From NCBI GenBank assembly GCA_036874045.1, contig CM072336.1:20269001-20333000 (forward strand): 64,000 nt of DNA. The letters are read 5' to 3'. Origin of the DNA: Cymodocea nodosa (lineage: Eukaryota > Streptophyta > Magnoliopsida > Alismatales > Cymodoceaceae). The notes under the pieces are model-generated. The model was not told where the DNA came from. It worked only from the letters and a program-made list of their open reading frames with translations, and searched no databases. Positions 1-64,000 of this stretch are shown one piece after another. Both the position numbers and the translations under genes were made by a program. Positions within the stretch are counted from its first letter, which is position 1. Every line of letters begins with the position of its first letter.

Positions 1-344
1 ACTCAAACCAACAACTGAATGAAGCTTTAAGGTTGAAGCCACGAACCAAATGATCCTTCTTGGATCAGACTTTCAGCACATGGAGAGCTTTAAGAATCTT
101 CTTGTAAATCCAACTTTCAATCGATTCTTTGTTGAACTGAATTTGAGCTTTCTTCTATATCAGTAATTGATCTGCAATGTATATTGTATCTCTGTATGTA
201 ATTGTATCTGTAATCTCACTTGTAAGCTCTGCTGAATATTGAAAGATCTATCTGTATTTATGCTTGAATATCCAACGATCATAATTTCTCCTCAACGGAT
301 GTATTCTGCTGTACTTGGTAAATAATCAGACCTAAATATGGTAA

Positions 345-1335
345 GTTACCGTTCTGTCTGATGTTCAGTAAGTAACCTTTCAAAAATCTCAGGCTTTCGG
401 ATGGTTATAAAAATAAGTTACTGAAAAGCATCCATAACTTACCGATTCATCACTCAAATTCTGTTATCTGAGTCACGTGAGGATTTTAAGTTGCTCACGT
501 GTAATGTCAAGTGTTCGGAGTCTTGTATTCAACTTACCGAAAAGAGCTCTTGACTTTCGGATAGTTAACTACTGTAACTCTCTGAACTTTCTTTTAAGTC
601 TCCGACAAATGTCTCTTCAATTCTGCACATGCATAAAAGAATAATTTAAGTTTCGGATAGTTAAGAATATAACTCACTGAAACTTCCCATTTTTCAGATA
701 GTTATCTTTCTAACTCTCCGAAATCCCATTTGAGCATCTGTATGGAATTTTGCATGTGGGAAATTCAATGACTTAAGTTTTGGATAGTTAAACTGTAACT
801 CACCGAAACTCTCTTGAAATTTCAGATAGTTATCTTTCTAACTCTCCGAAAACTTAAATGATATTCTTTCTGGAATTCTACACGTGGCAATTTCAATAAC
901 TTAAGTTTCAGATAGTTAAACTATAACTTACCAAAACTCTATTTGAAATTTCAGATAGTTATCTAACTCTCCGATTTTCCCTTTTAAGCTTTCAACTACC
1001 GGCTTCTCCATTTTGCACGTGCGTAATAAGATGACTTAAGTTCCGGAAAGTTATACCTATAACTTTCCGAAAAACTCGAATATTTATCTAACTCTCCGAA
1101 AGAAAACTCGGATAGTTATCTAACTCTCCGAAAAGTCCTTTAAGATTCTGTTTTGTATTTCTGCATGTGGTTAATTGAATGACTTAAGTTTTGGATAGTT
1201 AGCCTTTCTAACTTTCCGATTTTCCTTTTTCTTTCGGATAGTTAACTCCATAACTCTCCGATCATTCAACCAACTTAACTATTTGATTCAATAACTCTCC
1301 GAAGGCTTTGTAAAATTGGATAGTTATCCTTCTAA
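345..1335. repeat. Hairpin array type A in CopB LTR
   Basis: A tandem array of diverged units of about 127-148 bp. Each unit has an ACTTAAGT-like box, one or two imperfect inverted repeats (arm GGATAGTTA facing TAACTCnCCGA, loop 3-10 nt) and a CACGTG-like box. CACGTG/CATGTG/CACATG boxes lie near 626, 753, 881, 1016 and 1164, giving spacings of 127, 128, 135 and 148. The same array, inverted, is at 48720-49690. Confidence 0.85.
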
Positions 1336-1340
1336 CTATC

Positions 1341-2896
1341 TGTTTGGTTTTTCCTAACACTACACTAGAAAAACTTGGATTTGTTGCTTCTATTTTTTTA
1401 CTTAGTTAATTTATCTTTATGCCTATTCTTTCTTTTAAAAGTAAACAAACAACCTTTAATACAATTTAGATATTAATTCCAATTTGTACTTTAATTGCAA
1501 GTGCATAGTGTCTATTGTATCAGTGTGCAAGTACAGGTTGATCCCATAGGGAATTGCTGACGAATTTAAGAAATGTTTGATTGTGAACAATTCAAATTTA
1601 TATTCAATAAGCACTCCGTTGAGTTACATTAAAATCTTAAGTTTTTTTGTACGAACCAATTTCAGTAAACTGTAAAATTAAAACTAACATAAAACAATTA
1701 TAAAACTGATACAGATAACATTAATCACGATACAACACAAACAATACAACACTCAAATACAACATATAAACAAAGATAAATTGTTTTTGGTATTTTTGTT
1801 TTGATGTAATGGGCGAAAGGTGAAATGTAAAGTAATCTCACTTGACAGTAAATACTTCCGACACTACTTGCAACGCGATTACACCACTGAAAATTAAACC
1901 ACTTACAATTCTGTCTCCTCTCCCTATAGAATCGCGAGTCCAGAATTGCAAGATGATCTCCTCTTCAGCATACAGGCATCAACCCGAAGCCAAGGCTAAA
2001 AGCTTTACGATCTCCTGAAATATGAGTCGGCGCTTGGTAAAAATGGCTTCCCTTCCCGCGACGCGATCACTCCTCACAGTGGTTGTTAGGCACTGTGTTT
2101 GGCTCGGAATCGACCCGACATCAGGCAAGTATCCTCACAGACCTCCGATGATTGGTGATTATGGTGGTGATACGATGGTTGGTGTGATATTTCGGAGAAT
2201 CGCCGATACTGTCTGTAGAAAGCTCGGTGCTCCTCCTCTGTATACACTACCGTCCATCGATCACACACACTTCTTTTTTTCTTCTTTTCTTTTATATTTT
2301 TTCAGTAGTAATTGCTTCTGCTTGAATGGTCGGTTGGATTTCCTTCCTTCAGATCAACGACGATGATTTCTTTCTCCCTACGCGATTGAATTCCTGCGTG
2401 ATACGTGCAAATGTGGTTTTTCCTTCCAACTGTCTGTTCCTGCAACTACTACAGTGGCATTTTAGAAAATAACTATAAAATACATGCAATAAAGAAATAA
2501 GCCGCTAACCTAACGCGTTACCTTAGTGTATATTCATGTAACTCAACGCGTACAGTTATGCTAACTCAACAAGTTATAACTTAAGTAAATCTACCAGATC
2601 TCGACATGTGTTAGTAATAGTTTAAACATAAAATAACATTTCAGAGAGTTACAGGTATAACTATCCGATGCTCAGATGCATTTTCAGATACTTAAGAATT
2701 TCACAGCCTGCAATTTACCGACAGTTCATAAATGTACTAAATTAACATTAATTCCCCAAAATTAAGCAGATTCTTCAATTAAAGCATATAACAGTGCAAT
2801 TATAACATAATGGCTTAATTCTCATATGATAAGCTAAATATTATGCAATTAACCATCATTTAATCGTTAATAATATGCACTTTTTCATTCTAAACA
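1341..2896 (-). mobile_element. GypA solo LTR, TSD CTATC
   Basis: Full LTR of 1,556 bp with TG...CA ends, flanked by perfect 5-bp duplications CTATC (1336-1340 and 2897-2901). No internal sequence is attached, so this is a solo LTR left by LTR-LTR recombination. The insertion lies in a CTAACTATCTGA half-hairpin of the CopB array. It carries the conserved antisense ORF 2022-2366. Confidence 0.93.
2022..2366 (+). other. Recurrent short ORF antisense to GypA LTR
   Basis: 114 codons starting MSRRLVKMASLPATRS. The same start and first ~50 residues recur antisense to the LTR at 13204-13494 (-), 17204-17470 (+), 29270-29569 (+) and 50475-50780 (-), and with a shifted start at 46319-46555 (-). The C-terminal halves diverge by frameshifts and differing histidine/aspartate-codon repeats. 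I recognise no domain. Conservation may simply reflect a conserved LTR (R/U5-like) sequence, so coding is unproven. Confidence 0.3.
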
Positions 2897-3113
2897 CTAT
2901 CTGATGGACTTGCTGCTGTTTTACTCTTTGGACTTGTAACTATCCGATTTTCTTGTAACTTTAAGGTAGTATCATCTGGAACCTTCTCCATCTGTTCGTT
3001 TACATGGAATTTGTTCTATCTACCTTTGATCTAATGCTGCACTGACTTAACTGTGAAATACAATATGTTTCCTCACATAGGTTTTGCATTATCAAAATAC
3101 TAGGGTCCTAACA

Positions 3114-4392
3114 AGGCACTGCCTACATTGACTATCCTCTAGTAGGTCTAACTTCTATTGATTCCTTCTGTCTAGGGGGTATATTTCTATTCATATTATG
3201 ATTCTGAATGGCAGTACTTCCAAATACAAGATCTAGACGATTGTTTAATTGTTGAATTATCTTTTCTAACTTCTCTATTCTAGATCCTTATTCAATTAAT
3301 GCTTCATAACTTATATTTTTGTTGTTTATATTTTCTCCTCCTTGGAAATTGTTATTTCTCCAAGATAGGTTCGAGTGATTTCTCTAATTAGGGTTATAAG
3401 AATTTCCAAAGTTATCTTTTTGATTTCTAACATAAATAATATCTAAGTCATTAATATTTGCATTCTTTTCTACTAGCTTTTGATTTAATGATAACTCTTC
3501 TATTTTGTTTGTTAATTTAGTTAATTTAACTTCAAGCATAGTGCTTGAGTCTATTTCGTGCATTCCATTTGGTAATATTCTTTTATCTGTAATAGCTTCA
3601 CCTGAGTTTTCTCACTGTGTAGTTCTTTTTGCAAAGTTTTCTAAGTATGCCCATACTTCTTCTCTACATAGTTTTAAAAATCCATTCTAACAAGTAGATT
3701 CTAATAAAGATTTCATTGAAACATCTATGCCTTCATAAATTATACCTATTAACTGTCTTTACTTATTACATGATGCAGACACTAAGTCAGTAAATCTTTA
3801 AATCTTTCAAAATATTTCCAAAATGATTTTTCCTATTTTTGGCTACACATTAATATTTCCTTTTTCTTTTTAATCGTTTGGTGTGTTGGATAATATTTTT
3901 CTAGAAAAACAAAGCAAAATTCAGTCTATGTAGAAATTGAATCAGGCGATAGAGTATATAACCATTTCTTAGCTGTGTCTTTTAAAGCAAAAGGAATATA
4001 TCTAAGTTTAATAGCATCAATACTCATGTTCGGCATTTTCATCATTTTACAAACTTTGTTAAATTCTCTAAGGAAATAATAGGCATCTTCTCTTTCTAAT
4101 CCATGAAAGTGTGGCAATTAACTAATATAATTAGATTTCAATTCAAACCTATCTCCCTCAAAGTTTGGCAATCAAATACATGAAAGTTCAACTAATTCAT
4201 AATTTCCCCTAATGGTTTTTCTACTAGAGTAGCCATATATTCATTCTCTTTTAAAGAAAGGTTAGCTACACCATTAAGGATTTTGTTAAAGTCCAATTCA
4301 AAAAATATTTCAGTATGCCTTTATGTTGAATAATCCTATGTAGGTGTTCTTACTAATCGTTTAGTGCTAGGATAATGAATCCATGTGCTCAT
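3114..4392 (-). pseudogene. gag: Gypsy (Athila-like) gag, decayed, downstream of accessory ORF
   Basis: Structural capsid/nucleocapsid protein of a Ty3 element. Reading leftwards from an ATG at 4392 (MSTWIHYPST), the capsid core is recognisable at 3926-4117 (FHGLEREDAYYF, then IKLRYIPFAL and KKWL), followed by the usual KYYP-type and ERFKDLL segments near 3780-3910. The C-terminal part has the Athila-type RNHSNLSW motif near 3360-3400 and a coiled-coil-like segment. Many stops and at least one frameshift make it a pseudogene. It is cut at 3114 by the CopB LTR. It begins only about 65 bp after sequence homologous to the region just upstream of the F-box ORF in GypA1, so gag here follows the accessory ORF instead of preceding protease. 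Either this is a genuine 3' gag slot or a deletion fused two elements. Confidence 0.75.
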
Positions 4393-4739
4393 AAACTCTT
4401 AACATAAAGTAAAATAGCAGAAGATTAATTACATACTAATCTGATACTTCTCAATAAATAGTTATTGACGGATGAAGTTGAATCAGCTACTTCTCCTTCC
4501 AGTTCCCCAACAAATTTTCTTTTCTTTACTCAAGTGCTAGCAACTTGTAAATAACATTCTGTTCTATATTTATAATACACGTCCATAAGGCAAATGAATC
4601 TCGTTGCAAGAACATGTCTTGCAACATGTAGTATGGTTCCTATTTTTATAGATACGTGTTCCACTTTTAATTTCAAATTTCAGTAATTGCTAAACTCATG
4701 AAGTTTCGTTTGTGGCTGAAAGAATAACTGTTCAACTTA

Positions 4740-4985
4740 ATCCACAAACTAACCTCATTGAGTTATAGTTAACTCAACGGACTAGCCTCAATTAATGTTT
4801 CTAACTCAATGAACTAATCTTGTTGAGTTACAACTAACTCAATGGACTGGCTTCGTCGCCTATTTGCTAACTCCATAGACTAACTTCGTTGAGTTATAGA
4901 TAACTCAACAGAGTGACTTTATATTTTATTATTGACCTTGTGGAGTTAAGTTAACTCAACGAACTTACTTCGTTGAGTTAACACT
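4740..4985. repeat. Hairpin array type B downstream of GypA2 accessory ORF
   Basis: At least four inverted repeats of CGTTGAGTTA facing TAACTCAACG, with loops of a few nt, in about 240 bp. Some arms read CGTGGAGTTA. The GypA1 equivalent at 21770-21950 sits just upstream of the F-box ORF. Flanks 4458-4739 and 4986-5426 are AT-rich noncoding sequence collinear with 21476-22374. Confidence 0.8.
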
Positions 4986-5426
4986 TAGCAAATTTTTCTA
5001 AAACTTACTCCTCGTATTAACTTCTATATTTTTTTCCTGCATTTTGTTAACTTAAATAAAGTGAAATATGTCATTAATGTAGTGTTCTAATTTAAACTCA
5101 TTTAAATCTAAATATTATATACATATTTAACTTACAATTCATTTCCTGTTATGTAGAATTTACATTTTACTTTTCAGCAAGTAGATATATTTAGACATTA
5201 TCCAAGCATCATGCATTTAACCATGTCATTAATAAAATTGTAAAACTTTTAAACAGTTTGCAAATCTTTAAATAGTTATATAATATTCAATTCAACTTTA
5301 AATCATTCGTTCACAATTACACAAATTTAGAAACATTTGAAATTCAAACATTCATTTATATAAATAGTTTACATTTACATATAGCTAGATATTTTTCAAT
5401 ACAATACAAGTAGACGAACAATACAT

Positions 5427-8400
5427 TTAGTCCTTCTTCCTAAGTTCATCTACTTCCTTCTAGAGCTTTTCTAATTGTTGTTCTAATTGATTTATACATT
5501 TAACAGCTCCTATAATGTCTCTAGAAGGTCCAGATATCTTAGCAGCTGTAGCATTATAATTTTTATACTCCACTGAAATGGCTCTAAATCTTATCCTCTT
5601 GGATGTTCATTTCGTGAAGTCAATACTGTCTTCCGTTAATACTAGTATCAAATCTCCATAAAATAGCTTCTTCTTTGCAGACTTTATCTTTGACAAGAAG
5701 ACTTGACATCAGTTAACTTGAATTTTATTTACAACTGCATACATGACCCATTTAACAAATTGACTCAGTTCAATGTCATGGTCATGCCTTTGATAGATAG
5801 TTTTAACTAAAATGTTTGCCACCATGTGTGCTTTCCCATTTAAATACTTCAGTCTATTTAGTAATGACACACTAGAGTTGATGGCTAAACATTGCTTGAT
5901 TGCTTGTTCTGTCCATTCAGTTACAATTGTATTTTCCAAGATTTCTATTCTTTCATTTTTCAATCCAAAAATGTTATGGAGAAGCTCTAGTGTTATCTGT
6001 ACATTAGCTTGCTCCATATTAGAAATTAAATTTCCTTCTTCCTCTCTTAAGTTTGCATAAAATAGGGCACTAAATTTTCATATATTGCATGCCCTCTCAA
6101 TAAATTGCAGTAGACCCTAAAACTCAAATAATTCTTTAATGTCGTTCATGTCGTCCCAATTTACTGGTCTACTATATATAATATCATAACCCCTAATCTC
6201 TTGACATTTATTATATGCTTCCCGACTCCAAAAGTATACCTTATATAGAACTGTTGCTTCAGTTGGGTCAGGAATTTGGATTTGTTGCTCCAAAGGGGTT
6301 TGTTCTTGAATTTCTTCTTCAAAATGCTGAACTTGAGTTTGTTGGAAATGATTCGGAGATTCTTACATTTCAACTCATCTTTCTGTCTGTGGTGGAGAGT
6401 TAGTAGAACTATCCACTCTTCTTTCTTGAATTCTTTCAATAATTTGCTGAAGAGTCTCTCCCTCTTCAATGGAATCTATTGAGTCTTTTCCTTCTAGTTC
6501 AGTATGTTCAGCTTCTTCTTTTTCTTCTTCCTCTTGACTACCAATCTGCATTGTTATTGTTCTTTTTGATTTTGTGGCAAATTGGGATGGAGTCACGGGC
6601 ATAGTATATTCTACCCTAATTGTTTCTTCTATTTGTATAGGCTACAGACTAATTTTAGCCTGTTTTCCTTTTCCTCTTTACTCTTGCTGCAGCTACTCTT
6701 GCTCCTCCTCTGATTCAGATAGTAGATCCACAAAAATAGGCTCTTTAGGCCCTACTGATATTTTAAGCTCAGATTTAATCTCTACTTGAGCTTCAGGCAC
6801 TATCTCTTTTCCTTTCCTTCTTCTAAATAGTTGTACCTGGTCTTTCTCTTCTTCCTTTGAGATTAAATTTACAAAAATAGGCTCTGCAGGCCCTTGAGCC
6901 ACAAGTATTGGCTCTTCCTGTTTTACTTCTTCTATAATTACTAGTCTTGAAGGACTAGCTTTAGTTTCTCTTGCAGCCATTGATCTAGCTACTTCTTGAT
7001 GCTGCTCTACTTTGATTTTATATTAGGCCTTTGTTTAGAATGAAAAAGTGCATAATATTAATGGTTAAATGATGGTTAATTGCATAATATTTAGCTTATC
7101 ATACGAGAATTAAGTCATTATGTTATAATTGCATTGTAATATGCTTTAATGAAAGAATCTACATAATTTCAAGGAATTAATGTTAATTAAGTACATTTCT
7201 GAACTGTCAATGAATTACAGGCTTTTTAATTCCTAAGTATCTGAATTTTCTATTATTTCAGAGAGTTATATTTAATGTACTAGATAGTTATGTTTTAAAC
7301 GTTTAAAAAATATTTTATTATTTCCTAGAGTACACGTGTTGAAACCTTAATATACAACTTAAGTTATCTGCTAACTATCTGAAATGCAAATGAGCATCGG
7401 ATAGTTAGGTTTGTAAGTATCTAAAATATTTGAACTTGTTAAGTTAGAATTATACAAGTGTTTTATAATTAAATCAACGAAATAAGTCTGTTGAGTTACA
7501 CTAACTCCACAAACCATTTATTTACTAACATGCCACTATTGCAGTTGCAGAAACAAGAAATTCGAAGGAAAACCACGATTGCACGTATCATGCAGGAATT
7601 CACTCGTGGAATGAAGAAGAAATCACCATCGTTGATATGAATGAAGGAAATCCAATCGATCATTTAAGCAGAAGCAGTTATTACTGAAAGAAACATTAAA
7701 GACGAAGAAAAAGACTATGTAAAGTGTGGTGGAGAATCGCGCTAACTACAGGAAGCATCGGAAGTTCCCTAAAGCTCCACACCAACACCACCAAAATCAC
7801 CAACCATTAGTGGTTTGTGAAGATACTTATCGGATGTCGGGTCGATTCCAAGCCAAACACGGTGATTGACAACCACTATGAGGAGTGATCGTGTCGCAGG
7901 AAGGGAAGCCATTTTCACCAAGTACCGACTCATATCTCAGGAGATCGTAAAGCTTCTAGCCTTGGTTTTAGGTTGATACCAGTATGCTGAGGAGGAGATC
8001 ATCTTACAATTTTTGATTCGCAATTCTATAAGGAGAGGAGGTAGGATTATAAGTGATTAATTTTTCAGTGGTGTAATTGCATTGCATGTAGTGACGAAAG
8101 TTTTTACTGTCAATAGAGAGTTTTTACATTTCATCTTTCTCTCATCTTCAAGAACATATCAAAACAAAAAATACTAAAACAATAAATTATCTGTGTTTAC
8201 ATCTAGTATTGAAGTGTTTTATTATTTGCTTTGCATCGTGATTAATGTTATCATTGTTAGTATTGTGAATGTTTTATGATTGTTTGATTGAGAAAATAGA
8301 AAATAGTTTATTGTTTACTGAAATTGATTTGTTCTAAATACTTAAAGATTTTAATGGTTACTGTTTGAAATATTTGAATGTTAGTGTTGCTTAATGACAA

Positions 8401-9481
8401 ATCTAATATTAACTAACATTAAAGAGCTTAATTAATATTATTTACATTCTGTGAAACTGCCCAATGGTTGGCCAAATTCCTCTATAAATAGCAGTATTTA
8501 ACTGGAAAGGTAGGCTCATGGAGTTAACTTAAGTTCATGAGGTTAGTCCATTAAGTTAACTATAACTCCACGAACGAAGTCCGTTGTATTAACTATAACT
8601 CAATAGAGTGCTTAACTGAATATATATAAACTCCAATATAAAAATCGGGACAGTCCACAATTCTTACTCAATCTCTATGGGATTGACCTGTACTTGCACA
8701 CAAATACAATATACACTGTGCACTTACAGTTAAAATACAAATTGGATTCAGTATCTAATTTGTGTGAAAGGTTGTTTGTTTACTTTTAAAAGAATTTATT
8801 AATATAAGTAAAACAAATACAAAGTTTTCTAGCACCGCCTAACAAACAGAAGTTCACAATCAATTAAATAGCCTTCAACTTATCTACGACCCTTTTCTTG
8901 TAGAGTGCATCATATAGTAAATGTGTCTTTGCCACAACCATTTCTTTAGAATTTCCTTGGCTTTTGGCAACTTCAACAAGCTCTACAAATTCTCTCCATT
9001 CTTCTAGCGTCGATGGCCCCAAAAATGCTACTCTTTCTAATGGCCTTGGTAGTGGAATGGATGGTCCTAGCTGCTGTTCCTTAGTAATTGGTTTTTCAGT
9101 AGCCAGCTCCTCAACTACAGGTTCTTCAGCTGCTTTTCTCTATTGCTCCCAGATTTCCCACTAGGCATGTCTAGCAATATGTCTTGTAAACCATAATCAT
9201 GACTTGCATTGGATTAACTCTAGGGCAACCTCATTGTTTAGTCTTATTTTCCTTTCTCTATTCACAGCAACTTCTATTGCTACTTTAATCCTCGTTTCCA
9301 TAATCTAAGGTATTCTTATATCTAAATCTACTAAAACTTTTCTCTAATAGAAGATGTTAGATTCTACCTTCTGTAGTTCTTTTTCTCGAGTTGTGTTCCT
9401 AATCTTTTGTCTTGTATGCCATTCTTCTTATTCTTTGAGAAATCTCATGATGTCAACTTCCTCCTAGAACTCTGGTGTCAT
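5427..9481 (-). pseudogene. GypA2 accessory ORF (putative plant transposon-protein type), split by solo LTR
   Basis: Collinear with the GypA1 accessory ORF. Removing the insertion 7032-8875 leaves 2,211 bp, that is 737 codons in one unbroken register from the ATG at 9479-9481 to TAA at 5427-5429. There are no frameshifts but about 16 in-frame stops (9 TAG, 4 TGA, 3 TAA). The N-terminal third is charged and Lys/Glu-rich. The middle is acidic (runs of Glu, residues around 220-330). The C-terminal third carries the motifs shared with CopA: PVNWDDM, FYANL, LLHNIFGL (near 5960), LNGKAHMVANIL, HDIELSQFVKW and YGDL. Function is unknown, and no polymerase or integrase motif is present. TAG codons after IP (N-terminal), after ISL (middle) and after LEKL (C-terminal) are shared with GypA1. 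It is not expected to make a full protein unless stops are suppressed. Confidence 0.75.
7032..8870 (+). mobile_element. GypA solo LTR in accessory ORF, TSD GCCTT
   Basis: Begins TGTTTAGAATG at 7032. LTR homology ends near 8848 (CAAACA). A further 22 bp with no LTR match (8849-8870) precedes the right-hand GCCTT (8871-8875), which matches the left GCCTT (7027-7031). The interrupted ORF resumes in register. This copy is diverged: its type A array is reduced to about 7340-7440, type B hairpins are at 8510-8610, and the antisense ORF is decayed. Confidence 0.85.
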
Positions 9482-9649
9482 CTTGACTTCGTGGTGCGAC
9501 GAAATAGAATGAAATCACTTTAATCTTTACTGTTCTAAGTTCTAAATGATTCTACAGATAATGCCCCCAAACCCTAAGTTTTAGTATATAATAAACCCTA
9601 AGTTTTAGGCAAGTAATCGGGTCATTTTCCTATGTAAACTCTCGCTATC

Positions 9650-9820
9650 TCACTCACTTCTCCATGGAGTTATGGTTAACTCCATGGACTAAGTTCGTGG
9701 ACTTAACTACAGTACTCTGTTGAGTTATGACTAACTCAACGGAGTAAGTTCGTTAACTTATCCTAGACTCAACGGAGTAAGTTCATTGAGTTAAGTGTAA
9801 CTCAACGAACCTCTCGTAAA
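9650..9820. repeat. Hairpin array type B upstream of GypA2 accessory ORF
   Basis: Three or four copies of GTTGAGTTA facing TAACTCAACGGA, located 170-340 bp upstream of the accessory ATG (9481) and downstream of pol. The GypA1 equivalent is 24780-24885. The position suggests a promoter-proximal regulatory array (inference). Confidence 0.75.
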
Positions 9821-9899
9821 GTTATAACTAATAAAAATATTTATAATAATAATTTTTTACTTCAGTCAAGACCAAAGAATTTCTGGTCTCATCGACTCT

Positions 9900-10165
9900 T
9901 AATCTTTCAACTTTTAAAATTTTGATCAAACCATTATATTTCCTCGGTTGAACCGAAATTAAATACCTCTTTTTTTTCCTATCGGTTTGAGTCGATACCA
10001 GGCTTCGGTAAAATTGACATTTTTACTTAATATAATATATATATATATATGTTTTGGTTAAACCGATGGATCCTTTCGGTAGAACCTTAACAATAATTTT
10101 TCTTTTAATATATGTTTCGATAAAATCGATAATTTCTTTCGGTTGAACCGTGATATTTAAAATAA
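9900..10165. repeat. Hairpin array type C (TCGGTT / AACCGA)
   Basis: A third class of short inverted repeats, for example CGGTTGAACCG near 9950 and 10140, with diverged copies reading ATCGGTTTGAGTCGAT and TTTCGGTAAAATTGA between TA- and T-runs. It sits between the pol stop (10202) and the type B array. The same motif occupies the equivalent place in GypA1 (24940-25130). Confidence 0.7.
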
Positions 10166-10201
10166 GTTTTTTTTTTTTTTTTTACAAACGTCTATTTCTT
10201 A

Positions 10202-12618
10202 CTAAGTAAAGCTCGAGTAGTCCTCTACTCTTACTTCTATAATTCCAAAGGAGCTTTTTGGAATGTTCAGAATAGGTCTAAGCCTTTGTCCATTTACTTT
10301 AAATATATTCTGATTTTTAGGATTTTCAATTTCAATTGCCCTATAGGAATAAATATTTCAAATTATGTAAGGTCCTGCAAATCTACATCTTAATTTTCCT
10401 GGATGGTTATGAAGTCTAGTCATGTAAAGATACACTTCTAGTCCTATTTCAAAAGTTTTTGGAATAATTTTCTTGTCATGTCAGAACTTCATTTTTTCTT
10501 TTTCTTTTACAATTTTCGAATAAACTTCATTTCTAAATTCTTCTAATTCAATCAATTGCATTTTTCTATTTTCAACAGCTTGATTTACATTGGTGTTCAG
10601 AGTTTTTAATGCCCAATAAGCTTTATGTTCAATTTCAACTGGTAAATGACAACTTTTTCCATATACTAGTCTAAAAAGTGATATACCTAAGCTTGTCTTG
10701 TAAGTAGTTCTATAAGCCCAAAGTGCATCTATTAATCTATTAGCCCAATCTGCTCTAGTAGGATTTACTACTTTTTCTAAGATTAACTTAATTTGTTTGT
10801 TTGTACTTTCTACTTGTCCACTTGTTTGTAGATGATATGATGTTGAAATTTTGTGGTTTACTCCATATTTCTTCATTAAGGCTTCAAAACTTCTATTACA
10901 GAAATGAGTTCCTCAATCACTAATAATAGCTTTAGGTATTTCAAATCTAACAATTATATTAGTTCTTATAAAATTTATTACCAGTTTGTTGTCATTAGTT
11001 TTTGTAGGAATAACTTCTATCTATTTAGATACAAAATCCACCCCTAACAATATATAATTAAATTGATTAGACATAGGAAATGGACCTATAAAATCTATTC
11101 CCCACACATCAAAGATTTCAACCTCAATAATAGGGTTCAGAGTCATCATATTCCTCTTTGATATTCTTCTTATTTGTTGACATCTTAAAACACTTAAGCA
11201 GTATTTATGAGCATCTTTGAATAGTGTTGGCCAATAGAATCCACATTGTAGAATTTTAGCAGTAGTTTTCCCTGAACCAAAATGTCCTCTACATGCTTGG
11301 TCATGGCAGAAAGAAAATATACTCTGATATTCAGTTTCTGGAACACACCTCCTTAAAACCAAATCAAGGCATTTCTTAAATAAGTATGGGTCTTATCAAT
11401 AGTAATATTTTACTCTTGAAAAGAATAATTTCTTATCCTATCTATTCCAATCTTTAGGTGTTAAACCCATAACTAAGTAATTAACTATGTTTGCATACCA
11501 AGACATTGTGTTTATGATCGTTAACTGTTCATCAAGAAAATTATCCTTAATTTTAATATTTGATTTTTCTATTTGTAATCTTGATAAATGATCTGCTACT
11601 ACATTCTCACAACCTTTTTTATCTTTAATTTCTAGATCAAATTCTTGTAATAATAATATCCACTAGATCAATCTAGGTTTAGTCTCTTTCTTTGCTATTA
11701 GGTGTTTTAAAGTTGAATGATCCATGTATTCTATCACTTTAGCTCCAATTAGATGTGATTTAAACTTCTCTAAGGCAAACACAACAGCTAATAGCTCCTT
11801 TTCAGTTGTTGTATAGTTAACTTGAGCATCATTTAAGGCTTTGCTTGGATAATGAATCACTCTAGGAGATTTTTCTATCTTCTATCCCAACACTGCTCCT
11901 ACAACAAAATTAGATGCATTGCACATTAATTCAAATGGATGGCTCCAATTAGGTGCTTGTATTATAGGAGTTGAGATTAAGCTAGTTTTAAGCTTGAAAA
12001 ATGCTTCTTTGCAATTTTTATCAAAGTTAAATGGGACATCTTTTAATAAATTAGTTAAAGGTTTAACTATTTTGTTAAAATCTTTAATGAATCTTCTATA
12101 GAATCCTACATGTCCTAGAAATGATCTAACATCTTTTACTGATTTAGGTTCTGGTAGATTAGAAATTACTTCTATTTTAGCATTATCTACTTCTAGCCCT
12201 TTCTTTGAAACAACATGTCCTAAGACTATTCCTTGTTTAACCATGAAGTCACATTTTTCCCAATTTAGAATTAGATTTTTTTCCACACAACATTTTAATA
12301 CTTGGCCTAAATTGTTTAAACACACTTCATATGAAGTTCCATACATAGTAAAATCATCCATAAATATTTCTAAAAAATCTTTAGTCATTCTAGTCATACA
12401 CCTTTGAAAGGTACCTTGTCTATTGCATAATCCGAATGACATTCTCTTAAAAGCATAAGTTTTATTAGGACATGTGAAAGTTATTTTCCCTTGATCCTTT
12501 AATGCTACTAGAACTTGGTTATCTCTTGAATACCTATTTAGGAAACAAAAATATTCTTGCCCTACTAATTTCTCTAGCATTTGGTCTATAAAAGGTAAGG
12601 GATAATGATCTTTCCTAG
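10202..12618 (-). pseudogene. pol: GypA2 pol: RT core, RNase H, integrase
   Basis: Read leftwards. Reverse transcriptase 11882-12618 has the FMDDF active-site box (12340-12360 region) and the usual SFLGHVGFYRRFI segment. RNase H follows at 11663-11880, then integrase. The integrase has an HHCC-like zinc finger near 11160-11300 (HDQACRGHFG and CQQI), a DDE core beginning VWGIDFIGPF, and the E-bearing TSGQVESTNKQ near 10800-10840. The C-terminal chromo-less tail ends at a stop at 10202. Damage: the RT motif A aspartate is Asn (FCFLNRYS; GypA1 has FCFLDRYS), the RNase H segment reads LMCNASNF where GypA1 has LMCDASDF, and several stops interrupt it, including TAG for Gln after VGAVLG. It is inactive as it stands. 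Continuity with the RT N-terminus is broken by the solo LTR at 12619. Confidence 0.85.
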
Positions 12619-14413
12619 TGTTTAGAATGAAAAAGTGCATATTATTAACGGTTAAATGATGGTTAATTGCATAATATTTAGCTTATCATATGAGAATTAA
12701 GCTATTATGTTATAATTGCACTGTTATATGCTTTAATTGAAGAATCTGCTTAATTTTGGGGAATTAATGTTAATTTAGTACATTTATGAACTGTCGGTAA
12801 ATTGCAGGCTGTGAAATTCTTAAGTATCCGAAAATGCATCTGAGCATTGGATAGTTATACCTGTAACTCTCCGAAATGTTATTTTATGTTTAAACTGCTG
12901 TTGACACGTGTCGAGAGCTGGTAGATTTACTTAAGTTATAACTCGTTAAGTTAGCATAACTATACGCATTGAGTTACATGAATATACACTAAGGTAACGC
13001 GTTAGGTTAGCGGCTTATTTCTTTATTGCATGTATTTTATAGTTATTTTCCAAAATGCCACTATAGCAGTTGTAGGAACAGACAGTTGGAAGGAAAAACC
13101 ACGTTTGCACGTATCACGCAGGAATTCAATCGCACAGGGAGAAAGAAATCATCGCCGTTGATCTGAAGGAAGGAAATCCAACCGACCATTCAAGCAGAAG
13201 CAGTTACCACTGAAGAAATATAAAAGAAAAGAAGAAAAAAAGAAGAAGGTGTGATCGATGGATAGCTAGTGTATACAGAGGAGGAGCACCGAGCTTTCTG
13301 TAGACAGTATCGGCGATTCTCCGAAGTATCACACCAACCATCGTATCACCACCATAATCACCAATCATCGGAGGTCTGTGAGGATACTTGCCTGATGTCG
13401 GGTCGATTCCGAGCCAAATATAGTGCCTGACAACCACTGTGAGGAGTGATCGCGTTGCGGGAAGGGAAGACATTTTCACCAAGCGCCGACTCATATTTCA
13501 GGAGATAGTAAAGCTTTTAGCCTTGGCTTCGGGTTGATGCCTGTATGCTGAAGAGGAGATCATCTTGCAATTCTGGACTCGCGATTCTATAGGGAGAGGA
13601 GACAGAATTTTAAGTGGTTAAATTTTCAATGGTGTAATCGCGTTGCAAGTAGTGTCGGAAGTATTTACTGTCAAGTGAAATTACTTTACATTTCACCTTT
13701 CGCCCATCACATCAAAACAAAAATACCAAAAATAATTTATCTTTGTTTGTATGTTGTATTTGAGTGTTGTATTGTTGGTGTTGTATCGTGATTAATGTTA
13801 TATGTATCAGTTTTATGATTGTTTTATGTAAGTTTTAATTTTACAGTTTACTAAAATTGGTTCGTACAAAACAACTTAAAGATTTTAATGGTTACTATTT
13901 GAATCATCTGAATGTTAGTATTGCATAATGATAAATCCAATGTTAACTAGCATTAAAAAGCTTAATTGATGTTATTTACAATCTATGGAATCGCCCAATG
14001 GTTGGCCGAATTCCTCTGTAATTAGCAATATTATAAAGAAGAGACAGACTCGTGGAGTTAACTTAAGTCCACGAGGATAGTCCGTTGAGTTATCCATAAC
14101 TCAATGAACTTAGTCCGTTGAGTTAACTGTAACTCAACGGAGTGCTTATTGAATATAAATTTGAATTATTCACAATCAAACATTTCTTAAATTCATTAGC
14201 AATTCCCTGTGGGATCGACCTGTACTTCCACACTGATACAATAGATACTGTGCACTTGCAGTTAAAGTACAAATTGGAATTTATATCTAAATTGTATTAA
14301 AGGTTGTTTGTTTACTTCTAAAAGAAAGAATAGGCATAAAGATAAATTAACTAGGTAAAAATAGAAGTAACAAATCCAAGTTTTTCTAGTGTAGTGCTGG
14401 GAAAACACGAACA
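12619..14413 (+). mobile_element. GypA solo LTR in RT, TSD CCTAG
   Basis: 1,795 bp, TGTTTAGAATG...CGAACA, with perfect target duplications CCTAG (12614-12618 and 14414-14418). The interrupted RT frame is recognisable on both sides. It contains short type A hairpins (12820-12900), the antisense ORF (13204-13494) and type B hairpins (14040-14150). Confidence 0.95.
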
Positions 14414-15600
14414 CCTAGTCACAGCATTCAGATTTCTATAGTCTATATACACTCTCCAGCTTGATTGAATTCTAGTAGGTATCAAGTCCTGACTTTCATT
14501 CCTAATAACTATTAGTCCTAATTTCTTAGGAACTACATGGATTGGACTAACCCATGTGCTATCAGAAATCAGATAAATTATGTCATTATCTAACCATTTC
14601 ACTATTTCCTTCTTGACTACTTCTTTAAGGTTTAGATTTAATCTCCTCTCAGGAATTCTAACTAGTTTAACATTCTCTTCTAAATATATGTAGTGACAGC
14701 ATAAAGTTGCACTTAACCCTTTTATATCAGTCATAGTCCATCCTATTGCTTCTTTATAAGTTTTTACTACATCTTTTAATTTAGAAATTTGATCCTCTTT
14801 TAAATTTGAAGCAATAATGATTGGACATGTTCATTTTTCTTCTAGAAATATATAGGTTAATTTAGGAGGTAAATGTTTTAAATCTAAATGCTGACCATCA
14901 GAAGCTAGAGCTCCTAATCTAACATTTTCGTCTTCACTATTAAACTCTTCTTGATCTCCTTCTACATCTATGCTTTCACTTACTTCTAAATTTTTAGAAT
15001 TTAGTTGCCTATTTAATTCTTCTTGAATCACATCATCTAGCATATCTCCCTCATCCTCTAAAAAGTCTATAGTATGTAAGGACATTTCTAACTCCTTAAA
15101 CTTTTCTGGTTTGAAAATGTTTAAATGAGTATCCTCATTACCATATGCTAACTTCATCATTCCAGTTTTACAATTTATAACAACCCTTGATGTTGCTAAG
15201 AATGGTCTTCCCAAAATTAAAGATGTATCACGATTCTAATGCTTAATTTGTTGGGAATCCAAAATCACAATATCAATGAGATATTTGAAGTTGTTGATTT
15301 TAATTAGGGTATCCTCTATTTTTCCCTTAGGGTATCTTATACTTCTATTTGCTAATTGAATGACAGTCCTAGTAGGGATTAAGCTTCTAATCCTAAGGAT
15401 GCAAATATATCACTTGACATAGCATTTATACCTGCACCTAAGTCTATTAAGGTTCTTTCTAAAATGGTATTTCCTATGGTGCATGATATAACAAGGATTT
15501 CAAGATTAGATAACTTTTTAGGAATTTATGGTAGAAATAGGGAACTACTTTGCTCAGCTAAAAAGACTTTTCTTAAAACTTTTCGCTATCTTTTCTTAGT
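14414..15600 (-). pseudogene. pol: GypA2 protease and RT N-terminus
   Basis: Aspartic protease followed by the beginning of reverse transcriptase. The protease active-site block reads LIDLGAGINAMSSDIF near 15380-15430, and GRPFLATSRVVI follows at about 15200. A Glu-rich linker (14831-15214) connects to the RT fingers at 14414-14734 (WVSPIHVVPKK and WRVYIDYRNLNAVTR). A stop near 15238 and a frame change near 14830 break the frame. This segment is the part deleted from GypA1. Athila-type elements encode gag-protease-RT-RNase H-integrase in this order. Confidence 0.8.
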
Positions 15601-16147
15601 ACACTAATCCTTAACAAATTTAGCACAAGGTGACATTTTCTACAATAAGACTAACAAAGGAATGTTAACTTGTACTTTTTCAAATATTTCTTTAATTTTT
15701 TCTTGTTTTTTAGGAAATGTTTGTTGTAATTTTTCAGGATAGGGTGCTAATGATTGTGATTTACAAGATTCTTTTTCTTTCATTTGATCATTTTTAATCT
15801 CATTTTCAGATTCAGATTTTTCTTCATTAATTTCTACATTTTCAGATATTACATTTTCATTATCATTTTGAATTTTGTTCTTATCCACCTTCATATTACT
15901 TTCTCTTTGTATTCTTGGTGGTATGTCAGTTCTAGATCTTAATGTTATACATACATCTTCTAGATTTTCATTACTTTCATGATGTTCTTGTATTTCATTT
16001 TCATGATTATGATTTTCAATTGTTTTTAGTTTTAAATTACATTCTTTAAATTCTATTGCATTGGTGTTTTCTTTTGTTTGTATGTCTTGTAAATTATGCA
16101 AATTTGTAACATTAAGGTTTTCATTTGTGTTTCCCTGTTGCATAATG
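15601..16147 (-). pseudogene. GypA2 ORF1 C-terminal part
   Basis: Open from 16143 to 15640 (MQQGNTNENLNV start is internal). The beginning aligns with the end of the GypA1 ORF1 (MQQDNENYNVINLHNL). It is Asn/Glu-rich, with the VCITLRSRTDIPP box that corresponds to the TLRSG-type box just before protease in Athila gag. The upstream half, with the zinc finger seen in GypA1, is missing: ORF1 is joined at 16147/16148 directly to LTR-like sequence, with no primer site between, which implies a deletion. Confidence 0.65.
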
Positions 16148-16277
16148 TTTGGGTTGTTAAGTTAAATCTTAAACTTGTATAATTTGTTTTTATGCTTATA
16201 TTAATAATTACTTTTCGAAGTAAACAAACAACCTTTTACACAAATTAGATATTAATTCCAATTTATATTTTTAACTG
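16148..16277 (-). mobile_element. Diverged GypA-type LTR 3'-end fragment
   Basis: About 130 bp, TGTTTGGG at its outer edge on the plus strand, ending ...TTTTTAACTG. It parallels the first ~155 bp (plus strand) of the adjacent LTR at 16278 but is clearly diverged. It appears to be an older LTR, cut where GypA1 starts. The continuation that should begin AACTG on the far side is not found at 30523. Confidence 0.6.
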
Positions 16278-18526
16278 TGTTTGGTTTTCCCACCACTACA
16301 CTAGAAAAACTTGGATTTGTTACTTCTATTTTTACTTAGTTAATTTATCTTTATGCTTATTCTTTCTTTTAGAAGTAAACAAATGACCTTTAATACAATT
16401 TAGATATTAATTCCAATTTGTACTTTAACTGCAAGTGCACAGTGTCTATTGTATTAGTGTGCAAGTACAGGTCCATCCCACAGGGAATTGCTGAAGAACT
16501 TGAGAACTGTTCGTTTGTTAACAATCAAATTGATATATTCAATAAGCTCTCAATTGAATTACAGTTAACTCAACGGACTAAGTTCGTTGAGTTATGGCTA
16601 ACTCAACGGACTAACCTCGTGGACTTAAGTTAACTCCACGAGCTTGTCTTTTCTTTCTAATACTGCTATTATAGAGGAATTCGGCTAACCATTGGGCGAT
16701 TCCATAGATTGTAAATAACATCAATTAAGCTCTTTAATGCTAGTTAACATTGGATTTATCATTAAGCAATATTAACATTTAGATAATTCAAACAGTAACA
16801 ATTAAAATCTTTAAGTCATTTGAACGAACCAATTTCAGTAAACTGTAAAACTAAAATAAACATAAAACAATTACAACACTCACAAAGATAACATTAATCA
16901 CGATACAATACAAACAATACAATACTCAAATACAACATACAAACATAGATAAATTGTTTTTGGTATTTTTGTTTTAATATGAACATGGAAATGGGCGAAA
17001 GGTGAAATGTAAAGTAATCTCACTTGATAGTAAATATTTTCGACACTACTTGAAACGCGATTACACCACTGAAAATTAAACCACTTACAATTCTGTCTCC
17101 TCTCCCTATAGAATTGCGAGTCTAGAATTGCAAGATGATCTCCTCTTCAGCATACAGGCATCAACCCGAAGCCAAGGCTAAAAGCTTTACAATCTCCTGA
17201 AATATGAGTCGGCGCTTGGTGAAAATGACTTCCCTTCCCGCGTCGCGATCACTCCTCACAGTGGTTGTCAGGCACTGTGTTTGGCTCGGAATCGACCCGA
17301 TATCAGGCAAGTATCCTCACAGACCTCCGATGGTTGGTGATTATGGTGGTGATGATGATGGTTGGTGTGGTACTTCAGAGAATTGCGACGTCGATCCTCC
17401 TCTACACACATTGTCCGCCCATCGATCACACTCTTCTTCTTTTTTCTTCTTTTCTTTTATATTTCTTTAGTAGTAACTGCTTCTATTTGAATGGTCGGTT
17501 TGATTTCCTTCATTCGTATCAACGGTGATGATTTCTTTCCTTGCGCGATACGTGCAAACGTGTTTTTCTCTTCCAACTATTTGTTCCTGCAACCACTACA
17601 GTGGCATATTAGAAAATATAAAGAAATAAGATGCTAACATAACGCGTTACCTTAGTATATATTCATGTAACTCAACGCGTACAGTTATGCTAACTTAACG
17701 AGTTAAACATGTGCATCTCACGTGATATACTAAAGCATTTAAATTCAACACGTGCATAAATTTAACTATCCGATGCTCAGGTGCATTTTAGATATTTATA
17801 AATTTAACTATCCGATGCTCAGATGTATTTCGGATAGTTACAAATAACTCACCGATATATAACTTAAGTAAATCTACCAGATCTAGACACGTGTCAACAG
17901 CAGTTTAATCATAAAATAACATTTCGAAGAGTTACAGGTCTAACTATCTGATACTCAGATGTATTTCGGATAGTTATAGATAACTCACTGAAAATCCACT
18001 GAAGTCACTTTCCCAGAACATGACATGTGTCCTCAGCTATTTTATAAATAATAAGAGATTTCAGAGAGTTACAGGGATAACTATTCGATGCCTAGCTGCA
18101 ATTTTGGATAGTTATAGATAACTCACCGAAAGTTCACTTAAGTCATTCATTATGGTTTCGACATGTGTACTTTAGGAAATAATAAAATATTTTCTCAAAA
18201 CATAACCATTCAGTAATTTAAACATAACTATCCGATACATGTTCGGTCTGTTAAACATAACTGTCCGAATATGTTCGGTATGTTAAACATAACGGTCCGA
18301 AATATCAGAAAATTTGGATACTTAAGAATTTCACAGCCTGCAACTTACCGACAGTTCATAAATGTACTAAATTAACATTAATTTCCCCAATTTAAGCAGA
18401 TTCTTCAATTAAAGCATATAACAGTACAATTATAACATAATGGCTTAATGCTTATATGATAAGCTAAATATTATGCAATTAACCATCATTTAACCATTAA
18501 TAATATGCACTTTTTCATTCTAAACA
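16278..18526 (-). mobile_element. GypA1 3' LTR
   Basis: 2,249 bp, bounded by TGTTTGGTTTTCCC at 16278 and CATTCTAAACA at 18526 on the plus strand. It contains type B hairpins (16555-16640), the antisense ORF (17204-17470) and a type A array (17700-18330) with CACGTG/CATGTG boxes near 17891, 18028 and 18160. It is longer than its partner, partly through a local duplication near 17757-17840. Confidence 0.93.
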
Positions 18527-18548
18527 CTTCCCCCATACCTAAATTTTG
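18527..18548 (-). other. Polypurine tract of GypA1
   Basis: On the minus strand AAATTTAGGTATGGGGGAAG runs directly into the LTR start TGTTTAG. This is the expected plus-strand primer position. Confidence 0.85.
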
Positions 18549-20309
18549 TTAGACCCTTAGAAAACTAAGAACTAATTAATTGGTCTTTAAAAAAGTGCTA
18601 GAAATAATTCTTCCCCTTTGTTTTTCTTCTGTTTAGCTTAAAAATATATTCTGTATGTTTCAGTAATCAACCTACAAATATACTTAGAATATATGTAAAT
18701 TATATACAAAGTATATCATCATCACATAGGTGTTAATTATATTATCGTTTGTTCTTCTTTTCATCATCTGTCATCTTGAATTTTCCAATAAGATTTCTAG
18801 AAAAAATTTCAACAACATACGAATCAAAGTACAATCCAATTCAATTTGATTAAAACAAGTAGAATAAAAATTGTATCTCCATTAAACAACTTCAAAAGTC
18901 AATTCTAGATTCATATTACAGCAATTCTAGATAATAGAAAAATATACTCGATTCATAAGATATCTGTATTTCACAAAACACTTGTATCTTTTCAGAACAA
19001 TATATATATATTTTATTTATTATTATTATTATTATTTTTTTCGTCCTTTAAAAGTTAATTTAACAAGCTTGAATCATACAAGAGCTTTCTAATGTACCCA
19101 TGTAACGAGCTTTCAGTCAACAAACCCAGATCTGATCAGGATCTTAGGTTGCTAGATTTCAAGAGTCCTTGTTTAGGTCAACAATCTTTATATACCTATC
19201 TGCTCAAGTACAAAAGGCTCGTGATAAAACAAGTCAATAAACTCTCAAAAATTTTTTTTTTTTTTTTCTTTTTCTTTCAATCAAACTACAAACACAAAAC
19301 AAAACATTAATCACATACTATATATGTATGTATTTCATTAATATAGATGCAGTAAAACACCAATCTCATATAGTTCTACTTCTATCATTTACTGAAAATA
19401 TGAATACATAACAATAAGCTCATACTTTTTCTGTAGTTTAATAAGATCTACACATAAATCATTCTACAAGTTCAATCAGTTAAATTAAATGTATCTTTAA
19501 TCATATGTGTTTCATTTAATCTAGAATTCACATCTCAGCTCTTTCAGGACTTTAGATAATTTACTAACTTTTTTCATTAAACATTCTGATTTCATTTTAA
19601 AATCGTGAAACTGTTAAACTCATGAAATTCAGAAAAAACATAAGATACTATATCTAGATTTGCATAAATAGTAAATTCAATAGCATCTTATATAGCCTTC
19701 TAAGTATAACATTCAAGCAGTTTATAAAAAAATTTACAGTCTCATTTATTGGATAGTTACAGCAAGTTCATAAAAATTTTCAATTTCCTCAAAACTTTGC
19801 AATCCATTTTAATTCCTTTAATTAACAAACTTACATAGTTGTTACTTCAATTACCTCCCCCCCCATACCTACATTTTGCATTGTCCTTATTGTAAAAGAT
19901 TTGACAATAAGTACAGTAATTGTAGCAGGCATGAATACAGTTTTGCTTGATTTAAAATTCAGGATGAGTAATTAGTTACATACCTTGTTTCATTTGTATC
20001 TCCTTCTGCATATTCTGATTTTTTGATTTTGAAAAACTTTTCATTCATAGATAAAAGCAAAATATAAAACCAAATAACATTTAACAGATATTAATAAATC
20101 AGTGTCTTGTGTAGAACCCAGGCTCCTATACTTTTGGTGGCTAACAAGCAAGCTAGTTGGTTTCCCAGAATAGATACCAACAAACTGGATTGATATTTTG
20201 TTTTGTTTGTTTTTTTTTATAAAATGAACATGAAAACTTCAAAATTCCTTTTCTTTTTTCTAAAAATTAATGCAGAATACACACAACATTAAACACACAA
20301 AATCACAAC
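18549..20309 (-). other. GypA1 3' noncoding region with internal second polypurine tract
   Basis: About 1.76 kb of AT-rich sequence without a supported gene. At 19853-19885 the minus strand reads ATGTAGGTATGGGGGGGG, preceded by GGACAATGCAAA. This is a second polypurine tract resembling the terminal one. GypB has the same pair (54973 and 56130). A T/TAA-rich stretch lies near 19000-19030 and a T-run near 19250-19280. Confidence 0.6.
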
Positions 20310-21475
20310 TTAAGAACATGATTGAAAAGTAGAAACAAATGGAATAAATGTATCAGTCCAAGCAAACTTTTTAGGCATAGTTCTTCTTGCTATTAATTTT
20401 GTTTTAATGCATTTCTTGTTCCTTCTTAATTTGTAAACATGTAATATATTATAAATTCCAAATACAAGTGATTTACCATTAATGATATGCAATGCAGAAA
20501 GGGATCCTTTTTGGTTCGAGGGTAATGTAGCAGTTTCTATTTCTACATCTATTTCAATATACTCCTCTTCCCACTTCCATTCATTGATGTCTTCCATAAT
20601 CCATATTTGAAATTTCATCAGTTCCTCCCACCATCTTATTAGACATAAAGTAGGATCATCTTCTTCATTATACAACATTCCTATTTGAATTTCATTAAAT
20701 TCTGCAGATGGTGGTTTAGCTATTTCACTTGGTACAGGTAAGATTTCTATATATTCATCATAACTGTCTATGCTCACTATGTATAAATCAGATCCATATG
20801 CTATTAATATCTCTGTGACTAGATATATATATCCATCAAGTATGACATATTTTTGGTTAATTAATGATTTCTGTCCTAGATATATCATAATATTTTCATT
20901 CCAAGATCTGTTCAGAAAATTATACACACTTAAGCGTAAATCTTCACCCCAATTTCCTGTAGGTCTCAAATAATATAATTTTTCAAGAATTGCTGAATTT
21001 TTATCAGAAAATATTAAATTTGACCCACAATTTACAGTTGGTGCTTCAAATCTATTAAGTCTTCCTATATTCCATTCTTCTCCTGTTATAGGATTTCTTA
21101 TCAAAATATCAGGTAATAATAAACTTGCATACCTTGGTCTCGTCTTGTATATAATTAATCCTTCATCTATCCCATAATATGATTTATTCCTTCTAATGCA
21201 TTAGGTGGAATTCTAGTAGTTTCTTCCATAGCCAGATATTCATGGGTATTTGAACTACGATTAAATGACCTCCATATGAATCCATCTCTAATCTTAGTCA
21301 TTTTCGCAGCTTGTAGTCCTTGAAAATATTTTTCTTCAATACAATCTTTAATTTCTTTTGATACACAACACAACCTATACAGATCTTTATTTGATAAATT
21401 ACTTAGTACTTCCCTTAGTGCATCCAACGATAATTGCATCAATTCCATTTGTTGATTCAGTCTGAAGCTTTCCAT
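20310..21475 (-). pseudogene. F-box / F-box-associated ORF carried by GypA1
   Basis: About 388 codons in two overlapping parts: 21475-21167 (102 aa) and 21104-20310 (264 aa, open upstream to about 21165 in that frame), joined by one frameshift near 21175. Residues ~15-50 form an F-box (LSLDALREVLSNLSNKDLYR, then CCVSKEIKDCI), the segment that binds Skp1 in SCF ubiquitin ligases. After a short linker come F-box-associated features: DEGLIIYKTRP, then ILIRNPITGEEWNIGRL, and a long beta-rich region with Trp-Glu repeats (WWEEL, INEWKWEEEY). The C-terminal 264 residues contain no stop, in contrast to the accessory ORF next door with ten. It lies inside the element, 900 bp after the accessory ORF and 1.8 kb before the 3' LTR. 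Host F-box genes are the likely source; no intron was seen. The target and any function for the element are unknown. Confidence 0.75.
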
Positions 21476-21769
21476 TCAATAAATATTTGTTGTCGGATGA
21501 AGTTGAATCAGCTGCTTGTCCTTCTAGTTCCTCCAACGCATTCTCCTTTCTTTTAAAAGTGTTGGTAACTCGTAAATAACATTCTGTTTTATATATATAC
21601 TACACATCCATAAAGTGAATAAATCTCGTTGCAAGTACGTGGCTTGCAACGTGCATCGTGGTACCTATTTTTATGGGTACGTGTACTACTACTAATTTCA
21701 AATTTTGGTAACCGCTAAACCGGCGAAGTTTCGTTTGTGGTTAAAAGAATAACCGTTCTGCTTAATCCA

Positions 21770-21955
21770 CGAAGTAACCTCGTTGAGTTACAGAAAACTC
21801 AACAGAACATAGTCGGTTACTATTGCTAACTCCACAGACTAACTTTGTTGAGTTACAAATAACTCAACAGAGTAATCTTATATTATATTACTGACCTCGT
21901 GGAGTTACGTTTAACTCAACGGACTTACTTCATTGAGTTAACACTTGGCAACTTC
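21770..21955. repeat. Hairpin array type B upstream of F-box ORF
   Basis: Three or four inverted repeats (CGTTGAGTTA, TTGTTGAGTTA or CGTGGAGTTA facing TAACTCAAC) lie 300-480 bp upstream of the F-box ATG at 21475. The rest of 21476-22374 is AT-rich spacer collinear with 4458-5426 in GypA2. Possible promoter array. Confidence 0.75.
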
Positions 21956-22374
21956 TAAGTTTTATTCTCGTAAGTTCCTCTCTGTTTTTTTTTCTTTTTC
22001 ATTCTGCTAACTGAAATAAAGTTAAATCTATGTCATTAATGCATCATTTTGATTAAAATTCATTTAAATCTAAACCTCCTATAAAGATTTAACTTGCAGG
22101 TCATTTTATGTTATGCAGAATTTACATTTTACCTTACAACATGTAGAAATTTTTAAGCAGTTATCTTGTCATTCAGCAAATTGTAAATCGGTTACATATT
22201 CATTCATAAAGTTCCACAATGACATAATATTTAATAAATTCCATTCATTTCACATCCAAAACATGTATGAAAATTGCATCTGAAAAAAATTACATTCATT
22301 AATATGAATCAATTACATTACAAGTACATCATACAATTTCATACAATTTTATACAAATAGACGAACAATACAAT

Positions 22375-24594
22375 TTAATCTCTATGCCTAAGTTCATCTC
22401 CTTCCTTCTAGAGTTTTTCTAATTGAAGCTCTAATTGATTAATCCTCTCTACTGCTTCTATAATTCCACCAGAAGGTACAGCTAGTTCTGTAGCTACAAA
22501 ATTTCTATATTCTTTCACTGAAATGGTTCTAGATCTTATCCTTTTTGATGTCCATTTCGTGAAATCGATATAGTCCACCATCAGTAGTGGAATCAAATCT
22601 CCATAAAATAATTTTTTCTTCACTGTTTTCAGCTTGGAGATAAAAACTGCAAACCAATTTATTTGGATCTTATTTACAATTGCATATGTGGCCCATTTGA
22701 CAAATTGACTTAATTCTATGTCATGGCCCTGTCGTTGATAGACATTCTTAATCAGAATGTTAGCTACCAAGTGTGCTTTACCATTTAAATGCTTCAATTT
22801 GTTTAATAATGACACACTATGATTGATAGCTAAACAATCCTTAATTTGCTGTTCAGTCCATTCAACTACAGTTGTATCTTCCAAAATTGTTATTCCGTTA
22901 TTCTTTAAACCAAAAATGTTGTGGAGAAGCTCTAGTGTTATCTATACATCAGCTTCCTCCACGTTGGAAATTAATCCTCTTTCTCCTTCTCTTAAATTTG
23001 CATAAAAGCAGGGCACTAAATTCTCATATACTGCATGCCCTCTTTCTTGAGAAATGAATTGCAGTAGACCTTGGAATTCAAATAAATCTTTGATTTCTTG
23101 CATTCCATCCCAATTTACTGGTCTACTGTAAATAATGTCGTAACCCCTTATTTCTTGGTATTTGGTATAAGCTTCCTGACTACAAAAATGTACTTCATTC
23201 AAAATTGTTGTTTCAGTCAGGTCAGGAAGGTGACTTTGTTGCTCCAGAGGGGTTTGCTCTTGTTCTTCCTCTTCTATAGGCTGCATTTGAATATTTTCTA
23301 CAGATTCTTGAATTTCTGTTTCTGTTTGTGGTGGTGAGCCAGTAGAACTCTCCACTCTATCTTGAATTCTCTCCATAAATTGCTGAAGAGTTTCTTGTTC
23401 TTTAGTGGAATCTGTAAAATTATTTTTGTCCAAATGGCTTATTTTAGTCTCTTCATTTTCTACTCTTTCTTTTTCCCCCTGACTACCAATCTGTTCTATT
23501 ATTGTTCTTTCTGATTCTGTAACAGATTGAGATGGAGTCACGGGCAATTCAGTTTCTACCCTAATTTCTGTTTCTTCTTGTACAGACTACAAACTAATTT
23601 CAGCCTGATTTTCTTCTTTTCTTTGCTCCTACTATTGTAGCTCCTCCTACTCCTCCTCAGAATCGAATAGTAGGTTAATAAAAATCTGCTCCACAGGCCC
23701 TGTAAAAATTGGTACTTCAGATTTAATTTCCTCATATTCAAGCACTTTTTCTTTTCCTTTCTTTTTTCTGATTAGTTGTGCCTATTCTTCCTCTTCATCT
23801 ATTGAAATTAAATCTACAAAAGTAGGCTTTGCAGGCCTTCGAGCCATAGGTACTAGCTCTTCCTGTTTAACTTTTTTTATAACTGCTGGTCTCGAAGGAC
23901 CAGCTTCATCTCCTTTTGCAGTAGGTTTGGCAATAGCTTCTTGATGTTGTTCCACTTTGATTTTATATTGGGCTTTCAACTTTTCTGCAGCCCTCTTTTT
24001 GTAAAGTGCATTAAACACTAGGTGTGCTTTAGCCATTGCCAAATCTTCTGATTCTCCTTGGTTTTTTCCAACTTGAACTAGTTCTTCAAATTCTCTTATT
24101 TCTTCTTCGTTTGAAGGCCCCATAATTACCAACCTTTCTAATGGTTTAGGAAGTGGATTTGAAGGTCCAGGCTGCTGCTCCTCAGGAATAGGTCTTTCAG
24201 CAGTCGGCTCCTCTTGTCCTTCAGTTGCCTCTTCTTCATTTTTTTTCCTTTCTTGCTCCTATATCACCCATTTAGCTCGTCTATAGATTCGTCTTTTGAA
24301 CCAGAGCCGGGACTTACGTTGGATTAATTCTAGGGCTACTTCATTGTTTGGCCGTATCTTTCTTTCTTTACTTATTGCAATTTCAGTTGCCACTCTAATT
24401 CGTGTCTCCATTATCTATGGTATCTGTATTTCTAACTCAACCAAAATTTTTCTCAAGTTAAAGAGTTCTAATTCTACCTTTTGTAGCTCTTTCTCTCTTG
24501 TTGTATTTCTGATCTTTTGCCTCGTGTGCTATTCTTCAGATTCCTTCAGAAACTGTGCGGTGTCCATTGCCTCTTCCCAGAATTTAGGTTTCAT
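22375..24594 (-). pseudogene. GypA1 accessory ORF, homologous to CopA accessory ORF
   Basis: 740 codons in one register from ATG (24592-24594) to TAA (22375-22377), with no frameshift but ten in-frame stops, all TAG. The N-terminal ~150 residues are Lys/Arg/Glu-rich and coiled-coil-like. The middle (~250-420) is acidic and Ser/Thr/Gln-rich. The C-terminal third holds the conserved block: PVNWDGM (near 23110), GLLQFIS, VYENLVPCFYANL (near 23010), LLHNIFGLK, HLNGKAHLVANIL (near 22780), GHDIELSQFVKWATYA, INW, YGDLIPLLMVDYIDF (near 22560). I suspect the family of Pfam's putative plant transposon protein domain (PF20167), but could not search. Ungapped hand alignment to CopA gives about 37 of 88 identical residues. 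It sits where Athila elements carry an env-like gene, but no signal peptide or membrane helix is evident. Role unknown. Confidence 0.8.
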
Positions 24595-24779
24595 CTTCCT
24601 CATCATGGAGTTACACAACAGCACGGTATCGCTCTGATTTCTATTGTTCTAGATTCTAAATGATTTGCTAGATAATGCCCCTAAAACCATAGGTTTTAGT
24701 TTAAATAAGCCCTAAGTTTAGGTGGGTAATCGGGTCATTTCCCGAACCAACTATTACTATTTTATCCGAGGTCTTAGCT

Positions 24780-24885
24780 ACAGTACTCCGTTGAGTTACA
24801 GTTAACTCAATGGAATAAGCTCGTTGACTAACTCAAGACTCAACGAAGTAAGCTCGCTGAGTTAAGCGTAACTTAACGGACTCCC
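24780..24885. repeat. Hairpin array type B upstream of GypA1 accessory ORF
   Basis: CCGTTGAGTTA facing TAACTCAATGGA, then GACTCAACGAAG and GAGTTAAGC...TAACTTAACGGA, 190-290 bp upstream of the accessory ATG. Equivalent to 9650-9820 in GypA2. Confidence 0.7.
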
Positions 24886-24934
24886 CGTACAAGCAAATAT
24901 AATAATAAAAATATTACAGAGAATAGTTTTTCTA

Positions 24935-25130
24935 TTTTTTTATCGGCTTAACCGATACTATGTTTCGGTCAAACCTAAATATATATATATATATATATTT
25001 TTTCAGTTGAACCAATACTATGTTTCGGTAAAACCAACCTTTTTTTTGAAAATTAGTATACATATTTTTTTATGTTCCGGTCATACCGATGGATCCAATC
25101 GGTTGAACCGCAACGATTTTTATATTATAT
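24935..25130. repeat. Hairpin array type C and TA-microsatellites
   Basis: Copies of CGGTTGAACCG and diverged partners (CGGCTTAACCGA, TTTCGGTAAAACCAA, CCGGTCATACCGA), separated by TA-runs, between the pol stop at 25190 and the type B array. Same position and motifs as 9900-10165. Confidence 0.65.
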
Positions 25131-25189
25131 ATATATTTTTAATATATATATTTTTATATATATATATAAACATAAAAACTGATTTCTTA

Positions 25190-27575
25190 CTAAGTAAAGC
25201 TCGAGTAGTCCTCTACTCTGACTTCTTCCATAATTCCAAAGGAGCTTTTTGGTATTTTCAGAATAGGTTTAAGTCTTTGTCCATTTACTTTAAATATATT
25301 CTAATTTTTAGGATTTTCAATTTCAATAGCTCCATAAGGATAAATATTTCGAACTATGTAAGGTCCTGCCCATCTAGATTTCAATTTTCTTGGATGGTTA
25401 TGGAGTCTAGCCATATAAAGATATTCTTCTTGTCCTATTTCAAAGCTTTTAGGAATAATTTTTCTATCATGCCAAAATTTAATTTTTTCTTTTTCTCTTA
25501 CAGTCTTCGAATAAGCTTCATTTCTAAATTCTTCTAATTCAATTAATTACATTTTTCTATTTTCAGTAGCTTGATTTAAATTAGTGTTCAGAGTTTTTAA
25601 TGCCCAATAAGCTTTATGTTCTATTTCAACAGGTAAATGACAACTTTTTCCATATACTAGCCTAAAAGGTGACATACCTAAGCTCATTTTATAAGCAGTT
25701 CTATAAGCCCAAAGTGCATCTATCAATCTATTAGCCCAATCTGTTCTAGTAGGATTTACTACTTTTTCGAAGATTAATTTAATTTGTTTGTTTGCACTTT
25801 CTACTTGTCCACTTGTTTGCGGATGATATGATGTTGCAATTTTGTGGTTTACTCCATATTTCTTCATTAAGGCTTCAAAACTTCTATTACAGAAATGAGT
25901 TCCTCTATCACTAATAATAGCTTTAGGTATTCCAAATCTGGCAAATATATTTGTTCTTATAAATTGTATTACCACTTTGTTATCATTAGTTTTTGTAGGA
26001 ATAGCTTTTATCCATTTAGATACGTAATCTACCCCCAACAATATGTAATTAAATTGATTAGACATAGGAAATAGACCCATAAAATCTATTCCCCACACAT
26101 CAAAGATTTCAACCTCAACAATAGGATTAAGAGACATCATATTCCTTTTTGATATTCTTCCTATTTGTTGACATCTTAAACAACTTAAGCAATATTTATG
26201 TGCATCTTTGAATAGTGTTGGCCAATAAAACCCACATTGCAGAATTTTTGCAGCAGTTTTCCCTAAACCAAAATGCCCTCCACAAGCTTGGCCATGACAA
26301 AAAGATAATATGCTCAGATGTTCAGCTTCTGTAACACACCTCCTTAAAACCAAATCAGGACATTTCTTAAATAAGTATGGGTCTTCCCAATAGTAATATT
26401 TTACTCTTGAGAAAAACAATTTCTTATCCTGTCTACTCCAATCCTTAGGTGTTAGACTAGTAACTAAGTAATTAACTATGTCTGCATACCAAGACATTGT
26501 GTTGATGGTCATTAATTGTTCATTAGGAAAATTATCCTTAATTTCAATATTCGATTTTTCTATTTGTAATCTTGATAAATGATCTACTACTACATTCTCC
26601 CAACCTTTTCTATCTTTAATTTCTAGATCAAATTCTTGCAATAATAATATCCATCGGATCAATCTAGGTTTAGTTTGTTTTTTCTTTATTAGATGTTTTA
26701 GAGCTGAATGATCCGTGTATATTATTACTTTAGCTCCAATCAGATATGATATAAACTTTTCTTAAGCAAACACAACAGCTAATAATTCTTTTTCAGTAGT
26801 TGTGTAATTAACTTGAGCATCATTTAAGGTTTTGCTTGCATAACGAATCACTCTAGGAGATTTTTCTATCTTCTGTCCTAACACTGCTCCTACAGCAAAA
26901 TCAGAAGCATCGCACATTAATTCAAATGGATGGTTCCAATCAGGTGCTTGAATTATAGGAGTTGAAATTAAGTTAGTCTTAAGTCTGAAAAATGCTTCCT
27001 TGCAATTTTTATCAAAGTTAAATGGAACATCTTTTAATAGACTAGTTAAAGGTCTAGCTATCTTGCTAAAGTCGTTAATAAATCTTCTATAAAAACCAGC
27101 ATGTCCTAGAAATGATCTAATATCTTTTACTGATTTAGGTTCTAGTAGATTAGAAATTACTTCTATTTTAGCTTTATCTACTTCCAACCCTTTCTTAGAA
27201 ACAACATGCCCTAAGACTATTCCTTGTTTAACCATGAAGTGACATTTTTCCCAATTTAAAATCAGATTTTTTTCCACACAGCGTTTTAATATTTGGTCTA
27301 AATTGCTTAAGGAAACTTCAGATGAGTGGCCATAAACAGTAAAATCATCCATAAATATTTCTAAGAAATCTTCAGTCATTCTAGTAAATATGCCCTGCAC
27401 ACACCTTTGAAAGGTAGCTAGCGCATTGCATAATCTGAATGGCATTCTCTTAAAAGCATAAGTTCCATTAGGACAGGTGAAAGTTGTTTTCTCTTGATCC
27501 TCTAATGCTACTGGAATTTGATTATACCCTGAATACCTGTCTAGGAAACAAAAATATTTTTGCCTTGCTAATATT
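25190..27575 (-). pseudogene. pol: GypA1 pol: partial RT, RNase H, integrase
   Basis: One register from the deletion junction at 27575 to TAG at 25190-25192, with only three internal stops (TAA near 26760, TAA at 25547, TAG near 25301). RT begins at LARQKYFCFLDRYSGYNQ (motif A aspartate intact), then MPFRLCNALATFQRC and FMDDFTVYG. RNase H carries LMCDASDFAVGAVLGQ and [12 protein letters not shown]. Integrase has the zinc-binding [10 protein letters not shown]...[10 protein letters not shown] (26160-26300), the DDE residues in [16 protein letters not shown] and GQVESANKQ, and the C-terminal GPYIVRNIYPYGAIEIENP. Catalytic residues are preserved better than in GypA2, but the RT fingers and protease are missing. 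Confidence 0.88.
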
Positions 27576-27657
27576 CTCTTGCATTAGTATTTTCTGTTTA
27601 AATACTCTTGCATTAGTATTTTCTATTTAAATACTCTTGCATTAGTATTTTCTATTT
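27576..27657 (-). repeat. 29-bp tandem repeat (2.8 copies) at a deletion junction
   Basis: Plus-strand unit starts CTCTTGCATTAGTATTTTCT; units start at 27576, 27605 and 27634. It encodes repeats of ENTNARVF derived from the ENTNA segment of ORF1 (compare 16075-16090 in GypA2). It sits exactly where ORF1 is fused to mid-RT, replacing about 1.7 kb present in GypA2. Confidence 0.8.
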
Positions 27658-28204
27658 GCTGTATATTTTACAAATTATGCAGGTTTATAACATTATAGTT
27701 TTCGTTGTCCTGTTGCATAACTTGTATTTTCATTGTATATTCATCTAATGCTTTTAATTTTATTTCCAGATCATCTAATTTCATTGCATTCAATTTTTGA
27801 TCAATTTTCATTATGGTTTTTTCAGTTTCGTAAATTATATCCTTTTTAGGTTCTGAATATGCTTCCTTATAGTTTAATTGATTGACTTCTTGTTGTTGAC
27901 ACACAAAGTATTCCAGTTTGTCCAGATTTTTCTCTATACTATGCTCCAGTCTGTCATACCTATCCCAAACTTCTGTGTCTCTCAATATATTACACATTCT
28001 ATAATGACTATTAGTTGGGTAAACTATAGGATTCTCATACGCGGCTCTATTATACTGAGGATAATTCATTTGTTGTTCATGGAATCTAACCATCTGCAAA
28101 CGTCTCAGTTTCAAACAGTCAGATATGTCATGTCCTTCAGAATTGCAGAATTCACATATGCTAATTACAGATTTCAGAAATTTTTGAGCATAAGCATATG
28201 CCAT
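27658..28204 (-). pseudogene. GypA1 ORF1: short zinc-finger gag-like protein without capsid
   Basis: Starts at ATG 28202-28204 (MAYAYAQKF). A zinc knuckle CEFCNSEGHDISDC lies at residues ~18-31, then Tyr/Asn-rich sequence, then a Glu/Lys-rich coiled-coil-like segment (residues ~85-160) ending near a stop at 27668. It corresponds to the C-terminal half of Athila gag. The capsid domain with the FHGL...AYxFLxxF block is absent: only 115 bp separate the primer site from this ATG. Either the 5' gag was deleted or this family encodes its capsid elsewhere (compare the gag ORFs at 3114-4392 and 56567-59690). Confidence 0.65.
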
Positions 28205-28275
28205 ATTCTTAATTACAGAAGAAAACACACAACTCTAGCTATTAAAACGAAACAGTTCTAACAGTTACTTATGTT

Positions 28276-28320
28276 AATTCAATTCAATTCTATTCAGTTC
28301 AATTCAATTCAATTCAATTC
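28276..28320. repeat. (AATTC)n pentamer repeat in the leader
   Basis: About nine AATTC-like units directly downstream of the primer site in the GypA1 leader. Confidence 0.9.
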
Positions 28321-28336
28321 CCTAGCAACAATGCCA
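28320..28336 (-). other. Primer binding site of GypA1, degenerate tRNA-Asp type
   Basis: Minus strand TGGCATTGTTGCTAGGG, 7 nt inside the LTR end. It differs from the Athila-type TGGCGCCGTTGCCGGGG only by C-to-T and G-to-A transitions, so it looks decayed. Confidence 0.75.
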
Positions 28337-28343
28337 TAAAACT

Positions 28344-30523
28344 TGTTTGGTTTTCCCAGCACTACACTAGAAAAACTTGGATTTGTTACTTCTATTTTTA
28401 CTTAGTTAATTTATCTTTATGCTTATTCTTTCTTTTAGAAGTAAACAAACAACCTTTAATACAATTTAGATATTAATTCCAATTTGTACTTTAACTGCAA
28501 GTGCACAGTGTCTATTGTATCAGTGTGCAAGTACAGGTCGATCCCACAGGGAATTGTTGAAGAACTTGAGAACTATTCGTTTGTTAACAATCAAATTTAC
28601 ATATTCAATAAGCTCTCAGTTGAATTACAGTTAACTCAACGAACTATGTTCGTTGAGTTATGGCTAACTCAATGGACTAACCTCGTGGACTTAAGTTAAC
28701 TCCACGAGCCTGTCTTTTCTTTCTAATACTGCTATTACAAAGGAATTCAACCAACCATTAGGCGATTCCACAGATTGTAATTAACATCAATTAAGCTCTT
28801 TAATGTTAGTTAACATTGGATTTATCATTAAGCAATACTAACATTCAGATAATTCAAACAGTAACCATTAAAATCTTTAAGTCATTTGAACGAACCAATT
28901 TTAGTAAATTGTAAAACTAAAATAAACATAAAACAATCACAACACTGACAAAGATAACATTAATCACGATACAACACAAACAATACAACACTCAAATACA
29001 ACATACAAACATAGATAAATTGTTTTTGGTATTTTTGTTTTAATATGAACATGGAAATGGGCGGAAGGTGAAATGTAAAGTAATCTCACTTGACAGTAAA
29101 TACTTCTAACACTACTTGCAACGCGATTACACCACTGAAAATTAAACCACTTACAATTCTGTCTCCTCTCCCTATAGAATCGTGAGTCCAGAATTGCAAG
29201 ATGATCTCCTCTTCAGCATACAGGCATCAACCCGAAGTCAAGCCTAAAAGCTTTACAATCTCTTGAAATATGAGTCGGCGCTTGGTAAAAATGGCTTCCC
29301 TTCCCGCGACGCGATCACTCCTCACAGGGGTTGTCAGGCACTGTGTTTGGCTCAGAATCGACCCGACATCAGGCAAGTATCCTCACAGACCTCCGTTGGT
29401 TGGTGTGGTACTTCAGAGAATTGCGATGCCGATCCTCCTTTGCACACACTGTCCACCCATCGATCACACTCTTCTTCTTTTTTCTTCTTTTCTTTTATAT
29501 TTCTTAAGTAGTAACTACTTCTGCTTGAATGGTCGGTTGAATTTCCTTCATTCGTATCAACAACGATGATTTCTTTCCCTACGCGATACGTGCAAACGTG
29601 GTTTTTCTCTTCCAACTGTCTGTTTCTACAACCGCTATAGTGGCATATTAGAAAATATAAAGAAATAAGCTGCTAACATAACACGTTACCTTAGTATATA
29701 TTCATGTAACTCAACGCATACAATTATGCTAACTTAACGAGTTAAGCATGTGCATCTCACGTGATATACTAAAGCATTTAAATTCAACACGTGCATAAAT
29801 TTAACTATCCAATACTCAAATGCATTTCGGATAATTACAAATAACTCACCTATATATAACTTCAGTAAATCTACCAGATCTGGACACGTGTCAGCAGCAA
29901 TTTAATCATAAAATAACATTTTGGAGAGTTACAGGTCTAACTATCCGATACTCAGATGCATTTCGGATAATTATAGATAACTCACCGAAAATCCACTTAA
30001 GTTACTTTCCCAGAACATGACACGTGTCCTCAGCTATTTTATAAATAAAAAGAGATTTCGGAGAGTTACAGGGATAACTATCCGATGCTCAGCTGCAATT
30101 TCGGATAGTTATAGATAACTTACCGAAAGTTCACTTAAGTCATTCATTATGGTTTCGACACGTGTACTTCAGGAAATAATAAAATATTCTCTCAAAACAT
30201 AAATGTTCGGTAATTTAAACATAACTATCCAATACATGTTCGGTTTGTTAAACATAACTGTCCGAATATGTTTGGTATGTTAAACATAACTGTCTGAAAT
30301 ATCAGAAAATTTAGATACTTAAGAATTTCACAGCCTGCAACTTACCGACAGTTCATAAATGTACTAAATTAACATTAATTCCCCCAATTTAAGCAGATTC
30401 TTCAATTAAAGCATATAATAGTGCAATTATAACATAATGGCTTAATGCTTATATGATAAGCTAAATATTATGCAATTAACCATCATTTAACCATTAATAA
30501 TATGCACTTTTTCATTCTAAACA
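28344..30523 (-). mobile_element. GypA1 5' LTR, flanked by both primer site and polypurine tract
   Basis: 2,180 bp with TG...CA ends. Type B hairpins at 28620-28710, antisense ORF 29270-29569, type A array 29750-30340 with palindromic GACACGTGTC boxes near 29882 and 30019. To the left is the primer site (28320-28336). To the right (30524-30545) is a polypurine tract identical in layout to that at 18527, so this LTR also served as, or was converted from, the 3' LTR of a second, now lost, element. Confidence 0.92.
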
Positions 30524-30548
30524 CTTCCCCCATACCTAAATTTTTCTT
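30524..30548 (-). other. Orphan polypurine tract and junction to CopA LTR
   Basis: Minus strand ...AAATTTAGGTATGGGGGAAG next to the LTR at 30523. Within about 25 bp it passes into a CopA LTR truncated in its middle (AGATATCTTGCCAC, compare 41119). A deletion joined the two. Confidence 0.75.
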
Positions 30549-31450
30549 AATAGATATCTTGCCACAAAGATTAGTCAATTAATAATAGTTGCAGTTTCTG
30601 TAAAAATAAAATCTTCGGAGGCTTTCCGAAAATCGGAAACTTAGAAGGATAACTTGCCGAAACTCAAAAACATTTCGGATAGATAGAACTAACATTCCGA
30701 AAGACTACTTAAGTCATGTATTAAAATTGAAACACGTGTCCTAAAACAGCGTTATAAAATATTAAAAATAAACTATCCGATAGAGTGGACGTGTTTCGGA
30801 TACTTATAAAGATAACTCTCCAATCCTTAAGTCATTTTGGATAGTTACACAGGTAGCCTTCCGAAAAGTCACTTAAGTCAGAAAATAATAGAAAACTCAA
30901 CCATCCAAAGTTTAAAACAGTTTTCAGATACTTACTGAAGATAACTCTCCGATTCTTAAGGGTTTTCGGATAGTTACATCGTAACCTTCTGAAAAGTCAC
31001 TTAAGTCAAGCGATGAGAGACTGACACGTGTCCTTCAGAAGAAAGTAACTGAAAATATATTAAAACAGAGAAACAACTAACTCTCCAGAATAAAAACCTT
31101 AACTATCCGAAACCAAAGGGATTTCGGAGACTTACCATAAAAATCATATCCGGACATAAAAAGACTTAACTCACCAAAGATAAATACTTTTCGGATAGTA
31201 ATTGATATAACTGTCTGAAAAGCCAAGAGAGAGAGACATAACCATCTGATTTGTTCGGTGACTTATAAAATAACTCTCCGATCAATACACTGTAGACAAA
31301 ATAACCTGCTGAAATCTAATTTAAAAGATTTTAGGTACATAGTAGTTAGCCAAAATTCATTTGAGTAAAAAGGTATCTAAAATATGGCAGAAATAATTAA
31401 ACCACACATTTTTCATCATCAAAATTAACTAATAAATAATTGAACTAACA
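30549..31450 (-). mobile_element. CopA 3' LTR, truncated
   Basis: About 900 bp matching 41119-42019. The 5' edge (minus strand TGTTAGTTC) is at 31450. The remaining half (matching 40300-41118) is missing. It contains a type A array (30640-31290) with CACTTAAGTCA boxes about 130 bp apart (near 30871 and 31001) and CACGTG near 30730 and 31024. Confidence 0.9.
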
Positions 31451-31475
31451 ATCTCCCCCTTTTCGATGATGACAA
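31451..31475 (-). other. CopA polypurine tract
   Basis: Minus strand CGAAAAGGGGGAGAT immediately before the LTR start TGTTAG, typical of plant copia elements. The stretch 31476-31761 to its left in element order is AT-rich 3' untranslated sequence without a gene. Confidence 0.88.
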
Positions 31476-31761
31476 AACTGTAAATAGATATATTCTCCCG
31501 CTTTGTCAGAATTAAAAAGTGGAGACAAGTGATTAAAGAATACTCGGAGATAAATAAAATGTAATTTCATTGAATCAAGAGTAAGAACAATAGAGATACA
31601 TAAAAAATGAAAATTACATCAAAGGAAAAACAAACAAATTAAGGTGTAATTGACTTTTTATGTAACAATTCTTAAATTAAGTTATCCCTCTTTCTCAGAA
31701 GTTGTTTTAAATGAGCCACTTGATCCAAAAGCATTTGAATATGCTGAAGTAGAAGCTTATT

Positions 31762-33807
31762 CTATTTTAGGAGGGCCTTAGAACTGTCAACTACTGAAAA
31801 TGAAGCTGTTGGAGCTGGAGGAGGTGTTGTAGGAGGTGAAGTTTCTACAGAAGGAGGTACAACAGGAGGTGGATGTTTTGCAAAAGGAGAAGCTGAATTT
31901 TGAGTTGTAGATGGTTGAAAATGAGAGGGCAACTCAACCGGATCAGAAGATGACATTCTCTGAAGATCCTTTAGTTGTAATACTCTTCTTTTAATGGATT
32001 TCAGAGGCTTGCCTGATAAATCAATGTATCTGGCCATTAGATGATAAATAAAATCTCCATAGTATAGAAAACTTTGTAGATGAGAAATCTAAGCAATAAT
32101 AACTTTTGCCCAGTTAACCTTGATACCATCCATCACAGCATAAGTGGCTTGGTAAACTTTCCTTTCCAATTCATCTGCATGACCAATCTTCTGAAATACA
32201 GAGATAGAGAGAATTGTAGCAATCATCTGGGCCAAACCATTTAGATGTGTAGTCTTAACTAACTTGAATTTTCTATCAAGAGAATTGCCAATCAATTTAT
32301 TTATCTCGGATTCCTACCACCCAAGCTCTAATGGAGAAAGAGCACTATTGATACCAGTAGATGCTATTCCAAATAGATTCTCCAAAAAATCTCCATCAAT
32401 TCTTATTGTTTGATTTTGGAGGTGTAGAAGACAAAAATGAGGAAAAATCTCAAGGTTGGGGTAGAAAAGCGGAATTAGGTATTCAAAAACAGATAACCCT
32501 AAGGGGGAAGAGATAAGACCTAAAAGCCCTTAATGAATTAGCATACTATGAATCGAATTCATTCCTTTAAAATTTACAGGTTTGTTGTAAAAAATCTTCA
32601 TGTCCTAATATTTATTAAAAAAAAGATCCTTAGCTGTAGAGGATCTGAAATAATATACATTTGTAGGGATGTCTGAAGAAAAATTGACTTCAACCTCTAG
32701 ATCTTCATTTGCGGGAGGGTTTGCAGAAGGAGGAGGAGATTGAGGAGCAGAAACAAAACCTGAATCTTCATACAATCCTTGTATTACCATTTGAGTGTGA
32801 GGAGAAAGAATTGGATGAGATTCTACATTAGATGAAGGAAGAGGAGGTGTGAATTCTTCTTTATGTACAAGCAAAGATTGAGCAAAACTCAGATGAGAAG
32901 CAAGGGCTTTCTTTCTTCTCCTAGAGTAAGTAAATGAAGTAGATGGAAGGGGAGAGGAGACAACTGTAGGCAAAATTGGACAAGCTGAGGAGATCAAATG
33001 AGAAGGACCAGGAGCAATTTGGTGTAGAATTCCAATACATAACTCAGGAATTGGAGGATATGAACGGCCAACCACATGCTTGAAATCAATTCCTTTCTAT
33101 GGCAAAAAGAATTCAGGTTCAGCCACTGATTTCTTCTTCTTTGCCATATCAAAAAAATCATGAAGACAAGCAGGCTCTAGAATTTTAATTCCTAGTTGCT
33201 CACTGATTTTATGCAATAATGCTTGATTTCTCCTCTTGACTAGAGTATCTTGTAAATGTAGGGCCATATGTAATGCACGTTTCTCAAATGCCCTAGTATC
33301 CTCAAAAGTATTCAAAAATTGGCTAACATAAGCCTCATAAACTGATTTAAATTGAGGTTCTAAGGAGTTCACTTTAGTAGTAAATATGTCTTCATCATCC
33401 GAAGAAGAATCCTTAGAAACCCTAGTATCAACACAATCTATTTTATTGCTTTGTGAAGCATGCGTAGAAGTGGTCTTCAATTTCTTATGACCAGTAGAAG
33501 TTTTGGTGTATTTTCTCGAGGAAGGCTTCTTGGTTTTCAAATGTTTTCCACTTTTAACACTAGTGGTAATAGGATGAAATTTACGAAGAACAAACAACTA
33601 TTTCTCCAAACATAATAATCGAGTAACTATTTCTGAAGTGCCATATACTGACTCAATATCAATAACCTCTTCTCCGGCAGAAATAATGAGTTGAGCTTTT
33701 CCAGGAGAAAGATCTGCCATACCTGTCTAGAGATCTTGTTCCATTCTTTGAATCCGTTGTTCTTCCTCTTGCAGAGAAAGGGCAGAAAAACGTTTAGATG
33801 AAGCCAT
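31762..33807 (-). pseudogene. CopA accessory ORF, homologous to GypA accessory ORF
   Basis: 682 codons (stop included) in one register from ATG (33805-33807) to the stop at 31762. No frameshift, seven in-frame stops (six TAG, one TAA). Residues ~1-70 are Glu/Gln-rich. 70-190 are Lys/Ser-rich with a DSSSDDED acidic patch. 190-330 are Pro/Ser-rich. The conserved block then matches the Ty3 accessory ORF: KPVNFKGM (near 32580), GLLGLIS, VFEYLIPLFYPNL (near 32450), LENLFGI, THLNGLAQMIATIL (near 32230), GHADELERKVYQATYA, VNW, YGDFIYHLM...YIDLS (near 32030). The extreme C-terminus is Pro/Thr-rich (PPTTPPPAPT). It sits between RNase H and the polypurine tract, where SIRE-like copia elements carry extra ORFs. 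No transmembrane helix was seen. Function unknown. Confidence 0.8.
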
Positions 33808-33869
33808 GAAGGAGGAGGCACGAAAAAGGGATGAAGTAGACGAAGGATTTGAGAATTGTAAGGTTAAGA

Positions 33870-34140
33870 TAGAGTGAGAAGATAACCCTCCGAAAGTATA
33901 TAAAAATCAGAAAGTTCCAGAGATTGGTGAGTTAGAGGCCTAACTTATCGAAAGAAAAGAATTTTCGGATAGTTACAAGATAACTGTCCGAAAAAGAAAT
34001 AAGGCATAAGACAATAACTTACCGAAAACTAAGAAGTTTTTGGATAGTTACAACATAACTGTTTTAAAAACCCTTAAGACAAAAAGACTAACTCTCCGAC
34101 GACTACCAGCACCTAACCAGGTAAAGAAAATAACTCTTCC
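33870..34140. repeat. Hairpin array type A upstream of CopA accessory ORF
   Basis: At least four inverted repeats (GGTGAGTTA, TTTCGGATAGTTACAAGATA facing ACTGTCCGAAA, TTTTGGATAGTTA) between 60 and 335 bp upstream of the ATG at 33807. This is the only type A array found outside an LTR in the window, and it lies in the promoter position of the accessory gene. Confidence 0.8.
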
Positions 34141-35404
34141 TAAAAATATGCTGACAAAAAAAACTTAAAATTGGGAAAATTAGACATATCAAAAAGAATA
34201 AACTCCCCTTGAATATATGAATAAAAGAAATCAGCAAAAAATAAATAAATTTGTTGAGGTATTTGTATTTTTATAATGTTTTTATTTTATATTTTGTTTT
34301 TTTTGTTTTGATTATATATATATATATAATTTTTTTTTTGATTAGATATATCGATATAAATATATATAAGTAGTTCTTGACTAAGAAAAAGAAAATTTTT
34401 GTTTTTGTTTATTTATTTATTTAAATTTTAATTGTGTGAGAATTATTGAATTATTCAAGTCTCCACATTAAGATAAATAACACATTTCACTTAGCATAAA
34501 GACTTGATCCTATGGTTCACCTTATTAACCTTAAAGAAATTAATTTTTATAAACTTCAGTGCTAGAACTTAATATTTTTAGAATAGAAAAATTTAGACAC
34601 ATTTAATATGTTCTCTCTAGCCAGTTTGAAATTTCCATGAAGCAACCCTAAGGTATATTTTCCCTTAACCATGTCTATTATGTAATTAACTAAGAAGAAA
34701 AGAAGATATTTAAGAATTATGAAACTGTTAGTACTGCATAGCCATAATCGGAGGTTTTTTTTTTGTTGACAATATTGGTGTTGGTTGCTCTTTGCAACAA
34801 ACATTCCATTTTTATTTTATTTTAATGGCAATCACTTTGATAGTACTGAAAATGGGAAAGTGTAGAAAGTTAAAAACATTTAGACAAGGTTAGGTTAAAT
34901 ATCTTGAGTCTTCTTGCTTCCAACCACTTTTCCTTATTTTTTACCCTCACATATGAAATACCTCTAAATTTTCTAATCAAGAAACATTCAGTCTAGCAAA
35001 TAGGCATACAATCACTGAATTAATTAAGGTAACTTGGCTATTTTCAGATTTAGATCCCCATTCTAAGTGTCATGTGGGCATTATTCTATGTGTGGAGTAG
35101 AAGCCTTTAGTAATTTTGATGAATTAATCTGAGTTGATTTTAATATAGATGTAAGAAATCATTGTAACTTATAAACTCAGTAGAAAATCATCTCAAGAAG
35201 AGTGTTGGTAGAGATGTTTTTGTTTTAAAATTTGAAGAAAAATAATTTGTAAATATTCTCAAGAAATAACTTAAAATAAGAATTAGACAGAAATAGATTA
35301 TCAAACTAACTCAATATAATTAAAACAGATAATAGAAAATAAGATGGTGAAGTAAATATAAAAGAAATAGAAGATAAAAGATAATAGGTAAAGCTAAAAA
35401 TCAT
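34141..35404 (-). other. CopA spacer between RNase H and accessory ORF
   Basis: AT-rich (TA- and T-runs near 34300-34430). Short frames, such as 34562-34804 (-), resemble nothing known to me. I see no supported gene. Confidence 0.6.
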
Positions 35405-36750
35405 TTAGGCAGCATATTCCTAAATCTCTTCTCAATTTGATAAACTATTTTTCTTCAAGAGGCTTTGTAAAAATATCTGCCAACTGCTCATGAGTAGAAA
35501 CAAAATTCAGCTCAATGTTATCCTTCATAACATTATCTCTCAAAAAATGGTGTCTTGTCTCAATATGTTTTCCCGAGAATGCAACACAAGGTTCTTTGGC
35601 AAACTTATTGCACTATTACTGTCACAATTAATAGGGGTTTTTCCATATGTAATTTCATAATCTTTCATAGTTTATTTCATCCAAAGAATTTGTGCACAAC
35701 ATAGGACAGCAGCAACATATTCAGCTTCAATAGTTGAAAGGGCAATACAATTCTGATTCTTACTGAACCAGGAAATTAATGAATTGCCAAACAATTGGCA
35801 ATTCCATTAGTACTCTTTCTATCAGATTTGCATCCAGCATAATCAGCATCATTGTATCCAATTAGATTCAAACTGCTATCTTTGAAATACATTAAACCAA
35901 AATTTAAAGTTCCTTGTAGGTATTTCATTATCCTTTTAACTGCAGATTGGTGAGATTCTTTTGGTTGAGCTTGAAAATGAGCATAGGCACAAACACTGAA
36001 CATGATATCAGGTCTAGATGTAGTTAAATAAAGAAGAGAACCTATCATTCCTCTATATTTAGTAATATCAATAGCTGGTCCAAATTCATCTTTATCCAAT
36101 TTAATTGATGAACTCATAAGAGTGCCTGAGGACTTGCAGTTACTCATTCCAAATTTTTCTAAAAGTTACTTTGTATATTTTTCTTGATATACAAAAATTC
36201 CTTTTTCAATTTGTTTAATCTGCAATCCCAGAAAGAATGTCAACTCACCCATTAAACTCATCTCAAACTGATTTTTCATTTGATTTGCAAACTTATTACT
36301 TAAAATCTCATTAGTTGCTCCAAAAATGATATCATCTACATAAATCTGAACAACTAACAAACCTAGATGATTTTTCTTAAAGAATAAGGTATTGTCAACC
36401 TTACCAATAGAAAAACCATTATCTAATAGAAAGGATTTTAGCTTATCATACCAAGCTCTCGGAGCTTGTTTCAACCTATACAAGGCCTTCTTCAATTTGT
36501 AAACATGCTCAAGAAAATCAGCATCAGCAAAACTAGGTGGTTGCCTAACAAAAACTTCTTCTTTAATGAAACCATTTAAAAATGCACTTTTAACATCCAT
36601 TTGATATAGTTTAAAATTCATATGAGCAGCAAAAGCTAGAAAAATTCTAATAGATTCTAATTTAGCTACAGGTGCAAAGGTTTCTTCAAAATCTATTCCC
36701 TCCTTTTGGTTATACCCTTGGGCTACTAGTCTGGCCTTATTTCTAATTAC
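35405..36750 (-). pseudogene. pol: CopA reverse transcriptase and RNase H
   Basis: RT (copia type) 36166-36750: [38 protein letters not shown] and the catalytic [10 protein letters not shown] box near 36310-36340. It continues to 35776-36147 with TSRPDIMFSVC and the RNase H ADYAGCKSDRKSTNG. The remaining RNase H (ALSTIEAEYVAA, then [13 protein letters not shown] residues) runs with stops and a frame change to about 35405. Stops after YTK (TAA, 36166) and after AIH break the frame. Confidence 0.88.
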
Positions 36751-38440
36751 CTATCCTGATTCATCAGATTTATTCTTAAATATCCATTTAGTCCCAATAA
36801 TTAAATGATCTAGAGGTTTAGGAACTAAGTCCCAAACTTCATTTCTTCTAAATTGATTAAGTTCTTCTTGCATGACACTAATCCAAAATTCATCATTTAA
36901 TTCCTCATCAATGTTTTTAGGTTCAATTTTAGATAGAAATGCATAACACCTGGAAACATTAATCCTAGATCTTGTTTGCACACCTTTAGAAATATCACCA
37001 ATAATAAACTCCTTAGGATGTTGAGGCAAAAATTTATGAGTCAAAGGGTTGTCATTTCTTTCTTGACCCATGGTACTAGATTCTCCAATATTTAGTTCAT
37101 CACATTCATAATCGGAAGTATCAGTAATTTCTTTTGAAGCATTACATGGCTCTTCATCAAAATTTACATGCATAGATTCTTTAATAGCCAAAGAAATTTT
37201 GTTATAAATTCTATATGCTTTACTTCTTGAAGAATATCCCAAAAATATACCTTCATCAGATTTTGCTTCAAATTTATCTTTATTCTCTTTTGTATTCAAA
37301 ATAAAACATTTAGATCCAAAAGCTTTAAAATAATGAACTTTAGGAATTCTTCCCATCCATAGTTCAAAAGGAGTCTTATTCATGTCTCTTCTTAGGGTTA
37401 CTCTATTTAAAATATAACATGTAGTACTAACTGCCTCAGCCCAAAAATAATAAGCAACCTTGTTTTCATTCAGCATAGTTCTAGCCATTTCTTGAAGAGA
37501 TCTATTCTTTCTCTCTACAACTCCATTCTGAGAAGGGGCTATAGGAAAGGCAAATCTATGTTCTATTCCTAGATCTTGGCAAAGTTTTTCCATATTTTCA
37601 TTTTCAAATTCCCCTCCATGATCACTCTTAATTTTCTGAACTTTCAATTGCTTTTCATTTTGAACCATATTCAGAAAAATTTTAAACTCCTCAAATACTT
37701 CACACTTATGTCTAAGAAATATTACCCAAGTATATCTTGAAAACTCATCAACTAGAACAAATACATATCTCTTACCACCTAAACTTTCTGTTCTAGTAGG
37801 GCCAAATAAATCCATGTGAATTAATTCCAAAATTCTTCTTGATATAATTTGCTTTCCTGATTTAAAAGAACTCTTCTTTTGTTTTCCCAATTCACATGCA
37901 TCATAGATTTTATCCTTTTTAAATTTCAAATTTGGTAAACCATCTACTAGGTTCTTCTCAGCTAACTTATCTAGCTGCTTCATATGAATATGACCTAGTC
38001 TACGATGCCATAACCATGCATTATCTAAATTATTTGCAATTAAATAGGAATTAGTGGTAGAAACATCATCAGGTATATTTAGAAAACATACATCATTTCT
38101 TCTATGAGCAGTAAATTTAACTTCATTAGAATTTTCATCAATAACAAGGCACTTCTTAGATTTAAACAAAACCATATAACCTTTATCTTCTAACTGAGTA
38201 ATGCTAATTAAATTATGCTCTAAATTTTCAATTAGTAAGACATTATCTATAACCATTTTATCATTTACATAAACAGATCTGATACTAATAATCTTACCTT
38301 TTTGATCATTGCTAAATCCGACATTTCCTCCATCAATCATCTTCAGGTCTTTTAGGACAGATTTATCTCCAGTCATATGCTTTGAAGCACCATTGTCCAT
38401 CACCCATCATGATCTTTTAGTTTTGACCTGCAAGTGTAGT
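36751..38440 (-). pseudogene. pol: CopA protease end and integrase
   Basis: 550-codon open stretch. The protease active site reads WVMDNGASKHMTGD (Ser of the usual DSG replaced by Asn), preceded by an in-frame TGA near 38405. GAG-pre-integrase zinc region: LWHRRLGHIHMKQLDKL, then YDACELGK, in which the first Cys of the usual CxxC is Tyr. Integrase core: HMDLFGPTRTES (D), KSDHGGEFEN (D) and NGVVERKNRSLQE (E), all present. The tail has the FWAEAVSTTCYILNR and FKAFGSKCF segments and the junction WDLVPKPLDHLIIGTKWIFK towards RT. It ends at TAG (36751). Confidence 0.9.
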
Positions 38441-38524
38441 CATAATCACATCCTTTGGTACTCATATTTTCTTGGGTCCATTTTTGTTAGTGGAGAATAT
38501 TTGAAATCTATTTTGTTTTGAAAT

Positions 38525-40242
38525 CTATGTGTTATTTTGATTAACAATATTTCTTTTTAACACATAGATAACTTTCTCTTTATTAATTGTTTTCAAATAG
38601 CCATTTCCATAGTCCATTTTATAGCTGTTTGAAAAATTAACAGAAGCATATGTTTTTGGTGGTTCATAGTTAAAACCTATACCAATTCTATCACCAAAAA
38701 CTTTATAACTATTAATAATATTTGTTAGTTTCTTATCTCCTTTAGTAAATGCTCCTAGTTTAAATTTCAGTCTACCAATTTCTTGTTCTAATTTTTCTAT
38801 ATTAGAATTATAACTAGATTTTTCTACACATTGATTTTTAAATTTTTCATTCAATTTTTCAATTTCATCTTGTAGCCTTTTGTTTTCTAAGAATTTATCC
38901 TTCAGATCTTTAATAAGTTCAGAAATTTTATCATGCATATCAGAACTATTAGCAACAAATTTATTTTTCTTTAATGTAGAATTTTCAATTTTTAATGCAG
39001 TAATTTCCTTTTCTAGCTTAGTAGTAGTTTTATTACTATTTGATAATTTTCTTTTTAACATAGAATTTTCTAAACTAACATTTTTTAGTTCTTCCAACAA
39101 TTCATTATAATCATCTTGATTTATATCAGATACATCAGAATCGTTATCAGAAATAATTTCCTCAGCTATATTAGAATCAAAGTGTACCTCATTAGTGTTA
39201 GCCATAAAACAGACATTAGCTAGCTTTTCAAACTCGGACTTAGTCTGTGTACCATCAGTACTGGTACCCTCAAATGCTTTAGATTTTGTAGAATCATCCC
39301 AAGTAACTTGGAATGCTTTCTTCTTTCCTTGATTAAATCTTCTTTGATGAAATTTCTATTTTCCATGAGATTTCTTCTTGTCAAAATTCTTTCTTTCATC
39401 CTTCTTTTGATATGTGCATTGGCTCTGAAAATGCCCATATCTGTTGAAGTTGAAGCATTTTGTAGCAGATTGCTTCCCTTTATCATGACTTTTTCCTTTC
39501 TTCCAGAATTTTCTGTATTTTCTGATAATACAGGCCAATTCTTCTGGAAACTCATTAACAGACTCCTCAGATGGTTGTTGAGCCTTTAGTGCAAGCTCCT
39601 TTTTCTTTTCAACCTTCCTAAAGGTTTCTCCTTCCTCTTCTTTCCAATCTTTCAATTGAGTCTCATAGGCTAACAAATTGCTAGTGAGATCTTCTAGAGT
39701 GAAAGGCCTCATATCCTTTGAATCTTGTAGGGAGGTAGCCTTAGCTTTCCAATCTTTGTTCAGGCTTCTCAAGACTTTGATAACCTATTCTTTCATGGGA
39801 AATTCTTTCCCAAGATTCTTCAGTCCATTTATGATTTTAATAAAACGAGATATTAGATCAGTGATACTCTCATTCTCTTTCATTTTGAACATCTCATACT
39901 TTCTTAGTAGGATACTAATTTTTGTATCCTTTACTTCATTTGTTCCCTCATAAGTAATTTCTAATGCACGCCAAGCTTCATGTGTAGTAGAACAAGCATA
40001 AATCTTGTTGTATATATTAGTAGTGATAGCATAAGTTAGTGCATTCATTCCTCTTGCATCCATTTAATTTTCTTCTCATCTTCATCATTCCACATGTCTT
40101 TAGGAACATCTGGAAGCTGTATACCACGAACCACTGTTCTCCATACCTTCAGTTCTATGGATTTCAAAAAGTTAGTCATTTTATTTTTCCAAAAATCATA
40201 GTTATTGCCATCAAACAGGTCAGTGTACATGCTGACCCTTTG
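38525..40242 (-). pseudogene. gag: CopA gag
   Basis: Copia gag of the UBN2/DUF4219 type: LFDGNNYDFWKNKM (40180-40215), AWRALEITYEGTNEVKDTK, LRKYEMFKMKENES. A Lys/Glu region follows, then the zinc knuckle CFNFNRYGHFQSQC near 39430, with the second Cys replaced by Phe. A long coiled coil (residues with ELLEELKNVSLENSMLKRKL onward, 38700-39130) follows. One 1-nt frameshift near 40050 and two in-frame TAG stops (39785, 39356) break an otherwise single register. The start is likely just upstream of 40230, where a further frame slip obscures the ATG. Confidence 0.85.
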
Positions 40243-40281
40243 CCATTGATCTTAGATTGATTAAATCTATTACAAAGATAA

Positions 40282-40297
40282 CCTTACTCTAATACCA
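40282..40297 (-). other. CopA primer binding site, tRNA-iMet type
   Basis: Minus strand TGGTATTAGAGTAAGG, 2 nt inside the LTR. It is a decayed form of the usual TGGTATCAGAGC. Confidence 0.85.
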
Positions 40298-40299
40298 CT

Positions 40300-42019
40300 T
40301 GAAAAGATCGAATGGCACACTACAGGGGGATGAATAGTGTCCTAATAAAGTTATTTTGCTTTTAAAAAATTCGAAAGCTGTTCACACTAATGAACCCTGA
40401 TTAATTGATTTTAGAATTAAAACTAGTAAAGCAAAAAGTAAGGAACACAAAGAGATTTATAGTGGTTCCCCAAACTAGGTAGTCCACTCCTCAAGGCCAC
40501 AACCTCGAGAATTCCACTAAGTGCTTCTAAGGCTAAGCACAAACCTTAAACAAGTTGCTTTTGCAGGCTAAGCAACAACCTTACAGATGTTTTTAAAGGT
40601 TAAACAAAAACCTTACACAAAGCACCAACTTTGTGTACTCAAGACCCCAATCTTGAGCAAGTGAAGTATCACACTTTACTCTCTTCACCAAGGCCCCAAC
40701 CTTGTGAAGGTATACTCACAACACCCTTGTGAGTTAAAGTTTTAACACAAAAGAGACAACAGTTTAAAACCAGGAGTCACAGACTCAAAATGAACACAAC
40801 ACATAAGACTAGATCAACTCCAATGAAGAGTTGACATAGAAGCTCTGAGGAGAATTCTTGATTGATCTGCAGCTATTGATCTTCTGGACTTTGTTGCAAA
40901 TGAATCTTCAAAGTGTTTGCAGAATTATTGAGCAGACAATTTCTCCTTTTGAGTGATGAAAATTTCTGTGTATCTCTTTTAGTTTTCTGCAAAATCCTTT
41001 TTATTTTTCCTTTGAGATTTGCATAAGTGGAAAAAATTCTAAAATGGTTAGATGCCTTATGCAAGAATTCATTTTCGGCAACATTCAATCATAATAAAGT
41101 TGAGATTTGCAATCAAAAGATATCTTGCCACAAAGATTAGTCAATTAATAATAGTTGTAGTTTCTATAAAAATAAAATCTTCAGAGGCTTTTAGAAAATT
41201 GGAGACTTAGAAGGATAACTTACCGAAACTCAAAAACATTTCGGATAGATAGAACTAACATTCCAAAAGACCACTTAAGTCATGTATTAAAATTGAAACA
41301 CGTGTCCTTCTGAAATAGCATTATAAAATATTAAAAATAAACTATTTGATAGAGTGGACGTGTTTCAGATACTTATAAAGATAACTCTCTGATCCTTAAG
41401 TCATTTCAGATAGTTACATAGGTAACCTTTCAAAAAGTCACTTAAGTTAGAAAATAATAGAAAACTCAACTATTCGAAGTTTAAAACAGTTTTCGGATAC
41501 TTACTGAAGATAACTCTCCGATTCTTAAGGGTTTTCGGATAGTTATATTGTAACCTTTCGAAAAGTCACTTAAGTCAAGTGATGAGAGACTAACATGTGT
41601 CCTTTAGAAGAAAGTAACCGAAAATATATTAAAATAGAGAAACAACTAACTCTCTAGAATAAAAACCTTAACTATTTGAAATCAAAGGAATTTTGGAGAC
41701 TTACCATAAAAATCATATCTGGACATAAAAAGACTTAACTCACCAAAGATAAATACTTTTCGGATAGTTACTGATATAACTATCTGAAAAGCCAAGAGAG
41801 AGAGACATAACCATTCGATTTGTTCGGTGACTTATAAAATAACTCTCCGATCAATACACTATAGACAAAATAACCTACCGAAATCTAATTTAAAAGATTT
41901 TAAGTACATAGCAATTAGCCAAAATTCATTTGAGTAAAAAGGCATCTAAAATATGGTAGAAATAATTAAACCACACGTTTTTCATCATCAAAATTAACTA
42001 ATAAATAATTGAACTAACA
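40300..42019 (-). mobile_element. CopA 5' LTR
   Basis: 1,720 bp, TGAAAAGATCG at 40300 to GAACTAACA at 42019 on the plus strand; the solo copy at 57471-59193 confirms both edges. A type A array occupies 41200-41890. The part near 40480-40740 has short direct repeats around CAAGGCC/AACCTT. Confidence 0.93.
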
Positions 42020-43248
42020 AGAGTTTCTAATATTCTTATTTTTCAATTTACAAACTTTAGGTTTTTGTAATAATGCATGATAAGCACATAATAATTCATC
42101 AAAGTTAAAATCTAAATGACTTTCAGGATCAGATATTACCTCAAACTCATTTGTCATGAAGCACACATGAGCAATGTCTTCTAACTCTTGTTCTTCTTCT
42201 GAATGTGAAGATCTTAATGATGATTCCTCAGATTCAGACACTTCTGACGTGTCAACCAAATGACCTTCAAAGCCTTTTTCTTGTAAAACTTTTTCTGAGT
42301 TTTCTAAGTCGTCTTCTTTTGATTTGTCCTACTATGCTTTTCATTTTTCCTTATAGGATAGTTTGGAGAAAGATTTCTAGGTTTCTTACAGTTGTAATAT
42401 ACATACTTTTTGGATGAAGAATTCTTATCATTTAGTGATTTTGACATTGAGGGTTTATCATTTCTATTCCTTTACTATTTCCTAGTTTTCCATGCTTTCT
42501 TGAATTTCCTAGTCAGCAAAATCAAATCCTCGTCAAAATCAGTAGATATATCAGAATCTGAATTAATTTTAAAGGCTATTTCTTTCTTCATTTTTAGTTT
42601 GTTGTGACTCAGTGATTCATTTAATTGAACTTCATAAGCAGTTAAGTTTCCTATAAGTTCATTTATGGTATAAACATTTAAATCTCGTGATTCCTTAATT
42701 GATGTCACTTTCTGAGACCATTTGGAACTTAGGGATCTGAGAATTTTCCTCACCAAATCCTTTTGTTCAAAATTCTTTCCTAAGCATTTTAAAGAGTTTA
42801 TAATATCAAAGAATCTGGAAAACATCTCAGAAATACTTTCGTCTTCATACATCTTAAAGAGTTCATACTTATGAATTAACATGTTAATCTTAGTCTCTTT
42901 AACTTGGGAAGTACCTTCATGTGAAACTTCTAATGCATGCCACACCTCATAAGCAGATTTATATACCGATACTTTACTGAACTGTTCATAACTCAATGCA
43001 CAAAATAAAATATTTAAGCCTTTAGCATTCAGAGTTTCATTTTCTTTTTCAGTAATTGTCCAAGTATTATAAGGGGTAGAAAACGGAGTACATGGTTTAG
43101 AAATCATGAACCACAACTTATGACCTATACTTTGAAGAAAGACTGTCATCCTATATTTCCAATATTCATAATGTATTCCATCAAATAAAGGAAGATGATT
43201 AAGATTTTGACCTTCATATAAAGAAAAATTACCATTTCCAATAGCCAT
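42020..43248 (-). pseudogene. gag: CopC gag (minus copy)
   Basis: ATG at 43248 (MAIGNGNFSLYEGQNLNHLP), then LFDGIHYEYWKYRMTVFLQS, KSAYEVWHALEVSHEGTSQV, IHKYELFKMYEDESI: copia gag of the same type as CopA and CopB. Open to 42475; the remainder (42020-42474) contains a decayed zinc-knuckle region near 42385 and the acidic DTSEVSESEESS stretch with stops. Cut at 42020 by CopA insertion (right-hand flank AGAGT). Confidence 0.85.
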
Positions 43249-43430
43249 CTTACCTTAGATTTTTCAACCTATTTGATTTTAAATAGTCTAAAACAATAAA
43301 AACAATTTGAGCCTTAAATCGAGAAGGTTAAGAGTATGCTCACATATCAATTTCTGTTTAAAAACAATAAAGGTAGAATAAGCAATGATATTAAATAAGT
43401 TGGTATCGATTTTATATCAAAGATTATTAA

Positions 43431-43446
43431 TAAAGCTTTGATACCA
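43431..43446 (-). other. CopC primer binding site, tRNA-iMet type
   Basis: Minus strand TGGTATCAAAGCTTTA next to the LTR end at 43448. Confidence 0.85.
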
Positions 43447-43447
43447 C

Positions 43448-45081
43448 TGTAGGATCGTATGGCTACACAAGAGGGGGGGTGAATTGTGTTTTTCAACATT
43501 TTCGATTATAATTGAAACTTCAAAACTCAAAAACAAGTCAAGACACTATTTTCATAAAATCATTTTTATTCAAGGTTTCAATTACAATATACAATTCAAT
43601 TCTCCTTAGAAATTATAGATGCAATTATATATCGATACCATGTTTCATCTATACAATTTCATAACTACAAACAGAGAAAACTAATTTGCGGAATTTAAAA
43701 CATTTCTCCCTGTTTGAGATCTTTCTTCTTTTTCTTCTTCAGCAATTCTTCAATGACAAATATCTTGTCTTTCTCTACGTCACCGAATTTGCCTTCTTTT
43801 GATACTTCAGATCTTCAGTGACATAGATCTTATCTTTTTCTGCTTCACTGAATTTTCTTCCACTTGATACTTCAGATCTTCAGTGACATAAATCTAACCT
43901 TTTCTGCTTCACTGAATTTTCTTCCACCTGAGAACTTTTCCTCGAAAAGTGTTTTTGATCCCTAAAAAATTTTTCATTTAGTGTGTAGGGATAAATGATC
44001 AACGACAATTCTATGCCTTTTATACTGTATCTTCATTTCTTGCATATCCTCTACGTTTAATCATTATTAGTTTTCCACTTCTTCACGTCTTCTCTTTTTC
44101 CTTCTTTGAAATACACACGTTCTGACCTACGTTTACATTTCAAATTTTCTTTAATCATCAATCCTAGATTTTTGAAAAATTTCCTACAAAATAAACTTTC
44201 TCGTCCAAAATTTTTCATCAAGTATAATAAGAAGTCGTTACTTTAATGCTAACTAAACGAGTAACACAAGTAGATATAACTTAACGTTTCTAACTTAACG
44301 AGTTTCTCATGTGCCAACTCACGTGACAAGTATTGTAGCTAACTCAACGAACTAAGTCCGTGGTGTTACGCTAACTCAACGAACCAACTTCGTGGTGTTA
44401 CAATAACTCAACGAACCATCTTCGTTGTGTTATAGATAACTCAACGAACTAGTAATAAACAAATATTTTTATAATAAGAATTTTACCACGTGCCAAAATA
44501 ACAACTTAAGTTTTATAATGCTAACCTAATGTGTTGCCTTAGTGTTCAATATAGCAACTCAACACGTTTAGTTATGTTAACTTAACGAGTTAAACATATG
44601 CACCTCACGTGATATAATATGACATTCGTAACTTTTAATTCATCATGTGTACAACACTAACTTAACGAGTTCGTCTCTTCTTTTACTCACTAACTTATCG
44701 AGTTCTTACGTGACCTATTTTAACATTTAAGCCTCTAACTTAACGAGTTCTCACATGATCTCTATACAAATAACACTCTAACTTAATGAGTTGTCTAAAC
44801 GTGCACTGTTCATGATACAGAAAATATAACTTTAAAACATATCATGATTTTCAATAAAAATACACACATTAACTTAACGTTTAGTTAAATGAGAAATTAA
44901 TGCAACGAAACAAATAGTTATTAATTTAGTATAATTTAAGATCCAATACAGACAATTATTTATATCAGTAAACTTTTTCTGTATTAATTGATGATTTTTA
45001 ATTTCTTTTCACAATCAATAGTAATTTAGTAAATATGATTACTTTCATTCAGCACACATCATCAAAACAAAATATTCAATA
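43448..45081 (-). mobile_element. CopC 5' LTR (minus copy)
   Basis: About 1,634 bp, TGTAGGATCGTATGG at 43448 to ...TTCAATA at 45081 (terminal CA mutated to TA compared with the copy at 60205). It contains type B hairpins (44240-44460: TAACTCAACGAAC, GTGTTACG) and many TTAACGAGTT half-sites with CACGTG boxes (44480-44830), plus short direct repeats around CTTCAGATCTTCAGTGACAT (43810-43900). Inserted into GypA accessory-ORF sequence that resumes at 45082. Confidence 0.88.
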
Positions 45082-48000
45082 GTGTGCTTTCCCATTTAAA
45101 TACTTCAGTCTGTTCAGTAATGGCACACTAGGGTCGATGGCCAAACATTGCTTGATTTCTTATTCTGTCCATTTAGTTGTAGTTGTATTCTTAAGAATTT
45201 CAATGCCATCTGTTTAGAATGAAAAAGTGCATATTATTAACGATAAAATGATGGTTAATTGCATAATATTTAGCTTATCATATAAGAATTAAGCCATTAT
45301 GTTATAATTGCACTATTATATCCTTTAATTGAAGAATCTGCTTAATTTGGGGGAATTAATGTTAATTTAGTACATTTATGAACTATCGGTAAGTTGCAGG
45401 CTGTGAAATTCTTAAGTATCCGAATTTTCTGATATTTCAGACAGTTATGTTTAACATACTGAACAAATTCGGACAGTTATGTTTAATAGACTGAATATGA
45501 TCGGATAGTTATGTTTAAATTTCCGAACAGTTATGTTTTGAGAGAATATTTTATTATTTCCTGAAGCACACGTGTCAAAACCATAATGCATGAGTTAAGT
45601 GAACTTTCGGTGAGTTATCTATAACTATCCGAAATTGTAGCTGGGCATCAGATAGTTATCCCTGCAACTCTCTGAAATCTCTTTTTATTTATAAAATAGC
45701 TGATGACACGTGTCATGTTCTGGGAAATTGACTTAAGTGGATTTTCGGTGAGTTAGCTGTAACTATCCGAAATGCATCTGAGCATCGGATAGTTAGACCT
45801 GTAACTCTCCGAAATGTTATTTTATGATTAAACTGCTACTTACACGTGTGGAGATTTGGTAGATTTACTTAAGTTATATATCGGTGAGTTATTTATAACT
45901 ATCTGAAATGCACCTAAGCATCGGATAGTTAAGTTTATAAGTATTCGAAATGCACCTAAGCATCGGATAGTTAAATTTATGCACGTGTTGAATTTAAATG
46001 CTTTAGAATATCAAGTGAGATGCACATGTTTAACTCGTTAAGTTAGCATAACTGTATGCGTTAAGTTACATGAATATACACTAAGGTAATGCGTTATGTT
46101 AGCAGCTTATTTCTTTATATTTTCTAATATGCCACTATAGCGGTTGTAGGAACAGACAGTTGGAAGAGAAAAACCACGTTTGCACGTATCGCGCAAGGAG
46201 AAGAAAGCATCGCCGTTGATATGAATGAAGGAAATCCAACCGACCATTCAAGCAGAAGTAGTTACTACTGAAGAAATATAAAAGAAAAGAAGAAAAAAAA
46301 GGTGTGATCGATGTGTGATCAATGGGCAGACAGTGCGTGTAGAGGAGGATCGGCGTCGTAATTCTCTGAAGTACCACACCAACCATCATCATCACCATCA
46401 TCACCACCATAATCACCAACCATCGGAGGTCTGTGAGGATACTTGCCTAATGTTGGGTCGATTCCGAGCCAAACACAGTGCCTGACAACTACTGTGAGGA
46501 GTGATCGCGTTGCGGGAAGGAAGCCATTTTCACCAAGCGCCGACTCATATTTCAAGAGATTGTAAAGCTTTTAGCCTTGGCTTCGGGTTGATGCCTGTAT
46601 GCTAAAGAGGAGATCATTTTGCAATTCTGGACTCGCGATTCTATAGGGAGAGGAGATAGGAGTGTAAGCGGTTTAATTTTCAGTGGTGTAATCGCATTGC
46701 AAGTAGTGTCAGAAGTATTTACTGTCAAGTGAGATTACCCTACATTTCACCTTTCGCCCATTTCCATGTTCGTATTAAAACAAAAATACCAAAAACAATT
46801 TATCTATGTTTGTATGTTGTATTTGAGTGTTGTACTATTTGTGTTGTATCGTGATTAATGTTATATTTGTTAGTGTTGTGATTATTTTATGTTTATTTTA
46901 GTTTTACAGTTTATTGAAATTGGTTCGTTCAAAAGACTTAAAGATTTTATTGGTTACTATTTGAATTATCTGAATGTTAGTATTGCTTAATGATAAATCC
47001 AATGTTAACTAACATTAAAGAGCTTAATTGATGTTATTTACAATCTGTGGAATCGCCCAATGGTTGGCCGAATTCCTTTGTAAATAGCAGTATTAAAAGA
47101 GAAGTCAGGCTCGTGGAGTTAACTTAAGTCCACGAGGTTAGTCCATTGAGTTAGCCATAACTCAACGTACTTAGTCCGTTGAGTTAACTGTAAGTCAACG
47201 GAGAGCTTATTGAATATATAAATTTGATTGTTAACAAACGAACAGTTCTCAAGTTCTTCATTAATTCCTTGTGGGATCGACCTATACTTGCACACTGATA
47301 CAATAGACACTGTGCACTTGCAGTTAAAGTACAGATTGGAATTAATATCTAAATTGTATTAAAGGTTGTTTGTTTACTTCTAAAAAGGAAAGAATATACA
47401 TAATGATAAATTAATTAAGTAAAACAGTAGTAAATCAGGAGATCGTAAAGCTTTTAGCCTTGGCTTCGGGTTGATGCCTGTATGTTGAAGAGGAGATCAT
47501 CTTGCAATTCTCGACTCGCAATTCTATAGGGAGAGGAGACAGGATTGTAAGTGGTTTAATTTTCAGTCGTGTAATCGCGTTGCAAGTAGTGTCGGAAGTA
47601 TTTACTATTATGTGAGATTACCTTACATTTCACCTTTCACCCATTTCCATGTTCATATTAAAACAAAAATATCAAAAACAATTTATCTATGTTTGTATGT
47701 TGTATTTGAGTGTTGTACTGTTTGTGTTGTATTGTGATTAATGTTATCTTTTTCAGTGTTGTGATTGTTTTCTGTTTATTTTAGTTTTACAGTTTACTGA
47801 AATTGGTTCGTTCAAAAGACTTAAAGATTTTAATGGTTACTGTTTGAATTATCTGAATGTTAGCATTGCTTAATGATAAATCAAATGTTAACTAACATTA
47901 AAGAGCTTAATTGATGTTATTTACAATATGTGGAATCGCCCAATGGTTGGCCGAATTCCTCTGTAAATAGCAGTATTAAAAAGAAAAGTCAGGCTTGTGG

Positions 48001-48480
48001 AGTTAACTTAAGTCCACGAGGTTAGTCCATTGAGTTAGCCATAACTCAACGAACTTAGTCCGTTGAGTTAACTGTAAGTCAATGGAGAACTTATTGAATA
48101 TATAAATTTGAGTGTTAACAAACGAACAGTTCTCAAATTCTTCAGCAATTCCCTGTGGGATCGACTTATACTTGCACACTGATACAATAGACACTGTGCA
48201 CTTGCAGTTAAAGTACAGATTGAAATTAATATCTAAATTGTATTAAAGGTTGTTTGTTTACTTCTGAAAATGAAATAATAGACATAATGATAAATTAATT
48301 AAGTAAAACAGAAGTAACAAATCCAAGTTTTTCTAGTGTAGTGCTGGGAAAATGCAAACACCATCATTCTTCAATTCAAAAATGTTGTGGAGAAGCCTTG
48401 GTGTTATCTGTACATTAGCTTGCTCTATGTTAGAAATTAACTTTCCTTCTCCTCTCTCAAGTTTGTATAAAAGTAGGGTG
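45082..48480 (-). pseudogene. GypA accessory-ORF fragment, split by solo LTR
   Basis: 45082-45210 and 48366-48480 match the accessory ORF of GypA2 (5822-6060: CTTTCCCATTTAAATACTTC onward, then AAAATGTTGTGGAGAAGC) and continue each other across the solo LTR at 45211-48360. Only the central conserved block remains. Left end: CopC LTR. Right end: junction near 48481. Confidence 0.85.
45211..48360 (+). mobile_element. GypA solo LTR with internal ~0.9-kb duplication, TSD CCATC
   Basis: 3,150 bp between perfect duplications CCATC (45206-45210 and 48361-48365). An LTR runs from 45211 to about 47434, lacking its last ~40 bp. It then restarts at about 47435 with the LTR's 3' half (AGGAGATCGTAAAGC, compare 46551) and ends correctly at 48360. 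The 46551-47434 segment is therefore present twice in tandem. It contains a type A array (45420-46010), the antisense ORF (46319-46555, frameshifted) and type B hairpins twice (47110-47200, 48000-48090). Confidence 0.93.
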
Positions 48481-48563
48481 TAACGCTTTTATATGTTGTT
48501 AAATTAACGGCAAAAGCACAAATTTTACATTTATAACCGCAAGCACACAGTGCCCATTGTAAT
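48481..48563. mobile_element. Short LTR-like fragment
   Basis: About 80 bp containing GCAAGCACACAGTGCCCATT, related to the GCAAGTGCACAGTGTCTATT segment found near the 3' end of GypA LTRs but diverged. It is cut by the CopB LTR at 48564. Confidence 0.5.
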
Positions 48564-48719
48564 TGTTAGGACCCTAGTAGTTTGATAATGCAAAACCTAT
48601 GTGAGGAATCATATTGTATTTCATAGTTAAGTCAATGCAGCTTAAGATCAGAAGGTAGATAGAACAAACTCTATGCAGATGAACAGATGGATAAGTTTTC
48701 CAGATAATACTACTTTAAA

Positions 48720-49690
48720 GTTACAGTAAAATCGGACAGTTACAAGTTCAAGCATCTGAAGAATAAATCAGTAGCAAGACTATCGGACAGTTAGAGGGAT
48801 AACTATCCGAATTTTACAAAGCCTTCGGAGAGTTATAATATCAGTCAGTTAAGTTGATTGAATGATCTGATAGTTAAGAAGTTAACTATCCTGAAGCTTA
48901 AAGGACCTTTCGGAGAGTTATAGGTATAATTATCCGAAAGTTAAGTCATTCAATAAACCACGTGTAGAAATACAAAACGGAAGCTTAAAGGACTTGTCGG
49001 AGAGTTAGATAAGTATCTGAGTTTACTTTTCGGAGAGTTAGATAACTATTTGAGTTTTTCGGTAAGTTACAAGCATAACTTTCCGGAACTTAAGTCATTT
49101 TATTACGCACGTGCAAAATGGAGAAGCTGGCAGTTGAAAGCTTAAAAGGGAAAATCGGAGAGTTAGAAAGATAACTATCCGAAATTTCAAGAGAGTTTCG
49201 GTGAGTTACAGTTTAACTATCCGAAACTTAAGTCATTGAATTTCTCACGTGCAGAATTCCAAACAGATGCTCAAATGGGTTTTTGGAGAGTTAGAAAGAT
49301 AACTATCTGAAATTTCAAAAGAGTTTCGGTGAGTTACAGTTTAACCATCCGAAACTTAAGTCACTAAATTTCCCACGTGCAGAATTCCAGAAAGAAGTAA
49401 GTTTTCGGAGAGTTAGAAAGATAACTATCCAAAATCCTAAAGCGTTTCGGTGAGTTACAGGGATAATCATCCGAAACTTAAGTTAGCCTTTATGCATGTG
49501 CTAAATTAAAGCAATCGGAAAGTTGATAGAGTCAAACTATCTGACAAGTATATAACTGTTCGGTGAGTTACAGTTATAAGTATCCGATTGAATGACAGTT
49601 CACATTTAAATATTCTGGAATCCTACCTGGTAGTAAAGGTTAAGTGTTCTTTCGGTGAGTTATAGTTACCCTTCGGAGAGTTGCTTAGCT
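48720..49690. repeat. Hairpin array type A in CopB 5' LTR
   Basis: Inverted counterpart of 345-1335. Repeats of CGGAGAGTTA...TAACTATCCGA and CGGTGAGTTA...TAACTATCCGA with CTTAAGTCA and CACGTG boxes (near 48960, 49110, 49250, 49375), about 125-150 bp apart. Confidence 0.85.
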
Positions 49691-49693
49691 AAC

Positions 49694-51694
49694 TGTTTAG
49701 AATGAAAAAGTGCATATTATTAACAGTTAAATGATGGTTAATTGCATAATATTTAGCTTATCATATGAGAATTAAGCCATTATGTTATAATTGCACTGTT
49801 ATATGCTTTAATTGAAGAATCTGCTTAATTTTGGGGAATTAATGTTAATTTAGTACATTTATGAACTATCGGTAAGTTGCAGGCTATGAAATTCTTAAGT
49901 ATCTGAATTTTCTGATATTTAGGACAGTTATGTTTAACATACCGAACAAATTCGAACAGTTATGTTTAATAGACCGAATATGTATCGGATAGTTATGTTT
50001 AAATTGCTGAATAGTTATGTTTAGAGAGAATATTTTATTATTTCCAGATGTACACGTGTCGAAACCAGAATGAATGTCTTAAGTGAACTTTCGGTGAGTT
50101 AGTTGTAACTATTCGAAAATGCATCTAAGCATTGGATAGTTAGACCTGTAACTCTCTGAAATGTTATTTTATGTTTAAACTGCTACTGACACGTGTCGAG
50201 ATCTGGTAGATTTACTTAAGTTATAACTCGTTAAGTTAGCATAACTGTACGCATTGAGTTACATGAATATACACTAAGGTAACACATTAGGTTAGCGGCT
50301 TATTTCTTTATTGCATGTATTTTATAGTTATTTTCCAAAATGCCACTGTAGCGGTTGCAGGAACAAACAGTTGGAAGGAAAAATCACGTTTGCATGTATC
50401 ACGCAGGAATTCAATCGCGTAGGAAGAAAGAAATCATCGCCGTTGATCTGAAGGAAGGAAATCCAACCGATCATTCAAGCAGAAGTAGTTACTATTGAAG
50501 AAATATAAAAGAAAAGAAGAAAAAAAGAAGAAAGTGTGATCGATGGACGACCAGTGTATACAGAGGAGGAGCACCGAGCTTTCTGTAGACAGTATCGGCG
50601 ATTCCCTGAAGTATCACACCAACCATCGTTATCACCACCATAATCACCAATCATCGGAGGTCTGTGAGGATACTTGCCTGATGTCGGGTCGATTTCGAGC
50701 CAAACACAGTGACTGATAACCACTGTGAGGAGTGATCGCGTCGCGGGAAGGGAAGACATTTTCACTAAGCGACGACTCATATTTCAGGAGATCGTAAAGC
50801 TTTTAGCCTTGGCTTCAGGTTGATGCCTGTATGTTGAAGAGGAGATCATCTTGCAATTCTAGACTCACGATTTTATAGGGAGAGGAGATAGAATTGTAAG
50901 TGGTTTAATTTTCAGTGGTGTAATCGCGTTGCAAGTAGTGTCGGAAGTATTTACTGTCAAGTGAGATTACTTTACATTTCACCTTTCGCCCATTTCCATG
51001 TTCACATCAAAACAAAAATACCAAAAACAATTTATCTTTGTTTGTATGTTGTATTTGAGTGTTGTATCGTGATTAATGTTATTTGTATCGGTTTTATGAT
51101 TGTTTTATGTTAGTTTTAATTTTACAATTTACTGAAATTGGTTCATACAAAAAAACTTAAAGATATTAATGGTTACTATTTGAATCATCTGAATGTTAGT
51201 ATTGCATAATGATAAATCCAATGTTAACTAGCATTAAAAAGCTTAATTGATGTTATTTACAATCTGTGGAATCGCCTAATGGTTGGCCGAATTCCTCTGT
51301 AAATAGCAGTATTATAAAGAAGAGACAGGCTCGTGGAGTTAACTTAAGTCGATGAGGATAGTCCGTTGAGTTAGCCATAACTCAACGAACTTAGTCCGTT
51401 GAGTTAACTGTAACTCAACAGAGTGCTTATTGAATATAAATTTGAATTGTTCACAATCAAACATTTCTTAAATTCGTAAGCAATTCCCTATGGGATCGAC
51501 CTGTACTTGCACACTGATACAATAGACACTATGCACTTGCAGTTAAAGTACAAATTGGAATTAATATCTAAATTGTATTAATGGTTGTTTGTTTACTTCT
51601 AAAAGAAAGAATATGCATAAAGATAAATTAACTAAGTAAAAATAGAAGTAACAAATCCAAGTTTTTCTAGTGTAGTGCTGGGAAAACCCAAACA
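49694..51694 (+). mobile_element. GypA solo LTR in CopB LTR, TSD CTAAC
   Basis: 2,001 bp, TGTTTAGAATG...CCCAAACA, with perfect duplications CTAAC (49689-49693, 51695-51699). The target is a CTAACTATCTGA half-hairpin. It contains type A hairpins (49910-50160), the antisense ORF (50475-50780) and type B hairpins (51340-51425). Confidence 0.95.
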
Positions 51695-52358
51695 CTAACT
51701 ATCTGAAAAAACAGGAAAATCGGTAAGTCATCTTGAAACGATCTTCTGAACGGTCACTTACCGTATTGGGACTTGAGGCTAATCAAGTACAGTAGAATAC
51801 ATCCGTTGGAGGAAAATATGATCGTTGTACATATTAGGTATATATACAAAATACAGACAACGGAGATATGGGAAGCTACACTCCAAATTCCATTTACACT
51901 CAAGTCTGCAAATAGTGAAGCATATTCCAAAGATCTACTATAGAAAAAGCTCTGTGCGCAAAAACTCTGATTGAAGAATTAAAGTTGTTGGTTCGTGGCT
52001 TCAACCTGAAAGCTACATTCGGTTGTTGGTTTGAGTTTTGACTTAAAAACTCTAGAGGTTGGTTTACTAAAGTTTCGACCTGAAAACTTCTGTGTAGTTG
52101 GTTCTTGCTTTGACCTGAAAGCAAGTGTGTAAGTGTTGAAACAATTAGTGAAGCCCAAGTGAATCTTGGGGGTGGACTAGCCAAATTGGTGAACCACCTA
52201 AAAATTTGCTATGTGTCTCTTATTTCTGTTGATCTGCATTATTAGTTTCATCTCATTATATTTTTGTTGAATCATTCGATTCAACATTAAAAGAATTTTA
52301 AAAATTACACACTTTCACCATTCACCCCCCCTTTGGTGAGCCTACTGATCCTAACAAT

Positions 52359-52374
52359 TGGTATCTGAGCAAGG
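52359..52374 (+). other. CopB primer binding site, tRNA-iMet type
   Basis: TGGTATCTGAGCAAGG, 2 nt after the LTR end. Confidence 0.88.
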
Positions 52375-52407
52375 TTAATCCTTCATAAGATTTAACCATC
52401 TGGATTT

Positions 52408-53873
52408 ATGGCTCAATTTGCTGAGGGTCAAAACATCCACAGACCTCCTTTATTCGATGGTTCCAATTATAACTATTGGAAGAATAGAATAGAGTGCTTC
52501 CTTAGGAGTTCAGATGTTAAACTCTAGAAGACTGTTGTTCTTGGAACTACACTTCCAACCAGTGATGTGACGAACTGGTCTGAGGAGGATGAGAAAATCA
52601 TCTAGTTGGATGCTAGAGGGCTGAATGCCATTTATTGTGCATTAACCGCTGATCAATATAATAAGGTATCTGCATGTAAATCTGCTCATGAGGCTTGGAA
52701 AATCCTTCAAGTTACTCATGAAGGAACAAGCCAAGTCAAGGATACAAAAATCAGTATTCTTTTAAGAAAACTAGAACTGTTTAAGATGAATGATAATGAA
52801 AACATAACTGAAATGTTTTCTAGATTTACTGAAATCATTAACTGTCTGAAAGGCTTGAGAAAGGAGTTCTCTTCACGTGAACAGGTATAGAAGATCCTGA
52901 GGAGCTTAATTGTTGAGTGGAAACAGAAGTCCACATCTATTCAAGATTCCAAGGATCTCAACAACTACACGGTTGAAGAACTGTTAGGCAATCTTCTGGC
53001 CCACGAAGCTTAGATGAAGGACTGGAAAGAGTAAGAATGAGCTGTTGAAAAGAAAGCTGAAAAGAAAAAGGAAATGACATTTCCATCCACAGAGGAAGCT
53101 CTAAACTCAGACGATGATGAGATCATGTTGTTGGCAAGGAACTTTAGAAGGTTTATGAAGAAAAAGAATAAGTCCAGCTCTTCTAAAAGAACGGTCCCTA
53201 CATGTTTCAAATGTAAAAGGCAAGGGCACATACAGACCTTCTGTCCATTTCAGACAGAAGAGAATCAAGGAGATAAGAAGAAGAGATTGAAGGACAAAAA
53301 GAAGATGACTCTCAAAGCTACGTGGGATGACAGTAGCTCTTCATGCTGTTCATCAGATTCTGAAGAAGAAGCAGCAACCAATGTTTGTTTTGTAGCACAA
53401 GAGGTATGCTCTACTTCCTCTAGTTCAGAAAATGAGCATGATGAGTTAGACATAAACAATCTTGTATCTACTGTAGATAATTTATATGTGAAGTGTAGAG
53501 ATTTTAAGAAAGAAATTAAAAGATTAAATCATTGCTTAGAAAATTCATTTGCTGAATTAGAATCAACTATAGTTGAAAATAGAAATCTAAAATCAAATTT
53601 AGATAAGTATAGTTGTGATAACTGTAAATTAAAAGATGAAAATAAAAATCTATTAACTACTATATCAGATCTGAAAGATACTATATGTAAATTTACTCAA
53701 GGACAAAAAAGATTAAATAAAATAATAGGATCTCAACGATCAAATGAGAATAAATATGGCCTTATTGTGGTGGAGTGTTTCGATCTTATAGAGATGGTAC
53801 CACTGTGTTTGCCATCAAACAAAGATCAAGTCATATGTGGCTGCCAAGAGGCAATAGATTTAATGTTTTAAGG
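52408..53873 (+). pseudogene. gag: CopB gag
   Basis: ATG at 52408 (MAQFAEGQNIHRPPLFDG), then SNYNYWKNRIECFLRSSD, AHEAWKILQVTHEGTSQVKD, LLRKLELFKMNDNENITEMF. Zinc knuckle CFKCKRQGHIQTFC at 53206-53250 (all ligands present). A Ser-rich/acidic segment, then a coiled coil (53440-53720), to a stop at 53872. In-frame stops near 52525, 52603, 52888, 53012 and 53034; the first four are TAG. After 53873 a WVPK-type pre-protease segment is followed within ~60 bp by unrelated sequence, so the rest of CopB is missing. Confidence 0.85.
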
Positions 53874-53935
53874 ACTAACTCTACTGGACCTAAGATGATT
53901 TGGGTACCAAAAGCTTTAATTTCAGTATGATTTTT

Positions 53936-54972
53936 ATCTTCCACGTTTCTTCAAGCAATAACTCCCGAAAGTCCTTGAAATCAATGCTCCACAGGGCTGT
54001 CACCACCTGTAGCACGTCCAAGTGAAGCTTCTAGGGTTGCCTTGAAGAAGAATGGTGCACGTCCTCAAGATCTTGCCTCCAAGACCTACAACTTTGGCTT
54101 CCACGTCTAAGAATGGTGCTTCCGATGACTCAACCTTGAAGATCCTAACCTTTTGCTCCACTCCAAATCAGTCACACAAGCCTCCCAATTCACCAAGATC
54201 AACGCCTAAGGAGATCCTAACGTATGGCCGTCTGAATTGAAGAGAAGGTGTCTTCTAGGAAGAGGGGAAGACGCCAAGGCTCACCATTCTTGAAGGGAGC
54301 TTGTTCAAGATCAAGGGGAAGATGGGACTTTTCAGATGGAGATGCTAGAATAGTTGGAACCACTAGGTGCAATGTGTTGGAAGAGGAGGAGATAGCCTAT
54401 GCTTGAGTGCCCAAGCACTTTACATAGTATAGGCTATTGTTGCTTGATCTCCAATAAGTCACATCTAATGGCCCACGTTTTTTCCTCTTTAATCCATCTT
54501 GATTTCATGATTTATTGACCTATAAAACTCAAAACCAAGTTGGATGCACATATACATTGAATATAAATCATATGATGCAAATATAATATACATGCATACA
54601 TGAGTTGCCATATATGGAAAGTTGCCAAATTAAGAAGGTTTTGGTCCACAACTTTTTCACATGTGCATACATGAATTACTTAAAGTTATTTAGTTTAACA
54701 TCATATTTAAGTGATTTGGCAATCATACAATGTCTATAAAGTCATATATTGAAGAATTATAAAAATCATGTCTAAAACAAGGGCTATTGACTAGGTGTTT
54801 ACTTAAATAAAGGATAAATTTGTGCATTATTGACTATTTAATCCTTAATTCATGCATATGTCTAAAAATATGATTTGCTTGTAATTCCACATTAGAACAT
54901 ATATATTTGCACTTTATAATTCTTAACATGCATGAATTAACATATATAAAATGCACAAATTGATACTTTACA
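53936..54972 (-). mobile_element. GypB LTR, truncated
   Basis: Sequence ending ...CTTTACA at 54972, followed by a polypurine tract (minus strand), hence the 5' part of a 3' LTR in minus orientation. Its other end is fused to CopB gag near 53930-53990. No type A or B hairpins. The short frame 54052-54240 (+) is not supported as a gene. Confidence 0.6.
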
Positions 54973-54995
54973 CACTCCCATACCTAGTCTTTGCT
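54973..54995 (-). other. GypB polypurine tract
   Basis: Minus strand AAAGACTAGGTATGGGAGTG next to the LTR end at 54972. Layout as at 18527, but less pure. Confidence 0.6.
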
Positions 54996-56566
54996 AGTCC
55001 CTTAGCAAAGGACTAAAGCCAATAATAAAAACACTAGCCCATATAAAAGCACATTCATTAAAAACCAAAAACAAACAAACTAATAAATAAATAACAAAAA
55101 TAAAACTAACCTAGGCCACTTTCATAGGGATCACGACTACACTTAGCATGTGTAGCAAGCTTTTAAACCCCTAGGTCACCCTAGTGGTGGAGTTGTGTCT
55201 CTAGAGGGTTTTTAGCAGATATACCCACAAAATCCAAAACAAAACATAAAACAACACAAATGAAAGACAAAAAACAAAAAAAATATGCTCTTGGTTTCCT
55301 AAACATGGATAAAGTTGCTTTTAAGTAGTCTTTACCTATTAGCTTCACCTTTATTCAATCACCTCTCACCTTTCTAGTTTGGATTCAAATAATCATTCAA
55401 TTTCCATCCTAAGAAAGTAAAGTACTATATAAATAAGTGTATATGAAAATGGCCAAGACTAAGAAATAACTTACTCAACTCCCTCCAAGTTACCTAGGTA
55501 ATCCCAAAGATTTATCCTTGAGTCCATTGTCCCTTTATTTTGACTCTCTCTCTCTCTCTCTCTTTTTAGATTTTTCTCTCTTTTTTAAGATTACCTCCTA
55601 CTCCAACACCTTTTTATGCGATCACAATCCCTTGCTTAGGGGAAAGTTGACCGGTTACTTAGTAGCCTTTGTAAGAACAAGTAATCAATCTCTCTTCTTC
55701 TTCTTCTTTTCTTTCTTTTTATTTATTTATTTTTTCATTTTTCTTGTTTTTTTTTTTTTTTTTTTCTAGCCCTCTACCCTTAAGAGTGCCTCCCACATCA
55801 TTGTGTGGGAATGGACAATTTTACCTTAACCCTTTTATTCTACCACTCTCATAGGACAACCTCAAGGTATAATCCTAAGTTTTTACCTAAGTTTCCCTTC
55901 AAGAGGAGTGGTTCCTTCCTAGTCATGGCCTCATGTAAGTGCAATACTACATATAAGCTCAAAAATATGAATGGTTTTGAATTTTATTCTTCTCCTCCCC
56001 TTAAGGTTCAATGTTTCTTTCCTAAAGAATTCACTTTTAGGTCTCAATTATACCTAAAAGAACTCTATCCATTAGGGCCTAAGAGCATATAAAATAAAAT
56101 AAACAAGAAAAAAAACTGTCATCAAATGCCTCCCCCCATACCTAAACTTTGCATTGTCCTCAATGTAAAAGAAAGCATTTAGGCAATAAGATAAAAAACA
56201 TGAAGACGACAAAAATAAAAGAAACAAACTATGACAAGCAAGGAAAGATTACACCCCCATACCTAGCATGCAATCCATATGCACTTTATAAATGTAAATT
56301 GTATTATTTCTAAAACATACAATGGAGATTGAGTAGTATGCTTAAGAAATAATGTTCAATACATGTATCATTCAAATGCATCATAAAGAAATAAGGTTAA
56401 GAGTGTGTACCTTGCTTGACGAAGAAAAGTAATAAACTACAAAACTAATAAACATATCAAAACAGAAAAGAAATTTACATAAACAGAACTATAGTATGTG
56501 ATTAAGAATAAAAATACTAACAAAAAGAAATTTTTGTCTTTTTTTATTATATATTTTTATGTCCAC
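54996..56566 (-). other. GypB 3' noncoding region with second polypurine tract
   Basis: No supported gene. Contains a CT-microsatellite (55540-55565), long pyrimidine/T runs (55690-55770), and at about 56128-56165 a second tract whose minus strand reads AAAGTTTAGGTATGGGGGGA after GGACAATGC, as in GypA1 at 19853. Small frames at 55518-55769 and 55805-56092 look like chance. Confidence 0.55.
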
Positions 56567-59500
56567 TCATGCAGATGGTGAAGGGTTGGTTCTTGAAGTC
56601 TCTCCTTGTGCCAAGTGCACACCTGCCATGTAGGGATTTGGTATAGTGTTACTTGGTAATTCTCCCTGTGCTCTACCTCTAGATGAAGTAGACAACCTAT
56701 CAAACTTTGCTTTTAATCCCTTAATGATTTGGTCATGGCTAGCTAAAATGAGATTTACTTGTCCGCTAACTTGAATTAGGGATTGAATTCCTTTCTCCAT
56801 TTTAGTAAACCTTTTCTCCAAAGTGGACATTCTATCACTTAAAATTGGCTGAGTGGGTCCATGATGCTTAGTACGGTTTCTAGGTACTTCTGATTGTCGC
56901 CACGAAAAATTGGGATGGTTTCTCCATCCTGGGGAATAGTGTGATGACGGTTGGAATGACCTTTGTCCCATACCAATGGCATTGACTTCCTCAAACTATT
57001 GTCCTTGCAATGCAGGGCATTCTTTCATGATGTGCCCAGGAATTCCACATGCTATACACTTTACTTCAACCACTTTATCTTTTCCTTTCTGTTGACTTAT
57101 AATTAAATCTTCTACTTTCTTTACCATGGATGACATCCTAGCTTCTATGCCTACCATGGGGTCTATTGTGTGCGTTCCCCTTGCCAAAGTTCTGTCAAAT
57201 GTTCTATCTAATGAACTTTCCATTTCCATTGTTCTCTCAGCAAGGTCCACAAGTCTATCACATGCACTTACTTCATCTAATCTCATGAATCATCTAGGAC
57301 ATACAGATTCTAGCATCAACTTGGTCTAATAATCCAATCCTTCATAGATTACTTGACACTGTCTTGATTTAGGTAGACCATGATTAGGACATCTTGCCAC
57401 TAGTCTATTGAAACGTTCAAAATATTTCCAAAAAGGTTCATTGGTTTGCTGGCAGATGTTTAGAATAGCATGAAAGGATCGAATGACACACTAGAGGGGG
57501 GGTGAATAGTGTCCTAATAAAGTTTATTTTTCTTTTAAAAATTTTAGAAGCTGTTGACACTAATGAACCCTGATTAATTGATTTTAGAATTAAAAACTAG
57601 CAGTGTAGAAAGTAAAGAACACAAGAGATTTATAGTGGTTCCCCAAACTGGGTAGTCCACTCCTCAAGGCCACAACCTCGAGAATTTCACTAAGTACTTT
57701 TAAGGCTAAGTACAAACCTTAAACAAGTTGCTTTTGCAGGCTAAGCAACAACCTTACAGATGTTTTTAAAGGCTGAACAAAAACCTCACACAAAGCACCA
57801 ACTTTGTGTACTCAAGACTCCAATCTTGAGCAAGTGAAGTACCACACTTCACTCTCTTCACCAAGGCCCCGACCTTGTGAAGGTATACTCACAACACCCT
57901 TGTGAGTGAAGGTTTTCAAGTAAACGAGAATACAATTTAAAACTAGGAGTCACTGACTCAAAATGAAAATGACACACAACACTAGATCAACTCCTATGAA
58001 GAGTTGACATTGAAGCTCTGAGGAGATTTCTTGATGGATTTGCAGTTGATGATATTTTGGACTTTGTTGCAGACAAATCTTCAAGGTGTTTGTAAAATTA
58101 TTGAACAGACAAATTCTTCTTTCGAGTGTTGAAAAATTCTGTGTATCTCTTTCAGTTTTCTACAAAAATCCTTTTTATTTTTCCTTCAAGATTTGCATAA
58201 GTGGAAAGAATTCTGAAATGGTCAGATGTCTTATGTAGTAATTCATTTCTGGCAACCTTCAATCATAATAAAGTTGAGATATGCAATCAAAAGATATCTT
58301 GCCACAAAGATTAGTCAATTAATACTAGTCGCAGTTTCTGTAAAAATAAAATCTTCGGAGGCTTCCAGAAAATCGAAGACTTAAACAGATAACCTGTCGA
58401 AGCTCAAAATCATTTCAGATAGTTAGAACTAACTTACCGAAATACCACTTAAGTCATGTATTAAAATTGAAACACATGTCCTTCAGAAACCGTGCTATAA
58501 AATATTAAAAAATAAACTATTCGATAGAGTGGACATGTTTTGGATGCTTATAAAGATAACTCTCCGATCCTTAAGTCATTTTGGATAGTTACACAGGTAA
58601 CCTTTCGAAAAGTCACTTAAGTTAGAAAATAAAAGAAAACTCAATCATCCGAAGCTTAAAATAATTTTCGAATACTTACTAAAGATAACTCTCTAATTCT
58701 TAAGAGTTTTCGGATAGTTACATCGTAACCTTCCGAAAAGTCACTTAAGTTAAGCGATGAGAGATTGACATGTGTCCTTCAAAAGAAAGTAACCGAAAAT
58801 ATATTAAAACAGAGAAACAACTAACTCTTCGGAATAAAAACCTTAACTATCTGAAACCAAAGGGATTTCAGAGACTTACCATAAAAATCATATCCAGACA
58901 TAAAAAGACTTAACTCATTGAAGATAAATACTTTTCAGATAGTTACTGATATAACTATTTGAAAAGCCAAGAGAGAGAGACATAACCATCCGATTTGTTT
59001 GGTGACTTATAAAATAACTCTCCGATCAAAACACTATAGACAAAATAACCTACCGAAATCTAATTTAAAAGATTTTGAGAACAAAGTAGTTAACCAAAAT
59101 TCATGAGTAAAAAGAGATCTAACACATGGCACAAATAATTAAACCACACATTTTTCATCATCAAAATTAATTAATAAAATAAATGAACTAACATAGCATT
59201 CTTAGCTTGAATGGTTTTAAGCAAAGGATGAAATTTCTTAATAAAGACAGCACAAAAATCAGTCCAAGTACAGATTGAATTAACAAGAAGGGTGTTCAAC
59301 CATAGTTTTGCATCATCTCAAAGGGCGAAAGGAATAAATCTCAATTTTATTGCATCCACAAGCACTTCAGGTAGATTAATCATGTTGCAAACATCATTAA
59401 AGTCATTCAGAAATGCATATGCATCTTCCTTATCTAGTCCATGAAATCTAGGTAATTGATTGACATAATTCATATGCAATTGAAATTTATGTCCACTACC

Positions 59501-59690
59501 TGTGGTAATACAAGAAAGAGGGATGGTCATGTATTTGAGGATAGTAGATGTCCTCAAAAGAAGGTAATTGTTGGTTTCTACCTTGGTCTCCCATCCTTAC
59601 AGGCTCTTCTAACACACTAACTTCTTCTTCTAAAGGGGGTTGTCTAACTAATCTAGATGCACTATCTCTCACCCACTTAGAAGATTGCAT
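56567..59690 (-). pseudogene. gag: GypB gag, split by CopA solo LTR
   Basis: Athila-type gag with its own start and stop. ATG at 59690 (MQSSKWVRDS), PSFEDIYYPQIHDHPS, a frame slip near 59515, then LPRFHGLDKEDAYAFLNDF and IKLRFIPFAL (59318-59460). After the LTR: FWKYFERF near 57430, then SACDRLVDLAERTMEMESSL, zinc knuckle CIACGIPGHIMKEC (57020-57065), SPGWRNHPNFSW (56910-56940), and a coiled coil, ending SRTNPSPSA and TGA at 56567. Downstream comes noncoding sequence with polypurine tracts, not protease. Upstream (59893-60204) is a pol C-terminus. So gag follows pol here. Confidence 0.82.
57471..59193 (-). mobile_element. CopA solo LTR in GypB gag, TSD TAGCA
   Basis: 1,723 bp with perfect duplications TAGCA (57466-57470, 59194-59198). 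Type A array at 58360-59060. Confirms CopA LTR edges. Confidence 0.95.
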
Positions 59691-59892
59691 ACACTAACAA
59701 TATCACAAAAGAAATATTTTGATAGAAAAAAGTACAAATGACACTTATAGTGGAATAGTCTCTAATCCCAACACTTGCATGTTAGATAGGTAAGTACATA
59801 ATTGAAAAACAAGATTTACATAATGACAAAATCAACAAAAAGAAATAAGAGTAATTACATCTAAAACTAATAAAAAGAAAAAGAAAAGAGCA

Positions 59893-60204
59893 CTAATTAT
59901 CAGATTCAGCATAGACAGCATTGATTAAAACAATATTCTCTTCATGGCCAAATAATCTTTGCTACAAGAAAGGTTTTAAACGGTGTCCGTTGACCTTAGA
60001 AACTTCCCCACTCTTAGGGTTTTCAATCTCCACTACTCCATGAGGAAACGTACTTTTTACCACAAAAGGTCCTATCCACCATGATCTTAATTTACCAGGA
60101 AATAGATGTAGTCTAGAATTATACAACAATACCTACTACCCTACTTCAAAATTCTTACGGAAGAGCTTGCTATCATGAAATACTTTACTCTTTTCCATAG
60201 CTAT
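59893..60204 (-). pseudogene. pol: Gypsy pol C-terminus (integrase tail)
   Basis: On the minus strand: [42 protein letters not shown], ending at TAG 59893-59895. This is the standard Athila integrase tail. One internal TAG before QVLLYNS and another after LKPFL. Cut at 60204 by CopC. The 200 bp to the left (59691-59892) is AT-rich spacer before gag. Confidence 0.85.
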
Positions 60205-61810
60205 TGTTGAGTATTTTGTTTTGATGATGTGTGCTGAATGAAAATAATCATATTTGCTTAATTACTATTGCTTGTGAAAGGAAATTAAGTACATCAATTA
60301 ATACAGAAAAAGCTTACTGATATAAATATGTGTCTGTATTGGATCTGAAATTATACTAAGTTAATAACTAGTCGTTTCATTGCATTAATTTCTCATTTAA
60401 CTAAACGTTAAGTTAACGTGTGTTTTTATTGAAAAGCATGATATGTTTTAAAGTTATATCTTCTGTATCATGAACAGTGCTTGCTTAGACAACTCGTTAA
60501 TTTAAATTTTTGTTCATATAAAGGTCACATGAGAACTCGTTAAGTTAGAGGCTTAAAGGTTAAAATAGGTCACGTGAGAACTCGTTAAGTTAGTGAGTAA
60601 AAGAAGAGATAAATTCGTTAAGTTAGTGATGTACACGTGGTGAAATTATAAGTTATGAATGTTATATTGTGTCATGTGAAGTGCACATGTTGAACTCGTT
60701 AAGTTAACATAACTAAACACATTGAGTTTCTATATTGAACACTAAGGCAATGCGTTAGGTTAGCCTTATAAAACTTTAGTTGTTATTTTTGCACGTGGTA
60801 AAATTCTTATTATAAAAACATTTGTTTATTACTAGTTCGTTGAGTTATCTGTAACACAACAGAGATGATTTGTTGAGTTAGCGTAACACCGTAGACTTAG
60901 TTTGTTGAGTTAGCTACAATACTTTTCATGTGAGTTGGCACATGAGGAACTCGTTAAGTTAGAAACGTTAAGTTATATATCTACTTATATTACTCGTTTG
61001 GTTAACATTAAAGTAACGACTTCTTATTACACTTGATGAAAAATTTTGGACGAGAAAGTTTATTTTGCAGGAAATTTTTCAGAGATCTAGGATTGATGAT
61101 TAAAGAAAATTCGAAATGTAAACGTGGGTCAAAACGTGTGTATTTCGATGAAGGAAAAAGAAAAGACGTGAAGAAGTGGAAAACTGGAAGTGATTAAACG
61201 TGGAGGATATGCATGAAATGAAGATACAGTATAAAAGGCATAGAATTCTGGTTGATTAGTTATCCCTGCACACCAAAAGAAAAATCTTTTCAAGGATCAA
61301 AAACACCTCTTCAGGGAAAAGCTCTTAGGTGGAAGAAAATTTAGTGAAGCATAAAAAGGTAAGATATATGTCATTGAAGATTTGAAGTATCAAATGGAAG
61401 AAAATTTAGTGAAGCATAAAAGGTCAGATTTATGTCACTAAAGATTTAAAGTATCAATAGAAAGCAAATTCGGTGAAGCAAAGAAAGACTAGATATTCGT
61501 CATTGAAGAATTGCTGAAGAAGAAAGAGAAGAAGAAAGATCTCAAACAGGGAGAAATGTTTTAAATTCTGCAAATTAGTTTTCTCTATTTGTAGTTATGA
61601 AATTGTATAGATGAAGCATGGTATCGATATATAATTACATCTACAATTTCTGAGGGGAATTGAATTGTATATTGTAATTGAAACCTTGAATAAAAATGAT
61701 TTTATGAAAACAGTGTCTCGACTTGTTTTTGAATTTTAAAGTTTCAATTATAATTGAAAATGTTGAAAAACACAATTCACCCCCCTCTTGTGTAGCCATA
61801 CGATCCTACA
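60205..61810 (+). mobile_element. CopC 5' LTR (plus copy)
   Basis: 1,606 bp, TGTTGAGTATTTTG to GATCCTACA; left flank GCTAT. Contains repeated AACTCGTTAAGTTAG half-sites with CACGTG/CACATG boxes (60520-60760), type B-like CGTTGAGTTA (60835-60990), and direct repeats of GAAGCATAAAAGGT type (61340-61480). Followed by primer site TGGTATCAAAGC at 61813. Confidence 0.92.
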
Positions 61811-62009
61811 AGTGGTATCAAAGCTTTGTTAATAATCTTTGATATAAAATCGATACCAATTTATTTAATATCATTGCTTATTTTGCCTTCCTTGTTTTTA
61901 AACAGAAATTAATATCTGAGCATATGTTTAACTTTCTTGATTTAAGGCTCAAGTTGTTTTAAAGTTTTAGACTGTTTAAAATCAAATAGGTTTAAAAATC
62001 TAAGGTAAG

Positions 62010-64000
62010 ATAGTTAATGGAAATGGTAATTTTTCTTTGTATGAATGCCAAAATCTTAATCGTCCTCTTTTATTTAATGGAATACATTTTGAATATTGGA
62101 AATATAGGATGACAGTTTTTTTTCAAAGTATAGATCATAAGTTGTGGTTCATGATTTCTAAATGATATACTCCGTTAACTACTCCTTATAATACTTGGAC
62201 AATTATTGAAAAAGAAAATGAAACTTTGAATGCTAAGAGCTTAAATATTTTATTTTGTGCATTGAGTTATGAACTGTTCAGTAAAGTGTCGGCATATAAA
62301 TTTGCTTATGAGGTGTTGTTTGGATTTCTTTTCTAGAAGTTTTAAAATTTATAAACCACAAGTACATGACGTCCAATGAAGTACGTCGACAAGTACAGGT
62401 CGAACCACAAGGAAATGGGGATAATCTAGGATTCTAATTACAAGAATATGGCAAGCAAATACTTTCCAAATATAGACTAGACTACAAAAAAGGTAAGTCC
62501 ACATATTTCTAATTTTTCGACCAATCAACAGATTAGACTGAAAATTTAATCTCAATCAGATCTGTTAATGTGGACTTTAGATAAAAATTTTCACACTTAA
62601 AAACGCACGCATGTTATGACTGAAAATTCGGAAATTGAAAATGATGCATAAAATTGGAAACTTCTGCGCGTTAACAACAATATCTTAAAAACCTTATAAA
62701 TCCCGCATTAATCAACCAGAAATTCCAAAATCAAATGCGTTGAAAAATAGACAGAATGTAGATATTAATGAAATATTTATTCTAATTTTTATGCTATCTG
62801 AGTTGTGAGAAAAATGCGTTACAATCACAATAAAAGAGTCTCAGACCGAATTCTTTGCTCCATAGAGTTATAGCTTCAAAATGGCATCAAATCTTCTCGG
62901 ATTGCTATGAAATTTTACATAATCACAGAAGACTTATATTAGCACGATTATAAATTTTTTCAGAATTTTCAGTTAAACAGAATCGCTCCAGAACGCATAT
63001 GAACTCTCGAAATAAAAACAGATCAACAAAATTGCAAATCTGCAAACAACATGCACAACCTTCAACGAATTCTGTGTTATTTCATGCATAATAGAATGTA
63101 ATATCCGGATTTCAACATCAACAAACAACAATATATGAATATATATCAATAACAACACCTGTCTTTACGATTTTCAGATGAAAATAACAAAGGTTCACGG
63201 ACTCAAAAAGGAACATACAAACAACAACGAATCTGTTTTCTACTTTTACCCTATTACAATGAAAACTAAGAACATAAATAACTACCTACGTGAAACATGA
63301 TAAAAAGTGATACATCTAAAGCTAAAGAAGAGGGGAAAGTGGAGAAACGATTTGTGGAATCTCACAAATGAAGAAGAGAACCCTTGTAGAGGTAGACGTC
63401 CCTCCTCCAAGATGTGGAATGAAGGCTTTCACGTTGGAGATGATTTGTGGAATGAAGATGATGAGATACGAGTTGAAGAGAGGTGGTGGAATGACCGGCG
63501 TTCTCCTTCCTTGCTTCAAGATGTGGAGCTCCAAGAGGGGGTGACATCTAGTGGTGTTGGAGGTGGAAAACAAAAAGAGTCTCAAGAGAGAAGACCTAGA
63601 CGTGCATCACTCTCTTTTATATAGAGAGTTTCCAAGTTTGGAGATCCATCTTTGATTCAACAATTGAGATTAAATCCCACTTGATTTTCTTTCTCCAATC
63701 TTCAAGTTCCATGATCTTCTATTGAATTATAAACTTTTCATAACAATAAATACATCAAAGTATCAAGTCATCCATAAAATTCATAAATGATGCATGTTTG
63801 AAATAATTTCCTACTTTTAACTGTATAAAATGGGGATTGGTTCTTATTGGTTAAATAATGAAATAAATGCATAATATGAGTTTAATAAATCTCATGTAAA
63901 TCTATTTAACCAATTAAATCCTATAAAAATATGCAACATTTTAATCCAAACAGGTGTGGCATGCATTAGAAGTTTCACATGAAGGTACTTCTCAAGTTAA
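62010..64000 (+). pseudogene. gag: CopC gag (plus copy), split by GypC solo LTR, runs off window
   Basis: Aligns with the minus copy at 43248, but the start ATG is ATA (62010-62012) and there is a TGA near 62163 (Cys/Trp position). NGNFSLYECQNLNRPLLFNG, EYWKYRMTVFFQSIDHKLW and ETLNAKSLNILFCALSYE are recognisable. Interrupted at 62316 and resumed at 63953 with WHALEVSHEGTSQV. Confidence 0.85.
62317..63952 (-). mobile_element. GypC solo LTR, TSD GGTGT
   Basis: 1,636 bp with 8-bp terminal inverted repeats TGTTTGGA...TCCAAACA and perfect duplications GGTGT (62312-62316, 63953-63957). The segment AAGTACAGGTCGAACCACAA near 62391 parallels the AAGTACAGGTCGATCCCACA block of GypA LTRs, which supports a gypsy LTR in minus orientation. 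No hairpin arrays. The frame 63307-63624 (+) is not supported. Confidence 0.9.

What the first reader, a model, noticed from the sequence alone, without database searches (positions are those of the whole stretch)
22375..33807. A Ty3/gypsy and a Ty1/copia element carry homologous accessory ORFs downstream of pol
The GypA1 accessory ORF (22375-24594) and the CopA accessory ORF (31762-33807) share ordered motifs: PVNxxGM, GLLxxIS, V(Y/F)ExL(V/I)PxFYxNL, HLNGxA, QxxGHxxEL, ATYA, NW, YGDxI, YID. An ungapped hand alignment of 88 residues gives about 37 identities. RT and integrase of the two elements belong to different superfamilies with different domain order. A shared, similarly placed (after pol, before the polypurine tract) 680-740-codon gene therefore implies transfer between retrotransposon superfamilies or parallel capture of one gene family.
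Basis: partly seen in the sequence, partly recalled or inferred. Interest (0 to 1): 0.9.

Follow-up and report, generated by a model that had tools for sequence, protein, structure and literature searches.

The report
Accessory gene shared across retrotransposon superfamilies
Two unrelated kinds of plant jumping genes carry versions of the same extra gene, flanked by similar DNA boxes, which suggests that a control gene and its target switches have been passed between them.

Summary
The C-terminal ~230 residues of the accessory ORFs of GypA1 (Ty3/gypsy) and CopA (Ty1/copia) are homologous: two naturally open genome copies give 75/221 identities, 120 bits, E=3e-37. The window's integrases share 23% (41.6 bits); the RTs nothing clear above shuffles. 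The CopA ORF is no nested gypsy piece: of 20 genome copies, 16 have copia RNase H upstream and 18 the CopA LTR downstream. A second copia family (Cop2; RT 64% identical to CopA's) has an accessory closer to the gypsy one (35%, 150 bits) than to CopA's (26%, 93 bits). That fits exchange between superfamilies, or repeated capture of one gene family.

An unexpected link: the elements share palindromic TAACTNNNCGA box arrays in their LTRs and beside the accessory gene. The genome holds 7137 exact box pairs, 0 of the reversed pattern. A prediction noted beforehand held upstream of a fourth family's ORF, one stretch seen. I propose a VANC-like, sequence-specific regulator rather than an envelope. 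DNA binding is inferred, not shown; the fold prediction failed (pLDDT 42).

The parts
22375..24594 (-). GypA1 accessory ORF; conserved C-terminal domain 22477-23190; coiled-coil-like C-terminus
   Evidence: tail of a related copy
31762..33807 (-). CopA accessory ORF; conserved domain about 31942-32619; in other copies the frame continues to about 31675
31675..31761 (-). C-terminal coiled-coil-like tail of the CopA accessory gene, separated by a stop in this copy
25547..27583 (-). GypA1 pol: RT and RNase H (26762-27583), RNase H end and integrase (25547-26761)
   Evidence: Pfam
35394..38406 (-). CopA pol: Pol beta-barrel domain, gag-pre-integrase and integrase (36751-38406), RT (36166-36750), RNase H end with ADIFTKPL, stop at 35394-35396
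16273..18547 (-). GypA1 3' LTR; T1 box array 17763-18324, T2 box cluster 16566-16641
28340..30544 (-). GypA1 5' LTR (91.5% to the 3' LTR in BLAST, K80 0.058); T1 array 29802-30297, T2 cluster 28632-28707
30549..31451 (-). CopA 3' LTR with 11 T1 boxes (at most 1 mismatch)
41115..42020 (-). CopA 5' LTR (92.9% to the 3' LTR in BLAST, K80 0.072) with 9 T1 boxes
31453..31460 (-). CopA polypurine tract AGGGGGAG, starting 10 bp before the TG of the 3' LTR (Sirevirus rule)
   Evidence: rule from PMC2829016
33883..34099 (.). Palindromic T1-type boxes just upstream of the CopA accessory ORF
24788..24879 (.). Palindromic T2-type boxes (TAACTCAACGR) upstream of the GypA1 accessory ORF
21780..21940 (.). 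T2-type boxes downstream of the GypA1 accessory ORF
25036..25186 (.). Mosaic junction: identity to the second gypsy copy drops from ~0.90 (pol) to mostly 0.60-0.80 (3' module)
5547..6236 (-). Accessory domain of the second gypsy copy (70% identical); its pol 10194-12581
42475..45079 (.). Piece of the second copia family Cop2 (copia gag domain 42475-43254; LTR stretch 43448-45079 with T2 boxes, 88-91% to L059); inverted relative at 60203-61811

Best explanation
The two ORFs are versions of one accessory gene that has spread among Ty1/copia (Sirevirus-like) and Ty3/gypsy (Athila-like) retrotransposons by exchange of a 3' module (accessory gene plus non-coding boxes). Most likely it works as a sequence-specific DNA-binding regulator, in the manner of the VANC anti-silencing proteins of VANDAL DNA transposons. 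A dimer, held by the C-terminal coiled coil, would bind palindromic TAACTNNNCGA boxes in the element's own LTRs and around the accessory gene, and keep that DNA expressible. Shown: homology, conserved position, purifying selection (between two gypsy copies), incongruence with pol, and shared box arrays with class-specific variants. Inferred: dimerisation, DNA binding, activation or anti-silencing, exchange by template switching. My separate estimates: homology 0.99; passage between superfamilies rather than vertical descent 0.9; exchange between elements rather than repeated host-gene capture 0.7; box-binding regulator 0.4.
For: Homology. Integral to CopA: 16 of 20 copies with copia RNase H upstream, 18 of 20 with CopA LTR at a near-constant distance, none of 20 with a gypsy INT/RT hit in the ~8.5 kb seen; gypsy INT upstream in 4 of 5 gypsy copies. 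Yardstick: accessory 130 bits, INT 41.6 bits, RT z=0.96. Incongruence: GypA-Cop2 80/227, GypA-CopA 75/221, CopA-Cop2 63/239; in 220 three-way columns 75, 76 and 60 identities; bootstrap 0.973 and 0.983; Cop2 is copia (RT 64%, RNase H 59%). Selection: dN/dS 0.18 in the domain and 0.15 in the far N part between two gypsy copies, against 0.30-0.31 in pol; dS 0.76 and 1.41 against 0.22-0.27, with a sharp junction. Boxes: T1 in CopA LTRs 11/9 and GypA1 LTRs 13/11, shuffles 0.05-0.08; upstream of the accessory in 19 of 20 CopA copies, 0 in the ORF in 20 of 20; T2 on both sides of the accessory in 8 of 8 gypsy loci, window copy included, and upstream of Cop2's. Prediction for a fourth family noted beforehand: 9 boxes upstream of the ORF against 1.19 in shuffles. 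No transmembrane-like stretch, basic NLS-like clusters. VANC precedent: PMC5735166.
Against: No binding data. AF2 gave pLDDT 41.9, so no fold. No Pfam hit to DUF1985, the VANC domain (HMMER filters drop weak matches). Box type and protein type are not one-to-one: GypA LTRs carry both T1 and T2; GypA's accessory is no more identical to Cop2's than to CopA's in the shared columns (75 and 76); a copia LTR family (L054/L055) has 13 and 15 T1 boxes and in L054 no room for an accessory ORF next to pol. One T2 site lies inside the N-terminal part of the gypsy ORF in 5 of 8 loci (by position). Boxes in the CopA linker are only slightly more conserved than spacers (0.907 against 0.871). With boxes masked, CopA-GypA LTR similarity (best 36.3 bits) does not beat shuffles (best 36.3). 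A middle segment of the gypsy ORF has dN/dS 0.72. Incongruence rests on three families and is modest; no outgroup tree. Repeated capture of a host gene is not excluded.
Confidence: 0.45

Rival explanations
1. Parallel capture: Sirevirus-like and Athila-like elements each took up members of one host or DNA-transposon gene family, and keep it for an unknown role.
For: The N-terminal halves are unrelated. PF20167 is named a plant transposon protein and is matched weakly. GypA is equally identical to both copia versions.
Against: Position, strand, coiled-coil-like tail and flanking boxes agree. Non-coding modules are shared. Host copies were not searched for: the genome searches scored only the 150 best candidates each.
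Confidence: 0.3
2. The ORFs are envelope-like genes, as Sirevirus and Athila 3' ORFs have been called, serving cell-to-cell movement.
For: Position after pol, and the published label.
Against: Highest 19-residue hydropathy is 1.02 and 1.52, below the usual 1.6 (recalled); few cysteines; basic NLS-like clusters; boxes around the gene. Both window copies are broken and signal peptides were not tested.
Confidence: 0.07
3. The boxes are sites of a host transcription factor and have nothing to do with the accessory protein.
For: Boxes occur in a copia LTR family without an accessory ORF next to pol in L054. The module also holds CACGTG, a common plant factor core (recalled), and ACTTAAG. Sireviruses lacking ENV also have repeated motifs in the LTR (PMC2829016).
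Against: Two box classes differ between families in one host. Boxes cluster at the accessory gene but not in the gag-pol stretches counted. In the 50 genome sites listed, both arms are of the same class in 44 and no site mixes T1 with T2 (my reading).
Confidence: 0.35
4. The CopA ORF is a nested fragment of a gypsy element.
For: No target site duplication was recognised for CopA.
Against: 18 of 20 copies have nearly the same ORF-to-LTR distance and 16 of 20 copia RNase H upstream, with 59-87% identity over the 163-residue piece.
Confidence: 0.01

Closest known systems
Sirevirus (SIRE/Maximus) 3' sense ORF, called ENV-like
   Same: Sense ORF between pol and the AGGGGGAG tract; palindromic repeated motifs in the LTR and just upstream of the ORF; one published motif (Osr9, TTTTCGGACWTRTCCGAAAA) resembles T1 (PMC2829016, passages)
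   Different: Here the ORF is shown homologous to a gypsy ORF, and the same box type also sits in gypsy LTRs
Athila 3' extra ORF matching PF20167 (sunflower Athila 14)
   Same: Gypsy element, sense 3' ORF, PF20167 relation (PMC11728184, passages)
   Different: PF20167 score here stays below the curated cut-off; no link to copia or to boxes in the passages I saw
VANC anti-silencing proteins of VANDAL (Mutator-like) elements
   Same: Element-encoded protein with conserved and variable parts; short motif arrays in non-coding DNA, in tandem repeats, with family-specific variants; an unrelated element can carry the motifs (PMC5735166, passages)
   Different: DNA transposons, DUF1985, motifs in one orientation; here retrotransposons, no DUF1985 hit, palindromic motifs, no binding data
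Bdelloid rotifer ORF3 types shared between diverse retroelements
   Same: Accessory ORFs shared across distant retroelement types (PMC5408684, passages)
   Different: Different proteins and hosts; no cis-acting boxes in the passages I saw

Membership tests
Sirevirus lineage (CopA) | PPT AGGGGGAG 10 bp before the 3' LTR, with further copies in the linker | tested here: met
   Window 31453; two or more exact copies in 17 of 20 genome stretches
Sirevirus lineage (CopA) | Palindromic repeated motifs in the LTR and upstream of the ENV-like ORF | tested here: met
Sirevirus lineage (CopA) | 5' LTR/PBS junction CA-ATTGG-TATCAGAGC | tested here: inconclusive
   TGGTATCAGAGC not found in the window; junction ambiguous
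Sirevirus lineage (CopA) | RT/INT phylogeny | not tested
   No reference plant RTs on hand; I therefore say Sirevirus-like
Athila lineage (GypA1) | PBS matching tRNA-Asp | tested here: inconclusive
   TGGCATTGTTGCTAGGGA against a recalled PBS: 13 of 18, the five differences all transitions; tRNA-Asp use in the related Diaspora and Calypso read in PMC1142308
Athila lineage (GypA1) | RT phylogeny, absence of aRH | not tested
   No reference set
Pfam PF20167 Transposase_32 | Score at or above the curated cut-off of 45 bits | tested here: not met
   Of six naturally open frames tested, 26.7 (GypA), 25.6, 19.8 and 14.8 (Cop2) and 20.3 bits (CopA), E 6e-6 to 0.028; no hit for L018 (CopA). The family-4 piece L039 had none either: distant relatives only
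VANC proteins | DUF1985 domain | tested here: not met
   Not listed in the Pfam scans
VANC proteins | Motif arrays in non-coding DNA of the element | tested here: met
VANC proteins | Sequence-specific DNA binding and loss of methylation | not testable with these tools
   No binding or methylome data
Retroviral envelope-like proteins | Transmembrane segment | tested here: not met
   Kyte-Doolittle 19-residue maxima 1.02 (gyp) and 1.52 (cop) on stop-free windows

The most novel reading that the evidence does not exclude
A portable cis/trans cassette exists in plant retrotransposons: an accessory DNA-binding protein with its palindromic target boxes. It is swapped between the Ty1/copia and Ty3/gypsy superfamilies, and box class and protein co-diverge. 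The so-called envelope genes of plant Sireviruses and Athila elements would then be one family of anti-silencing regulators, and elements without the gene could exploit the boxes of others.
Probability: 0.35. Interest if true: 0.92.

Novelty: new variant of a known kind. Interest (0 to 1): 0.78.

Why it matters
[quoted passage not shown] A large survey grouped copia and gypsy extra ORFs into 45 and 314 groups and suggested independent sources (PMC6317226). A conserved domain linking them across superfamilies, with a shared box code, makes origin and function directly testable and points away from an envelope role. It would also mean that retrotransposons of different superfamilies exchange regulatory modules.

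Tried and rejected
Led nowhere: the search for homologous proteins with two stop-bounded pieces, no hit; viral-contig scans, no relative; target site duplication of CopA, none recognised; AF2 on a natural gypsy copy with 12 rows, pLDDT 41.9, so no fold search was made; BLASTN of box-masked LTRs, no better than shuffles; a first text pattern for the CopA tail matched nothing and was replaced by tblastn.

Rejected: nested gypsy fragment; vertical descent of the accessory from a common ancestor of copia and gypsy, because INT and RT are far less similar and because CopA-Cop2 is the least similar pair; chance similarity. I first called the third family GypC; its upstream pol proved to be copia, so it became Cop2. 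One of its three tested copies (L056) showed no pol hit.

Counts to read with care: first-look candidates (10506, 447, 10678, 9676) are not copy numbers. T2 counts with one mismatch include TAACTCACCGA sites (such as 17845 and 18119) that belong to the T1 array. In one search, gypACC matched the CopA domain as best hit in 15 of 20 copies; in four the best hit lay in a neighbouring fragment and in one there was none. The sample of 20 was the 19 best-scoring non-window copies plus one divergent copy, out of 150 scored. In one search the LTR count uses a fixed interval (1645-2560), not mapped LTR ends. L052 has seven T1 boxes beside a truncated gypsy INT, probably an inserted LTR. The fourth family rests on one 1251-base stretch; the LTR half of the prediction was not tested.
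Full report
Observation. Homology is confined to the C-terminal ~230 residues. It holds with stop-bounded pieces, with X at stops (74/230, E=6e-42) and between two naturally open genome copies, where no stop is crossed (75/221, 120 bits, E=3e-37). The N-terminal parts show no similarity.

Elements. GypA1 has LTRs 16273-18547 and 28340-30544, RT-RH before INT, and the ORF 1 kb after INT. CopA has LTRs 30549-31451 and 41115-42020, INT before RT, pol ending at 35394, the ORF at 33807-31762 and the tract AGGGGGAG starting 10 bp before the LTR, which is the published Sirevirus rule (PMC2829016).

Integral part. Among 20 CopA-type copies (L029-L048; 19 best-scoring non-window copies and one divergent, of 150 scored), 16 have copia RNase H about 2.1-2.6 kb upstream on the same strand, 18 have the CopA LTR starting 1606-1663 bases after the start of the 163-residue piece, and none has a gypsy RT or INT hit in the ~8.5 kb fetched. 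For the gypsy ORF, 4 of 5 copies tested have gypsy INT upstream, besides two copies in the window.

Yardstick. If accessory and pol had descended together, INT and RT should be about as similar as the accessory. INT gives 41.6 bits (22.7% over 229), RT nothing clear above shuffles (z=0.96), the accessory domain 130 bits. This cannot be because the accessory is generally slower than pol: between the two gypsy copies identity is ~0.90 in pol and drops at ~25185 to mostly 0.60-0.80 downstream. Synonymous divergence is 0.22-0.27 in pol but 0.76 and 1.41 in two accessory segments, while dN/dS is 0.18 and 0.15 (225 and 193 codons). A middle segment gives 0.72 and looks weakly constrained. So much of the ORF is under purifying selection, and the 3' module has a different history from pol within one gypsy family: a mosaic.

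Second copia family. A fragment beside one CopA copy (L033:7841-8335) led to a third accessory family. Of three copies probed upstream, two have copia RNase H (53%, 59%), one of these also copia RT (64% over 192 residues); the third had no pol hit. Its naturally open 587-residue frame (L060) gives 80/227, 150 bits to GypA and 63/239, 93 bits to CopA, while GypA-CopA is 75/221, 120 bits. In 220 three-way columns identities are 75 (GypA-Cop2), 76 (GypA-CopA) and 60 (CopA-Cop2). In 10000 column resamples GypA-Cop2 exceeds CopA-Cop2 in 97.3% and GypA-CopA does in 98.3%. Two copia elements with clearly related RTs thus have the least similar accessory domains, which vertical descent does not predict. 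With three families and no outgroup, direction is unknown.

Boxes. Scanning for Sirevirus features turned up palindromic boxes. The most over-represented 8-mers of the GypA1 LTRs and of the CopA LTRs, found independently, belong to the same motif. T1 (TAACT[AC]TCCGA, one mismatch allowed) occurs 13 and 11 times in the GypA1 LTRs and 11 and 9 times in the CopA LTRs, 5 times in the CopA linker, and not in CopA gag-pol, the CopA accessory ORF or GypA1 pol; shuffle means are 0.03-0.08 there. The spacing rule is shared: 24-26 and 15-18 bases between opposite boxes. A stretch with CACGTG, ACTTAAG and boxes aligns between the CopA and GypA1 5' LTRs (72% over 133, E=5e-15), but with boxes masked the rest is no better than shuffles. 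In 20 CopA copies there are 80 boxes in the 389 bases before the ORF (19 of 20 copies), 6 in the next 1.1 kb (3 of 20), none in the ORF and 193 in the LTR interval (18 of 20).

Second class. T2 (TAACTCAACGR) marks Cop2: 11 in the stretch downstream of its ORF that contains its LTR (matched at 87-91% by window 43448-45079 and 60203-61811), 10 and 8 in those window stretches, and also about 400-570 bases upstream of its open frame; CopA LTRs have none. A 107-base piece of that Cop2 stretch also matches the GypA LTRs (79-82%, best E=1e-24). In GypA, T2 clusters lie on both sides of the accessory ORF in 8 of 8 loci, window copy included, and both T1 and T2 are in the LTRs. GypA's accessory scores higher with Cop2's (150 against 120 bits), and the two share the T2 class around the gene. 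But identity in the common columns is equal (75 and 76), so co-variation of box class and protein is only suggestive. The relation is not strict either: GypA LTRs also carry T1, and L054/L055, another copia LTR family, has T1 boxes and in L054 no accessory ORF next to pol. In the whole genome TCGNNNAGTTA-N4-TAACTNNNCGA occurs 7137 times, the reversed control never. By my reading of the 50 sites listed, 28 are T1-T1 (TCGG with CCGA), 16 T2-T2 (TCGT with ACGA), 6 have another base at the class position, none mixes T1 and T2. In the window the 11-mer TAACTNNNCGA occurs 127 times against 0-2 in five shuffles.

Prediction test. A fourth family (L039:8131-8487; 49% to Cop2 over 102 residues) was found. 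Before looking I noted that boxes should lie upstream of its ORF and in its LTR. The one stretch obtained, L061, upstream of the ORF, has 9 boxes (one mismatch; shuffle mean 1.19; three exact), an AGGGGGAG octamer, and a module similar to the GypA1 LTR (bases 47-360, E=2e-34). Its pol and LTR were not seen.

Protein. No stretch reaches transmembrane-like hydropathy, and basic clusters are present. C-terminal tails with full or nearly full hydrophobic heptad positions occur in GypA, CopA and Cop2. PF20167 is matched below its cut-off by frames of all three families, though not by every frame tested. The structure model failed.

Mechanism. The anatomy resembles VANC: element-encoded protein, conserved domain plus variable part, motif arrays in non-coding DNA and few or none in the coding DNA counted, family-specific variants, and arrays that differ in size between LTR variants (12616-14414 keeps three T1 boxes). 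In VANDALs such proteins bind short motifs (nine bases for VANC21) and remove methylation, and an unrelated element carrying the motif is affected too (PMC5735166, passages). I therefore propose a box-binding regulator. Host-factor binding of the boxes is the main rival and cannot be excluded here.

Literature. In ten searches (the ninth returned no paper) none of the titles, abstract beginnings or passages I saw reports homology between Sirevirus and Athila 3' ORFs, or boxes shared between the superfamilies. Only openly licensed papers are held: the Athila4/Calypso paper of 2002 was not, and the 2011 survey of extra ORFs in gypsy elements was not looked up. Passages were read in PMC11728184, PMC11963269, PMC1142308, PMC2829016, PMC6317226, PMC3414828, PMC5408684, PMC2774666, PMC5735166 and PMC12844716; of PMC7264820 the first two of three parts.

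Noticed in passing
G000:C8:9682959-9750543: Dozens of copies of a piece of the CopA-type accessory ORF recur about every 988 bp on one strand, most with a 312-codon open frame: a satellite-like array made from the accessory gene.
   Followed up: no
window 18671-19516: This stretch of GypA1, just inside its 3' LTR, matches the pol end of the copia family Cop2 (L058:37-832, 71% over 864 bases, E=2e-114): a nested copia piece or a trace of copia/gypsy recombination.
   Followed up: no
window 20310-21200 (-): A 296-codon open frame between the GypA1 accessory ORF and 3' LTR with a weak F-box-associated match (E 0.007, below cut-off); possibly a captured host piece.
   Followed up: no
window 30526-30544: A PPT-like sequence lies outside the GypA1 5' LTR, next to CopA, so this LTR may be the 3' LTR of another interrupted element.
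   Followed up: no
window 390-1340 and 48563-49670: Densest T1 box arrays of those counted (24 and 23 boxes), outside the mapped GypA1 and CopA LTRs.
   Followed up: partly
window 1341-2899 and 12616-14414: An LTR variant of the gypsy family that aligns to the GypA1 LTR with the T1-array region mostly missing; three T1 boxes in 12616-14414.
   Followed up: partly
window 7032-8794 and 45210-48362: LTR insertions interrupt the second and a third gypsy accessory copy (fragments 45082-45258 and 48351-48499).
   Followed up: no
L054, L055: Another copia LTR family carries 13 and 15 T1 boxes; in L054 no accessory ORF fits between RNase H and LTR.
   Followed up: partly
window 24872-25537 (+): Antisense 221-codon open frame between gypsy pol and accessory ORF, no Pfam match.
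   Followed up: no
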